A stretch of 64,000 nt of DNA from Miscanthus floridulus (Eukaryota; Streptophyta; Magnoliopsida; Poales; Poaceae), in assembly GCF_019320115.1 (NCBI RefSeq), contig NC_089584.1, forward strand, positions 74,958,791-75,022,790. Reading direction: 5' to 3'. Shown in pieces: positions 1-64,000 of the stretch. The notes under the pieces are model-generated. The model was not told the origin of the DNA, searched no databases, and worked only from the letters and a program-made list of their open reading frames with translations. Made by a program: the position numbers and the translations under genes. Position 1 is the stretch's first letter; every line of letters begins with the position of its first letter.

Positions 1-661
1 ATGTAGAGAAGTGCATGACTGGGTTTAGGATAGATGGCCATACTATCAAGAGGAGCAAACTTGTTTGCATATCAGTCATGAGTGCCACTTGAGTGATCTA
101 ACTTTGCATACGTGTGAGGATTGAGTGGTGTGGTGAATTAAGTGATTAACCCCTTAAAAATGTTTGTGGAAAGCTAACACATGTGCATAAGGTGTTGTAC
201 ACTTGGTGGTGTTAGCACATTTGCCAAGGAGAAGAAGTTGGAGTTAATGTGGATCAACTCGGTGAAGAAACGGAGGCAAAAAGAGGTCACTGTGAGTGAC
301 TATCTTTGGCTCCGGGGTGACTGGACTCACCCAAGGAGCGTCTGGTCATCACGCATAGAGAAGGGCACGGCTTGGTTCAATGACCGGACGCTGAGAAGAA
401 GAAGGTGACCGGACGCTAGTGGGTTACTATTCCCATGTCCGGTCTCACTAACGTGGTAGCTCAAGAAGTGGTCAACTAAGGCAGTGGAGGACTGGACTCT
501 GCCATGCATCCTTGTCACACAAGCTTGTATTTACTTTTCATACATTATGCTTGTGTAGTTGCTCTTATAATTAGTTTGCTTGTGTAGCTTGCTAGTTACC
601 TTCTTGCTTGTGTAGCATAGAATTAGCTCCTTTGCGTGGCTAATTTGATTTGAGCAACCTT
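1..661. repeat. Left remnant of a SIRE/Copia-like repeat split by the Tat element
   Basis: No gene is supported here. The sequence is moderately AT-rich, with repeated 'gcttgtgtagc' phrases and a 'gaccggacgct' motif of a kind I associate with SIRE-type Copia LTRs of panicoid grasses. It joins naturally to 31911-32285 once the Tat element and one copy of GTTAG are removed. The family assignment is from memory of such repeats and is not proven. The short ORFs are not convincing. Confidence 0.4.
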
Positions 662-666
662 GTTAG
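662..666. repeat. Target site duplication GTTAG, left copy (Tat element)
   Basis: GTTAG precedes the TGTCGG start of the left LTR at 667 and recurs at 31906-31910 directly after the right LTR end CCGACA. The exact 5-bp match defines the insertion boundaries of the outer element. Confidence 0.9.
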
Positions 667-2438
667 TGTCGGTATTTTGGACCGGCGAGCCCTCAACCAA
701 CTAGTGAAAATGTACTATGTGCCCCTAATCCTGGATGGTGATGCAAAGAGACACAAGGTTTATACTAGTTCAGGCAATAGGTGCCCTACGTCTAGTCTAA
801 GAGATCGATCTTGTATTCCTTACACCGAGGTGCTTGTAGTAGGGGTTTACAAGCTAGGCGAGAGAGGGAGCTAGTCCCAGGTCTCTGCATGGAGCGGCGT
901 GAATTGCTTGAGATGTTGATCTCAGGCAGCGGGGAATTGTGCGTATTAGAGAGTGTTGCCCGTTGCTTGTGCGTGTGTGTTTGAATCTTTGTCTGTCTGT
1001 GCATGCATCTATGCGTGAGTTCGTGAGCTCGTGTGTCTATGTTCCCTCCTCTAGAAACGGCCCCAGTCACTCCCTTTTATAGTTGAAGGGGGGACGGGGG
1101 TGATACATGTGTTCGCTACATGGCGTTTTGTGAGCGGAGGTGGCATGTCCGAGCCCTGTAGCTTGCCACTATGGTGGCATGGTCGATGAAGCGGTCTTGT
1201 CCTTGATGCATTGGAGCGACGTGCCGGTCATGCCCGATCCTGTGCGATGTGGGAGCTCCAGTGATAGCTTGACGCAGGGCATGGTGGACGACATGCTAGT
1301 CGCTATATGGCGACAGCGTAGAGAGCCAAGGCTCAGTCGGTGCAGAGGCCGAACCATCGTGGGGGCTCGGTGGGCGTGAATCCCGAGGCCATCAAGACCC
1401 TAAAGTAGATAGCCGAGGCTCGGAGGGAGCAGTTGGTCCTGTACACTGATTCTGAGGCTACAGGGACCTAAACTTGACTCCCCACGCCATGCTGTCCTTA
1501 GAGCAGTTGGGGTTAGGCTGCACAGTGCAGCATGGGCATCAGTCGTGTGCATAGTGCTGAGCACAGTGGCCGATAACCCCTACCCCATCCTATCCTAGAT
1601 AGCATGGTGTTGATGCGACTCCCATTTCGTTGGTCACTCCGCTGTGTTGAGCCATCGTTCGGCTAACATCGCAGGAGAGGTTGGTCGCGTTAGTTGGACG
1701 TGACGTTCTATCAGGGAAATCGGTCGAGGTGAAGGTGACGGGGCTGTCGTCGAGCCGACCTCAAGTGAGGCGGAGAATCGGCACCTCGTCCGAGGCTTTA
1801 CATGCGTGGCCTCGAGCGAGATAGAGAATTGGTACCCCGTCTGAGGCCTTACGTGCAGGGCCTCGAGCGAGACACAGAATCGGTTCCTCGTCTAAGGCCT
1901 TATGTGTAGGGCCTCGAGTGAGGTGGAGAATCGGCACCCCGTCCGAGGCCTTACGTGTGGGGCCTTGAGCAAGATGGAGAATCGGTTCCCCATCTAAGGC
2001 CTTACGTGCGGGGCCTCGAGCGAGGTGGAGAATCGACACCCTGTCCAAGGCCTTACGTGCGGGGCCTCGAGTGAGACAGAGAATCAGTTCCCCGTCCGAG
2101 GCCTTACGTGCGGGGCCTCAAGCAAGATAGAGAATTGGTTCCCCATCCAAGGCCTTACGTGCGGGGCCTCGAGCGAGACGGAGAATCGGTTCAACGTCCG
2201 AGGCCTTACATGCGGGGCCTCGAGCGAGACAGAGAATCGGTAGCCTCAGACAAGGTGGGGGTTAGCCAGTAGTTGTCTGTCCGAGGCCTTACGTGTGAGG
2301 CCTTAAGCGAGACAGAGAATCGGCAGCCTCGGACAAGGTGGGGGTTAGCTGGTAGTTGTCTCTTGGCTTTGATTATTATAGGATCTAAGCGATTTTTTTG
2401 GTTTTTGCTTAGGGGACCCCTTTTTATGGTACCCGACA
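667..2438 (-). repeat. 3' LTR of the Tat element (1772 bp)
   Basis: The LTR begins TGTCGG and ends CCGACA. It matches 30277-31905 but is 143 bp longer. The whole length difference is explained by one extra 51-bp tandem unit plus a 92-bp duplication of the 'caaggtgggggttag' segment near 2249-2345. Many substitutions separate the two LTRs, so this insertion is clearly older than the nested Tekay-1. Confidence 0.92.
1770..2335. repeat. 51-bp tandem repeat array in the Tat 3' LTR
   Basis: Ten units at a strict 51-bp spacing can be followed by the 'gagaatcgg' anchor at 1773, 1824, 1875 and so on to 2232. An extra displaced unit lies at about 2315. The unit contains 'ccgaggccttacgtgcgggg'. Because 51 is a multiple of three, the array keeps ORFs open on both strands. 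Those ORFs are repeat artefacts, not genes. Confidence 0.95.
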
Positions 2439-2460
2439 ATAGCCCCTGAGCCTTGGCTCA
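2439..2460 (-). other. Polypurine tract of the Tat element
   Basis: Reading minus, the bases next to the 3' LTR are purine-rich (aaggctcaggggctat followed by TGTCGGG). This matches the usual polypurine primer site for plus-strand DNA synthesis in grass Tat elements. Confidence 0.7.
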
Positions 2461-2610
2461 CGGCAGCTCCTGGTGGGATGGTGTTTCATACTCGAGGCCT
2501 CGGTGGGTGCGCATGAGCGCACCCATCGGGTGTAGCCCCCAAGGTCCTGGAGGAATGGATTTACTCCTCTAGGGGCTTTCCACATGTTCGAGCAAGAGGT
2601 TTTATCGCAT

Positions 2611-3871
2611 TTGCCGAGCCCATGAGCGCGAGTTCGGGTCGCTGGGTCTCGGTTTGGTTGTAGGAAGGGCCCCTGAGCCTCTACGCGGAGCAAGAGGGTG
2701 ATCAGGAGTTTCCCTGTCTTTTTTGTGCGGCCCTCATGCATCTTTTTCATTCGGAAGGAGGGGTGGAGTATGCCAGGCTACCCTTGGTGGGCGTGAGCAG
2801 TGACACCTCCGGTGAGCTATTATCGGGTAAGTCCGAGTGGAGGCCCATGCCCCATTCGATAGGGGTCGGCTGGTGGTCTAGAGATGCACTCCAAAAGTAC
2901 TAGAGGGCTTCTCTAGTGGGTCCCAGGGCCGTTCGATTGGCCTCGGGGGATCGATGCCTCCCTTTGGTGGGATCCCATTCAGAGACCTCACTGCTGGTCT
3001 TATATACGACTTAGGGCATCCTGAGCGATCGCTTGCTTGGGCCTCGGCCATGTACAGGCTTGCCCATAGTCATCCCTAACTCTGTTGTCCTAGGGCAGCT
3101 GTCGAGACCCTCGGGGGCCCAGCCTTCGAACCCCTGGACTGTAACGGGCTTGATGCCCTTTATCGCATTTTACTGAGCCCCCGAGTGCGAGCTTGGGTTG
3201 CTGGGCCTCAGCGTATATGCAGGGAGAGCCCCCAATCCTCTACGCGAAGCGAGAGGGCAAGCAGGAGTTCCCCTGTCTTTTTTGTGTGACCCTCACGTAT
3301 CCTTTTCGTTTGGAAGGAGGGGTTGTTTGCCGAGCCCTCGAGTGCGAGTTTGGGTCGCTGGGTCCTGGCTTGGTTGTAGGAAGAGCCCCCGAGCCTTTGC
3401 ATGGAGCAAGAGGGCGATTAGGAGTTTTCCTATCTTTTTTGTGCGACCCTCGCGCATCCTCTTCATTCGGAAGGAGGGGTGGAGTATGCTAGGCTACCCT
3501 CGGTGGGCGCGAGTAGTGACACCTCCGGTGAGCTATTATTGGGTAAGTCTGAGTGGAGGTCCTACCCATTCGATAGGGTCGGCAAGTGGTCCAGAGACAT
3601 ACTCCAAAAGTACTAGAGGGCTTCTCCAGTGGGTCCTAGGGCCGTTCGATTGGCCCTGGGGGCTCGGTGCCTCCCTGTGGTGGGATCCCCTTCAGAGACC
3701 TCCCTACTGGTCCTAGACACGACTTAGGGCATCCTAAGCGATCGCTTGCTTGGGCCTTGGCCATGTACGGGCTCACCCATAGTCATCCCTGACTCTGTTG
3801 TCCTAGGGCGACTGTCGAGACCTTCGGGGGCCTAGCCTTCGAACCCCTGGACCATAACAGGCTCGATGCCC
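2611..3871. repeat. Tandem duplication (offset 716 bp) in the Tat 3' untranslated region
   Basis: Segment 2611-3158 recurs as 3327-3871. Shared landmarks include the 'ggtttggttgtaggaag' region, 'ccaaaagtactagagggctt' and 'tcgaacccctgga'. The intervening 3159-3326 is a partial third copy of the beginning of the unit. No gene is supported; the ORFs here are by-products. The stretch 3872-4150 holds nothing I recognise. Confidence 0.85.
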
Positions 3872-4149
3872 AGTTCCTTCATCTGAAAGGAATCGGGTGA
3901 GGGATATTCCCCTCCCATCGGCTGACAATGGCAGGTGCGCCTTTTGAGGCGGTTTCTCGGGGAGACAAAACAACGCCTACCATTGCTACGGTCAGATGTG
4001 ACGCAATGTTAGCAGACAAGATGTTACTGTGCGTGCGTGATTAATAAGGAAAAGGTGGGCACGTGGGCGGTTTAATTGGATCCAAATTAACTGCGCCAAA
4101 TCTGAGGGAAACTTCCTTGGTTTTGTCGCCCTTCCGTTCCGCACCCTTC

Positions 4150-4326
4150 CTGCTTAAATACGTGATGAGCCTCGCCCCTCTCCTCCTTACCTTGCCTACA
4201 TTCACCTTTTCTACCTTCGAGCCATTGCTGAGTGTAGAGAGCACTGGGGAGAAGAAAGGAGAAGGGCGAGGAAGAGAGAGAGAAAGAGAGAGCCTTACCG
4301 CCGTAGCCGCCTTCTCCACCGCACCA
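4150..4326 (+). promoter_or_regulatory. Probable promoter and 5' UTR of the Tat antisense gene
   Basis: A TATA-like ttaaata lies at 4154-4160. A pyrimidine-rich leader follows and then the ATG at 4327. The arrangement fits a plus-strand promoter for the antisense gene. Only the TATA-like box and spacing are seen; transcription is inferred. Confidence 0.45.
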
Positions 4327-6550
4327 ATGGCCGGTGGCATTGTTGTCCTCTAGGCAGATCCATGGGGTCCATTCGACGTGTCCGTGGAGATGCTGCAGTC
4401 GCTCGTTGATGACGGCCTCCTCCGCCCAGTTACCAACCCCACCAGGCTAGAGTGGATTGCTTCGGGGGGCGAGCTAGAACCGAGGCCACGCGATGGCTAC
4501 ATCGTGAGCTTTGTGTCCTTCCACGGGCATGGTCTCGGCCTGCCGACGGATCGGTTCATGCGGGTGCTCCCATACTACTATGGCATGGAGCTCCATAACT
4601 TCAACCCCAACTCCATTGCGCAGGCAGCCATCTTCGTCGCCGTCTGTGAGGGGTATCTAGGCATTGCCCCCCACTGGGAGCTGTGGCTCCACCTCTTTCG
4701 AGTGGGCCTCACCACCAAGCCAACAGGCATGGTAGGCACGTGGAAGGCGATGAGGGTAGGTGGCTACACTCTCCAAGTGCACCAAGACCGGCAACTCCTC
4801 TACATCCCAGCCCAGCTCATGTTGTCCAACCATCGCTGGTACAATAGCTGGTTCTACCTCCACAACGATGATGGCGGGCTTCCCCCCTATACCGGGCGGG
4901 TCATGGAGAGCCAGCTAGAGAAGTGGAGGTATGGCGTCCCGGTGGTCGACCAGCCCAAGCTATAGCCACTCCTAGAGGGGCTATGTAGCCGTAGCCTTAC
5001 GGTGGCTGTGGTCGTGGCAGCCTTCCACCGCCAGAGGGTGCTGCCGCTGATGGCACGGCGGTGATGCCTATTCAACATGACACTGGATGAGCCAATCGAG
5101 GGTGTCCAGATGTCTGTCGTCGCCCTCTCCGACAAGGAGATTCTACATTAGGTGAGAGAGACGGTGGAGGGGCGGCTAAGGAGTGGTGGTCTGACCCCAT
5201 TCGCGATGCGCCCATCACGGGGGTACCTCTCTTTGGTAAGTCATGCATCGCTGTGGCCCTCGAGGCCTCCTTGCTCCTCATGTTTTCCTATTCCCTTATT
5301 TGTGTTTGCCATCCCTATAGGGGATGAGGGATGTGCGAGCCTCCCTGCCACCCATTCCCGAGGACGTAGAGCGGAGGGCGGTGAACCGGGCGCACGCCGA
5401 GGCACAGAAGAAGCGAAAAGACACCGAGGAGGCAAGGCGCAAGAGGAAGAACCTTGAGCGTGAAGAGCTAGAGAAACATTGTCAACAGCAGAGGCACGAT
5501 GGTCTCATGGTGGAGCCATCTCCATCACCATCATTGTCAGATTCCTCGAGCGACGACGACGAGGGCGAGGCAGGGCGGGGTGCCCTAGACCATCTCCCTA
5601 ACATCGAGGGGACTATGCCTGGGGCATCGGTGAGCGGCCTAGCGTCTCCAGGAGGAGGGGGAAAGGATGCCTCGGGGCTAGCGATCGCCCACCCAGGGGC
5701 CGAGACTGACGCACCCGAGGCATGGGCATTGGGGAAGCGCGCCGTCAGCCCGATGGGCTCAACGGCGGAGGTGGAGCAAGCGGTGGTGGGGGCAACAGAA
5801 CCACCTCTGCAGAGGGTCGAGGGGCACCAGAGTCTAGTGAGAGCCGGCCGGCACCGGCAGACACAAAGGCCGTGCCTCTGCCGCCGCCGCCGCCATTGCA
5901 GAGGATGAGGGACACATTGCAGAAGCGGTTGTGTCCCTGTTTGAGGTAAGTGTTTTGTTAGTGGTGTTGTAGCATCTCCTGGACGTCCCTTGGTCGTATG
6001 CTAATCTTGTGAGTGCTTTGCCCTTAGCCGAAAGCATCAGGCAGAAGTGCCTGCCCTAGCACCGCGTAAGGTGCTCAAGGTGAGCACCAGCTCCACCGCC
6101 CAATGGGTGATGGAGGCGCAAGCTGCCATACAGCGTGGCGCAGCCTTGGCCAGGGCCGACCTAAAGGAGCTGGACGCCCAAGGAGAGGCGGCCAAGGCGG
6201 CCACGGAGCAAGCAGAGGAGGAGGAGCCTACACCCCACGAGGCTGAGGCTCGCGAGTTAGATGAAACCGAGGCACCCTCAGTCACCAAGGCCACCGAGGG
6301 CGAGGCCGAGGCCCCTCGGACCTCCAAGGCTGAGGCGATGGAGGTTGGGGTGCCTAGGACCACCGAGGCCAAGGTGGTGGAGGTTGGAGCCCTTGGGACC
6401 ACCGAAGCTAGGATGGCGGAGGCCGGCGTGAGCGTGGCGAAGCCGGCAGCCCAGGAGGCGGAGATGGAGGCAGGGCAAGCTTCAATACCGCCCCCGGTCC
6501 AAGGCCCGCTGTCGTCGTAGGAGAGCACCTAGGAAGTGGAGGTCCATTTG
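4327..6550 (+). pseudogene. Antisense spliced gene of the Tat element, 5' half (PF04195-like 'gypsy-type transposon' protein)
   Basis: The reading frame starts at 4327 and is broken by TAG at 4351-4353. It then runs openly from 4378 to 4965 with a conserved-looking domain (positions such as GLPTDRFMRVLPYYYGMELHN) that I recognise as the plant 'putative gypsy type transposon' family. TAG at 4963 and further stops follow. Canonical introns are visible at about 5236-5319 (gtaagt to ctatag) and 5947-6027 (gtaagt to ccttag). The rest is Ser, Ala and Glu-rich low-complexity sequence, with a TAG near 6520. It lies opposite to gag-pol, as in other Tat elements, and its role is unknown. Tekay-1 inserted in its last exon here; the same frame resumes at 21824. 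Confidence 0.75.
6546..6550. repeat. Target site duplication ATTTG, left copy (Tekay-1)
   Basis: ATTTG at 6546-6550 precedes TGTAACACC and is repeated at 21819-21823 after CTGCGACA. The match is exact. Confidence 0.95.
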
Positions 6551-9289
6551 TGTAACACCTCGGGTGTTAACCTTGCATAACTTGACTTGCATAACGTGAG
6601 CATGAGCATCAAGCATTCATAAATCATCATTTACAATTGAAACATTTGATCGAAACATATGAAACATTGCTTGTTATTTCGTGTTTCTTGGAACATATGC
6701 ATATGATCTTGTACAAAGGAATGCAAGTGGGTAGTGCTAGTCACTAAAACACCTTAGCTACACTTAGGTTGACTAAAGGAACCTTGTTCATGAAGGCCAC
6801 ATTTCTTGATCAAGCATTTAAGTGTTATTTCATGTGTTGACATGGATAGCTATATGAGTGACTACTACATGAAATGCTTAAATGACCTTGCAAATTGTTT
6901 TAACATGCTTAGGGTATCATCATGAACAACTTTGGTATTTAGGGCTAGGGCTAAATTGGTCATTTAGTCAGGGTTTGAGTATGTATCATGTTTTCAAAGT
7001 GACATGTTTGACTAAAGTTGAACTAGGTGTTAGAGACCTTGCATGGAGGAGTTCACTAAAGCAAAGTTGTAGTGTTTGACATAAGGAACAACTTTGATTT
7101 TTGGGTCTTTGACTGATTCTGCTCCTAACATGTGTGAATTTGAGTTTCAAAAATCAGTGAAATCATAATTTCTACACTTCGCAAATTTTTGCTAAGTCGT
7201 GAACACTGTCAGCCTGACAAGCCGACTTTGAGCATGATTTTACTCGGTTTAGGTTGCGAATTAGAGTATGCTTCCTTAACAAGAGTTGGAGATGGTACAT
7301 GGTTCTACAACTTCTATTCACTACGTTTGCACTAAGGAGCCACCGTTTAGCCGGTAAATCAACGAGAAAAAGCGCTGTCAGGCTCGGCCATCGCGCGACT
7401 GACGAACTGAATCGCGAATGAACATGGCCGACCGGTTTCAGGCTTTGTGCGCCGCGTGTCCCCGGCGGCGGCCGCGCGTCGCCAGCGCCCTGACCGCGCA
7501 GGCCACGCCGTGCCTGGGCGCGGCCTTAACCCCGCCAGCGTCCGCCCGAGTCGCCCCGCGCTTCATTTCCCATTTTCTGCTCCGTCTTCCTCGCCGCAGC
7601 GACAGCCGAGCTCGGCCCGCACCTCCGCCGTCGCCATAGCCGTCACCAGCTCGTCCTCACTGCTCCTTCGCCACCGCAATAGCACCACCATCTCCCCAGC
7701 GCCCCGTAGCTTCTTCCCGTGCCCGCCATTCGCGCTTGGTAAGCCTCCGCCGCGCGCACATGCTCGCCGGAGCTCCGCCACCACCCTCCGTCGCCGTGGC
7801 CAGGCCTAACTAGACCACCCCAGGCCACGAGAGCACGCGCACTAGCTTCCTTGTAGTCTGTAGATGCTTGGCGTAGTGTTTGTTTGAGCCGCCGTAGCCT
7901 TCACCAGCGTCCCGCCGACGTCCCGCCTCGCCAAGCCGCCATGGCCACCGCCGTCGTCCTTACCGTCGATGTTAGGGTCGGCCAAGGGGTTCAATAGAAG
8001 CGCTAGGTTGAGTAGGTCACGCCGTGAAGACGTTACCGCCGGCGGACTCGCCGTCGACGAGCCGTGGCCGCGCGAGCTTGCTCAGCGCCGCCGGCTCTGT
8101 TTCGGTTTCACTGACAAGCGGGCCCTGCTGACCAGCGGGTCCCACCTGTCAGCGACAGCAGTAGTGTAGGCTAACTCATTTTGAATCCAGTTTTTGATTT
8201 CTTTTGTTATTTTTGTATCTTTAGTTTGGTAGCTCCAAAAATGTTGAAATAAATATGGTTGTGTTCCTTAGGAAGTGTAGTATTTAGGAAAAATATGTTC
8301 TTTGCTTCAACAGTAGAAATTTGTGGAGATTTAAATAGGGATTTCAAATGTGCTTTTGAATGCATTTAAATTTGTTTATTTTATATCTAGAGTTCCTATG
8401 CTCCAAAAATTATGAAATTTTTGTGGTAGGCTATTCTTGTTATACATGAGCTTGGATAAAAATTTGAGGACCAGTGCATGTGTAGATCTATAGTTATAGA
8501 TTTTCCTTTTATAAATAGTTAATCCTTGCATGAATTTTTATAAATTAATTATAAGTCCAAAATTCATGAAATTAATTGGAGGTGATACTAGTACCATATG
8601 GATGTTAAGAAAAATAAGAAATCTGTTGCTTGACACTTTTCAATAGGATTTTCCATTTATGCTATTTCAAGCCTTGCTTCCTTATCATTTTTGTATGGGA
8701 TGTTCTACTTAGTAAAATGACCTGAAATTTTTATAGTAGTCCTTTGATAGCATTATTAAGGCTCTGTAAATTTTTGAGAATTTATTAAGCACCTCTGATA
8801 TATATTTATTATTTAACCTAGATATCTAAATAAAATAATAAAGGCAATTTAATAAATAGTTTGGGCTTTGCCATTATATTATCTTAACTATATTTGGTAT
8901 ACTTAAACTGTTGGTAGGTTCTAGGTTGTCAAATTGTGAATGATTACATGAAGTAGAGGTGTTATTACTTTATATTGCATGTTAAGTCATTTCCGGACTG
9001 ATTCTAGAATATGATGAGTTACACGTTGAAACTGATGTAGACTGTAAAAATGGTTAATAACAAAGTTGTAGAAAATTTGATAAGCTTTCCAGAAAGTCCA
9101 GGATCACTAGATTTGGAATTGTAGAACTCTAGTTATGAGTGAAACAAGCAGATACTGTTTATGGCATAGTCGATGCATTGTAGAAGTAGTTAAGTAGTAA
9201 GCGAGAAGAGATATGCACCTACTCAAACAACGTGATGCACTTGTTAACATTATGCATTCGTAATACTCATACCATACTCATGCATCTAG

Positions 9290-9502
9290 GATCGGAGGAA
9301 GAGATCACGTTGCTGGAATTCGAAGAAGCAGAGGAAGGGAACCCGCAGGAGGATCCGCAAGCCGCAGCTCCCGAAGGCGTGGAGCAGAACCCTGAAGAGC
9401 TTCTGGAGTGCCCTGACCATCGTCCTACTTCCTTTCTGCGAGGCAAGCCCCGGAGCATTATAAGTCTCCCAGTAATTTACAAATGTTTACTTACGTATTT
9501 AT
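9290..9502 (+). other. Candidate acidic mini-exon inside the Tekay-1 LTR
   Basis: After a splice-acceptor-like ctag at 9286-9289, a frame stays open to 9502 and encodes an acidic peptide beginning GSEEEITLLEFEEAEEG. It then becomes Pro and Glu-rich. The 3' LTR has the same segment at about 20169-20381. A phase-matched acidic segment after an acceptor-like site also occurs in Tekay-2 LTRs (48165-48259). Translation and splicing are inferred; the sequence shows only the open frame, its composition and the acceptor-like AG. Confidence 0.45.
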
Positions 9503-10470
9503 GATTGATGCATTAGGTTATAAGAGTTGAATGAAACCACTTGATGCATGTACATTCCTTGTCCAGATATTAACCCTTTAACCGGTATAGGTCCAGGATC
9601 GAATATATGCTTAGCCATGCTTAGACCGGTAGAAGTCGGGTGATGTCCTGTCACCTGCGAGATATAGGTGGATACCGGAGCATGGTTGGCTATATCTGCT
9701 ATCGTGGAACAGAACCATGTGGTAAAAGTAAATCGAGACCGGACGGGAGGTCGATAGGGAAGCAACAAGGCATGGAGGTCTTGGGTGTGGACTTATCCCC
9801 GTCTGTGTCGATCAAGGACCGTACCGTTGTTGGAACTTCTGACAAGATTGAACACATGCCTCTCACTTAGCTGGCCGGATAACTCGTTCCGACCGCGAAG
9901 CCGAGTAATTCAACTCAGGCCAGGAATCGTTCTGTTGTGCGCTCCTTCCGGGGAACGATCAGACTGAGCCCAAGGGCAGGCTTGGCCTGAGCATCCTGGC
10001 ATCTGGTGTTCCAGATTGTGCGGCGCAGTACAAACCCGCGAAATGTGTACCGGAGTTGTACCAAAGGTGACCTAAGACTATCGTGGCTGATAGATCTAGG
10101 TTTGTGTTAGGAATAAATTCCCAGCTGGTTGAAATCGATTCGAATCGCCGTCTCTCCCGGATAGTGAGAAACTTGGCTAGCTCCAACATCGTAGTAACTG
10201 TGTTATGAAACGTGATGGTTCAAATGAATATGGAATTACAATATCTGCTATGGTTACTATTGTATGATTCTAAATAACATACCACATGTTTGGCATAGGA
10301 TAGTTGCTAACCTAGAAATGGATAGTTATAATTAACTTGATAAAAGAATCACAACTGTACAGCGGTTAATTGCCTTTTTCACAAAAATGTTGTCAAGTTA
10401 CGTCCACTTATACAGCCTTGCATAATCCTTAGAGTCATTTTATTTCTGGTTCATGACGGGTAAGTCTAGC

Positions 10471-10490
10471 TGAGTACCTTCTCGTACTCA
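10471..10490 (+). promoter_or_regulatory. Perfect LTR hairpin TGAGTAC-loop-GTACTCA
   Basis: A seven-base perfect stem with a six-base loop sits between a gtaagt-like site at 10460 and a pyrimidine-rich acceptor-like tract ending in gcag at 10514. The 3' LTR has an identical copy at 21350-21369. It could act in RNA 3'-end formation or packaging; that is inference. Confidence 0.5.
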
Positions 10491-10941
10491 GGGTTTATTT
10501 TCCCATTGTTGCAGATGGCACTGTGTATCATGGTTATTGCAAGAGTTGCTTCTATCCCGCTGTGGATGAGGAGTAAGCCGTGGGCAGGCTTCCTTAGTAA
10601 TTCCTATCTTTGCTTTTGTGGACCGTGATCTGGTTTGGCACTGTAGTAAACTATGTTGGAAAACTTTATTTCAAATTTATTTGCTTCCGCTTTGTTTATC
10701 AAATTTGTTTTGTAATAACTTTTATTCGTACTCTGATGATGAAACGTATCTGTGAACTTTATGTAAAATGTGGCATGTATGTTGAATCCTGTACGATCTT
10801 GGTTGTTGTAAATCGTTTATCGAGACCCGTCGTGGTACTCGACGGACTACCGGGTTTATATGGGTTCAAGTATGACGGTGCGACCGCTTGCGGATTGCCA
10901 TTATACTTGTATTCTTATAAATTGGTCGGTTCTGCGACAGC

Positions 10942-10957
10942 TGGTATCAGAGCAGAT
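10942..10957 (+). other. Primer-binding site of Tekay-1
   Basis: TGGTATCAGAGC starts two bases after the 5' LTR. It is the usual complement to the 3' end of plant initiator Met tRNA and marks the start of minus-strand DNA synthesis. Confidence 0.9.
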
Positions 10958-11703
10958 TCAACGTTAATTGTCACAAGTGTATTTAAAACAAAAGTTTTTG
11001 TTTCCGAAAACCCTTCTCTAGCAACTAATAGTTATATAATAGGTATTTGAAATCTAAAGTGTGCCAATGATCACTTTCCTTATGCCCAAATTAAGGACTA
11101 TTAGGTGGCTATGTAAGTACTAACATGGGGGTTTTTACTTCGTCGTCCATACGGCGTGCTATAGTATGGATGCCATTCACTTGAGTGGTAATGTATGGAT
11201 CACTGCCTCTACGCCAAGGTAAAATGAGTGTATGACCGCAAGATGTGAGCGTGCGATCGGGAAGAGTTAGCTTTGGTACGGCTATGTATACATGCTTGCA
11301 TGTGTATATGGTACGTATTTAATTGTGGGTTTAAATTCTTGCCGGGTAGATTGATATGGAAGTATATGTATGGGGATACATATATGAAAGTATTTACAAT
11401 TACATTCTGCATATTTCATTATGGGATTAGGGCTGAAATGAAATTTTATGCAGGTACACTAACAACGAAACGTGTAGCTCGACTAGTTACGCTATTTATG
11501 AGAGAACATATGTATGCCACCGTGTCTACCGTTAGAAACAAATTTTTCCTAAGTTTGTGAGGACGTACGGCACGAGCATGCATCATGTTAAAATACCATT
11601 CACATAATTACATTGTTCCTCCCCTTATAAGATTCTTACTCGGTTATGTAACTCTTATCCATTATGGCATTGTCTCACCAAAGGGTACATGTTGATGGTG
11701 CAG
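10958..11703 (+). other. Tekay-1 leader, no gene seen
   Basis: This 746-bp stretch holds no convincing ORF. It presumably contains packaging signals. The end is notable because the accessory ATG at 11704 directly follows gtgcag, an acceptor-like sequence. Confidence 0.6.
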
Positions 11704-12624
11704 ATGGCACGCACCAAGCAGACTGCTCGCAAGTCCACCGGAGGCAGAGCTCCTAGCCGTCAGCTTGCTCCACGTACCCGTCAACGTCACACGTTCCTTG
11801 GAGAGTTTGGGATGCCTACACTCTTATGGAGAGTGCTCAGCTATGTAGGCTATCCTGATGGAATGGAACCCCGCTACTTTTGGGCGAATGAGCGGTTGGG
11901 AGAAGGTCTCTTAGTTACCGTAGAGGCCGTTGTTCGTCCCCGAGGTGACGAGTCTGAGTGGACAGGTTGGTGTTATGAGTCGACTGGCAGGACTGCTGAA
12001 GAAGCAGCTGGCAGGGCAGCCTTTGGGATCCTGAGGGATATCATGGATCGTTTTCCTCAGGAACTGGCAGCCGCTATGGTTGGAGTCTTTCCAAGAGGTA
12101 ATCCCTTCACTGACTCATGGTAGCAGGCAAGAGGAAGACCCTTAGAAATTGGTGCAGCAGAAGGGCAGAACAGCGATAGCCCTGCAATGAGCGCCATGTT
12201 CGCAGTGATGAGAGTGTTAGATGGAGTTGAAGGTAGCCTCAGACGTGTGTCTGGTGCTCTTGGTCATGCCCGTGAAGACCGACGTCAGCTTCAGAGGGAG
12301 CACGACATCGAGGTTGAGAGGCTCACCGAAGAGATGACTCGGTTAACTCACCAACGGAATGCAGCCTGGTCCAGGGAAGATGTCCTGAGAGCTCGACAGT
12401 TTGAACTGGAACAGCAGCTGGCCAATGCGGAAGAATACAATGATAATCTGCATGAAGAGGTTCACCTACTGCACAATCAGCTCCACCCTTATGTGCCACC
12501 TGGAGCCGCAGAAATGGATCTAGAAGGGTATGAAGAAGAAGAAGTGGCACCAGAAGAGGAAGTCGAACCTGAGGAAGGAGATGATTCTGCGTCTGACCTT
12601 GATAGTGATCATGATGAGGATTAG
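11704..12624 (+). CDS. Tekay-1 accessory protein with histone H3 N-terminal tail mimic, coiled coil and acidic C-terminus
   Basis: From the ATG at 11704 the frame has 307 codons, interrupted once by TAG at 12121-12123 (codon 140). Residues 2-14 are ARTKQTARKSTGG, identical to histone H3 positions 1-13. QLA at H3 positions 19-21 is also kept. K4, K9 and S10 are present, while H3 positions 14, 18, 23 and 27 are Arg. Residues about 30-139 form an unrecognised domain ending in an Ala-rich helix (AEEAAGRAAFGIL), only weakly reminiscent of a dsRNA-binding fold. Residues about 190-258 look like a coiled coil. Residues about 269-306 are strongly acidic. There is no histone fold, so this is not a histone gene. 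Two earlier in-frame ATGs (11689, 11695) would bury the tail unless splicing joins at gtgcag|ATG. If TAG is a true stop, the product is 139 residues and 12187-12624 is separate. Function is unknown. Confidence 0.8.
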
Positions 12625-12974
12625 ATCGCTTAGCATTTAGGGGAAAGACTAATGTATCACCTTTATTATGTAATGGACCTGTAGTTTCAAGTTGGCATTA
12701 GTAACCAGACTATCATGTAATATTAATCGCACGTTTGGGTAAACGTCAATGCAATTCCAGTTCCTTGTCGGTAATCACGCTTTAAATCGCATGCGTTATG
12801 GGCACGATAAGTGGTCAAATTGGTGATGTCATGTTGCGAGAATGAATTATTATGCCTCTGTTTTTATTGTGCTTTTGAGAATTTTCTCCAGTAATTTCAG
12901 TTTGGCATGAGTACCTAATTCATCTGCAATCTCTTGGCATCGACAAATAATCGCTTATTGTTGCAACTTCGCAG
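12625..12974 (+). other. Spacer between accessory ORF and gag with acceptor-like end
   Basis: This 350-bp stretch contains no ORF of note. It ends with cttcgcag directly before the gag ATG, and a pyrimidine-rich tract with an AG lies near 12885-12900. An acceptor just before gag would let a spliced RNA bypass the accessory frame. This is inference from sequence only. Confidence 0.45.
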
Positions 12975-15900
12975 ATGACGCGCACCCGTGCTGGAGCTGG
13001 TGGTAGCCAGGATGGCAACCAGGATGACTTGCCACCCCCACCGCCACCGTCTGCTCAGGAGTTCTTTACCCAGTTCCTGGGTAGCCAGAGGACAATGGAA
13101 GAAGCTTTGCGCCTCATCGCGCAAAACACTGCTCGTGGCCACCCACAGCAACCAGGGGCCGAGCCAAATCAGCACAGTACCTTCAAGGAGTTTCTGGACA
13201 CGAAGCCTCCGATCTTCAAGGTGGCTGAGGAACCATTGTAGGCCGATGAGTGGCTGAATACCATCGAGCAGAAATTTCGTCTGCTAAGGGTCACCGAGCA
13301 CCTCAAAGCTGAATATGCTTCTCATCAGCTGCAAGGACCAGCAGGAATCTGGTGGACACACTTTCTGTCGTCTCTGCCTGCTAATGCGAGAGTGACCTGG
13401 GATCAATTCAAGCTGGCTTTTAGGGGACACCATATTCCCCCGGGCCTGATGCGCATGAAAGCAGCCGAATTTATGAGGCTCACTCAAGGAACCAAGTCAC
13501 TCACAGAATATATGCACGCATTCAACAACTTGTCAAGATATGCTCCAAGTTTTGTGGATACTGAAGAGAAAAAGATTGAGAGTTTCAAGCGAGGTTTGGG
13601 AACCAAATTAATGAAGACTATGGCAAATTCTCGATGTGCCACGTACAATGAGTTTATTAGTGATGCCTTGACCCAAGAAAACCACAACAACCTGCATGTA
13701 GTTGCTAAGGGTCGCAAGAGGGCATATGAGGCCAGTGCATCCGGATCCTTTTAGTCAAAAGCGCCTATCGCAGCTAGGCCACCATTTCGTCCACCTGCAT
13801 CCAAGTTCAGGCCTCCACCCCCGAAAGCTCAGAATAACAGGCCACAGAAACCATTTCGTAAGGCGTTTACTATTGCCTTACCAAAAGGAAATGGCAATCA
13901 GGACAGCTCCACCGGATTCAGAAGTAACCAACCTTGTTTCAACTGCAACCAACTGGGTCACTGGTCCAAGGAGTGCCCCCACCCCAAGAGGAATGGCAAC
14001 CCAAATCAGAACAATCAAAGGCAGATGAATGCCAGGGCACGTCAGGGACAAGTGCATTATACCGCTGTGGAGGAAGTGCCCGCCGGAGAAGTTGTCACGG
14101 CTGGTATGTTTCTTGTCAACAAGCATCCCGCTGTTGTTTTATTTGATTCGGGAGCTTCTCATTCATTTATGAGTCAAGCATTTGCATCTAGACATGATCA
14201 AGAAATAATTGAAGTAAGTAAAGGGGGTTTTAACATAAGTTCAGCAGGGGGAACTGTTACTACCAAAAAGATAGTCAAAAATGTACTCATCTTGATACAA
14301 GGGCGGGAGTACACCACAGATTTGATAATATTGCCGGGGTTGTCGATAAGTGTAATCTTAGGCATGAATTGGATGAAGTATCATGGTGCTCTTATTGACA
14401 CTAGCACCCGTACTATCATGTTGAGAGAACCCACGGGAGGGAATGCTTTTCTAGTTCCACTCTCCCGCGATTTCGAACCCCAACATTTAGCCTGTGCTAT
14501 CCAAACCACCACAATATGTGATATCCCCATGGTTTGTGAGTTTCCGGATGTATTTCCAGAGGAATTACCAGGTCTACCACCAGATAGGGATGTGGAATTT
14601 AAGATCGAATTAGTGCCAGGTACCGCACCCATATCCAGAAGGCCCTATAGAATGCCACCCAATGAGTTAGCAGAACTCAAGGTTCAATTGCAAGATCTAT
14701 TGGACAAAGGTCTTATCCAGCCTAGCTCATCTCCGTGGGGATGTCCAGCATTGTTTGTGAAAAAGAAGGATAAGTCACTAAGGATGTGTGTAGATTACAG
14801 ACCACTAAATGCTGTGACCATCAAGAACAAATATCCGTTACCCCGTATCGACATCTTGTTCGATCAGCTAGCAAAGGCAAAAGTATTCTCCAAAATTGAC
14901 TTAAGATCAGGCTACCATCAGATAAAGATCAGACCGGAGGATATACCGAAGACTGCTTTCTCTACTAGGTACGGCTTATACGAGTACTTGGTTATGTCGT
15001 TCGGACTAACAAATGCTCCAGCCTACTTTATGTACCTAATGAACTCGGTATTCATGCCCGAACTTGATAAGTTTGTGGTCGTGTTTATCGATGACATATT
15101 GATTTATTCAGAAAATGAGTCAGATCATGAAGAACACCTGAGGATTGTCCTATCCAGACTAAGGGAACATAAGCTTTATGCCAAGTTTAGCAAATGTGAA
15201 TTTTGGATGAGCAAAGTACCTTTCTTAGGTCACATTTTATCCAGAGATGGAATCTCAGTAGACCCATCAAAAGTACAGAAGGTCATGGATTGGAAAGCCC
15301 CAACTTCGGTTCATGAAGTTAGAAGTTTTCTAGGGTTAGCAGGATACTATCGCCGGTTTATTCCAGATTTCTCAAAAATAGCTAAGCCTATGACCAGACT
15401 ACTTCAGAAAGATGAGAAATACAAGTGGACACCGGAATGTGAAACAGCTTTTCACACCCTCAGAACTTTGTTGACTACAGCCCCAGTGCTAGCACAACCA
15501 GACATTGAAAAGCCTTTTGATGTATTTTGTGATGCATCAGGAATAGGTTTGGGATGTGTACTTATGCAAGAAGGGAGAGTAATTGCATATGCCTCTCGGC
15601 AACTGAGAAAACATGAAGTCAACTACCCTACACATGATTTGGAACTTGCAGCCGTTGTCCATGCCCTAAAGATATGGAGACATTACTTGTTGGGCAATGT
15701 ATGTCATATCTACACTGACCACAAAAGCCTCAAGTATATCTTTACCCAGCCAGAACTGAACATGAGACAACGTAGATGGTTGGAATTGATTAAGGACTAT
15801 AATTTGGAAGTGCATTACCATCCGGGTAAAGCTAATGTAGTAGCCGATGCACTTAGTCGGAAGTCCCATTGCAACACTGTGGAAGCGCTATTGGAAGATG

Positions 15901-17387
15901 GATTCAACTTGCTACATCCTGCTGTACTACACAATATCACAATCAGTTGTTCGCTTGAAGGCAAAATCATAGAGCTACAACAGACTGATGTAGGAATAAG
16001 TCACATAAAGAGAAAAATGCAAGAGCAAGAAACAAAGCATTTTAGATTGGACGAAAGAGGTGTATTATGGTTTGAGGACCGACTAGTGGTGCCAAAAGAC
16101 CGTGAGCTAAGGAATCAGATTTTAGAAGAAGCTCACTCGTCCAAATTGTCTATCCACCCGAGTAGTAGTAAAATGTATCAGGATCTAAGAAACCGTTTTT
16201 GGTGGACTAAGATGAAGAAAGAGATCGCAGCCTATGTTGCTAGGTGTGATAACTGCAGCAGAGTGAAAGCCGTCCATATGAAAACCGTGGGATTACTTCA
16301 GCCATTGCCTATCCCAGGATGGAAATGGGAGGAGATCAGTATGGACTTTATCACAGGCCTTCCAACAACGCCCCAAGGTCACGATTCAATCTGGGTCATT
16401 GTTGATCGTCTCACAAAGTCAGCCCATTTTGTACCAGTTCACACAACATATCACGCGGGTAAATACTCTGAGTTATATGTTTCACAGATTGTGAAATTGC
16501 ATGGAGTACCCAGGACCATAATCTCAGATAGAGGACCACAGTTCATAGCTCGTTTCTAGGAGCACTTACACCAAGCTTTGGGAACCAAGCTAATCAGAAG
16601 TTCAGCTTATCATTCGCAAACTTCAGGGCAGACAGAGAGAGTAAACCAAATCCTAGAAGATTTACTTAGAGCTTGTGTTTTATCTTCAAAAGGCTCATGG
16701 GAGAAATGGTTGCCTTTAGCTGAATTCTCCTATAACAACAGTTATCAAGTGAGTATCAAAATGGCTCCATTTGAAGCCTTGTATGGCAGAAAGTGCAGAA
16801 CTCCATTGAATTGGATTGAGCCCGGTGAAAGGAGATATTTTGGTATTGATTTTGTCAATGAAGCCGAAGAACAAGTACGTATCATCCAACAACACATGAA
16901 GGCAGCTCAATCAAGACAGAAGAGTTATGCCGATAGAAGAAGAAGACCACTAACTTTTGAAGTAGGTAACTATGTGTACTTAAGAGTATCACCCATGAAA
17001 GGTGTGAAGAGATTTGGGATGAAAAAGAAGCTTTCACCAAGATATGTAGGGCCTTACAAAATTTTAGAACAGAAAGGAAATGTTGCGTATAAGCTACAAC
17101 TACCAACAGAGATGAGTGCAATCTTTGATGTGTTCCATGTTTCTCAGCTAAGGAAATGTCTTCGAGTACCGGAAGAAGCTATTGCACCCACCAACGTGCA
17201 ACTTCAATCGGATTTGACTTATGAAGAAAAGCCAATTCGAGTATTAGAAGTGATGGAGAGAGTGACTAGGAGTAAGATTATTAAGTTCTATAAGGTGGTG
17301 TGGAACAATCATAGTGAACAAGATGCTACATGGGAAAGAGAAGATTATCTGCAAGAAGTTTATCCCGCCTTTTTCCAAGAATGGTAG
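12975..17387 (+). pseudogene. Tekay-1 gag-pol polyprotein with integrase chromodomain, three TAG stops
   Basis: The single frame from 12975 to 17387 has 1470 codons without frameshift. It is broken only by TAG at 13239, 13752 and 16557. Gag covers about residues 1-340 and ends with a CX2CX4HX4C zinc knuckle near 321. The protease DSG is at about 390. RT has the FIDD active site at about 704. RNase H lies at about 850-965. Integrase has an HHCC zinc finger at about 1052-1095 and catalytic Asp, Asp and Glu near 1123, 1185 and 1220. A GPY/F motif lies near 1357 and a chromodomain-like segment at about 1422-1465 (KVVWNNHSEQDATWE). The stop at 16557 replaces the highly conserved Trp after the second Asp. 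A one-frame gag-pol is usual for Tekay elements. All three stops fit C-to-T change at CHG sites. Confidence 0.93.
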
Positions 17388-17417
17388 GTCTTGCAAATCT
17401 CGGGACGAGATTTTTAT

Positions 17418-17430
17418 AAGGGGGAGGGGC
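17418..17430 (+). other. Polypurine tract of Tekay-1
   Basis: The purine run aagggggaggggc lies immediately before the 3' LTR start TGTAACACC at 17431, the expected place for the plus-strand primer. Confidence 0.88.
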
Positions 17431-20400
17431 TGTAACACCTCGGGTGTTAACCTTGCATAACTTGACTTGCATAACGTGAGCATGAGCATCAAGCATTCAT
17501 AAATCATCATTTACAATTGAAACATTTGATCGAAACATATGAAACATTGCTTGTTATTTCGTGTTTCTTGGAACATATGCATATGATCTTGTACAAAGGA
17601 ATGCAAGTGGGTAGTGCTAGTCACTAAAACACCTTAGCTACACTTAGGTTGACTAAAGGAACCTTGTTCATGAAGGCCACATTTCTTGATCAAGCATTTA
17701 AGTGTTATTTCATGTGTTGACATGGATAGCTATATGAGTGACTACTACATGAAATGCTTAAATGACCTTGCAAATTGTTTTAACATGCTTAGGGTATCAT
17801 CATGAACAACTTTGGTATTTAGGGCTAGGGCTAAATTGGTCATTTAGTCAGGGTTTGAGTATGTATCATGTTTTCAAAGTGACATGTTTGACTAAAGTTG
17901 AACTAGGTGTTAGAGACCTTGCATGGAGGAGTTCACTAAAGCAAAGTTGTAGTGTTTGACATAAGGAACAACTTTGATTTTTGGGTCTTTGACTGATTCT
18001 GCTCCTAACATGTGTGAATTTGAGTTTCAAAAATCAGTGAAATCATAATTTCTACACTTAGCAAATTTTTGCTAAGTCGTGAACACTGTCAGCCTGACAA
18101 GCCGACTTTGAGCATGATTTTACTCGGTTTAGGTTGCGAATTAGAGTATGCTTCCTTAACAAGAGTTGGAGATGGTACATGGTTCTACAACTTCTATTCA
18201 GTACGTTTGCACTAAGGAGCCACCGTTTAGCCGGTAAATCAACGAGAAAACGCGCTGTCAGGCTCGGCCATCGCGCGACTGACGAACTGAATCGCGAATG
18301 AACATGGCCGACCGGTTTCAGGCTTTGTGCGCCGCGTGTCCCCGGCGGCGGCCGCGCGTCGCCAGCGCCCTGACCGCGCAGGCCACGCCGTGCCTGGGCG
18401 CGGCCTTAACCCCGCCAGCGTCCGCCCGAGTCGCCCCGCGCTTCATTTCCCATTTTCTGCTCCGTCTTCCTCGCCGCAGCGACAGCCGAGCTCGGCCCGC
18501 ACCTCCGCCGTCGCCATAGCCGTCACCAGCTCGTCCTCACTGCTCCTTCGCCACCGCAATAGCACCACCGTCTCCCCAGCGCCCCGTAGCTTCTTCCCGT
18601 GCCCGCCATTCGCGCTTGGTAAGCCTCCGCCGCGCGCACATGCTCGCCGGAGCTCCGCCACCACCCTCCGTCGCCGTGGCCAGGCCTAACTAGACCACCC
18701 CAAGCCACGAGAGCGCGCGCACTAGCTTCCTTGTAGTCTGTAGATGCTCGGCGTAGCGTTTGTTTGAGCCGCCGTAGCCTTCACCGGCGTCCCGCCGACG
18801 TCCCGCCTCGCCAAGCCGCCATGGCCGCCGCCGTCGTCCTTACCGTCGATGTTAGGGTCGGCCAAGGGGTTCAATAGAAGCGCTAGGTTGAGTAGGTCAC
18901 GCCGTGAAGACGTTACCGCCGGCGGACTCGCCGTCGACGAGCCGTGGCCGCGCGAGCTTGCTCAGCACCGCCGGCTCTGTTTCGGTTTCACTGACAAGCG
19001 GGCCCTGCTGACCAGCGGGTCCCACCTGTCAGCGACAGCAGTAGTGTAGGCTAACTCATTTTGAATCCAGTTTTTGATTTGTTTTGTTATTTTTGTATCT
19101 TTAGTTTGGTAGCTCCAAAAATGTTGAAATAAATATGGTTGTGTTCCTTAGGAAGTGTAGTATTTAGGAAAAATATGTTCTTTGCTTCAACAGTAGAAAT
19201 TTGTGGAGATTTAAATAGGGATTTCAAATGTGCTTTTGAATGCATTTAAATTTGTTTATTTTATATCTAGAGTTCCTGTGCTCCAAAAATTATGAAATTT
19301 TTGTGGTAGGCTATTCTTGTTATACATGAGCTTGGATAAAAATTTGAGGACCAGTGCATGTGTAGATCTATAGTTATAGATTTTCCTTTTATAAATAGTT
19401 AATCCTTGCATGAATTTTTATAAATTAATTATAAGTCCAAAATTCATGAAATTAATTGGAGGTGATACTAGTACCATATGGATGTTAAGAAAAATAAGAA
19501 ATCTGTTGCTTGACACTTTTCAATAGGATTTTCCATTTATGCTATTTCAAGCCTTGCTTCCTTATCATTTTTGTATGGGATGTTCTACTTAGTAAAATGA
19601 CCTGAAATTTTTATAGTAGTCCTTTGATAGCATTATTAAGGCTCTATAAATTTTGAGAATTTATTAAGCACCTCTGATATATATTTATTATTTAACCTAG
19701 ATATCTAAATAAAATAATAAAGGCAATTTAATAAATAGTTTGGGCTTTGCCATTATATTATCTTAACTATATTTGGTATACTTAAACTGTTGGTAGGTTC
19801 TAGGTTGTCAAATTGTGAATGATTACATGAAGTAGAGGTGTTATTACTTTATATTGCATGTTAAGTCATTTCCGGACTGATTCTAGAATATGATGAGTTA
19901 CACGTTGAAACTGATGTAGACTGTAAAAATGGTTAATAACAAAGTTGTAGAAAATTTGATAAGCTTTCCAGAAAGTCCAGGATCACTAGATTTGGAATTG
20001 TAGAACTCTAGTTATGAGTGAAACAAGCAGATACTGTTTATGGCATAGTCGATGCATTGTAGAAGTAGTTAAGTAGTAAGCGAGAAGAGATATGCACCTA
20101 CTCAAACAACGTGATGCACTTGTTAACATTATGCATTCGTAATACTCATACCATACTCATGCATCTAGGATCGGAGGAAGAGATCACGTTGCTGGAATTC
20201 GAAGAAGCAGAGGAAGGGAACCCGCAGGAGGATCCGCAAGCCGCAGCTCCCGAAGGCGTGGAGCAGAACCCTGAAGAGCTTCTGGAGTGCCCTGACCATC
20301 GTCCTACTTCCTTTCTGCGAGGCAAGCCCCGGAGCATTATAAGTCTCCCAGTAATTTACAAATGTTTACTTACGTATTTATGATTGATGCATTAGGTTAT

Positions 20401-21818
20401 AAGAGTTGAATGAAACCACTTGATGCATGTACATTCCTTGTCCAGATATTAACCCTTTAACCGGTATAGGTCCAGGATCGAATATATGCTTAGCCATGCT
20501 TAGACCGGTAGAAGTCGGGTGATGTCCTGTCACCTGCGAGATATAGGTGGATACCGGAGCACGGTTGGCTATATCTGCTATCGTGGAACAGAACCATGTG
20601 GTAAAAGTAAATCGAGACCGGACGGGAGGTCGATAGGGAAGCAACAAGGCATGGAGGTCTTGGGTGTGGACTTATCCCCGTCTGTGTCGATCAAGGACCG
20701 TACCATTGTTGGAACTTCTGACAAGATTGAACACATGCCTCTCACTTAGCTGGCCGGATAACTCGTTCCGACCGCGAAGCCGAGTAATTCAACTCAGGCC
20801 AGGAATCGTTCTGTTGTGCGCTCCTTCCGGGGAACGATCAGACTGAGCCCAAGGGCAGGCTTGGCCTGAGCATCCTGGCATCTGGTGTTCCAGATTGTGC
20901 GGCGCAGTACAAACCCGCGAAATGTGTACCGGAGTTGTACCAAAGGTGACCTAAGACTATCGTGGCTGATAGATCTAGGTTTGTGTTAGGAATAAATTCC
21001 CAGCTGGTTGAAATCGATTCGAATCGCCGTCTCTCCCGGATAGTGAGAAACTTGGCTAGCTCCAACATCGTAGTAACTGTGTTATGAAACGTGATGGTTC
21101 AAATGAATATAGAATTACAATATCTGCTATGGTTACTATTGTATGATTCTAAATAACATACCACATGTTTGGCATAGGATAGTTGCTAACCTAGAAATGG
21201 ATAGTTATAATTAACTTGATAAAAGAATCACAACTGTACAGCGGTTAATTGCCTTTTTCGCAAAAATGTTGTCAAGTTACGTCCACTTATACAGCCTTGC
21301 ATAATCCTTAGAGTCATTTTATTTCTGGTTCATGACGGGTAAGTCTAGCTGAGTACCTTCTCGTACTCAGGGTTTATTTTCCCATTGTTGCAGATGGCAC
21401 TGTGTATCATGGTTATTGCAAGAGTTGCTTCTATCCCGCTGTGGATGAGGAGTAAGCCGTGGGCAGGCTTCCTTAGTAATTCCTATCTTTGCTTTTGTGG
21501 ACCGTGATCTGGTTTGGCACTGTAGTAAACTATGTTGGAAAACTTTATTTCAAATTTATTTGCTTCCGCTTTGTTTATCAAATTTGTTTTGTAATAACTT
21601 TTATTCGTACTCTGATGATGAAATGTATCTGTGAACTTTATGTAAAATGTGGCATGTATGTTGAATCCTGTACGATCTTGGTTGTTGTAAATCGTTTATC
21701 GAGACCCGTCGTGGTACTCGACGGACTACCGGGTTTATATGGGTTCAAGTATGATGGTGCGACCGCTTGCGGATTGCCATTATACTTGTATTCTTATAAA
21801 TTGGTCGGTTCTGCGACA
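17431..21818 (+). repeat. 3' LTR of Tekay-1 (4388 bp)
   Basis: It is nearly identical to 6551-10939. About 20 scattered substitutions and a one-base deletion near 19650 were found by eye, most of them transitions. The GC-rich block, acidic mini-exon and hairpin are all retained. Confidence 0.97.
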
Positions 21819-21823
21819 ATTTG
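21819..21823. repeat. Target site duplication ATTTG, right copy (Tekay-1)
   Basis: ATTTG after the 3' LTR matches 6546-6550. Skipping 6551-21823 keeps the antisense gene in frame. Confidence 0.95.
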
Positions 21824-23210
21824 GTCTCCTCTAATGATACTTCTCGGGGGAAGGAGGTGGTGAATGCCGAGGCGGGCAGCACCATGGAGCAGCCAGCTCT
21901 AACCTCTGGTGAGGGAAGCTCGGCCCTCATGCGGGTACAACCCGAGCCCCGTGGGTAGGATCACAGGCACGTCTTGTGGCAGAGCCAGGACGACCCTGAG
22001 GGGGAGCCTCTATTCGCCCTCGAGGATGCGGCCGAGGGGGCACTGGAGCTCCTTCGAGTAATACCATCGCCTGGCGGAGCAGTCGCTGTGGACAACGCTG
22101 TCCGTTATGGCTAACGATCTGCCCGGCGTTGCCCAGGTGCGCGCTTTCTTTTCTCGTGCAGTGTCGTCTTTTTCCTAAGTTTTCTCGCAGTGCCTGACGT
22201 TCATTCTGCCTATCTAGGAGCTTGAGGCCCAGCCCCTCGAGAAGTCATTGTTCCTCTAGCGGAAGAGGGACATCTAGGACCAGCTCCAACGGTAGAAGGA
22301 CTTGCTCGCCCATGCCAACGAGCTTCTGTCAGTGCAGAGTGTGGAGGTGGAGGACCTCTGCCTTCGCTATGCTGATATGACAGCCGAGGTGGCCATGGCT
22401 CGGGAGCAGGCCGCCCCTTTGGCGGCGCGGATCAAGGAGCTGGAGGAGGAGCTGACCCGGGTGGCCGGCGAGCGGGACATCTTTAGGTCCCAGGCTGAAG
22501 AAGCGACGGTCTTTGCCAAGGCCATCGCTAGGCAGCTAGGGACGGAGCAGGGCGCACACCTGCTGACAAAAGGCACCCTAGCAGAGGCCCTCAAAGTGGC
22601 CGAGGCCTCCTAGGTCAAGGCCTTAGGCTGGAAGGAAAAGGTCGAGGCCTCTCAGGCCGAGGTCAAAAGCGAGAAAGAGAAAGTCGAGGGTGAGTCACAT
22701 AGGCCTTCGCCCCTTGTTTGGCTTATTTCCTTTTGTGCTTAACCCCGTCCCACTTGTCTTGACGTAGGGTTGGAGAAGGAGGTCTCCCGGGTAGCTGAGG
22801 CCTCTGTTGAAGTGCAGGCGGTGATCGAAGCCGAGATTGGGGAGCACAACATGTTGCAGAGCGCCGCCCGTACCACCTACGAGACCCTGGAGATCGAGGG
22901 GGTCGAGTTGGGCAGCTCCCTTGGGAGCCACTTGATCGCATTGAGCAGCCAAGTGCGTGAGCGACTCCGAGGGGTGCTGCATACGGGCATCAAGCGCACC
23001 CTAGCCATCGTCTCCTCACACTACGCTGGCATCGACCTCGAGGCTGTCAACAACGGCTACGTCTTGGCTGAGGATGATGAAGAGGCCGATGAGGAGGTAG
23101 CAAAGCTAATGGAGGCAGCTAAGGGCCCCGGTACGGCATTGGCCAAGCTGTTCGAAGAGGAGGTGGTTCCTCCGACACCGTCCTCCAATGCTGGTGACCC
23201 TAAGCCTTGA
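21824..23210 (+). pseudogene. Antisense gene of the Tat element, 3' half (coiled-coil region)
   Basis: This continues the frame interrupted at 6550, starting with Val-Ser-Ser-Asn. A TAG lies near 21957 and a TAA-type break near 22111. Canonical introns are suggested at about 22135-22217 (gtgcgc to atctag) and 22690-22767 (gtgagt to acgtag). The region 22302-22613 is strongly coiled-coil (ARIKELEEELTRVAGERD). The exon at 22770-23208 has a helical segment (LSSQVRERLRGVLHTGIKRT) and ends at a TGA at 23208. The C-terminal coiled-coil layout is typical of PF04195-type proteins. It is convergent with pol, which ends at 23805. Confidence 0.72.
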
Positions 23211-23804
23211 CCTAGGCCAATAGGGGCCATGTAAATAGATTAGGGTGATTATTGTACCATAACGCTTGTGGTCGTCGAAGCCTTTATAAAGTACTTAAGC
23301 ATCTATGCTTTTTAATCATTTTTTATTGTATTTTTGAGCCTCTGCCCTCTGTCTCGTCTCTGAACATATCTCTTGCAAAAAACTTCCTCGGAGCCTAAGC
23401 TGCCCCTCGAGCAAAAGGTGGTGAGGGAGTGCCGTAGCCCGGAGGCGTAGGCTATCTCGCAGCTCGACCGGCCTTTTGGCCCTAAGACAGACTTTCGATC
23501 TTTAGGTTTTTTATAATCGATTTATCAGAGCACGCTAGAGAGTTTATCAGTGCCGTAGTCTGGGACTTAGGGGGGTCCCCCTTTCTAGCCCCCGAGGGAG
23601 GCTCAATTCTGCAGAGGCAGAGCTAAGTCCTGTTCGAGCCCCATGGTGGGCACCTCTACAGAGGCAGAGCTGAGTCTCCCTTATAGCGTTATCATAATGT
23701 CGATCCCCATCGATGGGCTCGGGGGGTTTTCTCGAAAAATTAGAACAACTAAAGAACGTTTCTTAATTGTATTCCAAGAAATAATGTATACAATGCTTGG
23801 AAAT
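23211..23804. other. Convergent intergenic region of the Tat element
   Basis: This separates the plus-strand antisense gene from the minus-strand pol end. An AT-rich stretch near 23290-23335 could carry polyadenylation signals for the plus-strand gene. No other gene is supported. Confidence 0.5.
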
Positions 23805-26800
23805 TTAAGGGTAGAAGTGACGTAGCTATTCTATGTTCCAAGCATTGGTGAGGATTTTGCCCTTCTCGTTGGCTAGCTTGTAGGTCCTAGGCTTTAGCAC
23901 TTGGGCGATGATGTACGGTCCTTCCCATGGCGGCGTCGGCTTGTAGCAGCCCTTATTGCTCTGCCTCAGTCTCAGCACCAGATCGCCCACCTTTAGGTTT
24001 TGGCTTTGAATGCACTGGGCTTGATAGCATCGTAGGGCTTGCTGGTACTTGGCCGAATGTTGCAGCGCAACGTCTTGGGCTTCCTCCAGTTGGTCGAGGG
24101 CGTCTTCGTGGGCAGTGCGGTTGCTTTGCTCGTTGTAGGCCTATAGTCTCGGGGAACCATACTCCAAGTCAGTGGGGAGGATGGCCTTGGCTCCATAGAC
24201 CAGGAAGAATGGTGTGAACCCTGTGGCTTGACTCAGGGTGTTCCTCAGGCTCCAGATGACCGACAGGAGTTCGGCAAGCCATTTCTTGCCAAATTTCTTC
24301 AACCGGTTGCATATTCTTGGCTTGAGGCCTTGTAGGATCATGCCGTTGGCACGCTCTACTTGGCCGTTTGTCCTAGGGTGTCCTATGGCTGACCAGGCCA
24401 CACAGATGTGGTGGTCATCGTAGAACATTAGGAACTTGTGGCCGGTGAATTGCGTCCCGTTGTCAGTGATGATGGTGTTTGGAACCCCAAACCTATGGAT
24501 GATATCAGTGAAGAACAGCACCGCTTGCTTAGATTTGATTTGATTGATCGAACGAGCCTTGATCCACTTGGAGAACTTATCAATCGCTACCAACAGATGG
24601 GTATAGCCCCCGAGGGCCTTCTGCAAAGGCCCAACCATGTCGAGCCCCCATACGGTGAATGGCCATGTAATGGGGATGGTTTGGAGGGCTTGGGCCAGGA
24701 GATGCGTCTATCACGCGTAGTACTGGCACCCCTCGTAGGAGTGTACGAGCTTGGTGGCGTCAGAAACCGCCGTTGGCCAGTAGAACCCTTAGTGGAAGGC
24801 ATTTTCGATGAGCGTCCAGGGCACTGCATGGTGCCCGCAGGCCCCCGTGTGCAAGTCCCAAAGTAGGGCTTGGCCTGCCTCGGTGGTGATGCATCGTTGG
24901 AGGACACCAGATGGGCTTCGCCTGTATAACTTGCCGTTGCTAAGGACGTAAGTTTTGGCTCGTCGCGCAAGCCATCGGGCTTTGGTCCTGTTTGTAGGAA
25001 GCTCTCCTCGAACAAGGCAATCAAGGAACGGGACTCACCAGTCCGTGCCCTGGTTGGCCTTGGGAGGCTCTGTGTTGACTTCCATGACCTCGAGCTCGGC
25101 CGAAGGGGTCTCGGTGATAGAGGGGGCCTCAGGCCCTGTGGTGGGCTCGACCGGCGGGCCCTCTTCCACCGCCAAGGCGTAGTCGATGGAAGGCTTGTGG
25201 AGGTCTCTGGCGAAGACGTTCGGGGGGACCGGGGCCCGTGCCGACACCATGTTTGCTAGTTCATCCACGGCCTCATTGAATTTTCACACGATGTGGTTGA
25301 GTTTGGGACCGTCGAACTTGTCTTCAAGGTGTCGTACCAGCTTACATTACGCCTCTATTTTAGGGTCATGGCAGTTCGACTCCTTCATCACTTGATCGAC
25401 GACGAGCTATGAATCACCCCGTACGTTGAGACGTCGTACTCCAAGTTCGATGGCGATCTGCAAGCCATTGATGAGGGCTTCATACTCGGCTGTGTTGTTG
25501 GAGGCAGTGAAGTGGAGGCGAATCATGTAGCGCATGTGCACTCCGAGGGGTGAGATGAAGAGCAGACCTGTATCTGCCCTAGTCTTCATTAGGGACCCGT
25601 CGAAGTACATGGTCCAGCATTCCGCCTAGACTTGAGTAGGTGGCAGTTGGGTGTCGGTCCACTCAGCCACAAAATCAGCCAAGACCAGAGATTTAATTGC
25701 TTTCTGAGGCACAAAAGACAGGGCTTCCCCCATGAGTTCGATGGCCCATTTGGCTATCCTACCCAAGGCCTCCCGATTATGTATTATCTCTCCTAGGGGG
25801 AAAGACAACACCACGATCACCGGGTGGGACTCGAAGTAGTGATGTAGCTTGCGTCGAGCCAAGACTATGGCATAGATTAGTTTCTGGATGTGGGGGTAGC
25901 GTGTCTTAGTCTCGGAGAGCACTTCACTAATGAAGTAAATAGGTCGTTGGATGGGTAGAGCATGTCCTTCTTCCTGCCTCCCAACCACCATGGCCGCGCT
26001 GACCACCTAGGTCATTGCGATGATGTAGAGTAAGAGGGCCTCGTCCTTGGCCGGCGATACTAGGACAGGAGGATTGGTGAGCAATGCCTTGAGCTTGGCG
26101 AGGGCTTCTTCGGCCTTGGGGGTCCAAGAAAAGCGTTCGGATTTTCTCAAGAGATGGTACAGAGGCAAGCCTTTTTCACCAAGGCGCGAGATGAAGCGGC
26201 TTACGGCCACAAGGCATCCCATGACCCTCTGTACTCCCTTGAGGTCTTGGATTGGTCCCATGTTGGTCACGACCGAGACCTTTTCTGAGTTGGCCTCGAT
26301 GCCGCGTTCCGAGACTATGAACCCCAAGAGCATGCCTCGAGGGACCCCGAAGACACACTTTTCAAGGTTGAGCTTGATGCCCTTCTCTTTGAGGCATTTG
26401 AAGGCTATCTCTAAGTCATTGATGAGATTGCTGGCCTTTGTGGACTTGACCATGATGTCGTCCACGTAGGCCTCGACGGTTTGCCCGATGTGCTCGCCAA
26501 AGACCTAGGTCATGCACCGCTAGAATGTGGCCCCTTTGTTTTTGAGGCCGAACGGCATGGTCACATAGCAGTACATACCAAATAGTGTGATGAAAGAAGT
26601 CACGAGCTGGTCGGACTCTTTCATCTTGATTTGATGGTAACTGGAATACGCATCAAGGAAGGATAGGGTTTCGCATCCCGCAGTGGAGTCAACGATTTGG
26701 TCGATTCATGGTAATGGGAAAGGGACTTTTGGGCATGCCTTATTCAAACCGGTGTAGTCTACACACATCCTCCACTTCCCTTTTTTCTTCTTAACTAATA

Positions 26801-27742
26801 CAAGATTAGCAACCACTCTGCATGGGACACTTCCTTGATGAATCTAGCTGCCAAAAGCTTCAGCAGCTCCTCGCCGATGGCCCTACGCTTTTCCTCATCG
26901 AATCAGCACAGGCGCTGCCTCACCGGTCTAGAGCCGGCCCAGATGTCCAAGGCATGCTCAGCGACTTCCCTCGGTATGCCTAGCATGTCCGAGGGACTCT
27001 ATGTGAATACATCGGCATTTGCACGAAGAAAGTCGACAAGCATGGCTTCCTATTTGCTGTCGAGGGTGGCACTGATCCTCAGCGCCTAGTCATTGGAGCC
27101 GGTGGGGTCGACCGGGACAAGCTTGATGGCCTCCATGGGCTCAAAAGTCCCGACATGACGCTTGGAGTCAGGCGCCTCGCTACCAAATCGGTCGAGGTCG
27201 ACGATGAGGGTCTCGGCCTCCATGAGAGCCTCGGTGTACTCGATGCATTCGACGTCGTAGTCATATGCATGCTCGTATGTGGACTCGACAGTGATGACGC
27301 CGTTGGGACCTGGCATCTTGAGCTTGAGGTAGGTGTAGTTGGGGACCGCCATGAACTTGGCGTAGCATGGCCGCCCCAGGATGGTGTGGTAGGTCCCCTT
27401 GAACCCAACCACCTTGAAGGTGAGGACCTCCTTATGGTAGTTGGAGGGAGTGCTGAAGCAAACAGGCAAGTCGATGTGCTCGAGGGGTCGCGTGCGTTTC
27501 CCCAGCACAATGCCGTGGAAAGGTGTGGCATCACCCCGGAGCTGCGACTGGTCGAGCTCTAGGAGCTCCAGGGTGTGGGCGTAGAGGATGTTAAGACTAC
27601 TACCTCCGTCCATCAACACCTTGGTGAGCCAGGTGTTGCTGATGATGGGGTCGATGACAAGTGGGTACTGCCCGGGGTTCAAGATGTAATCAGGGTGGTC
27701 ATCCCGATCAAAGGTGATCGCTTCCCGAGACCAGTCGAGGTA
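23805..27742 (-). pseudogene. Tat pol: protease, RT, RNase H, second (archaeal-type) RNase H and integrase
   Basis: Reading minus, the protease motif LMDGGSSLNIL lies near 27600. RT has SFLDAYSSYHQ near 26640 and AYVDDIMVK near 26465. The RT-linked RNase H is around 25630-26000. A second RNase H begins at about 25610 (MYFDGSL, NTAEYEALINGL), the Tat hallmark. Integrase spans about 24140-24900 with VAIDKFSKW, TDNGTQF and NGQVERANG carrying the D, D and E. The C-terminal frame ends with TAA at 23805-23807. Stops occur near 27083, 26004, 25623, 25404, 25035 and others, most being TAG. A one-base loss near 26810 shifts frame just before the RT core. Protease starts after a stop following the gag zinc-finger-like region. 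Confidence 0.9.
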
Positions 27743-29799
27743 TCAGGGAGTGGCCACCTTAACCGAGAAGACCTCCCGGCGTTCCCTCTTTTGCTGGCGT
27801 GCCGTAAGGCACGCTGAAGGTCCACCAAAGATCATGAAGGCGTTGTGCACCTCGGGGAACCCATCGTCCTTGTCGTCGTCCCTCTTTTTGGCATCATTGT
27901 TGGGGAGTCTGAGCTTGGTGTAGTAACGCTGGAGCATGGTGCACTCCTTGAGGGTGTGCTTCACCAGGCCCTAGTGGTAAGGGTAGGGCTTCTTAAGCAT
28001 ATCATCGAAGAGCCCGGGGCCTCTGGGGCTTCGAGGATTCTTGCGCTCTGTGGCCGCGACTAGGCCAGCCTCGAGGACCTCCTGCTTCCCCTGGTGACCC
28101 TTTTTCTTTTTCTTGGGGAGGTGGGAGGCCGAGGCCCTGGGGGCCTCATCCTTTCGCTTCCCCTTGGCGTCGTTGTCAGGGAAGATGGCCCCAACAGCCT
28201 CTTCACCCGAGGCAAAGTTGGTGGCGATGTCAAGGAGCATGGCCACCGAGGTTGGCACATTCCGGCCTAACTCTCGGACCAGGTCTCGGTAGGTGGTGCC
28301 GGAGAGGAAAGCCTGGACAATTTCTGAGTCACCGACGCTGGGCAACTTGGTGCATTGTTTGGAGAAGCGTCGGATGAAGTCTCGGAGAGACTCATCCGGC
28401 CCCTAGCGACAATTCTTGAGGTCTTAGGAGTTCCCGAGGCGCATGTATGTGCCCTGGAAATTCCCGACAAAGACCTTTATCAAGTCGCGCTAGTTGTGGA
28501 TCTATGAGGGAGGGAGGTGTTCGAGCCAGGCTCGCGCCGAGTCTAACAGGAACAATGGGAGGTTGCGGATGATGAGCAAGTCATCGTCCACGTCACCTAG
28601 TTGACAAGCCAGGCAATAATCAGCCAGCCACAGCTCAAGGTTGGTCTCGCCGCTGTACTTTGTGAGGTTGGCCGGTTGTCGAAACTGGGCCAGAAATGAG
28701 CGCCGCGGATGGCTCTACTAAAGACTCGAGGGCCAGGTGGCCCAGGAGAAGGACTGCGGTCCTCCCCACTATCGTAGCGACTGCCTCGGTGCAGTTGGTA
28801 GCCTTGGGTAGGCCCCTCATTATCGTGGCATCGTCGCCTACTGACCACATCGTGGTCACCTTGCGCCTCACATCGGTCGCCGAGGCGGTCGTGCACCGAG
28901 GGGACCCTATTGGCCGTCGGTGCCCGAGCAGGCTCGAGACGAATCGAGGCCTCCCTATCCTACCAAGGTGGTGCCATGGGAAGTTCCAAGGCACCTCCGC
29001 ACCATCGAGAGGTGGAACTCTCGGCCTGCTGCATCGCGGCAGTCTCGAGGAGGTCTCGGAGCTCGCCGCGGGCCTGCCACCCCTCCAAAGTAGAGGGCTC
29101 GGGCATCGTCCAGAGTAGCATCACCGCTGCCGCGACATTCTGGCTAGCGCGATGGAAAATAGGGGGTTGATCGTCCCCTTCGTCGTTGTTGATGTGGCGG
29201 TTGACGTCACGAGCCCTCCGCCGGGCTGCTCCGCCATCACCGCGACCCCGTTGCTCTTGCTTGAGAGTGTCTTGGAGCTACTACAGAAGGAGCCAGTCTT
29301 GTTCGACCTTGTCCTAAAGCTCACGGAGCTGCTCCAGGTCCATACGTTGAAGTTCCTCGGGGGCAAGGTCCTCGTTCCGCATAGCCCGAGGCTCAACGCA
29401 TGGAGGTGCGGCACCGCCTGCCCCCTCGAGGGGCAGGAAGCGAGAACCTACCGCTTTGTCCCCATCGCCTGTGCTCGGCATCCCGAGCTCGACGTGGAAG
29501 CACTCACGAGTGGGGTCATAAGTGCCTTCATCATCAGAGTCGGAGAAGCCAAAGCAGTAGTCGCTCGCGGCCAGGAAGTAATGCATAACTTCGAGGTCGT
29601 GAAGCTCGAAGAAGTCCACTCTAGCCCACTCCTTGTCCTCCTCCGAGGAGTCAGCGTGGGTGTGGGTCGGAGTCGCAGCGTCGAGGTTAAGGGCGAAGCG
29701 TTGGTGGTGTCCTAAGGACTCCGTGGGAGCGGAAGCGTAGGTGGAAGCATAGGTGGCGGCGGTATTGCCAAACCCGAAGGGGTACAGGGATGGTGCCAT
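27743..29799 (-). pseudogene. Tat gag, degraded
   Basis: The likely start is the ATG at 29797-29799, beginning an acidic N-terminal region. The central gag domain can be followed around 28300-28650 through several TAG stops; it includes an ARAWLEHLPP-like motif near 28520. The basic stretch KKKKKGHQGK lies near 28100. The C-terminal part (27743-27964) has the HTLKECTMLQRYY pattern that precedes protease in Tat elements. At least one frame change separates 29799 from 28345, so no intact Gag can be made. It lies just downstream of the primer-binding site, as expected for orientation. Confidence 0.75.
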
Positions 29800-30257
29800 C
29801 GTCGGGCTTCACTCCACCGACGTTGACTCCTCAGGAGGTGGCGGGGTAGAGCTTGGTGATAGGGCGTCGCTGCGCGCCATCGGTGTCTTTCCCTTGCCCA
29901 GGCTTAAGCTAGATAGGTCCCCAACTAGGGACTCTGTACCAGTAGCCGGGCGTGGGGTGCCAGTGGAGCGTGGTGCATCGCCCTAAGCTTGCGCGGTGTC
30001 AGGGTGGTCCCGCCCACATTGTGCCTGGTGAGCGTGATGAGAGCGGCGACCCAGGTGCTACCTACGCCTAGGCTACTGGTGCATGGGGTCGTCATTGGTC
30101 GGTGGGGCTCTAGGTGTGAGGAGTATCATATCGTACTCATGTCCTAGAGACATGAACTCTAGGCTCCCAAACCAGATCACTGTGCCGAGACGCAGTGGTC
30201 GCATGGGGTTTGCCATCCAGAACTTGTCGGGATGACGAGGCTGACACGCAGTAGGGC
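29800..30257 (-). other. Tat leader between primer site and gag, no gene seen
   Basis: No convincing ORF is present. The position, between the primer-binding region and the gag ATG, fits an untranslated leader. Confidence 0.55.
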
Positions 30258-30276
30258 CCCTACCTAGCGTGCCAAC
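30258..30276 (-). other. Primer-binding region of the Tat element
   Basis: Reading minus directly inside the 5' LTR, the sequence starts GTTGGCACGCTAGGTAGGGG. The position fits a primer-binding site with a TGGCAC-type start. I cannot name the tRNA with confidence. Confidence 0.6.
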
Positions 30277-31905
30277 TGTTAGTGTTTTGGATCGGCGATC
30301 CCTCAACCAACTAGTGAAAATGTACTACGTGTCCCTAATCCTGGATGGTGATGCAAAGAGACACAAGGTTTATACTGGTTTAGGCAATAGGTGCCCTACA
30401 TCTAGTCTGAGAGATCGATCTTGTATTCCTTGCACCGAGGTGCTTGTAGTAGGGGTTTACAAGCTAGGCGAGAGACGGAGCTAGTCCCAGGTCTCTACGT
30501 GGAGTGGCGTGAATTGCTTGAGATGTTGATCTTAGGCAGCGGGGAAGCGTGCATATTACAGAGTGTTGCCCATTGCTTGCGCGTGTGTGTTTGAATCTTC
30601 GTCTGTCTGTGCGTGCATCTATGCGTGAGCTCGTGTGTCTATGTTCCCTCCTCTAGAAATGGCCCCGGTCACTCCCTTTTATAGTTGAAGGGGGGACAGG
30701 GGTGATACATGTGTTTGCTACACAGCATTTTGTGAGCGGAGGTGGCGTGTCCGAGCCCTATAGCTTGCCACTGTGGCAGCATAGTCGACAAAGCGGTCTT
30801 GTCCTTGATGCATTGGAGCAACGCGCTGGTCACGCCCGATCCTGTGCGACGTGGGAGCTCCAGTGATAGCTTGACACAGGGCATGGCGGACGACGTGCCA
30901 ATCGCTGTATGGCAATAGCGTAGAGAGCCAAGGCTCAGTCGGTGACGAGGCCAAACCATCGTGGGGGCTCGGTGGGCGCGAATCCCAAGGCTGCCGAGAC
31001 CCTAAAGCGGATTGCCCATGCTCGGAGGGAGCAGTTGGTCCCGTACACTGATTCCGAGGCTACAGGGACCCGAACTTAACTCCCCACACCGCGCTGTCCT
31101 CAGAGCAGTTGGGGTTAGGTAGCACAGTGCAGCATGGGCGTCAGTCGTGGGCATAGTGCCGAGCACAGGGGCTGGTAACCCCTGCCCCGTCCCGTCCCGG
31201 ATGACATGGTGTTGATGCGACTCCCATTTCGTTGGTCACTCTGCTGTGTTGAGCCATCGTCCGGCTGACATCGCGGGAGAGGTTAGTCGCGTTAGTTGGA
31301 CGTGACGTTCTGTTAGGGAAATCGATCGAGGTGGAGGCGATGGGGCTATCGCCGAGCCGGCCTCGAGCGAGGCGGAGAATCGGTACCTCATCTGAGGCTT
31401 TACATGCGGGGCCTCGAGCGAGACAGAGAATTGGTACCCCGTCCGAGGCCTTATGTGTAGGGCCTCGAGTGAGACAGAGAATCGGTTCCTTGTCCGAGGC
31501 CTTACGTGCGGGGCCTCGAGCGAGACAGAGAATCAGTTCCCCATCCGAGGCCTTATGTGCGGGGCCTCGAGCGAGGAGGAGAATTGGCACCCTGTCCGAG
31601 GCCTTATGTGTGGGGCCTCGAGCGAGACGGAGAATCGGTTCCACGTCCGAGGTCTTACGTGCGGGGCCTTGAGCGAGATGGAGAATCGGTTCCCCGTCCG
31701 AGGCCTTACGTGCGAGGCCTCGAGCGAGATGGAGAATCGGTTCCCCATCCGAGGCCTTACGTGCGGGGCCTCGAGCGAGACGGAGAATCGGTAGCCTCGG
31801 ACAAGGTGGGGGTTAGCTGGTAGTTGTCTCTTGGCTTTGATTATTACAGGGTCTAAGCTATTTTTCGGTTTTTGCTTAGGGGACTCCTTTTTATAGTACC
31901 CGACA
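30277..31905 (-). repeat. 5' LTR of the Tat element (1629 bp)
   Basis: It matches 667-2438. It begins with TGTTAGTGTTTTGG where the other LTR has TGTCGGTATTTTGG, and it ends CCGACA before GTTAG. It contains nine 51-bp tandem units against ten plus one displaced unit in the other LTR. Confidence 0.93.
31366..31800. repeat. 51-bp tandem repeat array in the Tat 5' LTR
   Basis: Nine units at 51-bp spacing follow the 'gagaat' anchor at 31375, 31426, 31477, 31528, 31579, 31630, 31681, 31732 and 31783. The overlapping ORFs on both strands come from the period being divisible by three. Confidence 0.95.
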
Positions 31906-31910
31906 GTTAG
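31906..31910. repeat. Target site duplication GTTAG, right copy (Tat element)
   Basis: It matches 662-666 exactly. Confidence 0.9.
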
Positions 31911-32285
31911 TAACATTGCTTAGTTTGTGTAGCTAAGTATTTTGCGCTCTCTAATTTGGCATTAATTGCCTTGTTATTGAGCATTGCTAGTGAACTTAGG
32001 AGCTTTGTGCTTTTGCTTACTAGATTATGTAGGAGCTTTCTCGTTTGTGTAAAGTACTAGTTGCATAGGTTTGTGTGACCTTGCAAGCTAGATTGGTTAG
32101 GTGAGCTCTATCTAGCCCAAGACCTTCGTTGCCTAATTAGGATCTTTTTAAGGTGCTTGAGAACTTAGATAGAGGGGTGTAGTCTTGCCTAGACCGATAA
32201 TTTTAATTCCGTATTTATTTCGGTTAGCTGGCGCGATTAATTTTAGAAAGAACTATTCACCCTCCTAGTCCGCCATTTCGACCCT
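31911..32285. repeat. Right remnant of the SIRE/Copia-like repeat
   Basis: This continues 1-661 once the Tat element is removed. The end, with 'ggttagctggcgcgatta' and then 'ctattcaccctcctagtccg', resembles the 3' end of SIRE-type Copia LTRs. No primer-binding site follows at 32286, so it may be a solo or truncated LTR. The assignment is from memory and tentative. Confidence 0.4.
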
Positions 32286-32290
32286 ATAGC

Positions 32291-32520
32291 GAGGCTTGCT
32301 AGAGCAGGTGGACTCCTCCCGACGCGGACTCATCCCAACGAGAGCCCTTGCGGCGGACTCCTTCGGCACTCCCTGGACTGCTCCTCGATGAGGCTTGCGA
32401 GGGCGGGCTCCTTCTCCCAATGTGGACTCCTCTGGCACTCCCTGGATTGCTCCCCAAAGAGGCTTGCGGGGGTGGGCTCCTCCTCCCAATGCGGACTCGT
32501 CCCCACCGTTGTTAGTGTCT
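32291..32520. repeat. Short tandem repeat, 69-bp unit
   Basis: 'gaggcttgcg' starts at 32390 and 32459, giving a 69-bp period with shared 'ggcactccctgga'. A diverged third copy starts near 32291. The stretch 32521-32803 holds AT-rich sequence and a GAGGGCTCC-type inverted remnant but no gene. Confidence 0.7.
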
Positions 32521-32803
32521 ATTAAAAAGGTCATGTGTGTCCCATGTATCCTGCGCCAGACGAGCACTGAGGATTGAAAAACAAAGAATGACGGGTGGGT
32601 CCTACGTGTCAGTGTCGATTAAAAAGGATTTAAGATCTCTAATTCGAGGGCTCCTACTAGGGTAGATGCAAAAAGCAGGCCCTCAAAAATGAGAGGGAGC
32701 CCTCAAATTAAAAGTAGATACCCTGATTTGGAGGCCCTTGCTAGAGTTGCTCTTGGTGTCTCTTGGATTGGAGAAATATTAGCTCTCATACATGAAACAT
32801 CAC

Positions 32804-32943
32804 TCCGTTCCAAATTGTAAGTCACTTTAACTTTTTTTATACATTAATTTTACTACGTATAAAGATATAATGTATGCCTAGATACCTACTAAAATTTATG
32901 TATAAAAAAAGATAAAATGACTTATATTTTAGAACGTATGGAC
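32804..32943. mobile_element. Stowaway-like MITE, degraded
   Basis: Left 'ctccgttccaaattgtaagtc' wording and right 'gacttatattttagaacg' form imperfect terminal inverted repeats of the common grass Tc1/mariner Stowaway type (CTCCCTCCGTTCCAAAT). It is about 140 bp and AT-rich with no ORF. Confidence 0.75.
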
Positions 32944-33285
32944 TAACTTTTTTTGGTGTGACTTTTTTTTAGTGTGACTACTATGTTGTGTACCTATATT
33001 ACTGTTGCTCTAAGAAGACGGTGGAAAAATGGACGAAGAGCCCTGTGAAGAACAATGTAGAGAATGGAAAAAACAATTGGTAAGATTTGGAAGCCCTGCC
33101 TTCCTACCGGAACTCGACTTAATCAAATGGAAATGAGAAATTGTCTTCTCCCAAAATCAATCGAATAGTTGTTTAATCATTTAATGGTGTGGAAAAACAT
33201 TCTTTTCATACTTCTGCATCTCCCAACATGCGAGAAAATAGGGATGGGATGGGGCTCTTGCGTTAATAACTTTGTTTTGTATTGA

Positions 33286-34200
33286 AATTATGATTTTTCC
33301 TTGTTTTTTGACTTTGTGAATTTGCCCCTGTGTTTTCAAAATGAGGCACCACTTTATTCCTCTTTCATTATCCTCCCCTAACGGTGTTAACTTTTATACA
33401 ATTGGACAAAAATGCCCATGTCCCTAGAGATGACCCACACCCCGTGTTCGGCTGCCGTCTTGTGTGCCTTGCACCGAGCCACGCGGCACCCGCACGTCCC
33501 CGCACCAAGCCCCGTGCGCCGCGCTCGCGGGCAGGCACCGCAACCCTGTGAGCTTTGTGCCTCGCGGCCAGGCGCTGCCGCTGCCCCACGCCTTGACACA
33601 AGCATCGCGACGGGGCGCCGTTGCTGTCCTGCGCGCGCCGCGCTCAAGAGCGGGTGCCGTAGCCCTACAAGCACTGCGCCCCGCGACCAGTTGCTGCCGC
33701 CGCCCTACGCGTGCCGGGGCCCTGCGAGCACCGCGCCCCGCGGCCAGGCGCTGCCGTCGCCCCGTGCCTTGACCCGAGCATCGTGGCCGGGCACCGCTGC
33801 TGCCCTGCGCACGCCTCCGTCGTGGGCGAGCGCTGCGCCCCGCAGCCTGGCGCCACCGCCCCCCGCACAACGCGCCCCACGGCTGGGACCGGCCGACGCC
33901 CCGCGATGCTTGCTAAGCTGACACCGACCACTCCGGAGGAGAAGCGTGCACCCCCGCTCGATCTATCCGCAACCCGTGCGGTTTGCCTATGGCTGGAGTG
34001 GCTGGATGAGCAGGAGGTTGAAGATAAGATGAGGGGCAATATGGTCTTTTTTGCCTCTATTTGCCGGGATTTTGATTTTTTTATTCATTTATTCCATGTC
34101 CATCTAGCAGACATCCAAACAAAGGGCAAACGGATGGTTCATTTTAAAATAACAGGGACAAAATCACAAAGTTAAAAAAACAAGAACAAAATCACAATTA
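33286..34200. mobile_element. Long-TIR, GC-rich Pack-MULE-like element
   Basis: The left end (about 33286-33347, 'gactttgtgaatttgcccctg') is an inverted, imperfect copy of the right end (about 34137-34200). Homology may extend outward towards 33240 and 34245 and inward ('aaaaatgcccatg' against 'ccatattgcccc'). Between the arms, 33420-33920 is extremely GC-rich and internally repeated ('gcggccaggcgctgccg' recurs). This is the structure of a Mutator-like element carrying a GC-rich insert. The ORFs inside are open in several frames and resemble no family I know, so I do not call a gene. A 9-bp duplication could not be fixed. Confidence 0.5.
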
Positions 34201-34485
34201 AACTATTGGACAGGGATAAGAACACAATTTTCCCTAGTACTTTCCTCTCTGCTCTCAAACCATATGTATCCTAACAAGGGTCGGCAGAATTCAAAATTTC
34301 AATTTCGGAGCCCTTCTAGGTTCTGCCGTCTGTGTGCACCTAATCGGGTCCACAAATAGAAGAACGAACCCCTCTCCAAGCCCCACATTCTTTTTTTTTT
34401 TTTCTCTACACCGCCGCCTCATCTGCTCTGCTCCCCGAAGCTGCCCAAAGAAATCGAAGTGGGGAACAGATAAGAGAGAAGGGAG

Positions 34486-35526
34486 ATGGCGGAGGCGGTG
34501 GCTGTGGCGTACGAGGAGCAGCGGCGGAGGCAGATAGAGGCGAACAAGCGGAAGCTGGAGGAGCTGCAGCTCCACCACCTCTCCGCCGCCGTCAGAGAGG
34601 CCACCGCCGCTGCCAAACCCTCGTCGGTGTGTCCCGTTTTCTTGACCGATAGCTATGATGGCCGCCGCCGGGCTGTTTATTGTGTCGCTCGATGCCTTCT
34701 TTTCTGTCATTCTCTGGGTATACTTTATCCAAATCGGTTTTTTTCTGCAGGCCAAGAAGCGGAAGGCACGGGTGCCGCGGGACGCCGACGAGGAGCCGCT
34801 ACGACGGTCCGGCCGACTCGCCAACCTCCCTGAGAAGCCCATGTACCGCGAGGTCAAAGTGAACTCGCCATATCTGCAGGTCAGCAAGTCGAATGCGCGG
34901 GTGACGCGGGAGCCGCTACGGTGGTCCGGCCGACTCGCCAACCTCCCCGAGAAGCCCATGTACCGCGAGGTCAGTGTGAAAGGGTCATAGTCTCATAGAA
35001 ATTAGGGTTCATCTTTTCTCCTTACTTCGTAGAACAAATCGCGGTTTTGAAATCAATGTGATCCAGGATTCGGACGAGGAGAGGAGTTACGCCATCTTTA
35101 AGGCTGAGGAGCTGGTGCAAGAGCTGGGCTCCAGCTTCCCCATCTTCACCCAGCCCATGTCACTGTCTCATGTCACCGGAGACTTCAGGCTGGTAAAGTA
35201 GAGGAAGCTTCGGTTCGGCACGCCCTGCTGTTTTCGATTATTAGTTCATCCCCCATCGAGGTGAATTCTTGTTTGGTGGGCTTGTGAAATCACAGGGCCT
35301 CCCGACATATTTCTGCCAGAAGCACCTGCCGAAGAGTGATGAGATGATCACCCTGGTGGATGAGGAGGATGATGAGTCAGCCACGCTCTACCTCGCAAAA
35401 AAGGCTGGCCTCAGCACTGGATGGAAAGGGTTCGCCATCGAGCACAAGCTGCTTGATGGAGATTGCTTGGTCTTCCAACTGATTGAGCGGACAAAGTTCA
35501 AGGTGATTGAGATCTATTTTGCATAG
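34486..35526 (+). CDS. B3 domain protein (rice Os06g0194400-like), four exons
   Basis: The predicted exons are 34486-34626, 34751-34969, 35067-35192 and 35296-35526, giving 238 residues. All three introns have GT-AG ends and every junction is in phase 0. The N-terminus (AYEEQRRRQIEANKRKLEEL) is a basic helix typical of this family. Exon 2 carries two copies of RRSGRLANLPEKPMYRE-like sequence; the second starts RWSGR. Exons 3 and 4 hold the B3 DNA-binding domain (SHVTGDFRL, GLPTYFCQKHLPKSDEMITL, DGDCLVFQLIE). Such proteins are nuclear plant transcription factors. The end (FKVIEIYFA) differs from the usual FKVYIIR tail. A donor-like aag|gtgatt at 35502 suggests a final exon may once have been spliced on. 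No stop or frameshift is seen. This is the only host gene here that looks intact. Confidence 0.85.
34777..34979 (+). repeat. In-frame 117-bp direct duplication within exon 2 of the B3 gene
   Basis: 'agccgctacg' occurs at 34794 and 34911, an offset of 117 bp (39 codons). The second copy is preceded by atctgcag, resembling the true acceptor ttctgcag before exon 2. This suggests duplication of an exon with its acceptor, the intervening intron having collapsed to 27 bp that are now read as coding. Confidence 0.75.
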
Positions 35527-36117
35527 CAAGAACGTGTCTGAATCATCAGTGGTACTTGCATGGTGGCTGAGTGTTACAGGGAACTGAATAACAACAACTG
35601 AAATTTACGGAATCAAAGATTCTTTAGAAAGAAATATAAATCTGTCTTGTCTCAAACTTGGCCTTTGTACAAATTTATTTCAATTGTTTCCAGTTATCAG
35701 ATTCAGATGTTATCATGGCCTCTTATCTATCATGTTGTTCCAGTACCATCTGTTTTCTTAAGGACTAACTAGGAGAAATCTATGATTGTAATAATGCTGA
35801 CCAAGCAATTTCTCTTGTGCAAGTGGTGTAGGTCTACATAATTCGAGCAACTTCATACTTTGAAAGTGAGCATTGATGGAACTAGTAGCTTCTAATATGG
35901 TGATTGGAGCACAGGTAAAATTGTCCTTCATTGTTTGAAATGGTTGAATCAGAGTTTCATACTTCTGTTTTTTTTTTTTCCGGTAAATTCTCCCATTTGC
36001 ACATTGGGTTTGAACTTTCAACTTTTGATCAACAAACTTCAATGTTTATAATCTCACTTCCATTAATTATGAAAATACAAGGACCTATGCTGCTTTAGTG
36101 AGGTTATCTTGATCTCA
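35527..36117. other. B3 gene 3' flank, no further gene seen
   Basis: AT-rich sequence consistent with a 3' UTR. I looked for the family's usual last exon and did not find it. Confidence 0.5.
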
Positions 36118-37216
36118 GACACAGATCCTGTGCAGTCGCTACTGCTACTGCAAGATAAGCAGTCATTGCACCTGAACCATCCATACAAGAAGGAACGGCT
36201 TGGATGAAAGCTCTTCTTTTTTCCTGTTTTTTTGTATCATTTTGCATTCACCCTCTACTGTCAGCCAGTTCTTCTTGAGTCAAAGAGCAGCAATAAAAAA
36301 AAGCATAAATATTACAATAATGCAATTAACACTTGGTATATATTACTCTAGACTAGAGGTTAATGTCCTCTAATTACATTTGCAAAAGAGGGAGCATCTG
36401 CTGAACACAAAAGAGCATATGGGTAAACTAAGATCCTTTTGCTTATAGGTTCTGCACTTATTCTCCTATTTTCATGTACAAAAGCTTGCATCACACATCA
36501 GCAGACTTGATCTTGCCTCCATAATGCAGCCTGTGACCATAAATAATTTATAGTTGAGGATTTCTCAATTTAATGCAACTTGTATATTTTACCTATACTT
36601 ACATGTCAAGTTTTCTAAAAGTGCCAGCCATCTATCCCTTCGAAGGAGTGAGGATCTGTGAGAATAACACTTGAATTCTAAAAGGAGAGAGAATCATAGA
36701 GAAAAATACCATGGTCAAATTAAATATAAGGATGCTATTTTTATGTACAGAAAAGATGTGCCCGCATACCATAAGAACTTGGTTAAAACTGCTAATTGAT
36801 TCATATGCTTGCGATTCTAGCATAATATTTCCACTTTCTTCATGTTGAATAGGCTTGCTTATTTTCTTCTTGTTCCCTTTCTTCTTTTTCTTCTGAAGTT
36901 TCTCGACCCAAGTTTTCTTTCGTTTTGATCCACCCTTCTGCCTTTATTTCTTCTTCGAACCAGCGACATTTGCAAACTCTTCAGGTAAACTGAATGGTGC
37001 TTGAGCACTAGGCTGTTCAACATCAATATGAGTTCCTCTGATTTTTTCTTCCACTTCCTTACTCAAATTATAAACTGCATTTTCCACAAGCAAGCAACAG
37101 TCTTCAGAATCAGCAGCTCTTGAAGCCACAGGAAGGAATATTTTGCAAAGGTTTTTGTACTGAAGTGCAGCGTCTAACTTAGGATTTTCCACTATATCCC
37201 CCCCTCCCCCATGCAT

Positions 37217-37596
37217 TGTTATGGACTCCTTCCTAGGACGCCACTATAGGCGCCGGACCAGGAGTTCCCCAACTAGTGGCTAGAATGCCGAGCTACTTTT
37301 AGAAGCATGCAGTGGCTAGGAGTGCTTAGTTATTTTTAGGCAGCATGCAGATCGTCTTAGAGAGTGCTCATGTTCTATAAGGGCACTGAGTGGATGTAAT
37401 AAGAGATCATCAAAGAAGAATAGAATCCTCCCAAGCGGGTGGGGTTCCTCTTCGACGGCGGCTGCGCGCGGTTCAGCCGCTGCCGCCGGCAACTCCCCCA
37501 CTGCGCCATTGCCTCGCTACCCTCTCTTTTCCAATTCTCAATCACAGCTCCTGCTCCACTCTCCCCTGCGTACTCCTCATCACCCACGCCATATCA
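37217..37596 (+). mobile_element. Solo LTR, Copia-like, 380 bp
   Basis: It begins TGTTATGG and ends CCATATCA. TGCAT flanks it at 37212-37216 and 37597-37601. Removing it and one TGCAT makes the transposase frame continuous. 'ttctataagg' and 'gtaataagagatc' give it a promoter and polyadenylation look in plus orientation. No internal coding region remains, as expected after LTR-LTR recombination. Confidence 0.85.
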
Positions 37597-38967
37597 TGCA
37601 TATCTTCAATAATCCCTTTCTTGCATCTCGTGTCCATCGATTCAAAATGTATCTTTAAGGTAACAACTTAATGTTCACCAAATCGAGACCTTTTAGTGCA
37701 TGCCTACATAATATACCAATTCTCTATAATAGCCTACAACTACAAGAGACCATCTGATCGGTCGGGTTGGCCAACCATTGATGTGCCTCCAAGAGCTCCA
37801 ATTGCAATGACAAATTCATTAATTCCATCTGAACCTGCTGTGTAGACTGCCAGGTGCTTTTCATATTCAGTTAGGAAGACTTCAAATATTGCAGGTGTAT
37901 AAACTTTACTTGCTTGTATTAATATAGGTGCATTCATCCCAATTCTTGGTTCTTTCTTCCTAGATTCAAATTCAGATTGTACCTCCTTCTCTCTCTTGAT
38001 TTGAACAACAGCCTCCACATGCTTTAGGAATCTAATGATATCAAGATCTGATTTCAAATGGCCTTTTAATGCATTATTCAAACTCTCACTAAGTTGTGTA
38101 CTTCGCATTCCTAGTGAAAAAACATCCAGCATGTAGCACTCAGCCCACTTCTCTTTCAACCTGTAAATGCTGTCCAACCAAGTTGATTTACTAACTTCGC
38201 TTCTCATAGCATCAAATGCTTCTTCAAAAACAACCTTTTTTTCATACTCATACATGCAAGAACTAAAATCTGATAGGATACTTGGGACTTCCTCATTATT
38301 AGATTCTTCTTTGTTCTGAGACTCTTCTTCATTAGAACACAGGTGTTTCAATGCATTTTGTGATATATGCCGAGTACACAAACCATGCCATGCACTAGTG
38401 AACACCTCAGATACAGCCTTTCCCATAGCAATATCCTGATCTGTGAAAATTGTTTTTGTCTGCTTCTGGTTATGTGTTGACAAAAATGCATTGAATAACC
38501 ACTTAAATAACCAAATGTCTCATCATACATCAAAGCTGCACCAAAAACCAGTCTCTAAACTGGTTGAAACCTACAAACATACCAAATGGTCTATATTCTT
38601 TGTTGGTTCCAAAGGTAGTGTCAGATGTGATAACATCGACAATCATCTTTGCATCAGCCCAAAATATATTAGCTATCTTCTCATCACAATCCATTTGTAT
38701 TGCATACTGAAATGAGGGATTTTCCACCACTTTATCTTGAAACTATTTTAATAAACTTCCAACCTCACCATACAACATCTCTCTTCGGCGTTTAGTTCGC
38801 AAATTATTTTTCTGATCATGATGGGTGTATCCAAGGTTAGATGATCCACCAACATATCGACCAAGAACTCATGTGCTGCTTTAGGTGTAATACCGGAATC
38901 ATCGACCACCTCAATATCAATAGCTTGATGCTTAGAAATGTTCCTCTGTGATGGCATCAAAATGACT

Positions 38968-38990
38968 CAGGGGCGGACACAGCGGTGGGG

Positions 38991-39024
<34 letters not shown>

Positions 39025-39181
39025 CTCAAGCCCCCCCTACCCATATCGCAGCAGTGGAACCCCCTGTGGAGCCCCCATGAATTTTTAGGCAAAGTTCTAT
39101 AGTGTAGGGGGGGTTGAGGCTTAAGATCGAACAGTAGTGTTTGTTCAGCCCTCTCTGAAATATTTTCTGGGTCCGCCGCTG
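38968..39181. mobile_element. hAT-type MITE, 214 bp
   Basis: Termini CAGGGGCGGACACAG and CTGGGTCCGCCGCTG are inverted repeats. The exact 8-bp duplication AAATGACT (38960-38967 and 39182-39189) is diagnostic of the hAT superfamily. It interrupts the FAR1-type transposase and contains the 33-G run. Confidence 0.92.
38992..39024. repeat. Homopolymer of 33 G
   Basis: An uninterrupted G run inside the hAT MITE. It could fold as a G-quadruplex on the plus strand. Its length may be affected by sequencing or assembly error. Confidence 0.9.
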
Positions 39182-40224
39182 AAATGACTTGTTTGTGCGG
39201 TTTGAAGAATGTGGTTGTGCTCAACAAATAAGTCATGTATTGTGTAAGTCCCATTTTCTCTGTCCAAAGTAACGCCCATGTGAACTCTGCATCCTGTTCT
39301 TGTTTGAGCTCGATTACGCTTGACAATACAAAACCTTTTATTCTCAGCCCGAGAACCTTGATTTGAACAAACAAATCTACTAGATGTTACTAATCCATCA
39401 AGACCACTCATATTCGTGTAACACTTTCGAACATCAAAACCCATCCGAACACCATATGTCACCCAGAAGTCCCAAGCTTCATCAAACCCACCAAATGTCA
39501 TACCAATTTTAGGAATCCAAAAGGAAGTTGCATCCACTCTGCAATTGATAATATTGTGTCAATTTTTTAGCCAAACTACTACAAACAGAACAAGGGAAAA
39601 GAGGGCATGTCCAGGACTGTACATGAGCATGTTCAGAAAAAATGGTCTCAACTATTACAAAATAGATCAAGGACCACAATGTAACAAGAACACAGACAAA
39701 ATGAGAAAAGGTATAGAGCACAAACCTTGTAGGCAATTCATCGAGCAGTGGATGAGTGTTGTCCCTGGCGTCATTGCCAGCAGCTACTGGGGTGCTTGTC
39801 AGCGTGCTCTGTGCTGCGGGAAATCGCACAGGGGCACTGGGGAGCTGCATAGAGCCGGCCGACTTCGCCACGGGCGCCTTGCTTGGCGCCGGCGTTAGCA
39901 CCACATCGCCCCCGCTAACAGATGGGGTTGCACGCAGGGGCAGTAGCAGCACCTTCATGAGTGGTGGGAAGAGGTGCTGGAGGAGTGAGTTCCATGGCGC
40001 GGCAGCCCGCCGGGCGGCGGCATCCTGTTGCTTTGCTCTTCCCAGCAAGAAAATGACACCAAACTCTTCTCCCCTCCTGCCATTTCCCTCCAAAAGAGCT
40101 ACTAATAGAATAAAGTAAGAAGAAAAGGAAGTCTTCATCCAAGCCATCGCTTCTTGTATGGATGGTTCAGGTGCAATGACTGCTTATCTTGCAGTAGCAG
40201 TATCGACTGCACAGGATCTGTGTC

Positions 40225-41535
40225 CATCTCCTAGATCTCACATTGCAAAGCCATATATTTTGTGTGGATGGCTTCCTTTTGTCCAAGCTATTTGATCAAT
40301 GTCTGATAGGCATGCAATCAATGCATGAACTGAGCAAGTACTAGATGGTCTGGTGACTCTTTCAACTGATGTAGATTTTTTTTATTGTACCATCGCCTTT
40401 TCCTTTCCTGATTCATTTCATTGGTACTTGAACTCTGCTCCACTTTTCTCTTGTAGGTTTGTAGTAGTAGTTTACAGTTTACACAATTTCATTTCTGTAC
40501 TCTTTTTTTTTGGTAAAATATTACTTTTTCTGTAATTTTAGCAAGACGTTTGTGAGTATTTGTCAAAGCATATTGCCTTAGCTGTTGTTGGAACGCTGAT
40601 AGCTTGGCACATTGTCTTCTTATTCTTAATTTGACATGTCCACATTGAACCAAAGAGATGTTTGTTTCTAAAATTTACTGTACTTCCATTGCAAGTGACT
40701 ATCCTTGTTTGACTTCTGACTGTTTTGTAGAAATTAGTGAACGTTACACAATTTTCAGGATGATGAATACCTGTCCTGATGTTAACATGTTTCCTTGTTT
40801 CTTCACTCAGTTATGGAAGCAGGTGCGTTGGACAAGCTCGCATGTAGAAATTGCTGGGTGTCTTGAACCTTTTGGGTGGCAGAAAATTAGCTGATGTATA
40901 ATTGTTTACCTAATCAGTATCTATCGGCTGCTAATTTGTGTACTTCTTGGGCTTACCAATTGCACGGTTCAGAAACCTGCACTATGCAAGGGGATGTTGA
41001 TGGCAATTGACCTGATTTTGTAAATCATTGATGCCTGTCCTTGTTTCTCTTGGATCCATTTCAGTGTTCAATCAATCCTGTGTGGTTCATTTTCTTATAG
41101 CTACTACCACCATTAGTGGCTTTGTGGTTCTAATATACAGACATATGGTCTTGTAAATTGGACCAGGCTTTCTCATTGCCAGGAACTTGGTTTGTGGGCG
41201 GAGGATTGTGGAGGTCGTAGGGAAAAGAGGTGAGAGGGTTAGGGAAAAGAGGTGAGAGGGTGAGGGACTGGCTGCCACCAAAGACCCATAGTCGTTGCTG
41301 GAGAGGGATAGCCAGGTGGTGTGGTATAAGGCTAGAGAGGGACTGGCTTCCACCAACGACCAGTATTTGAGAAGTTTTTTTGTCACTAGGTTGGTCCGGA
41401 GTTCATGCTACCTAAACTTTCTAGGGTTAGTTTGGTTATATGCCATGGGAAACCGAACTAACCGAACATTTAGACTATGTTAACATAATGTGTACTTTGA
41501 TCTATTATTAGTGATGTAATATTCATTCTAGTAGG
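40225..41535. other. No gene recognised
   Basis: AT-rich sequence without a supported coding region. A short near-duplicate around 41221-41350 ('agagggactggct') is the only internal structure noted. Confidence 0.5.
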
Positions 41536-41883
41536 CAGGGGTGCAAATGGTATAGATAGAAGTTCAAATCCGTACGTACCCGAGTCCAGATATTCAACAT
41601 CCGGTATCGTATCTATTCCTGTGTACTCAAATCACATTTTTGTGGTGTCAATCGCCCTATTCGCTTAGCTTATAAGCCGTATTTTTTCAGTCAACGAACA
41701 ATATTTTTTTCTCATAACAAATCAGCCAATAGTACTTTCAGCCATGGCTTATCAGCCAATCGAACATGACAAATATCCATTAGTATCTTATCCGATATAG
41801 CTGATACTATCCTTAATTGAATATGAATTCGAGAAACATTGTACCTGTAGTTATCCAACCATATCGGACCGTTTGCACCCCTA
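41536..41883. mobile_element. hAT-like MITE with TIR CAGGGGTGCAAA
   Basis: Left CAGGGGTGCAAATGG and right CCGTTTGCACCCCTA are inverted. The flanking 8-mers CTAGTAGG (41528-41535) and TTAGTACG (41884-41891) match at six of eight positions, consistent with an aged hAT duplication. A second MITE sits inside. Confidence 0.75.
41653..41767. mobile_element. Short grass MITE nested in the previous one
   Basis: 'ccctattcgcttagcttataagcc' type left end and 'ggcttatcagccaatcgaaca' type right end are inverted repeats. They match a very common grass MITE (TTCGCTTGGCTTATAAGCC family). Length is about 115 bp. Confidence 0.8.
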
Positions 41884-43439
41884 TTAGTACGTTTATATGC
41901 ATCACTCTTATCACTTTGTTTATTCTATATGCAGTATTGTCAATTTTGCTTTGAAATAGGAAAGATGTTGCTAAATTATGATACTTAGTGCCTGCCTTTT
42001 CTGGCTCAGTTAGTTTGGTCATGACCGAGATCGAACTGAAGTAACCGAGACTGAACTTGCTTGGTCATGAGTTTTAAAACTAACCAATCACTCTCCATTT
42101 TTAGATGACTGAACTTTCAAAATAACCGAAGAACCGATTGTTCGGTTTGGTCAGACCTAACACCCACCCCTAGTGTGGTAAATCCGAGTACATCCTCTCT
42201 TTATACAGTCCTAATTTCTTGACTCCGTGAGGCAACTAGGAATTTTCTTTACAACTCAAACTCTTATATGTTTTTTAACTAGATGAACTAAATCGTCTTT
42301 AAGAGAGAGTTTGCTCTAGTTATTCTAGGAGCACAAGCAATCTATCACCCTTTTATAGATCAATGGCTAGAAGGCTTTGTGTAATCTTGACTATTTTCTT
42401 CTTGACTTTTTTGTTTCTTAAACTTTGGCATGTTGTTGTATAGTTTTAGATTTTAATAAATTTCAGTAGGGGTTCCAACCCCTTCTGTTTCATAAAAAAA
42501 CTCTAAGACTCCTTTAAGATGGATACTGATTGGTTTAGTAAGATTGTCAGATAGGGAAAGCAGAGGCCGCGCCACTTGCTGTACTCAACGAGGGAAGCCG
42601 CCGTCCTGGCCCTTCTCTTTGCCGTTGGGTCAAGTGGGCTGGCCTAGGTTGCGCGGCCCCTAGCCCGAGCCCATGACACTCATATTAGTGTATCTTGCTT
42701 GCTTGTGCATTCGAGTTGGGTGGCTCTAGAGAAAGTGAAAGTGTCGTATGGTTTGGAGTAGCCTCCCTTTTGCAGTTTAGGTTTGCAGCTCTACAGGCGA
42801 GTGTGAAACGATGATCAGAGATGTACTTTCCCACAAATATGGACATTTGCTCTTAAGAAGGTTTTGCTACCCTTTGAAAAAAAGGTTTTTCAAAATTTCG
42901 CGCTTCACAATTATAGGAATAATGCTCATAAAGATTTTTTTAATCTATACCATTAGATTGTGTGCGGAACAATATCCAACAATGCATGCCATTTATTCAT
43001 TTAAATTTCGTGCTTCACTTTTTATGGGAATAATGCTCTTAAGATTTTTTTTCTCTGTTCCTTGATAAAATTATATTGAAAAAGCGCTCACATTTGTTCC
43101 TTGTTCTCTTGTAAGTGAAATTTGACAGTGCTTCGAAAAAACCAGAACCCTCCATTTGGATAGATTAGAAAGCTATAAATTAAGGAGAACCAATATAGAG
43201 GAAATTAAGTTGTGGGCCGAAACCTGAACTATGTAGGTCTAGAACCAAAAATATATATGTCAAAAATTATTTCTAAAATAAATTTAAAGGGTAGAATAGT
43301 ACTTTCTACCCCTTATCTCCCTGTACGAGCTCTGTGCCTCTATCTCCTTGTATCCGCAGCTCCCTTTGTCGCGGTGGCCACCTGTCGGGCGTGGCTGGCC
43401 CGCAGGTGGGCGTGGGTGCTCACCGGCGCGCGGCCCCCA
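41884..43439. other. No gene recognised; small direct repeat
   Basis: AT-rich sequence. A direct repeat of about 45 bp ('cgcttcacaattataggaataatgctc' and 'gtgcttcactttttatgggaataatgctc' wording) lies at about 42898 and 43010. A 'ggttccaaccccttctg' followed by a short A run near 42490 resembles a LINE tail but is not enough for a call. Confidence 0.45.
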
Positions 43440-44162
43440 TGAGGACACCTCGATTTGGTCCTCCAGGAGGAGGCCGTAGTCGTTGTCGGAGCTCACCGCC
43501 CGGATCAGGCCGTCCTGGATGATCCGCCGTCAGAGCGTCTTGGGCCTGTGCGGCCAGTCGAAGGAGTTGACGACCTTGAGCGTCGCCGCGTCCACGCCGC
43601 TGTCCATGTTGAAGCCGATGGACACCTCGTCGCCCAGGTAGTAGGCGCTCGACCCGCAGCGACGTCCGCAGACGCAGCAGCGACTTGGCGCGGTTCTACG
43701 TGATGATGAGATGCGCATCCGGTTCCAGTCTGCAGCAGATCAGATCGATCGAAGTGCATCCATAGCGATGGCGTGGCGGCATGCATGCAAACGATGCAGA
43801 GATGAGCGATGGTGTGGCGGCATGCATGCAAACGATGAAACGATGCAGAGATGCGGGTGCTTACTTGGTAGTGAGTGACTAGTGGTGAGGCGGCGCTTGA
43901 GGGTGGCCATCCAGAGCACCTTGGAGACGGAGGTTCTGGGAAGGAGGACGAGCGCGGTGCAGTTGACGGCGGCCATGCGGAGCGCCTCCTTGTCCTTGGT
44001 GTCGATGTCGGCGAGGGGAGAGACGACCATGCTGGGGTTGTGCATCCGGACGATGCCCTGCATTCTGCCGTAGACGGCCTGGAGCACGGGCACCTCGTAG
44101 CGCAACGGCCCGGACTCCGCGCAGACGCCGATGCCGAGTTGAGACGGCGGCGAGGCCCTCAC
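43440..44162 (-). pseudogene. Fragment of a plant glycosyltransferase (At5g12260-like)
   Basis: Reading minus, 44160-43870 encodes VLQAVYGRMQGIVRMHNPSM and then LVLLPRTSVSKVLWMATLK. An intron appears between about 43867 and 43735 (gtaagc to ctgcag), and the next exon begins WNRMRI. It continues with YYLGDEVSIGFNMDSGVDAA, a TGA stop near 43548, and DNDYGLLLEDQIEV. I recognise this order from a plant family annotated as transferring glycosyl groups. Frame changes, the stop, a small internal loss before DNDYG and truncation after IEV show it is a dead fragment. The intron holds a short duplicated unit (43763-43850). Confidence 0.65.
43763..43852. repeat. Two-copy minisatellite in the glycosyltransferase intron
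   Basis: The unit 'gtggcggcatgcatgcaaac' plus flanks occurs twice in tandem, about 42 bp apart. Confidence 0.7.
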
Positions 44163-44837
44163 CGGGTCAAGTATCCCATATTACCCTTAATTACTTTTAC
44201 TTATCCTCGAGGTATTTTTCCGGCCAAAAAAATTATTTCACGGGTTCCTCTCTAGCACCGTAACAAAGCTCCTCTTGTAAATCTAAATTTTGAATCATCT
44301 CGTACCTTCTTTTTGGATCCACAAATCTTTCTGCAGGAGCGATTGTTGCCTGCAAGCAGCCGATGGCGGACACCGTCATATCGCCATATTCTATCGGTGC
44401 CTGAAGCCTTCCTAAACAAAATGTGAAATCATCACTGCTGTCACTGAGCTACTGACCTCGGCCTGATATCCATGCCGGTCTAGTGCACTATTGTCTGCCA
44501 TAGTGTGAGCAAGTTTGTTTCTGCTTGTAGCCAACTTCTTGTGAAGAAAAAGGAAATCGACGTCAGTTGCTCCGCTTGCGAGCTTCTCCGACATATGCAT
44601 CGGAAAATTGATGGACCAATTGCATAGGATATCATAAGCCGATATGTTTTTCATTTATCATATTATCGGCTGGTGAAATAAACCTATTTCCCCTAGGTCA
44701 GCACCATGAATGATGTCAGATCGGAGCCACATTCGTTGGAACCATCACATTCCATTTGATTGTTAGCCCTCTGTCGTCGCGATGGCAATGCCAAAACTTT
44801 CTGTCTAGCAACACAGGAAAGAGACTTGGCAAGCTTA
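44163..44837. other. No gene recognised
   Basis: A minus ORF at 44412-44654 is open but matches nothing I know and lacks supporting structure. The region ends at the CACTA terminus. Confidence 0.4.
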
Positions 44838-45430
44838 CACTACCGGAAACAGTAGTTTTGCCGTGTGCCACGGACACTCGGCAATGCCCGAAAAACACTC
44901 GGCAAAGGATTTGCCGAGTGTAACACTTGGCAAAGAGCACACGACATCTACAGTACCGGCAAACAACAGCTTTGCTGAGTGTTTTCTGTCGGGCACTCGG
45001 CAAAGACTTTGCCGAGAGCTAAAAACGACACTTGGCGAAAAAAAAGTACGTCACGGAGTGGAAACGGTCACGACACGTTTGCCGAGTGTCAAATATTAGG
45101 CACTCGGCAAAGCTTGCCTTTTTGCCGTGTGAAGTTTGAGCCCTCGGCAAATCTGGTCCATTTGCCGTGTGTCAAAGTGTGAACACTCGGCAAAGATTGA
45201 TTTTTGCCATGTGTCAAAGAGGGGGCACGCGGCAAAGTGACTCCTTTTGCCGTGTGTCAAAGTATGGGCACTCAGCAAAGACCGTTCCAAAATCCACAGA
45301 ATTTGGCTTTTTTGCCGAGTATCATAGGGCAGACACTCGGCAAAGATGTCATTTTAGTCCCAGAATGCACAAAATTTTGCCACGTGTCCACTTTACCGAG
45401 TGGTTTACATCTGGCACTCGGCAAAAATCC
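44838..45430. repeat. CACTA left terminus and subterminal repeat array
   Basis: More than a dozen copies of a TTTGCCGAGTGT/ACACTCGGCAAA motif occur in both orientations, some mutated to TTTGCCGTGTG. In En/Spm relatives such motifs bind the element-encoded TNPA-type protein; that is family knowledge. ORFs here are by-products of the repeats. Confidence 0.92.
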
Positions 45431-46586
45431 TCTTTGCCACAAATAATCAGTTTATTTGGTTCGGTCACAGCCACGTACCACATTCAAATAAACATCACAT
45501 CCATTACAGATAGTTCACAATAGGCATCACACGCAATTCATATAGATATATCGACAACACATAGATACAAATAAACTTCAGAATCCACAAATAGTAGTCA
45601 CAGCTCATTCACAACCACAAGTAGTCACAGGTAATCCACAAATACAAATACAAATAAAATCACAAGTACTTAGGCCACGAGTTCACTGCGACAGGGCTTC
45701 ACTTAGGCCACGAGTTCCACTACGACGGGGCTGGGGCATGAGGTTCATTCGATGCCGCCGATTGATGCTGCACAAAGGAGAAGGGATTGTCATGTGTGAG
45801 ACAAGATTAAAGAATATTGCATACTTTGTTTTCTGAATTTGTGATGTAAATGTCAATGATTTTAAGTAAAATTTTGAAACCACATTTTAATCTAACTGCT
45901 GCTGCTATTTTACATAGCCTGAGATTTAAAACCATGTTCCCAGCTATGAGTAGATGCAACATCCAGTAGTGCTATCGTAACTACAACTGCTACTGCTAGT
46001 TTGTCCTCCCTTTGCCTACATTGAATCTAGTTGTGCAAGCAGATATCAATTTGTACGTGCTACTGTTAACTGATCTAGTGTTCGTGCTTGATTTTTTGGA
46101 CCATTAGTATTTCACAGCAACAATTGAGGATGAAGCAGATGATCATAAAAAAAGAAGTTTGAGTTGCAAACACCATTTTCTAGTTGGCTAGATATGAACT
46201 ATTGTGTGGATCAGTGGATCTCCTTGAAGCCTCGAAGGTGATGTAAATAAATCGTCCCTTATCAGTTCAGATTCAGAACTAGTTGGTTACTTCAGCATAT
46301 TGAAAGACATCCAATAAATATAAAATGAAGCAGCACTACTCTAATAATGTGATCCGCTCCTTCCTAGCTGTTTTTTCTCTAATAAATTATAATACAACAG
46401 GTTAATTAGTTGGCTACATTTGTCAGTAATCACCTAGTATGTTCTAGTTCTTCGAAGCAATTGCTTATATGAATGTACTAGAATCTGATTCAGCCTGCTG
46501 GCACGCACTGAGGACTATTAAATGAAGGTCAACATCGACAGGATTAATATAAGGTAAACACATTTTAAATAACTGACAATCTCTAG
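45431..46586. other. CACTA interior, no gene recognised
   Basis: AT-rich sequence with repeated 'cacaa(a)ta' wording near 45480-45660. No supported coding region. Confidence 0.5.
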
Positions 46587-46591
46587 ATGAC
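46587..46591. repeat. Target site duplication ATGAC, left copy (Tekay-2)
   Basis: ATGAC precedes TGAAACGACC at 46592 and recurs at 61967-61971 after GTTACA. Confidence 0.93.
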
Positions 46592-48164
46592 TGAAACGAC
46601 CTGATTTTCACGAAGGGAAATCCACAGAGTCGGAGTGTAATAAGACCGTTGTAGATCATATTACCCATATTTCCAGTCGAATACCACATCCATACAACGA
46701 TAATATCAGAGTACAAATAGTACGGAATTACATAATTTATTACATCGCCGCATTGGTGGAATCAAAAGTAGCATTCAATCAGAACAGCTTGAAGATAAGA
46801 TCGCCAAACTCGAGCGTAGGCACGAACCCCTCAATCGTCAAACTCCTCGGAGCTATACTCCTCAGCAGAACCTGTGTGCCAAAATTTATCAGTACGATTT
46901 ATACTGGCCACTCCCACCCTATGAGCATTGCTTTGTGAAAATTGGATGCAAGTTGGATATAATCAAGAAGGAACCTATAAGGCTGGGGTTTCCTATGTTT
47001 TAGCGTATCAAGTATTTAATAGTATAGTCAAGTTTTAACACCATTTCCACACATTCCACCCCATTCCTGTCCAGAGCCAGGTTTCGATCCTGGGATCGAA
47101 ACACCACCATCTCCACACCATCACCATACCATCGCTCAGTCGACAGGCCAACTCCCTCACGGCACTGTCTCAAGGCCCGTAGCCCCTGGCTACGACCGAC
47201 ACTCTCTCACGGGGGAAGAAGAGAGGGACTCATCTCACTATCTAGTTTAAGCGAAACCCAGGAAAGGTCTATAGCCGACAGGTCGGCACATGTATCGATT
47301 GATCAACCATACACTCTGCAGAGGTTTTACATAACCACAAGATCTGCCTTCTTCGCTGACCGTCGTCAACTGGGCTGATTCCAGCCGCTTGCTAGCCTAG
47401 GATAATGCCACTCTACCATTCAGACCTGGTACCCCCCAAGTCTAGTCTGGGGTGGCTGAAACTGTGAGTCATGGGCCGGGTCCACAAGGTCTCCATGAAG
47501 TCTCGGAAGGGTGTGGGGGAATCCTCCGAGCCCCGTACCTCCTTACACTGTCCGCTATCAACCTAACAGTAGTGGCAATATCCTACCAAGTAGTCCAGCC
47601 ATCCCGCTCCATATAGGACGAGTGGTACGTAAGGTTTCCCGGTGAATCTGAGTACTTGTAAGTCCTTAGGAATGACCAAGCCAGAATGTCTCCATCAGAG
47701 TTTCCATTTATCGTGCCACCACAGCACCTCCATCCCGGGCTTCTCCCATCACAGGTTCACACCCAGGACCACCTCATATACCATTTACCCACCACAGATA
47801 TCCATTCTAGGGGTGCCCAGGTAGCACCCCATGGCAAGACTTGCCCTAGGCTCGTCGTATACTCCAACTTGGTCGACACAACCCTCATCCTCCACACACC
47901 TAAGTCACACACACAACACTCTCCCCATAGTCCAGATAACACCAGTTTCCACCACGCATTAATGTAGTATAAGCGTAGTAGAAGTGTAAGCGATGAAATA
48001 TAGCAGTAAGCATGTGTCTAGCCTAATAGCAGGGTATGTAGGGGTAAGGTTGCGTCAAGGTAAAGGCCATCAAGTAAGCATACTACCATGCAAGTCCTAT
48101 CATTGTATGATTATAATAGTAAGTAAAGCAATAGCAGTTCTATATTAGCCATGCGTAATAGGTG

Positions 48165-48259
48165 CTACGAGATTGGGTGGGATGTGGCACCTTTAGTGTA
48201 GTCGTCCCCATACTCCTCATGGTACTCTCGGTCCTCGTCCGTCAGGTTCTCCTCCGAGT
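48165..48259 (-). other. Candidate acidic mini-exon inside the Tekay-2 LTR
   Basis: After an acceptor-like tttgcag on the minus strand, a short frame encodes SEENLTDEDREYHEEYGDD and ends with TAG at 48165. The other LTR has the same segment at 59167-59261, also ending in a stop there. The reading phase at the acceptor (last G of AG is codon base 1) is the same as in the Tekay-1 LTR mini-exon. Expression is inferred. Confidence 0.45.
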
Positions 48260-48489
48260 CTGCAAACGATCGCATTATAGTCGTATTAGCGACGTTTATA
48301 GAATAGCACAAAGAAGCAATAAAAATTCAAAAGAGCCAAATACACTCAAACATGGGTTCATTGCGTAAAGCTCGATTTAGATAAATTTTGGTCCTGGTTT
48401 CGTATTTTTCTGAGGTTGTATGAATTAGTTATAAATTTCCAAAGTTTAATTCATCTCTGTAAATGGAAAAGGCTAAATTAATCCTGGGC

Positions 48490-48860
48490 TGACACGTGTC
48501 ACGCTGTGACTGGTCCACGTGGCATGCTGACATCAGCGTGATGTCAGCATGATGTCATCAGCTCGGCTCTGAGCTGACAAGTGGGGGGTCCTGCTGACGT
48601 CAGCATGACGTCATCCACGTCATCGTTTCCGACAGGTGGGACTAGAGGCTCTTAGGTCACTGACATGTGGGTCTAGTCAAAGTCAACGTCAAGTCAATGA
48701 GCGAGTCAACGGTCAACGGGTCATAGTCACTGACAGGTGGGGCCAGGGATGCTGACGTCAGCAGCTGACATCACCGTGACATCAGCATGACGTCACCTCG
48801 GCTATGTTGTTATTGACAGGTGGGACCCGCGTGATGTCGTCATGGCGTCACTTACTGACA
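48490..48860. promoter_or_regulatory. TGACGTCA-rich block in the Tekay-2 3' LTR
   Basis: Several TGACGTCA or one-base variants (TGATGTCA, TGACATCA) and ACGTGG motifs occur within about 370 bp, often in the pair TGACGTCAGCATGACGTCA. These are ACGT-core sites of the kind bound by plant bZIP (TGA/G-box) factors. The corresponding block in the other LTR is 59490-59850. Confidence 0.6.
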
Positions 48861-50262
48861 TGTGGGTCCAGAGTCTCTGTGTCGCTGACATGTGGGGCCA
48901 GGTCAACTGTCAACATTGACCGGTCAATGGTCAACCAGGTTGGGTCTTGACTGTGCTTTGCTGGGCCTAGACAGGGCTGGATTTGGGCCAGGCCGGCCCG
49001 GACATGTGGCGTGCTGTGGCGTTGCCACGTCGTAGCCAAGGGCCTCCACTAGGCTTCGTCCACCACTCGGCCCACACCGCATGGCTCACGGTGAACGCGT
49101 GTTCACGGTCCATGGACCGTTGGCTGGGTCTTCGGTGGACCGAGTGTACCCTTCTTCCCTTTGGCTTAGTCTACGTGCACCGGGTGCAGGCGTGTGCGGC
49201 CGGCGAGGAAGGATTCCTCTACTTCCTTCCTCGACGTGCTCCCGCCGATGGTGTGCTCTCTGGCGAGCTCCCACAGCGGCGTTGGCGTCCAATTGAGGTG
49301 GGGAAAAGCTTTGTCAGGACTCGACGAATACTGTAGTGGGGTCAAGGTGGCGGCCAGGGCTTCCTAGGGCGTTGGCCATGGTGGTCGGCGGCTTGGTCGT
49401 GGTGGTGCTCACCGGTGGGGCTTCTAGGGGCCGTTCTAGGGGTCCTGGTGCCCCGTTCCCTTTCAGACGGCTAGCGGGTGCCAGGGTAAAGTGTCAACGA
49501 TGACCAAAGGGCGTGGCGAAGTCCGCGCGCAGTGGTGGTGCACGGCGGAGCTCCGGCCGGTGGTCTGGTGCTCGTGGCCAAGGCACTACGGCCGGCTAAC
49601 GGGGTCTCGGTCTATGCAGCTATCTTCCGGACATCACGGTGGTACTACGGCTACATCCTAGTCCGGCGAGGCGGCCGGGTGCACAAGTGGTGGCCACGCC
49701 ATGACGGCGGCGTCGTGAGCGCGGCGTGCGCGTGCTCTGCTACGGCGTCCAAGGGCTAGGAGGAGGTCTCAGCCAAAAGACTCACCGTGTGGTGCTGGCG
49801 GCGTTCGGTGGTGGTGCGGTGGCGAGGCACGTTGTTGGGGTAGGCGCTCAGGGCGGTGCTCCGGTGATAGGCGTCTTCGAGCTCTCTGCTCGCCCCCCTC
49901 TTCCGAACTCCTTCTCGGCCCTCTTCTCTCGGTGCGGTGTGGGTTGTTGGGCCACCGAGCGGTGGCGTCGTGGGCTAAAGAATCCCTAGGGCGCTCTGGC
50001 ATCGCTTTTATAGCCCCAGTGCCCGAGCTTCATCCATGGTGTACGGGGCGGACGGCTGGCGATGCGTCAAGGGCATCGAACGGTATCGTGGGCGTGGGTG
50101 GTTGGCGCGGAGGTTGCGTGGGCGCGACGCCAAGGGGGTAGGGCCAGGTGATTCGCGTGACCCCGGGCCCACGCCTATCACTTTGGTCGGGTCTTGGTCG
50201 GAGGTGGTGCCGGCGTGGGGAGGAAGACGACACTGTGGCAGGGGGGTGGCTGACACGTGGGG

Positions 50263-50504
50263 CCTAAAGTACCTCGCCGAGCACATAAGCGAGTTCAACC
50301 ACATCGTGAACCAATTGAACTCGGTCGAGTACCCATTAGGCGATGAGCTCTGGAGCCCTCTATTGGGATGGTGACGGTCTTTGCTATACCAAATCCTCTG
50401 TTTTTGTCCAGAGTCCGCCAGGAAATAATATTTCATCTGCAACATAAGTTTGAAGTCGTCTTCTACCCATAAAAGAGATAATTTCTATACATGAGTTAGC
50501 TCGA
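50263..50504 (+). mobile_element. Foreign segment with Copia gag fragment, only in the left Tekay-2 LTR
   Basis: The right LTR reads from 'gacacgtgggg' into about 15 bases and then 'cagcaggcgaag'. The left LTR has 242 bases instead. The first part encodes, in plus, YLAEHISEFNHIVNQLNSVE, a motif of Copia (UBN2-type) gag. The rest is unidentified. It has no LTR or terminal repeats, so it looks like filler DNA rather than a transposition. Confidence 0.65.
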
Positions 50505-51211
50505 CAGCAGGCGAAGCGGAAGGCGCGCGGGCGTGAGCAGCGCGCTGGGCTGGCTAGCGGGGCCAGGTGCTGCTGCGCGCGCAAGCTGGGCTGGCTTGTT
50601 GGGCCGGCTGCTGCTGCGCGCATGCTGGGCTAGCCAGTGGGCCGGCTGCTGCTGTGCGCAGGCTGGGCTGGCTAGCGGGCCTTCTTCTTTTCTTTTCCTT
50701 TTTCTATTTTATTTTTCTTCTCTTTTGTTTAAATTCAAATTTGATTTGGAATTTGAATTCAAAATTGGTGTACCTTATTCATTGGAGTTTTAGATATGAG
50801 GCCCACAACATTCTTTTATATATATTAGGAACTTTATTTAGCTATTTTGTATAACAAAAATAGGTGTAGTTTTGTTATATAAAAATGGAAATAGTTTTCT
50901 CTTTAAGCATTTATTCTTTGGTTTGATTAATAATTACTTTATGGTTTATTTCTTTATAGGAGTTGTTAGGCATTACATAAAACAAATGGAAATCCAAATC
51001 ACCATTTGAGTTAACAATGTATGCTATATTTTATTTGTCAGTATAAACATAATTAACAAATGACATGCTATGCTCATGAAATTGTTTAGTTGGTTTACAA
51101 CTAATGCAACACCTAGGGTTGGCTCCTACATATGTCACTCAACATTGCATGGGGTTACAACAAAAATTTTGTACTTGTGATTTTTGGTGTGTGGATTTTT
51201 GAGTTGTTACA

Positions 51212-51240
51212 GTCCTACCCCCTTAACAGAATCTCGTCCC
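51212..51240 (-). other. Polypurine tract region of Tekay-2
   Basis: Reading minus, 'ttaagggggtaggac' leads into the LTR start TGTAACAAC, the expected plus-strand primer position. A 'ctcggggacgagattctg' segment just upstream resembles Tekay-1 upstream of its tract. Confidence 0.75.
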
Positions 51241-51294
51241 CGAGATTAAAGCGTAACGTACTCTTTGAAGAGATAAGGGTATCGTAGCCGGAGG

Positions 51295-54200
51295 TCAGAC
51301 TCTTTCTCCCATGTTGCTTCTCTCCGTGTGGGTGCTCCATTGGATCTTGCACATAGGAATAGTTTTGCTTCGGGTCTCTTTGGTATCTCTTCCTAGAATT
51401 CTGATAGGATGTTCTTTATACTCAAGAGTATCTTGAATGTCAAGTGTATCAATTGGAACTACTTCATCGGGCACTCTCAAACACTTGCGTAGCTGTGAGA
51501 CATGGAATACGGGATGTACACCCGCCAATTCCTTAGGTAGCTCAAGTTTGTAAGTGAGCTTTCCAATCCTTTTGTGGATCTTGTATGGCCCAACAAATCT
51601 AGGGGCTAGCTTTCCTTTCATATGGAATCTGACAGTTCCACATAGCAGGGATACCTTAAGATAGACGAAGTCTCCCACATTGAACTCAAGTTCTCTTCTT
51701 TTGTCAGCATAGCTCTTGTATCAACTTTGAGCAATCCTCAAATTCTCCTTCACTTGAGCAACTCCTTCTTCGGCATCTTAAATCTTAGCAGAGTCAAAGA
51801 ACGATCTTTCTCCCGGTTAAGACCACATCAAAGGTGTCTTACAAGGTCTGCCATACAAAGCTTCAAACGGCGACATCTTGATAGTGGCTTGGTAGCTGTT
51901 GTTGTAAGAGAACTCTGCATAGGGTAGGCATTTCTCCCAATCAGAGCCATAATTCAGCACACTAGCGCGAAGCATGTCTTCTAAGATCTGATTTACTCGT
52001 TCCGTCTGTCCATCTGTCTGTGGGTGATAAGCGGTACTAAAATCAAGTTTGGTTCCAATGGACTTGTGCAGGGCTTCCTAGAATCGAGACACAAACTGAG
52101 GACCACGATCAGATACAATACTAGAGGGAGCTCCATGCAGTCTGAGAATATGCTCAACATATAGATATGCTAATTTTTTGGCATTGGTCTTGGTCTTAAC
52201 TAGTATAAAGTGAGCAATCTTGGTCAAACGATCAATAATCACCCAGATGGAATCATTGCCTTTCTGTGATCGGGGCAATCCAACTATGAAATCCATGGAT
52301 ATGCTCTCCCATTTCCACTCGGGAACGTCAAGAGGCTTTAGCAAACCTACAGGCCTTTGATGTTTAGCCTTGACTCTATTATAGGTGTCACACCATGCCA
52401 CATGTCCTGCAATGTCTGTCTTCATGCCTTTCCACCAAAAGTGTTTCTTCAAGTCTTGATATATCTTTGAACCTCTAGGGTGAATACAGTACTTGGAATC
52501 ATGAGCTTCTGATAGAATTTCCTCTCGTAATGCAGGATCGGAAGGGACACAGATTCTGTCCTTGAACCAGATGGTTCCTTGTTCATCTTCTTGGTGGTTG
52601 GTCTTGTAGCCTTGTTTCATCAGACCACGGAGATATTCGATCTCTTCACAACTTTTCTGAGCTTGATGGATGCAATCTGTGAGATTATACTGTATGCAGA
52701 GCTCATTCAACAAGTCATGCGGTAGTATCTCAAGTTGGAAATCATCAATCTCTTCCTTGAGCTTAGGTGGTACGGATTCAGTGATCAAAGTGTGACAGTA
52801 ACTCTTGCGGCTGAGAGCATCTGCGACTACATTAGCTTTTCCCGGATGATAGTGAATTTCCAAGTCATAGTCCTTGATCAACTCTAGCCATCGGCATTGC
52901 CTCATATTCAAATCCTCTTGAGTGAAAAAGTACTTCAAGCTCTTGTGATCGGTGTAGATATCACACTTGTTGCCTATCAGGTAGTGTCTCTAGATCTTCA
53001 AGGCATGCACAACTGCTGCTAACTCAAGATCATGAGTAGGGTAACGATTCTTGTGTTCTTTCAACTATCGAGATGCATATGCTATCACTCTTCCATCTTG
53101 CATCAGTACACAACCAAGTCCTTGATGGGATGCATCACAATAGACCATGAAATCCTTGCTGATATCAGGCAATGCTAGCATAGGAGTTGTGATAAGCTTC
53201 TGTTTCAATTCCTGGAAGCTTTGCTCGCACTCGGGCGTCCATTCAAACTCCTTAGTCTTCTTCAGAAGGTTGGTCATTGGACAGGCTATCTTGGAGAAGT
53301 TCTCAATGAATCGGCAATAATATCCAGCCAATCCCAAGAAACTTCTGACTTTTGTCACATTACGGGGTTGATCCCACTCTTTCATAGCTTCAATCTTGGC
53401 CAGGTCAACTATGACACCTTCAGCTGATAGTACATGGACTAAGAAGGCAACTTCCTGTAGCCAAAATTCACATTTGCTGAACTTTGCGTAGAGCTAATGT
53501 TGGGCTAGTTTCTCAAGCACGGTTCTGAGATGATGTTCATGTTTTTCGGCGGTGGGTGAATAAACAAGAATGTCATCAATGAATACTACCATGAACTTAT
53601 CCAGATCATCCATGAAAACTTTATTCATCATGTTCATGAAGTATGCAGGAGCATTCGTGAGTCCAAAGGGCACCACGGTGAACTCAAACTGCCCATACCT
53701 AGTCACAAAAGTTGTCTTCGGGATGTCACTCTCTCGAATCTTCATCTGATGATAGCCAGATCTTAGATCAATCTTGGAGAAATACTTGGCACCTCGAAGC
53801 TGATCAAGCAAATCATCGATTCTTGGCAGAGGGTACTTGTTCTTGATGGTGACTGCGTTCAAGTTCCGGTAATCAATGCACATTCTCATTGAGCCATCCT
53901 TCTTCTTAACAAACAGAATAGGGGATCCCCTGGGTGAAGCACTGGGTCTGATATACCCCTTTGAGATGAGCTCATCAAGCTGTTTCTTGAGCTCAGCTAG
54001 TTCATCAGCTGACATGCGATAGGGTCTCTTGGTAATGGGTCCTATTCCTGGCAAAAGATCAATGATGAACTCTACATCACGGTCTGGTGGCATACCCGGT
54101 AATTCTTCAGGGAACACATCGGGATAGTCTCTGACCACAGGCACATCATGAACTGTCTTCTCCTCTTTTTGTGATTCTGAACTGGCTTTAAGGGCACATA

Positions 54201-55881
54201 GGATAGAAGTGGACTTTCCGGACTGGGGTTCACATCTAATGACTTGGCCTAATGGGTGGGTCACTTAGACATATCTAGGTGAACATGATATGATACCTCA
54301 GTGAATGGTCAGCCAATCCATGCCTAAGATGACATCTAGGTTTGTGGAAGGTAACAGGGTTAGGTCGACTTCAAAGATAAGACCCTCAATGGTAAGACTC
54401 ACTCCCTTATAGATGTGGGTGCACTTTAGGTCTCCTAAAGGTGAGCTGGTGATGATAGGCTTTCCACGTGGGGTTACAGGCAGGTCATGCTCTCGTGCAA
54501 ACTTGGATGATATGTAAGAACAAGTTGCTCTAGAGTCAAATAGAACTGATGCAGTATTGCCATTAACTAAAAACATACCGTACACAACATCAGGGGCAGC
54601 TTGTGCTTCCTCGGTGTCCAGATGGTTGAGATGTCCACGGGTAGCAGATCCCTTGAACTGAGACTTCTGAGCAGCTGAGTTCTGTAGGCACTCAATGGCT
54701 TTGTGACCTGGTTGGCCACAAGCAAAGCAGGTGAAAGGCGTACTGCCTGTAGGGGTTGGCGTGGATGCCTTCTAGTTTCTAGTGCTTGGTGCGGAGTAGT
54801 TCTATGCTGGGCATTTATTCATAGAGCGGGAATGGTTGAAATGGTCCTGAGTGTTGCAGTCCTAAGCATAACGGTCCTGGGTGTAACGATCCTGAGCAGG
54901 GCAGGAGTATTTGGCGGTGTAGCCTCCACTACCCCTACTCGATCCAGGGTTGTCATCCCTATTGTGGCGAGAGCATTCCCTGGGTGGTGCATCTCTGTGA
55001 AACCTCTTGCGATCACATCCATGGAAGGACTCCTCAGGCTTATGCTTCCTCTCCTTGTACTCCTCTCCAGCTTCAGCATGGTCCTTCTCGATCTGGATGC
55101 AGCGATCCACCAGAGCACGCAACATGCTACTCTCAATACCGCCAAACTTTAGCTTGATGTGCGGGTTAAGCCCCTTACGGTAATAGTACAACTTCTCCTT
55201 CTCAGAGTTCACAACATAGGAAGGTGCATAGCGTAGAAGGTTGGTGAAGCGAGTAGTGTACTCAGTCACCCTGTCCTTTCCCATCTTGATGTTGCAGAAC
55301 TCCTCGGCTTTGGCCTCCATGATACCCTTGGGAATGTGATACTCAGTGAATGCTTCGGTGAACTCATCCCACGAGATGTTGGCAGGGTCCTCATGGGAAT
55401 CACTGAAACTATCCCACCAGGCGCGTGCTGCACCAATGAGCTGGTGTGTGGCAGCTCCAACACACTCATCATCAGTGAAAGTAGTGAGGTCAAGCTTCTT
55501 CTCCATCTCCTTGAGCCAGTCATCGGCCACAAGAGGGTTAGGGTCGGTGCCATCATAGGTGGGTGGCCTTAGCTTCAAAAATCCTTCTAGCTTCTTTTGG
55601 AAGTCATTCTGCTAACCTCCCTGGCGATGGTTTGCTCCGTTAACAAGAGCTGCAAGAAGTTGGGTCTGTTGTGCCATCACCTCTGCCAGGTTCGGTGGTG
55701 GTGGTGGCAGAATGTTCTCCTCAGGCGGCGGGGTATTCTCCAGGTTGAAGGGTATCCCTCCATGTCCACGGCCATGGCCATGGCCATGGTTGTTGCCACC
55801 ATGCCCCCCATTTGGTTCGACTGGTTCAAGGGTGGGCGCACGTCCACGGTTCATTAGGCGATTAGATCGGTGGTTCGGCAT
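51295..55881 (-). pseudogene. Tekay-2 gag-pol polyprotein, many stops
   Basis: The ATG at 55881 follows ttacag. All large open stretches (55612-55881, 54862-55578, 54298-54585, 53494-54264, 53065-53385, 52078-52938, 51295-51678) share one frame. Gag ends in a zinc knuckle CFACGQPGHKAIEC near 54710. The protease site reads DSR instead of DSG near 54535, a damaged catalytic motif. RT has FIDDIL near 53570. Integrase has SMDFIVGLP and VSDRGPQF before a TAG at 52078. GPY/F is near 51575. A frame change near 51310 destroys the chromodomain end. Most stops are TAG; a TGA (54298) and TAA (near 54267) also occur. The TAG at 52078 hits the same conserved Trp as 16557 in Tekay-1. Confidence 0.9.
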
Positions 55882-55890
55882 CTGTAACAC

Positions 55891-56205
55891 GGATCATAGG
55901 AATTTTAGTGTTTATGCCATAAGTGCTTATAATTTAGTATGATTACATGATTTTGATGATTTAAAGAAAAATATTTATTCTATCCAACACTCATTACAAA
56001 GAAGCAATAAGGTCCATAAAATGCAATAAGATCCAAAACATTCATTACATGGGTTTTATTACATAGCATCATCTCCAGTAGCTACACTTGGAGACTCGTG
56101 AGAATCATACTACGCATAGTGTCTCATATTACATCTCATAAGGGGTACATCATGGGGTACAACCTATGGAAGCCACTGACATGACTCATGACCACGTAGG
56201 GTCAT
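55891..56205 (-). other. Spacer between Tekay-2 accessory region and gag
   Basis: No gene is seen. The gag-proximal end has ttacag directly before the ATG, acceptor-like as in Tekay-1. Confidence 0.45.
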
Positions 56206-56940
56206 CTACTCTAACTCATACACTGCAGCTGGGATATGACTGTTCTTGATCTCGATCTCCTCGTCGGACTTGTGAAGTCGGGACACGTACTTCAAGGCCT
56301 CGGCGAGCTCCTCAGTAGGCTTGGCTCTAGGTAGGGTAGGGCAGGCGTCTAGGTTGAGGCGAGTCGAGGCTAACTCAAACTCCTCTATCCTAGGCTTCAT
56401 CTTGCTATGAATCTCCTTGGGTAGCTAATCCCACATACCCTTCATCTCCCTGAGGCGCTTCCTATCAGACTTCTGCCAAGCCTGCCATGTCCTCTCACAC
56501 TTGTCCTGTAGGTACTCGTTCTACCTGAGTGCCTCAATCAGGTGACCCTGGTTGCGAACGGCCTTCTTCCTGAACTCCTCTAGATCCTGAGTCATGGTCT
56601 TGTTCCGAGATTGGATTTTCAGCATATCAATCCCCTTGGACCTTTCTCTATCTCCTCTGTGGTTGAACTCGGCCTTCTTGTCGTCCAACTCTCTCTACAA
56701 CTCCAAGACCTTGCTGTCGAGGTAGCAGTTCCTGTTGCCTAGGTCGGCGGCTTTGTCCTATAAGTCTACGACCTTGGTTCTATGGACTTCTTCACGACGG
56801 TTGAGCTCATCCTGTAGCTTGGAAACTGTCTCAAGTAGACTAGCTCGCTCCTGTGCTCCCTACGAGTCTCGCTCCTGGTACTCCCATAGAAGGACCTAGT
56901 CCTGACTCTCCTCTGCTCCAGCTAGGTCACATACCTGTCC
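56206..56940 (-). pseudogene. Tekay-2 accessory coiled-coil region
   Basis: Reading minus, one frame runs from about 56939 to the TAG at 56206 with a series of internal TAG codons and no other stop type. The sequence is rich in heptad-like patterns (SLLETVSKLQDELNRREEV) and charged residues, with a final YVSRLHKSDEEIEIKN segment. It occupies the same position as the coiled-coil half of the Tekay-1 accessory frame, but in a different frame from the preceding ORF. Confidence 0.65.
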
Positions 56941-57428
56941 TACTCTAGTAGGTGAATATCTAAGACACGAAGGCATCTATCCTCCTCGGCAAAGATAACT
57001 CTGCTGGCTGCGAAACTTTGCTCACTAGGGGTAAGGCTGAGGTCGAGGGCCTGGGGAAGTAGATGGAACTCTATCGTCTTTAGGTGCTCGTAGTGGTCCC
57101 TCATCACTCTACGAAGTGCCTTGTGTGAGATAGCTTGCAGTCCCTCCTCGACTGTGTCCTCTATAGTCAACTCGGTGAAAGCTAGAACAGAAGGTAAGGT
57201 AGTGCTAGCTAGGAACTCGACTGAGGTGACAATCGGTCCTTTGATTCCTCCTTCTTGAGCTGGCCTCCTAGTGCAGGTGACCTTGACAAGCTCATCGAGG
57301 ACTCCTAACATGACGAGAACTCGGTAGAGGGTCTATGCAAAACCCCTGAGCTCACGTAGGTCGAAGGTAAGCTTGGTGTGGTCTAGAGGTAGCGATCCTA
57401 GAGGCGGCCAGTCGACGTTCATTGCCAT
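56940..57428 (-). pseudogene. Tekay-2 accessory domain protein (relative of the Tekay-1 accessory domain, no H3 tail)
   Basis: The ATG at 57428 directly follows catgcag on the minus strand. The frame has 162 codons plus stop, with one TAG near 57333. It aligns by eye over about 95 residues with residues 45-135 of the Tekay-1 accessory protein: TLYRVL against LLWRVL, VTSVEF against VTVEAV, and TVEEGLQAISHKALRRVMRD against TAEEAAGRAAFGILRDIMD. The N-terminus (MAMNVDWPPLG) has no histone resemblance. Function is unknown. Confidence 0.65.
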
Positions 57429-57574
57429 CTGCATGTTTTAAGGAATAGGTGTTAGCAGGTCAATAATAGATAAGCCTTGCATAAAAGTAAATGCAGGGTC
57501 GGTATATAACTGAAAGAAGGGCTATTCACATCATATTCTATCGTCCATTTCTGAGGGTTTCGTCCTATGGTCAA

Positions 57575-57591
57575 GTATGGCTCTGATACCA
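57575..57591 (-). other. Primer-binding site of Tekay-2
   Basis: Reading minus, TGGTATCAGAGCCATAC starts two bases inside the 5' LTR. It is complementary to the initiator Met tRNA end. Confidence 0.92.
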
Positions 57592-57593
57592 AC

Positions 57594-60500
57594 TGAAATG
57601 ACCTGATTTCCATGAAGGGAAATCCATAGAGTCGAAGTGTAATAAGACCGTTGTAGATCATATTACCCATATTTCCAGTCGAATACCACATCCATACAAC
57701 AATAATATCAGAGTACAAATAGTGCGGAATTACATAATTTATTACATCGCCGCATTGGCGGAATCAAAAGTAGCATTCATTCAGAACAGCTTGAAGATAA
57801 GATCGCCAAACTCAAGCATAGGCACGAACCCCTCAATCGTCAAACTCCTCGGAGCTATACTCCTTAGCAGAATCTATGTGCCAAAATTTATCAATACGAT
57901 TTGAACTAGCCACTCCCAGCCTATGAGCAATGCTTTGTGGAAATTGGATGCAAGTTGGATATAATCAAGAAGGAACCTATAAGGCTGGGGTTTCCTATGT
58001 TTTAGCGTATCAAGTATTTAATAGTATAGTCAAGTTTTAACACAATTCCCACACATTCCACCCCATTCCCATCCAGAGCCAGGTTTCGATCCTAGGATCG
58101 AAACACCACCATCTCCACACCATCACCATACCATCGCTCAGTCGATAGGCCAACTCCCTCTCGGCATTGCCTCAATGCCCGTAGCCCCTGGCTATGACCA
58201 ACACTCTCTCACAGGGGAAGAAGAGAGGGACTCATCTCACTATCTAGTTTAAGCGAAACCCAGGAAAGGTCCATAGCTGACAGGTCGGCACATGTATCGA
58301 TCGATCAACCATACACTCTGCAGAGGTTTTACATAACCACAAGATCTACCTTCTTCGCTGACCTTCGTCAACTGGGCTGATTCCAGCCGCTTGCTAGCCT
58401 AGGATAATGCCACTCTACCATTCAGCCCTAGTACACCCCAAGTCTAGTTTGGGGTGGCTGAAACTATGAGTCATGGGCCGGGTCCACAAGGTCTCCATGA
58501 AGTCTCAAAAGGGTGTGGGGGAATCCTCTGAGCCCCGTACCTCCTTATACTGTCCGCTATCAACCTAGCAGAAGTGGCAATATCCTACCAAGTAGTCTAG
58601 CTATCCCGCTCCATATAGGGCGAGTGGTACATAAGGCTTCCCGGTGAATCTAAGTACTAGTAAGTCCTTAGGAATGACCAAGCCAGAATGTCTCCATCAG
58701 GGTTTCCATTTATTGTGCCACCACAGCACCTCCATCCCGGCCTCCTCCCATCACAGGTTCACACCTAGGACCACCTCATATACCATTTACCCACCATAGG
58801 TATCCATTCCAGGGGTGACCAGGTAGCACCCCATGGCAAGACTTGCCCCAGGCTCATCGTATACTCCAACTTGGTCAACACAACCCTCACCCTCCACACA
58901 ACCAAGTCACACACGCAGCACTCTCCCCATAGTCTAGATAACACCAGTTTCCACCACACATTAATGTAGTATAAGCATAGTAGAAGTGTAAGCGATGAAA
59001 TATAGCAGTAAGCGTGTGTCTAGCCTAATAGCAGGGTATGCAAGGGTAAGGTTGCATCAAGGTAAAGGCCATCAAGTAAGCATACTACCATGCAAGTCCT
59101 ATCATTGTATGATTATAATAGTAAGTAAAGCAATAGCAGTTCTATATTAGCCATGCGTAATAGGTGCTACGAGATTGGGTGGGATGTGGCACCTTCAGTG
59201 TAGTCATCCCCGTACTCCTCACGGTACTCTCAGTCCTCGTCCGTCAGGTTCTCCTCCGAGTCTGCAAACGATCACATTGTAGTCACGTTAGCGACGTTTA
59301 TAGAATAGCACAAAGAAGCAATGAAAATTCAAAAGAGCCAAATACACTCAAACATGGGTTCATTGCGTAAAGCTCGATTTTAGATGAATTTTGGTCCTAG
59401 TTTCATATTTTTCTGAGGTTGTATGAATTAGTTATGAATTTCCGAAGTTTAATTCATCTCTATAAATGGAAAAGGCTGAATTAATCCTGGGCTAACACGT
59501 GTCACGCTGTGAGTGGTCCACGTGGCATGCTGACATCAGCGTGACATCAGCATGACATCATCGGCTCGGCTCTGAGCTGACAAGTGGGGGGTCCTGCTGA
59601 TGTCATCTTGACGTCAGCATGATGTCATCCACGTCATCGTTTCTGACAGGTGGGACCAGAGGCTCTTGGGTCACTGACATGTGGGTTCGGTCAAAGTCAA
59701 TGTCAAGTCAACGGGTGAGTCAATGGTCAACGGGTCATAGTCACTGACAGGTGGGGCCAGGGCTACTGACGTCAGCATGACGTCACCTCGGCTGTGTTGT
59801 TACTGACAGGTGGGACTCGCGTGACGTTATCATGACGTCACTTACTGACATGTGGGTCTAGAGTCTCTATGTCGCTGACATGTGGGGCCAGGTCAACCAT
59901 CAACGTTGACCGGTCAACTATCAACCATGTTGGGTCTCAACTAGGCTTTGGTGGGCCTGGACAGGGCTGGATTTGGGCCGGGCTGTCCCGGACACGTGGC
60001 GTGCTGTGGCGCTGCCATGTCATAGCCAAGGGCCTCCACTGGCCTTCGTCCACCGCTCGGCCCACACCGCATGGCTCACGGTGAGCACATGTTCACGGTC
60101 CATGGACCGTTGGTTGGGTCTTCAGTGGACCGAGTCTACCCTTCTTCCCTTTGGCTTAGTCTACATGCACCGGGTGTAGGCGCGTGCGGCCGGTGACGAA
60201 GGATTCCTCTGCTTCCTTCCCCAGCGTGCTCCCATCGATGGTGTGCTCTCCGGTGAGCTCCCACAGCGGCGTTGGCGTCCAATTGAGGTGGGGAAAAGCT
60301 TCGTCAGGCCTCGGCGAATACGGTAGTGGGGTCAAGGTAGCGGCCAGGGCTTCCTAGGGCGTTGGCCACGGTGGTCGGTGGCTTGGTCATGGCGGTGCTC
60401 GCCGACGGGGCTTCTAGGGGCTGTTCCAGGGGTCCTGGTGCCCCGTTCCCTTTGAGATGGCTAGCAGGCGCCAGGGTAAATTGTTGACGATGACCAAAAG

Positions 60501-61966
60501 GCGTGGCGGAGTCCGCGCACGGTGGTGGTGCACGGCGGAGCTCCGGCTGGTGGTCTGGTGCTCGTGGCCAAGGCACTGCGGCTGGCTAACGGGATCTCGG
60601 TCTACGCGGCTATCTTCCGGTCATCACGGTGGTACTACGGCTACATCCTAGTCTGGCGAGGCGGTCGGGTGCGCAAGTGGTGGCCACGCCTTTACGGTGG
60701 TGTCATGAGCGCGGCGTGCGCGTGCTCTGCTACGGCGTCCAAGGGCTAGGAGGAGGTCTCAGCCAAAAGACTCACCGTGTGGTGCTAGCCGCGTTCGGTG
60801 GTGGTGCGGTGGCGAGGCGCGTTGTCAGGGTAGGCGCTCAGGGCGGCGCTTCAGCTCCGGTGATCGGCGTCTCCGAGCTCTCTGCTCGCCCCCCTCTTCC
60901 GAACTCCTTCTCGGCCCTCTTCTCTTGGTGCGGTGCGGGCTGTTGGGCCCCCGAGCGGTGGCGTCGTGGGCTGAGGAATCCCTAGGGCGCTCTGGCGTCA
61001 CTTTTATAGCCTCGGTGCCCGAGCTTCATCCATGGCAGATGGGGCGAACGGCTAGCGATGCGTCGAGGGCATCGAACGGTATCGTGGGCGCGGAGGTTGC
61101 GTGGGCACGGCGCCAAGGGGGCAGGGCCAGTTGATTCGTGTGACTCTAGGCCCACACCTGTCACTTTGGTCGGGTCTCGGTTGGAGGTGGTGCCGGCGTG
61201 GGGAGGAAGACGACACTATGGCTAGGGGGTGGCTGACACGTGGGGTCAGGTTGGCAGCGACAGCAGGCGAAGTGGAAGGCGCGCGGGCTTGAGCAGCGCG
61301 CTGGGCTGGCTAGCGGGCCGGGTGCTGTCGTGTGCGCAAGCTGGGCTGGCTTGCTAGGCCGGCTGTTGCTGCGCGCATGCTGGGCTGGCCAGCGGGCCGG
61401 CTGCTACTGCACGCAAGCTAGGCTGGCTAGCGGGCCTTCTTCTTTTCTTTTCCTTTTTCTATTTTATTTTTCTTCTCCTTTGTTTCAATTCAAATTTGAT
61501 TTGGAATTTGAATTCAAAATTGGTGTACCTTATTCATTGGAGTTTTAGATATGAGGCCCACAATATTCTTTTATATATATTAGGAACTTTATTTAGCTAT
61601 TTTGTATAACAAAAATAGGTGTAGTTTTGTTATACAAAAATGGAAATAGTTTTCTCTTTAAGCATTTATTCTTTGGTTTGATTAATAATTACTTTATGGT
61701 TTATTTCTTTAAAGGAGTTGTTAGGCATTACATAAAACAAATGGAAATCCAAATCACCATTTGAGTTAACAATGTATGCTATATTTTATTTGTCAGTATA
61801 AACATAATTAACAAATGACATGCCATGCTCATGAAATTGTTTAGTTGGTTTACAACTAATGCAACACCTAGGATTGACTCCTACAGATGTCACTCAACAT
61901 TGCATGGGGTTACAACAAAAATTTTGTAGTTGTGATTTTTGGTGTGTGGATTTTTGGGTTGTTACA
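57594..61966 (-). repeat. 5' LTR of Tekay-2 (4373 bp)
   Basis: It is the partner of 46592-51211. It starts TGAAATGACC, ends GTTACA, and is followed by ATGAC. It carries the acidic mini-exon (59167-59261) and the TGACGTCA-rich block but not the Copia gag segment. Confidence 0.93.
59490..59850. promoter_or_regulatory. TGACGTCA-rich block in the Tekay-2 5' LTR
   Basis: It corresponds to 48490-48860 with shifted losses and gains of individual motifs (for example TGACATCAGCATGACATCA here). Being in the transcription-driving LTR, it is the copy that could matter for expression. Confidence 0.6.
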
Positions 61967-61971
61967 ATGAC
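61967..61971. repeat. Target site duplication ATGAC, right copy (Tekay-2)
   Basis: It matches 46587-46591. Confidence 0.93.
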
Positions 61972-62034
61972 ATTTTGAATAACTTTACTCTCTTTTAAAG
62001 GATGCAAAGTAAGATTGATTCTGCATAAACTAGA

Positions 62035-63592
62035 TTATAAGGTTATAAAGCAACTCATAATGCTTGAAACAGTATTTAGAGCAGGAGGAGGAGGGGCTAG
62101 AAACAGTGCTAGAGGTTGCCCGATTGCAGCATAAACACCACTCATATATTCAAACATCTGTAGCTCCATCCTCTGGCGCTCTGCCTCCGTCCTCTGGCGC
62201 TCTGTCTCCATCTTCACCTCTAGCTCCTTCTGGCACCTTGTTTCTTGTTCTAGCTGAGCCTACAATATTTCATCCCAATGTTACAATGCAATGCAAAAGT
62301 ATGTAAAAATCAATGAACGATGAATAAAACAGAAATAACCTGGAGTGCGTTCGTCTGGAACCGTGTAGAGTCCGGCTGTGGGCGTATCGCTAGACTAGAA
62401 CCTGTGCTCCATGCTTGAATCTGGGAGAGTGGGAGTACTGGCCGTGTCGATGGTGCCATCACCAATCCAGAACCGACCATGCATCTTGCCACCTCCCACC
62501 CTCATGACCACTTCTCCATCAAGGTCATGGGCGCTCGGATCGTACTCTAGGCCACAGACCTGCCTTGCCATTGATGTGTATCCTTCAAGATGGCTGTGGA
62601 CGGACTCATTGTTGTACACTGAGGGCGGGTCCTTTGGGTTGTAGGCGACGTCGAACGTCGCCTTCCCCTTGTGGGCCAAAGCATATGCCACAAACTAGGT
62701 GCAGGACTGGCCACCATGTGACGCCAACTAAAAAAAAGCAATATGATTAGAAATTATGCAGAGTTGAGCGTTAGAATAAAGAAATAAATTTGCGTACCCA
62801 TCTAGCCACGTATTCTGAGAGGTTGAGGTTGCCTTGATGGTGTGTTGGACCCGGCATCAGCAAACGCCGCTCCCAGCAAGCGTTGTGATTCTCCTGTCAC
62901 GCGGGGTCGCATCACCTTTCCACCATCCGGGCCTAGCACTGCATATCGTAGGCGCACCAACACAGAGGCACCTACGTCATCAAGTATATGACATATTAGA
63001 TGATGAAATTAAGCGCAATAAATCTCAGAAAAAATAAGTATTAATTTTCTATATTTACCTTCATGTATTGTTCCGAGGTCAGGCTCATGGTTCTTGCCAC
63101 CCTTTTAGGGATCCTCTCTCTAAGAAATTCCGCGTGGTATTGGATCACGGCCGGGATGCGCACCTCGTAGTGCATGTCCTTGACGAGTTTCTTGGTGGCT
63201 TTGTCAGCCACAACATCCGTCTTTGCCTCGTATCCCTCCTCGCATCTAAAGAAATCCTACATATAGACGTGATGTATGCGGTGTATCCAGTCATTAATGT
63301 CCAATCAATACGATGTATTGAGCAATGTAGTGCGAGAAAGACTTACCCAAAGTTTGGCCTTGACACGCTGTGCCTTATCGGCGAAACACCTGCCCTCTCG
63401 ATTAGTTGTGTCGGAGATGGCAGCATAGTGGGCCCATGTGTAGGCCGGCTCGATAGTTCCGCCGAACTGTACCAGGCCAGGGAACTTTTCCTTGATCAAA
63501 AGACCAAGGATGCCGTTCACATGGCGTGCATGAACAAGATGTTCAAAAATTCTTTCTATTTCTCTAGCAAGGCCTCAAAATGGACTCAATAA
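62035..63592 (-). pseudogene. CACTA accessory gene (PF03004-type plant transposase), five exons, degraded
   Basis: Exons read minus at about 63592-63347, 63256-63059, 62971-62798, 62727-62340 and 62259-62035, joined by GT-AG introns (for example tttgg|gtaagt at 63346 and tatgtag at 63257). The order matches the Ptta/En/Spm family: KEKFPG and WAHYA, then DFFRCEEGYEAKTDVV and LTSEQYMK, then ERRLLMPGPTHHQGNLNLSEY, then YALAHKGKATFDVAYNP and GGGKMHGRFWIGDG. A Glu/Arg-rich coiled coil and a Pro-rich tail end at 62035. The third exon has three stops and the fourth at least two TAG, so it is dead. The N-terminus upstream of 63592 is not resolved. In En/Spm such proteins act with the main transposase, which is not in this window. 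Confidence 0.82.
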
Positions 63593-64000
63593 CATGAATA
63601 TCATTTTCCACTCATTTTATTCCATTATTTGAATCACTTGCAGTTCAAATTTGACTTATACCAAAAAATTGCTTTAAACGCAATAAATTAATTAAATATA
63701 TCAAACGGATTCAGAAATATACCAAATTTTAACATGTAGTAACACATGTTGTACGTGGATGTAGAAAAAGTTTGGAGGGCAGGAGAGGAAAATAAGTTTT
63801 GTATTTGCCGAGTGCTGGCTAAAAACACTCGACAAACTGATCATTTTGCCGAGTGCTGCGGCAAAACACTCGGCAAAGTTGCACTTTTGCTAACGACCGG
63901 CACGCCGTCAGACGGCCGTCGCACCTGCCAGTCACGTGATATGATTTTGCCGAGTGTTAATTTATTGCCGAGTGTCTTATATTCTACACTCGGCAAATCT
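63593..64000. repeat. CACTA right subterminal region
   Basis: AT-rich to about 63790, then repeated TTTGCCGAGTG and ACACTCGGCAAA motifs to the end of the window. The right terminus should lie a short way beyond 64000. Confidence 0.85.

What the first reader, a model, noticed from the sequence alone, without database searches (positions are those of the whole stretch)
11704..12624. Retrotransposon accessory protein that begins with a histone H3 tail
Directly after the Met codon at 11704 the protein reads ARTKQTARKSTGG, identical to H3 residues 1-13, with QLA at 19-21 also kept. The rest is not histone: a novel domain, a coiled coil and an acidic end. It sits between the primer site and gag of a chromodomain-bearing LTR element. 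After Met removal the free Ala would copy the natural H3 N-terminus recognised by H3K4 and H3K9 enzymes and readers. Viral H3-tail mimics are known in other settings; I know of no description for a plant LTR retrotransposon. Use in chromatin targeting or in evading silencing is inference.
Basis: partly seen in the sequence, partly recalled or inferred. Interest (0 to 1): 0.93.

Follow-up and report, generated by a model that had tools for sequence, protein, structure and literature searches.

The report
Retrotransposon protein with histone H3 tail
A group of plant jumping genes encodes a protein whose front end copies the tail of histone H3, the protein that cells mark when they silence jumping genes, and natural selection has kept that copy, which points to a testable way of interfering with silencing.

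Summary
ORF0 of a young chromodomain LTR element (6551-21818) begins MARTKQTARKSTGG, identical to H3 1-13, but this copy has an in-frame stop at codon 140; intact relatives exist. The tail is not private: it occurs in four ORF0 families of the same genome and in 41 distinct database N-termini. K9 is kept in 41 of 41, while K14, K18, K23 and K27 are nearly always lost. Between two young families the tail shows 6-8 silent changes and 0 or 1 replacement change, while the body differs at about 31% of replacement sites. H3 likeness ends within two residues of the end of the first coding exon of the host's intron-bearing H3 genes, so exon capture is likely. The 'novel domain' has a dsRBD fold without the usual lysines; a long helix and an acidic end follow. 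A tail-less family is 88% identical up to the ORF0 start codon, so ORF0 was exchanged as a cassette. ORF0 (Retrosat2/RIRE/Tekay) and its DRBM-like fold are in print; no listing I saw mentions the tail. Best reading: a K9-centred H3 mimic that interferes with silencing. Tail and selection are shown; mechanism is inferred.

The parts
6551..10939 (+). 5' LTR (TGTAACACC...TTCTGCGACA), preceded by target-site duplicate ATTTG at 6546-6550
   Evidence: blastn: 99.52% identity to the 3' LTR, 20 mismatches, 1 gap opening; ends and duplicate read
10942..10953 (+). primer binding site TGGTATCAGAGC (tRNA-Met type; label recalled)
   Evidence: sequence
11213..11224 (+). candidate splice donor; reads CCAAG|GTAAAA here, CCAAG|GTAAG in L010 and CCTCG|GTAAG in L027
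   Evidence: one alignment of leaders (L010 with L027)
11701..11703 (+). CAG directly before the ORF0 ATG, candidate splice acceptor; AG|ATG in 37 of 38 tail-bearing loci, CAG|ATG in 15 of 15 tail-less loci
11704..12624 (+). ORF0 (5' accessory gene); this copy is interrupted at codon 140
   Evidence: intact relatives
11707..11775 (+). H3-like tail, residues 1-23: ARTKQTARKSTGGRAPSRQLAPR
   Evidence: selection; host exon
11800..12063 (+). dsRBD-fold domain (alpha-beta-beta-beta-alpha), ORF0 residues 33-120
   Evidence: AlphaFold model; Foldseek; VIA-align
12121..12123 (+). in-frame TAG that interrupts ORF0 in this copy
12187..12498 (+). coiled-coil region (borders approximate); in a relative it is modelled as one 143-residue helix
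   Evidence: model of relative P0127, helix 124-266
12499..12621 (+). acidic end, disordered in the relative's model
12975..14024 (+). gag frame, in frame with pol; ATG preceded by CAG; stops at 13239 and 13752 in this copy
   Evidence: (Retrotrans_gag E 1.3e-14)
14025..16559 (+). protease, RT, RNase H and first part of integrase
   Evidence: Pfam
16578..17387 (+). rest of integrase; chromodomain at about 17256-17384
   Evidence: Pfam
17418..17430 (+). polypurine tract AAGGGGGAGGGGC
17431..21818 (+). 3' LTR, followed by target-site duplicate ATTTG at 21819-21823

Best explanation
ORF0 is an accessory protein whose first 23 or so residues are a captured histone H3 exon. Shown: the tail, its presence in several element families, selection on its amino acids, invariance of K9, the predicted dsRBD fold, and exchange of ORF0 between element backbones. 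Inferred: the protein acts in the nucleus; after removal of the first Met it offers a free ARTKQTARKS end; host H3K9 methyltransferases of the SUVH type, or readers of H3K9 methylation, bind it in place of chromatin. The dsRBD-fold domain lacks the usual RNA-binding lysines and may dock by protein contact, perhaps on DCL/DRB proteins; the long coiled coil may make the protein multimeric, so that many tails are shown at once. The net effect would be a decoy that weakens H3K9 methylation and linked DNA methylation at new copies, so that the element is transcribed longer. Loss of K14, K18, K23 and K27 would leave a tail that answers to K4/K9 enzymes and not to acetylation.
Against: No binding, methylation, localization or expression data. 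Tail-less relatives are also numerous in the same genome (150 scored at 87-95% identity, of 9942 first-look candidates), so the tail is not needed for amplification. One clade has K4R (9 of 41), and B and C copies carry tail changes. The dsRBD is seen by fold only: no Foldseek hit at E <= 1e-3, no profile hit in the PDB at E <= 10, no dsrm match in Pfam. The top VIA-align rows are tied (Z within 1) and include RNA-bound RNase III, so they do not favour protein-docking dsRBDs. Family A has an in-frame ATG upstream in 10 of 10 loci, which if used would bury the tail. The window's own copy is broken.
Confidence: 0.5

Rival explanations
1. Targeting tag: the tail, once methylated at K9, is bound by HP1-like readers or by the element's own integrase chromodomain and steers the integration complex to heterochromatin.
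For: The element has a chromodomain and K9 is invariant.
Against: Two tail-bearing families differ in distribution: median distance from contig midpoint 0.36 for A and 0.58 for D (p 3e-6), while tail-less N, whose leader (88%) and post-ORF0 region (80%) resemble A, is at 0.26 (A against N p 0.03) (ages not controlled, top-scoring copies only). Tekay-like chromodomains have lost most of the chromo-box motif (passage of PMC3350952), and sunflower Tekay ones keep one aromatic pocket residue (passage of PMC11728184).
Confidence: 0.2
2. Nuclear import or nucleic-acid binding: the tail serves only as a flexible basic segment.
For: The tail is basic and predicted disordered (pLDDT under 50 for residues 1-17 and 19-23). 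PMC11728184 reports predicted nuclear localization for 5'aORF proteins, the grass ones included (section 2.5).
Against: Charge alone does not explain zero replacement changes over 16 codons in 6 of 8 A-D pairs, or K9 kept in 41 of 41 while other lysines change.
Confidence: 0.15
3. Neutral passenger: an H3 exon was captured once and hitch-hikes without use.
For: The window copy is broken; tail-less relatives are also numerous.
Against: Silent changes accumulate with almost no replacement changes between young families; the residue pattern is selective.
Confidence: 0.04
4. Repeated gene conversion from host H3 genes keeps the tail H3-like, not selection on ORF0.
For: Family A is nearest to one group of intron-bearing host H3 genes and family D to another (45 of 51 bases each).
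Against: R14 and non-lysine at 18 and 23 in 18 of 18 distinct own-genome tails, against K in the host H3 genes printed; A and D differ by 6-8 silent changes.
Confidence: 0.06

Closest known systems
ORF0 of Retrosat2, RIRE3 and RIRE8 (PMC3485330)
   Same: Extra gene upstream of the gag-pol gene of a Ty3/gypsy element with LTRs of about 3 kb or more; faster-evolving than gag-pol; homologues reported in maize, sorghum and Brachypodium.
   Different: No H3 tail is mentioned ('histone' and 'tail' 0 times in the main text); function was guessed as metabolic enzymes. Their ORF0 sequences are not held here, so homology was not tested by sequence.
[quoted passage not shown]
   Same: Reports weak fold similarity of maize Tekay and sorghum Sb7 5'aORF proteins to a DRBM protein and a long C-terminal helix (section 2.5), and suggests a role in RNA-silencing modulation (abstract passage).
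   Different: 'histone' and 'mimic' 0 times in the main text.
Influenza A NS1 histone mimic (as told in PMC12937675, passages read)
   Same: A foreign protein copies part of the H3 tail to engage host chromatin proteins; NS1 also has an RNA-binding domain (recalled).
   Different: NS1 carries its mimic at the C-terminus; ORF0 copies the natural N-terminus over about 21-23 residues and sits in a plant retrotransposon.
Geminivirus TrAP and VANDAL VANC anti-silencing proteins (PMC4606454, PMC10398659)
   Same: Plant parasites' proteins that reduce silent chromatin marks (abstracts).
   Different: No H3 tail is named in the two abstracts read; the likeness is of proposed action, not of sequence.
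dsRBDs, for example of plant DRB7.2, DCL4 and HYL1
   Same: Fold of ORF0 residues 33-120.
   Different: No sequence match; canonical lysines missing.

Membership tests
Ty3/gypsy chromodomain LTR retrotransposon | LTRs, primer site, polypurine tract, target-site duplicate | tested here: met
Ty3/gypsy chromodomain LTR retrotransposon | gag, protease, RT, RNase H, integrase, then chromodomain, in that order | tested here: met
   PF00385 E 4e-4 and rve E 0.01 are below Pfam's own cut-offs; the integrase is split in this copy
Retrosat2/RIRE/Tekay ORF0 (5'aORF) | extra ORF between 5' LTR and gag, LTR of about 3 kb or more | tested here: met
   LTR 4389 bp, ORF0 at 11704
Retrosat2/RIRE/Tekay ORF0 (5'aORF) | sequence homology to a published ORF0 | not tested
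   published ORF0 sequences are not held; homologues found are metagenome proteins without species names and copies in the window's genome
Double-stranded RNA-binding domain | alpha-beta-beta-beta-alpha fold matching solved dsRBDs | tested here: met
   predicted model only:
Double-stranded RNA-binding domain | sequence match to the dsrm family | tested here: not met
   no such match in 42 and 14 members scanned (HMMER's filters drop weak matches); no PDB profile hit at E <= 10
Double-stranded RNA-binding domain | lysines at the start of helix 2 (KKxxK, motif recalled), seen as SKKLAK in TARBP2 | tested here: not met
   TAEEAA in the window and TPxEGA or TPWEAA in others, compared by eye with TARBP2
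Histone H3 | N-terminal tail | tested here: met
Histone H3 | histone fold | tested here: not met
   H3 match stops by residue 30; the rest is modelled as a dsRBD fold and a coiled coil
Histone mimic acting on chromatin enzymes or readers | free N-terminal Ala, methylation or reader binding | not testable with these tools
   needs protein work
Anti-silencing protein | loss of H3K9me2 or DNA methylation when expressed | not testable with these tools
   needs plant work

The most novel reading that the evidence does not exclude
Plant (probably grass) retrotransposons captured the first coding exon of an intron-bearing H3 gene and fused it to a dsRBD-fold protein, making a histone-tail decoy that links the H3K9 methylation arm and the small-RNA arm of silencing; the gene then moved between element families as a cassette.
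Probability: 0.36. Interest if true: 0.95.

Novelty: new variant of a known kind. Interest (0 to 1): 0.88.

Why it matters
The extra gene of the grass Tekay group has had no credible function. A selected copy of the H3 tail gives it a definite hypothesis with a one-residue test (K9) and bears on how plant retrotransposons withstand H3K9 and DNA methylation. It would be the first histone-tail mimic known to me in a transposable element, and the tail-bearing and tail-less families in one genome are a ready-made comparison.

Tried and rejected
Rejected: chance match; a private capture; a novel fold; metabolic-enzyme guesses in print for ORF0 (Pfam gave only stray matches: for the C-terminal piece five at E 0.002-0.08; for 42 relatives E 0.01-0.2, among them the histone-like PAF domain in 3 members; a rudimentary NUDIX-like domain in 1 of 14 at E 0.04).

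Led nowhere: no encoding contig in viral contigs. Genome contigs gave 7 loci that match only stretches within residues 1-30 of the query; not examined further, probably H3 genes of contaminating eukaryotes. Profile of the domain against PDB sequences: nothing. An alignment query for DNA loci had no stretch conserved enough. In Foldseek's PDB list 10 of the top 11 are dsRBDs, with an unrelated protein at rank 3 and mostly unrelated folds from rank 12 on. A second Ty3-type pol in the window shows no ORF0 match for eleven queries. A first regex for counting N-termini found nothing and was replaced. Distribution: the tail does not predict position. Literature: searches returned listings of at most 20 papers each, seen as titles and abstract starts; none there describes the tail. 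Subscription journals and supplements were not searched.

The probability of the novel case went from 0.40 to 0.36 for the first two.

Full report
Observation. The ATG at 11704 is followed by ARTKQTARKSTGGRAPSRQLAPR; the first 13 residues equal H3 1-13. A search of solved structures gives H3 or H3 variants in all 60 rows shown of 133, best E 8e-6. The stretch 11704-12624 is not one open frame in this copy: TAG lies at codon 140. Gag-pol carries stops too.

The element. LTRs of 4389 and 4388 bp (6551-10939, 17431-21818) are 99.5% identical with 20 mismatches, about 0.18 million years at an assumed 1.3e-8 per site and year (rate recalled). Ends TGTAACACC/GCGACA, target-site duplicate ATTTG on both sides, primer site and polypurine tract are present. 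Pfam finds gag, protease, RT, RNase H, integrase pieces and a weak chromodomain. The window lies in a genome of 2.68 Gb with 19 large contigs. A typed plant H3 matches it at 100% in 18 rows, so the host is a plant. The chromosome number fits Miscanthus, but that is recalled and no call names the host.

Spread. A database search with residues 1-139 gave 169 proteins at E <= 1e-3, 120 listed; profile searches gave 491 and 706, 120 listed each. Of the 251 proteins seen, 74 reach upstream of the domain start: 41 have the tail, 20 have another start and 13 are too short to tell. The test for a tail was at least 6 of 16 identities to H3, which favours conserved positions in general but not K9 over K14. 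Three of the 41 (P0007, P0044, P0160) have a one-residue deletion near position 12-13 that shifts later positions; with it allowed for, K14 would be kept in 2 rather than 1. In the own genome, 150 of 8741 first-look candidates were scored for the window's query, and 146 of the 150 have no stop inside. These are top-scoring rows, not a census.

Families. The 38 fetched tail-bearing loci fall into A (10, with the window), B (7, one of them divergent), C (4, all with stops) and D (17). From the tail ATG the frame is open for 306-308 codons in 4 of 10 A loci and 329 in 10 of 17 D loci. H3 1-13 is exact in 10 of 10 A and 16 of 17 D loci.

Selection. I chose 11 of the 38 copies and computed all 55 pairs. 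The 8 A-D pairs (2 A, 4 D) show 6-8 silent changes in codons 2-17; replacement changes are 0 in 6 pairs and 1 in the two with L038. In the body pN is 0.31-0.33 and silent sites are near saturation. At the body's rate about 11 replacement changes were expected, a rough estimate that treats sites as independent. Pairs with B or C copies show 1-8 replacement changes in the tail; these copies are not intact, but K4R and Q5L variants show that some lineages do differ.

Residues. Over 41 N-termini: A1 40, R2 34, T3 38, K4 31, Q5 22, R8 37, K9 41, S10 38; K14 1 (R in 36), K18 0, K23 0, K27 0. In the own genome 18 of 18 distinct tails have K9 and R14. So the tail keeps the K9 site and its neighbours, mostly keeps K4, and loses the lysines that are acetylated in H3 (that role is recalled).

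Origin. The genome's H3 genes were sought (97 matches among 150 scored). In 9 of 9 intron-bearing genes inspected the first coding exon reads Met plus residues 1-23 and then AAG|GT, judged from sequence without transcripts; 3 of 9 have TGCAG directly before ATG. Identity of ORF0 with H3 is high through residue 21, apart from the lost lysines and residue 17; residues 22-28 agree in 0 or 1 of 41, except R26 in 21, and residue 23 is R in 33. The likeness thus ends within two residues of the exon end. Family A's tail DNA matches the intron-bearing genes at 41-45 of 51 bases and 7-11 of 16 third positions; 24 H3 genes without intron in this stretch reach 38-41 and 4-7. For D the best is one intron-bearing gene at 45, but the other intron-bearing genes give 38-44 and the intronless 40-43. 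Capture of the first coding exon is the simplest account; the base-level match is clear for A and weak for D, and base composition may contribute.

Start site. 37 of 38 loci read AG|ATG; a donor-like GTAAG about 485 bases upstream is kept between L010 and L027 but reads GTAAAA in the window. Splicing to this ATG would remove the upstream in-frame ATG of family A. This is inference; no transcripts were seen.

Cassette exchange. The tail-less family N (15 loci) starts MAAPAGCENF or close to it. Two A-N pairs (L013/L052, L011/L063) are 88-89% identical for 1500 bases up to the ORF0 ATG, have no blastn match through most of ORF0, and are 80% identical again from about +829, inside the acidic end. 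A tree of 40 domains (21 with tail) separates tail from no-tail with one exception, P0112, whose tail sits on an N-type body; P0112 may be a recombinant or an assembly chimera. So ORF0 moves between backbones.

Mechanism. I favour a K9-centred decoy for H3K9 enzymes or readers, for the reasons in Best explanation. Targeting is less likely: median distance from contig midpoint is 0.36 for A (132 of 150 rows), 0.26 for N (150 of 150) and 0.58 for D (128 of 150 rows); A against D p 3e-6, A against N p 0.03. Contig midpoints stand in for centromeres, and ages differ.

Known and new. ORF0 is described for Retrosat2, RIRE3 and RIRE8 and, by homologues, maize, sorghum and Brachypodium (PMC3485330: abstract and four sections read; 'histone' absent). 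PMC11728184 reports DRBM-like folds for maize Tekay and sorghum Sb7 5'aORF proteins (section 2.5 and passages read; 'histone' absent). The tail, its selection, its exon origin and the cassette exchange were not seen in the listings, which cover open-licence PMC only.

Noticed in passing
window 10472-10489 and 21351-21368: A perfect short inverted repeat GAGTAC-CTTCTC-GTACTC in both LTRs, with GGGTAAGTCT before and TTGTTGCAG after it, is kept between L010 (family A) and L027 (family D); it may be a structural signal of the RNA.
   Followed up: partly
window 46590-61966, minus strand: A second, older Ty3-type element with repeats 92-96% identical and a pol 56% identical to that of the first element; no ORF0 query matches inside.
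   Followed up: partly
window 25833-26771, minus strand: A more distant reverse transcriptase fragment, 32% identical to the element's pol.
   Followed up: no
window 2610-3871: Direct repeats at 713-716 bases spacing, 88-89% identical.
   Followed up: no
window 12972-12977: The gag ATG is also directly preceded by CAG, as if gag and ORF0 were reached by alternative splicing.
   Followed up: no
protein P0112: A tail like the window's on a body of the tail-less lineage: a natural fusion of the tail to another ORF0, unless the contig is chimeric.
   Followed up: partly
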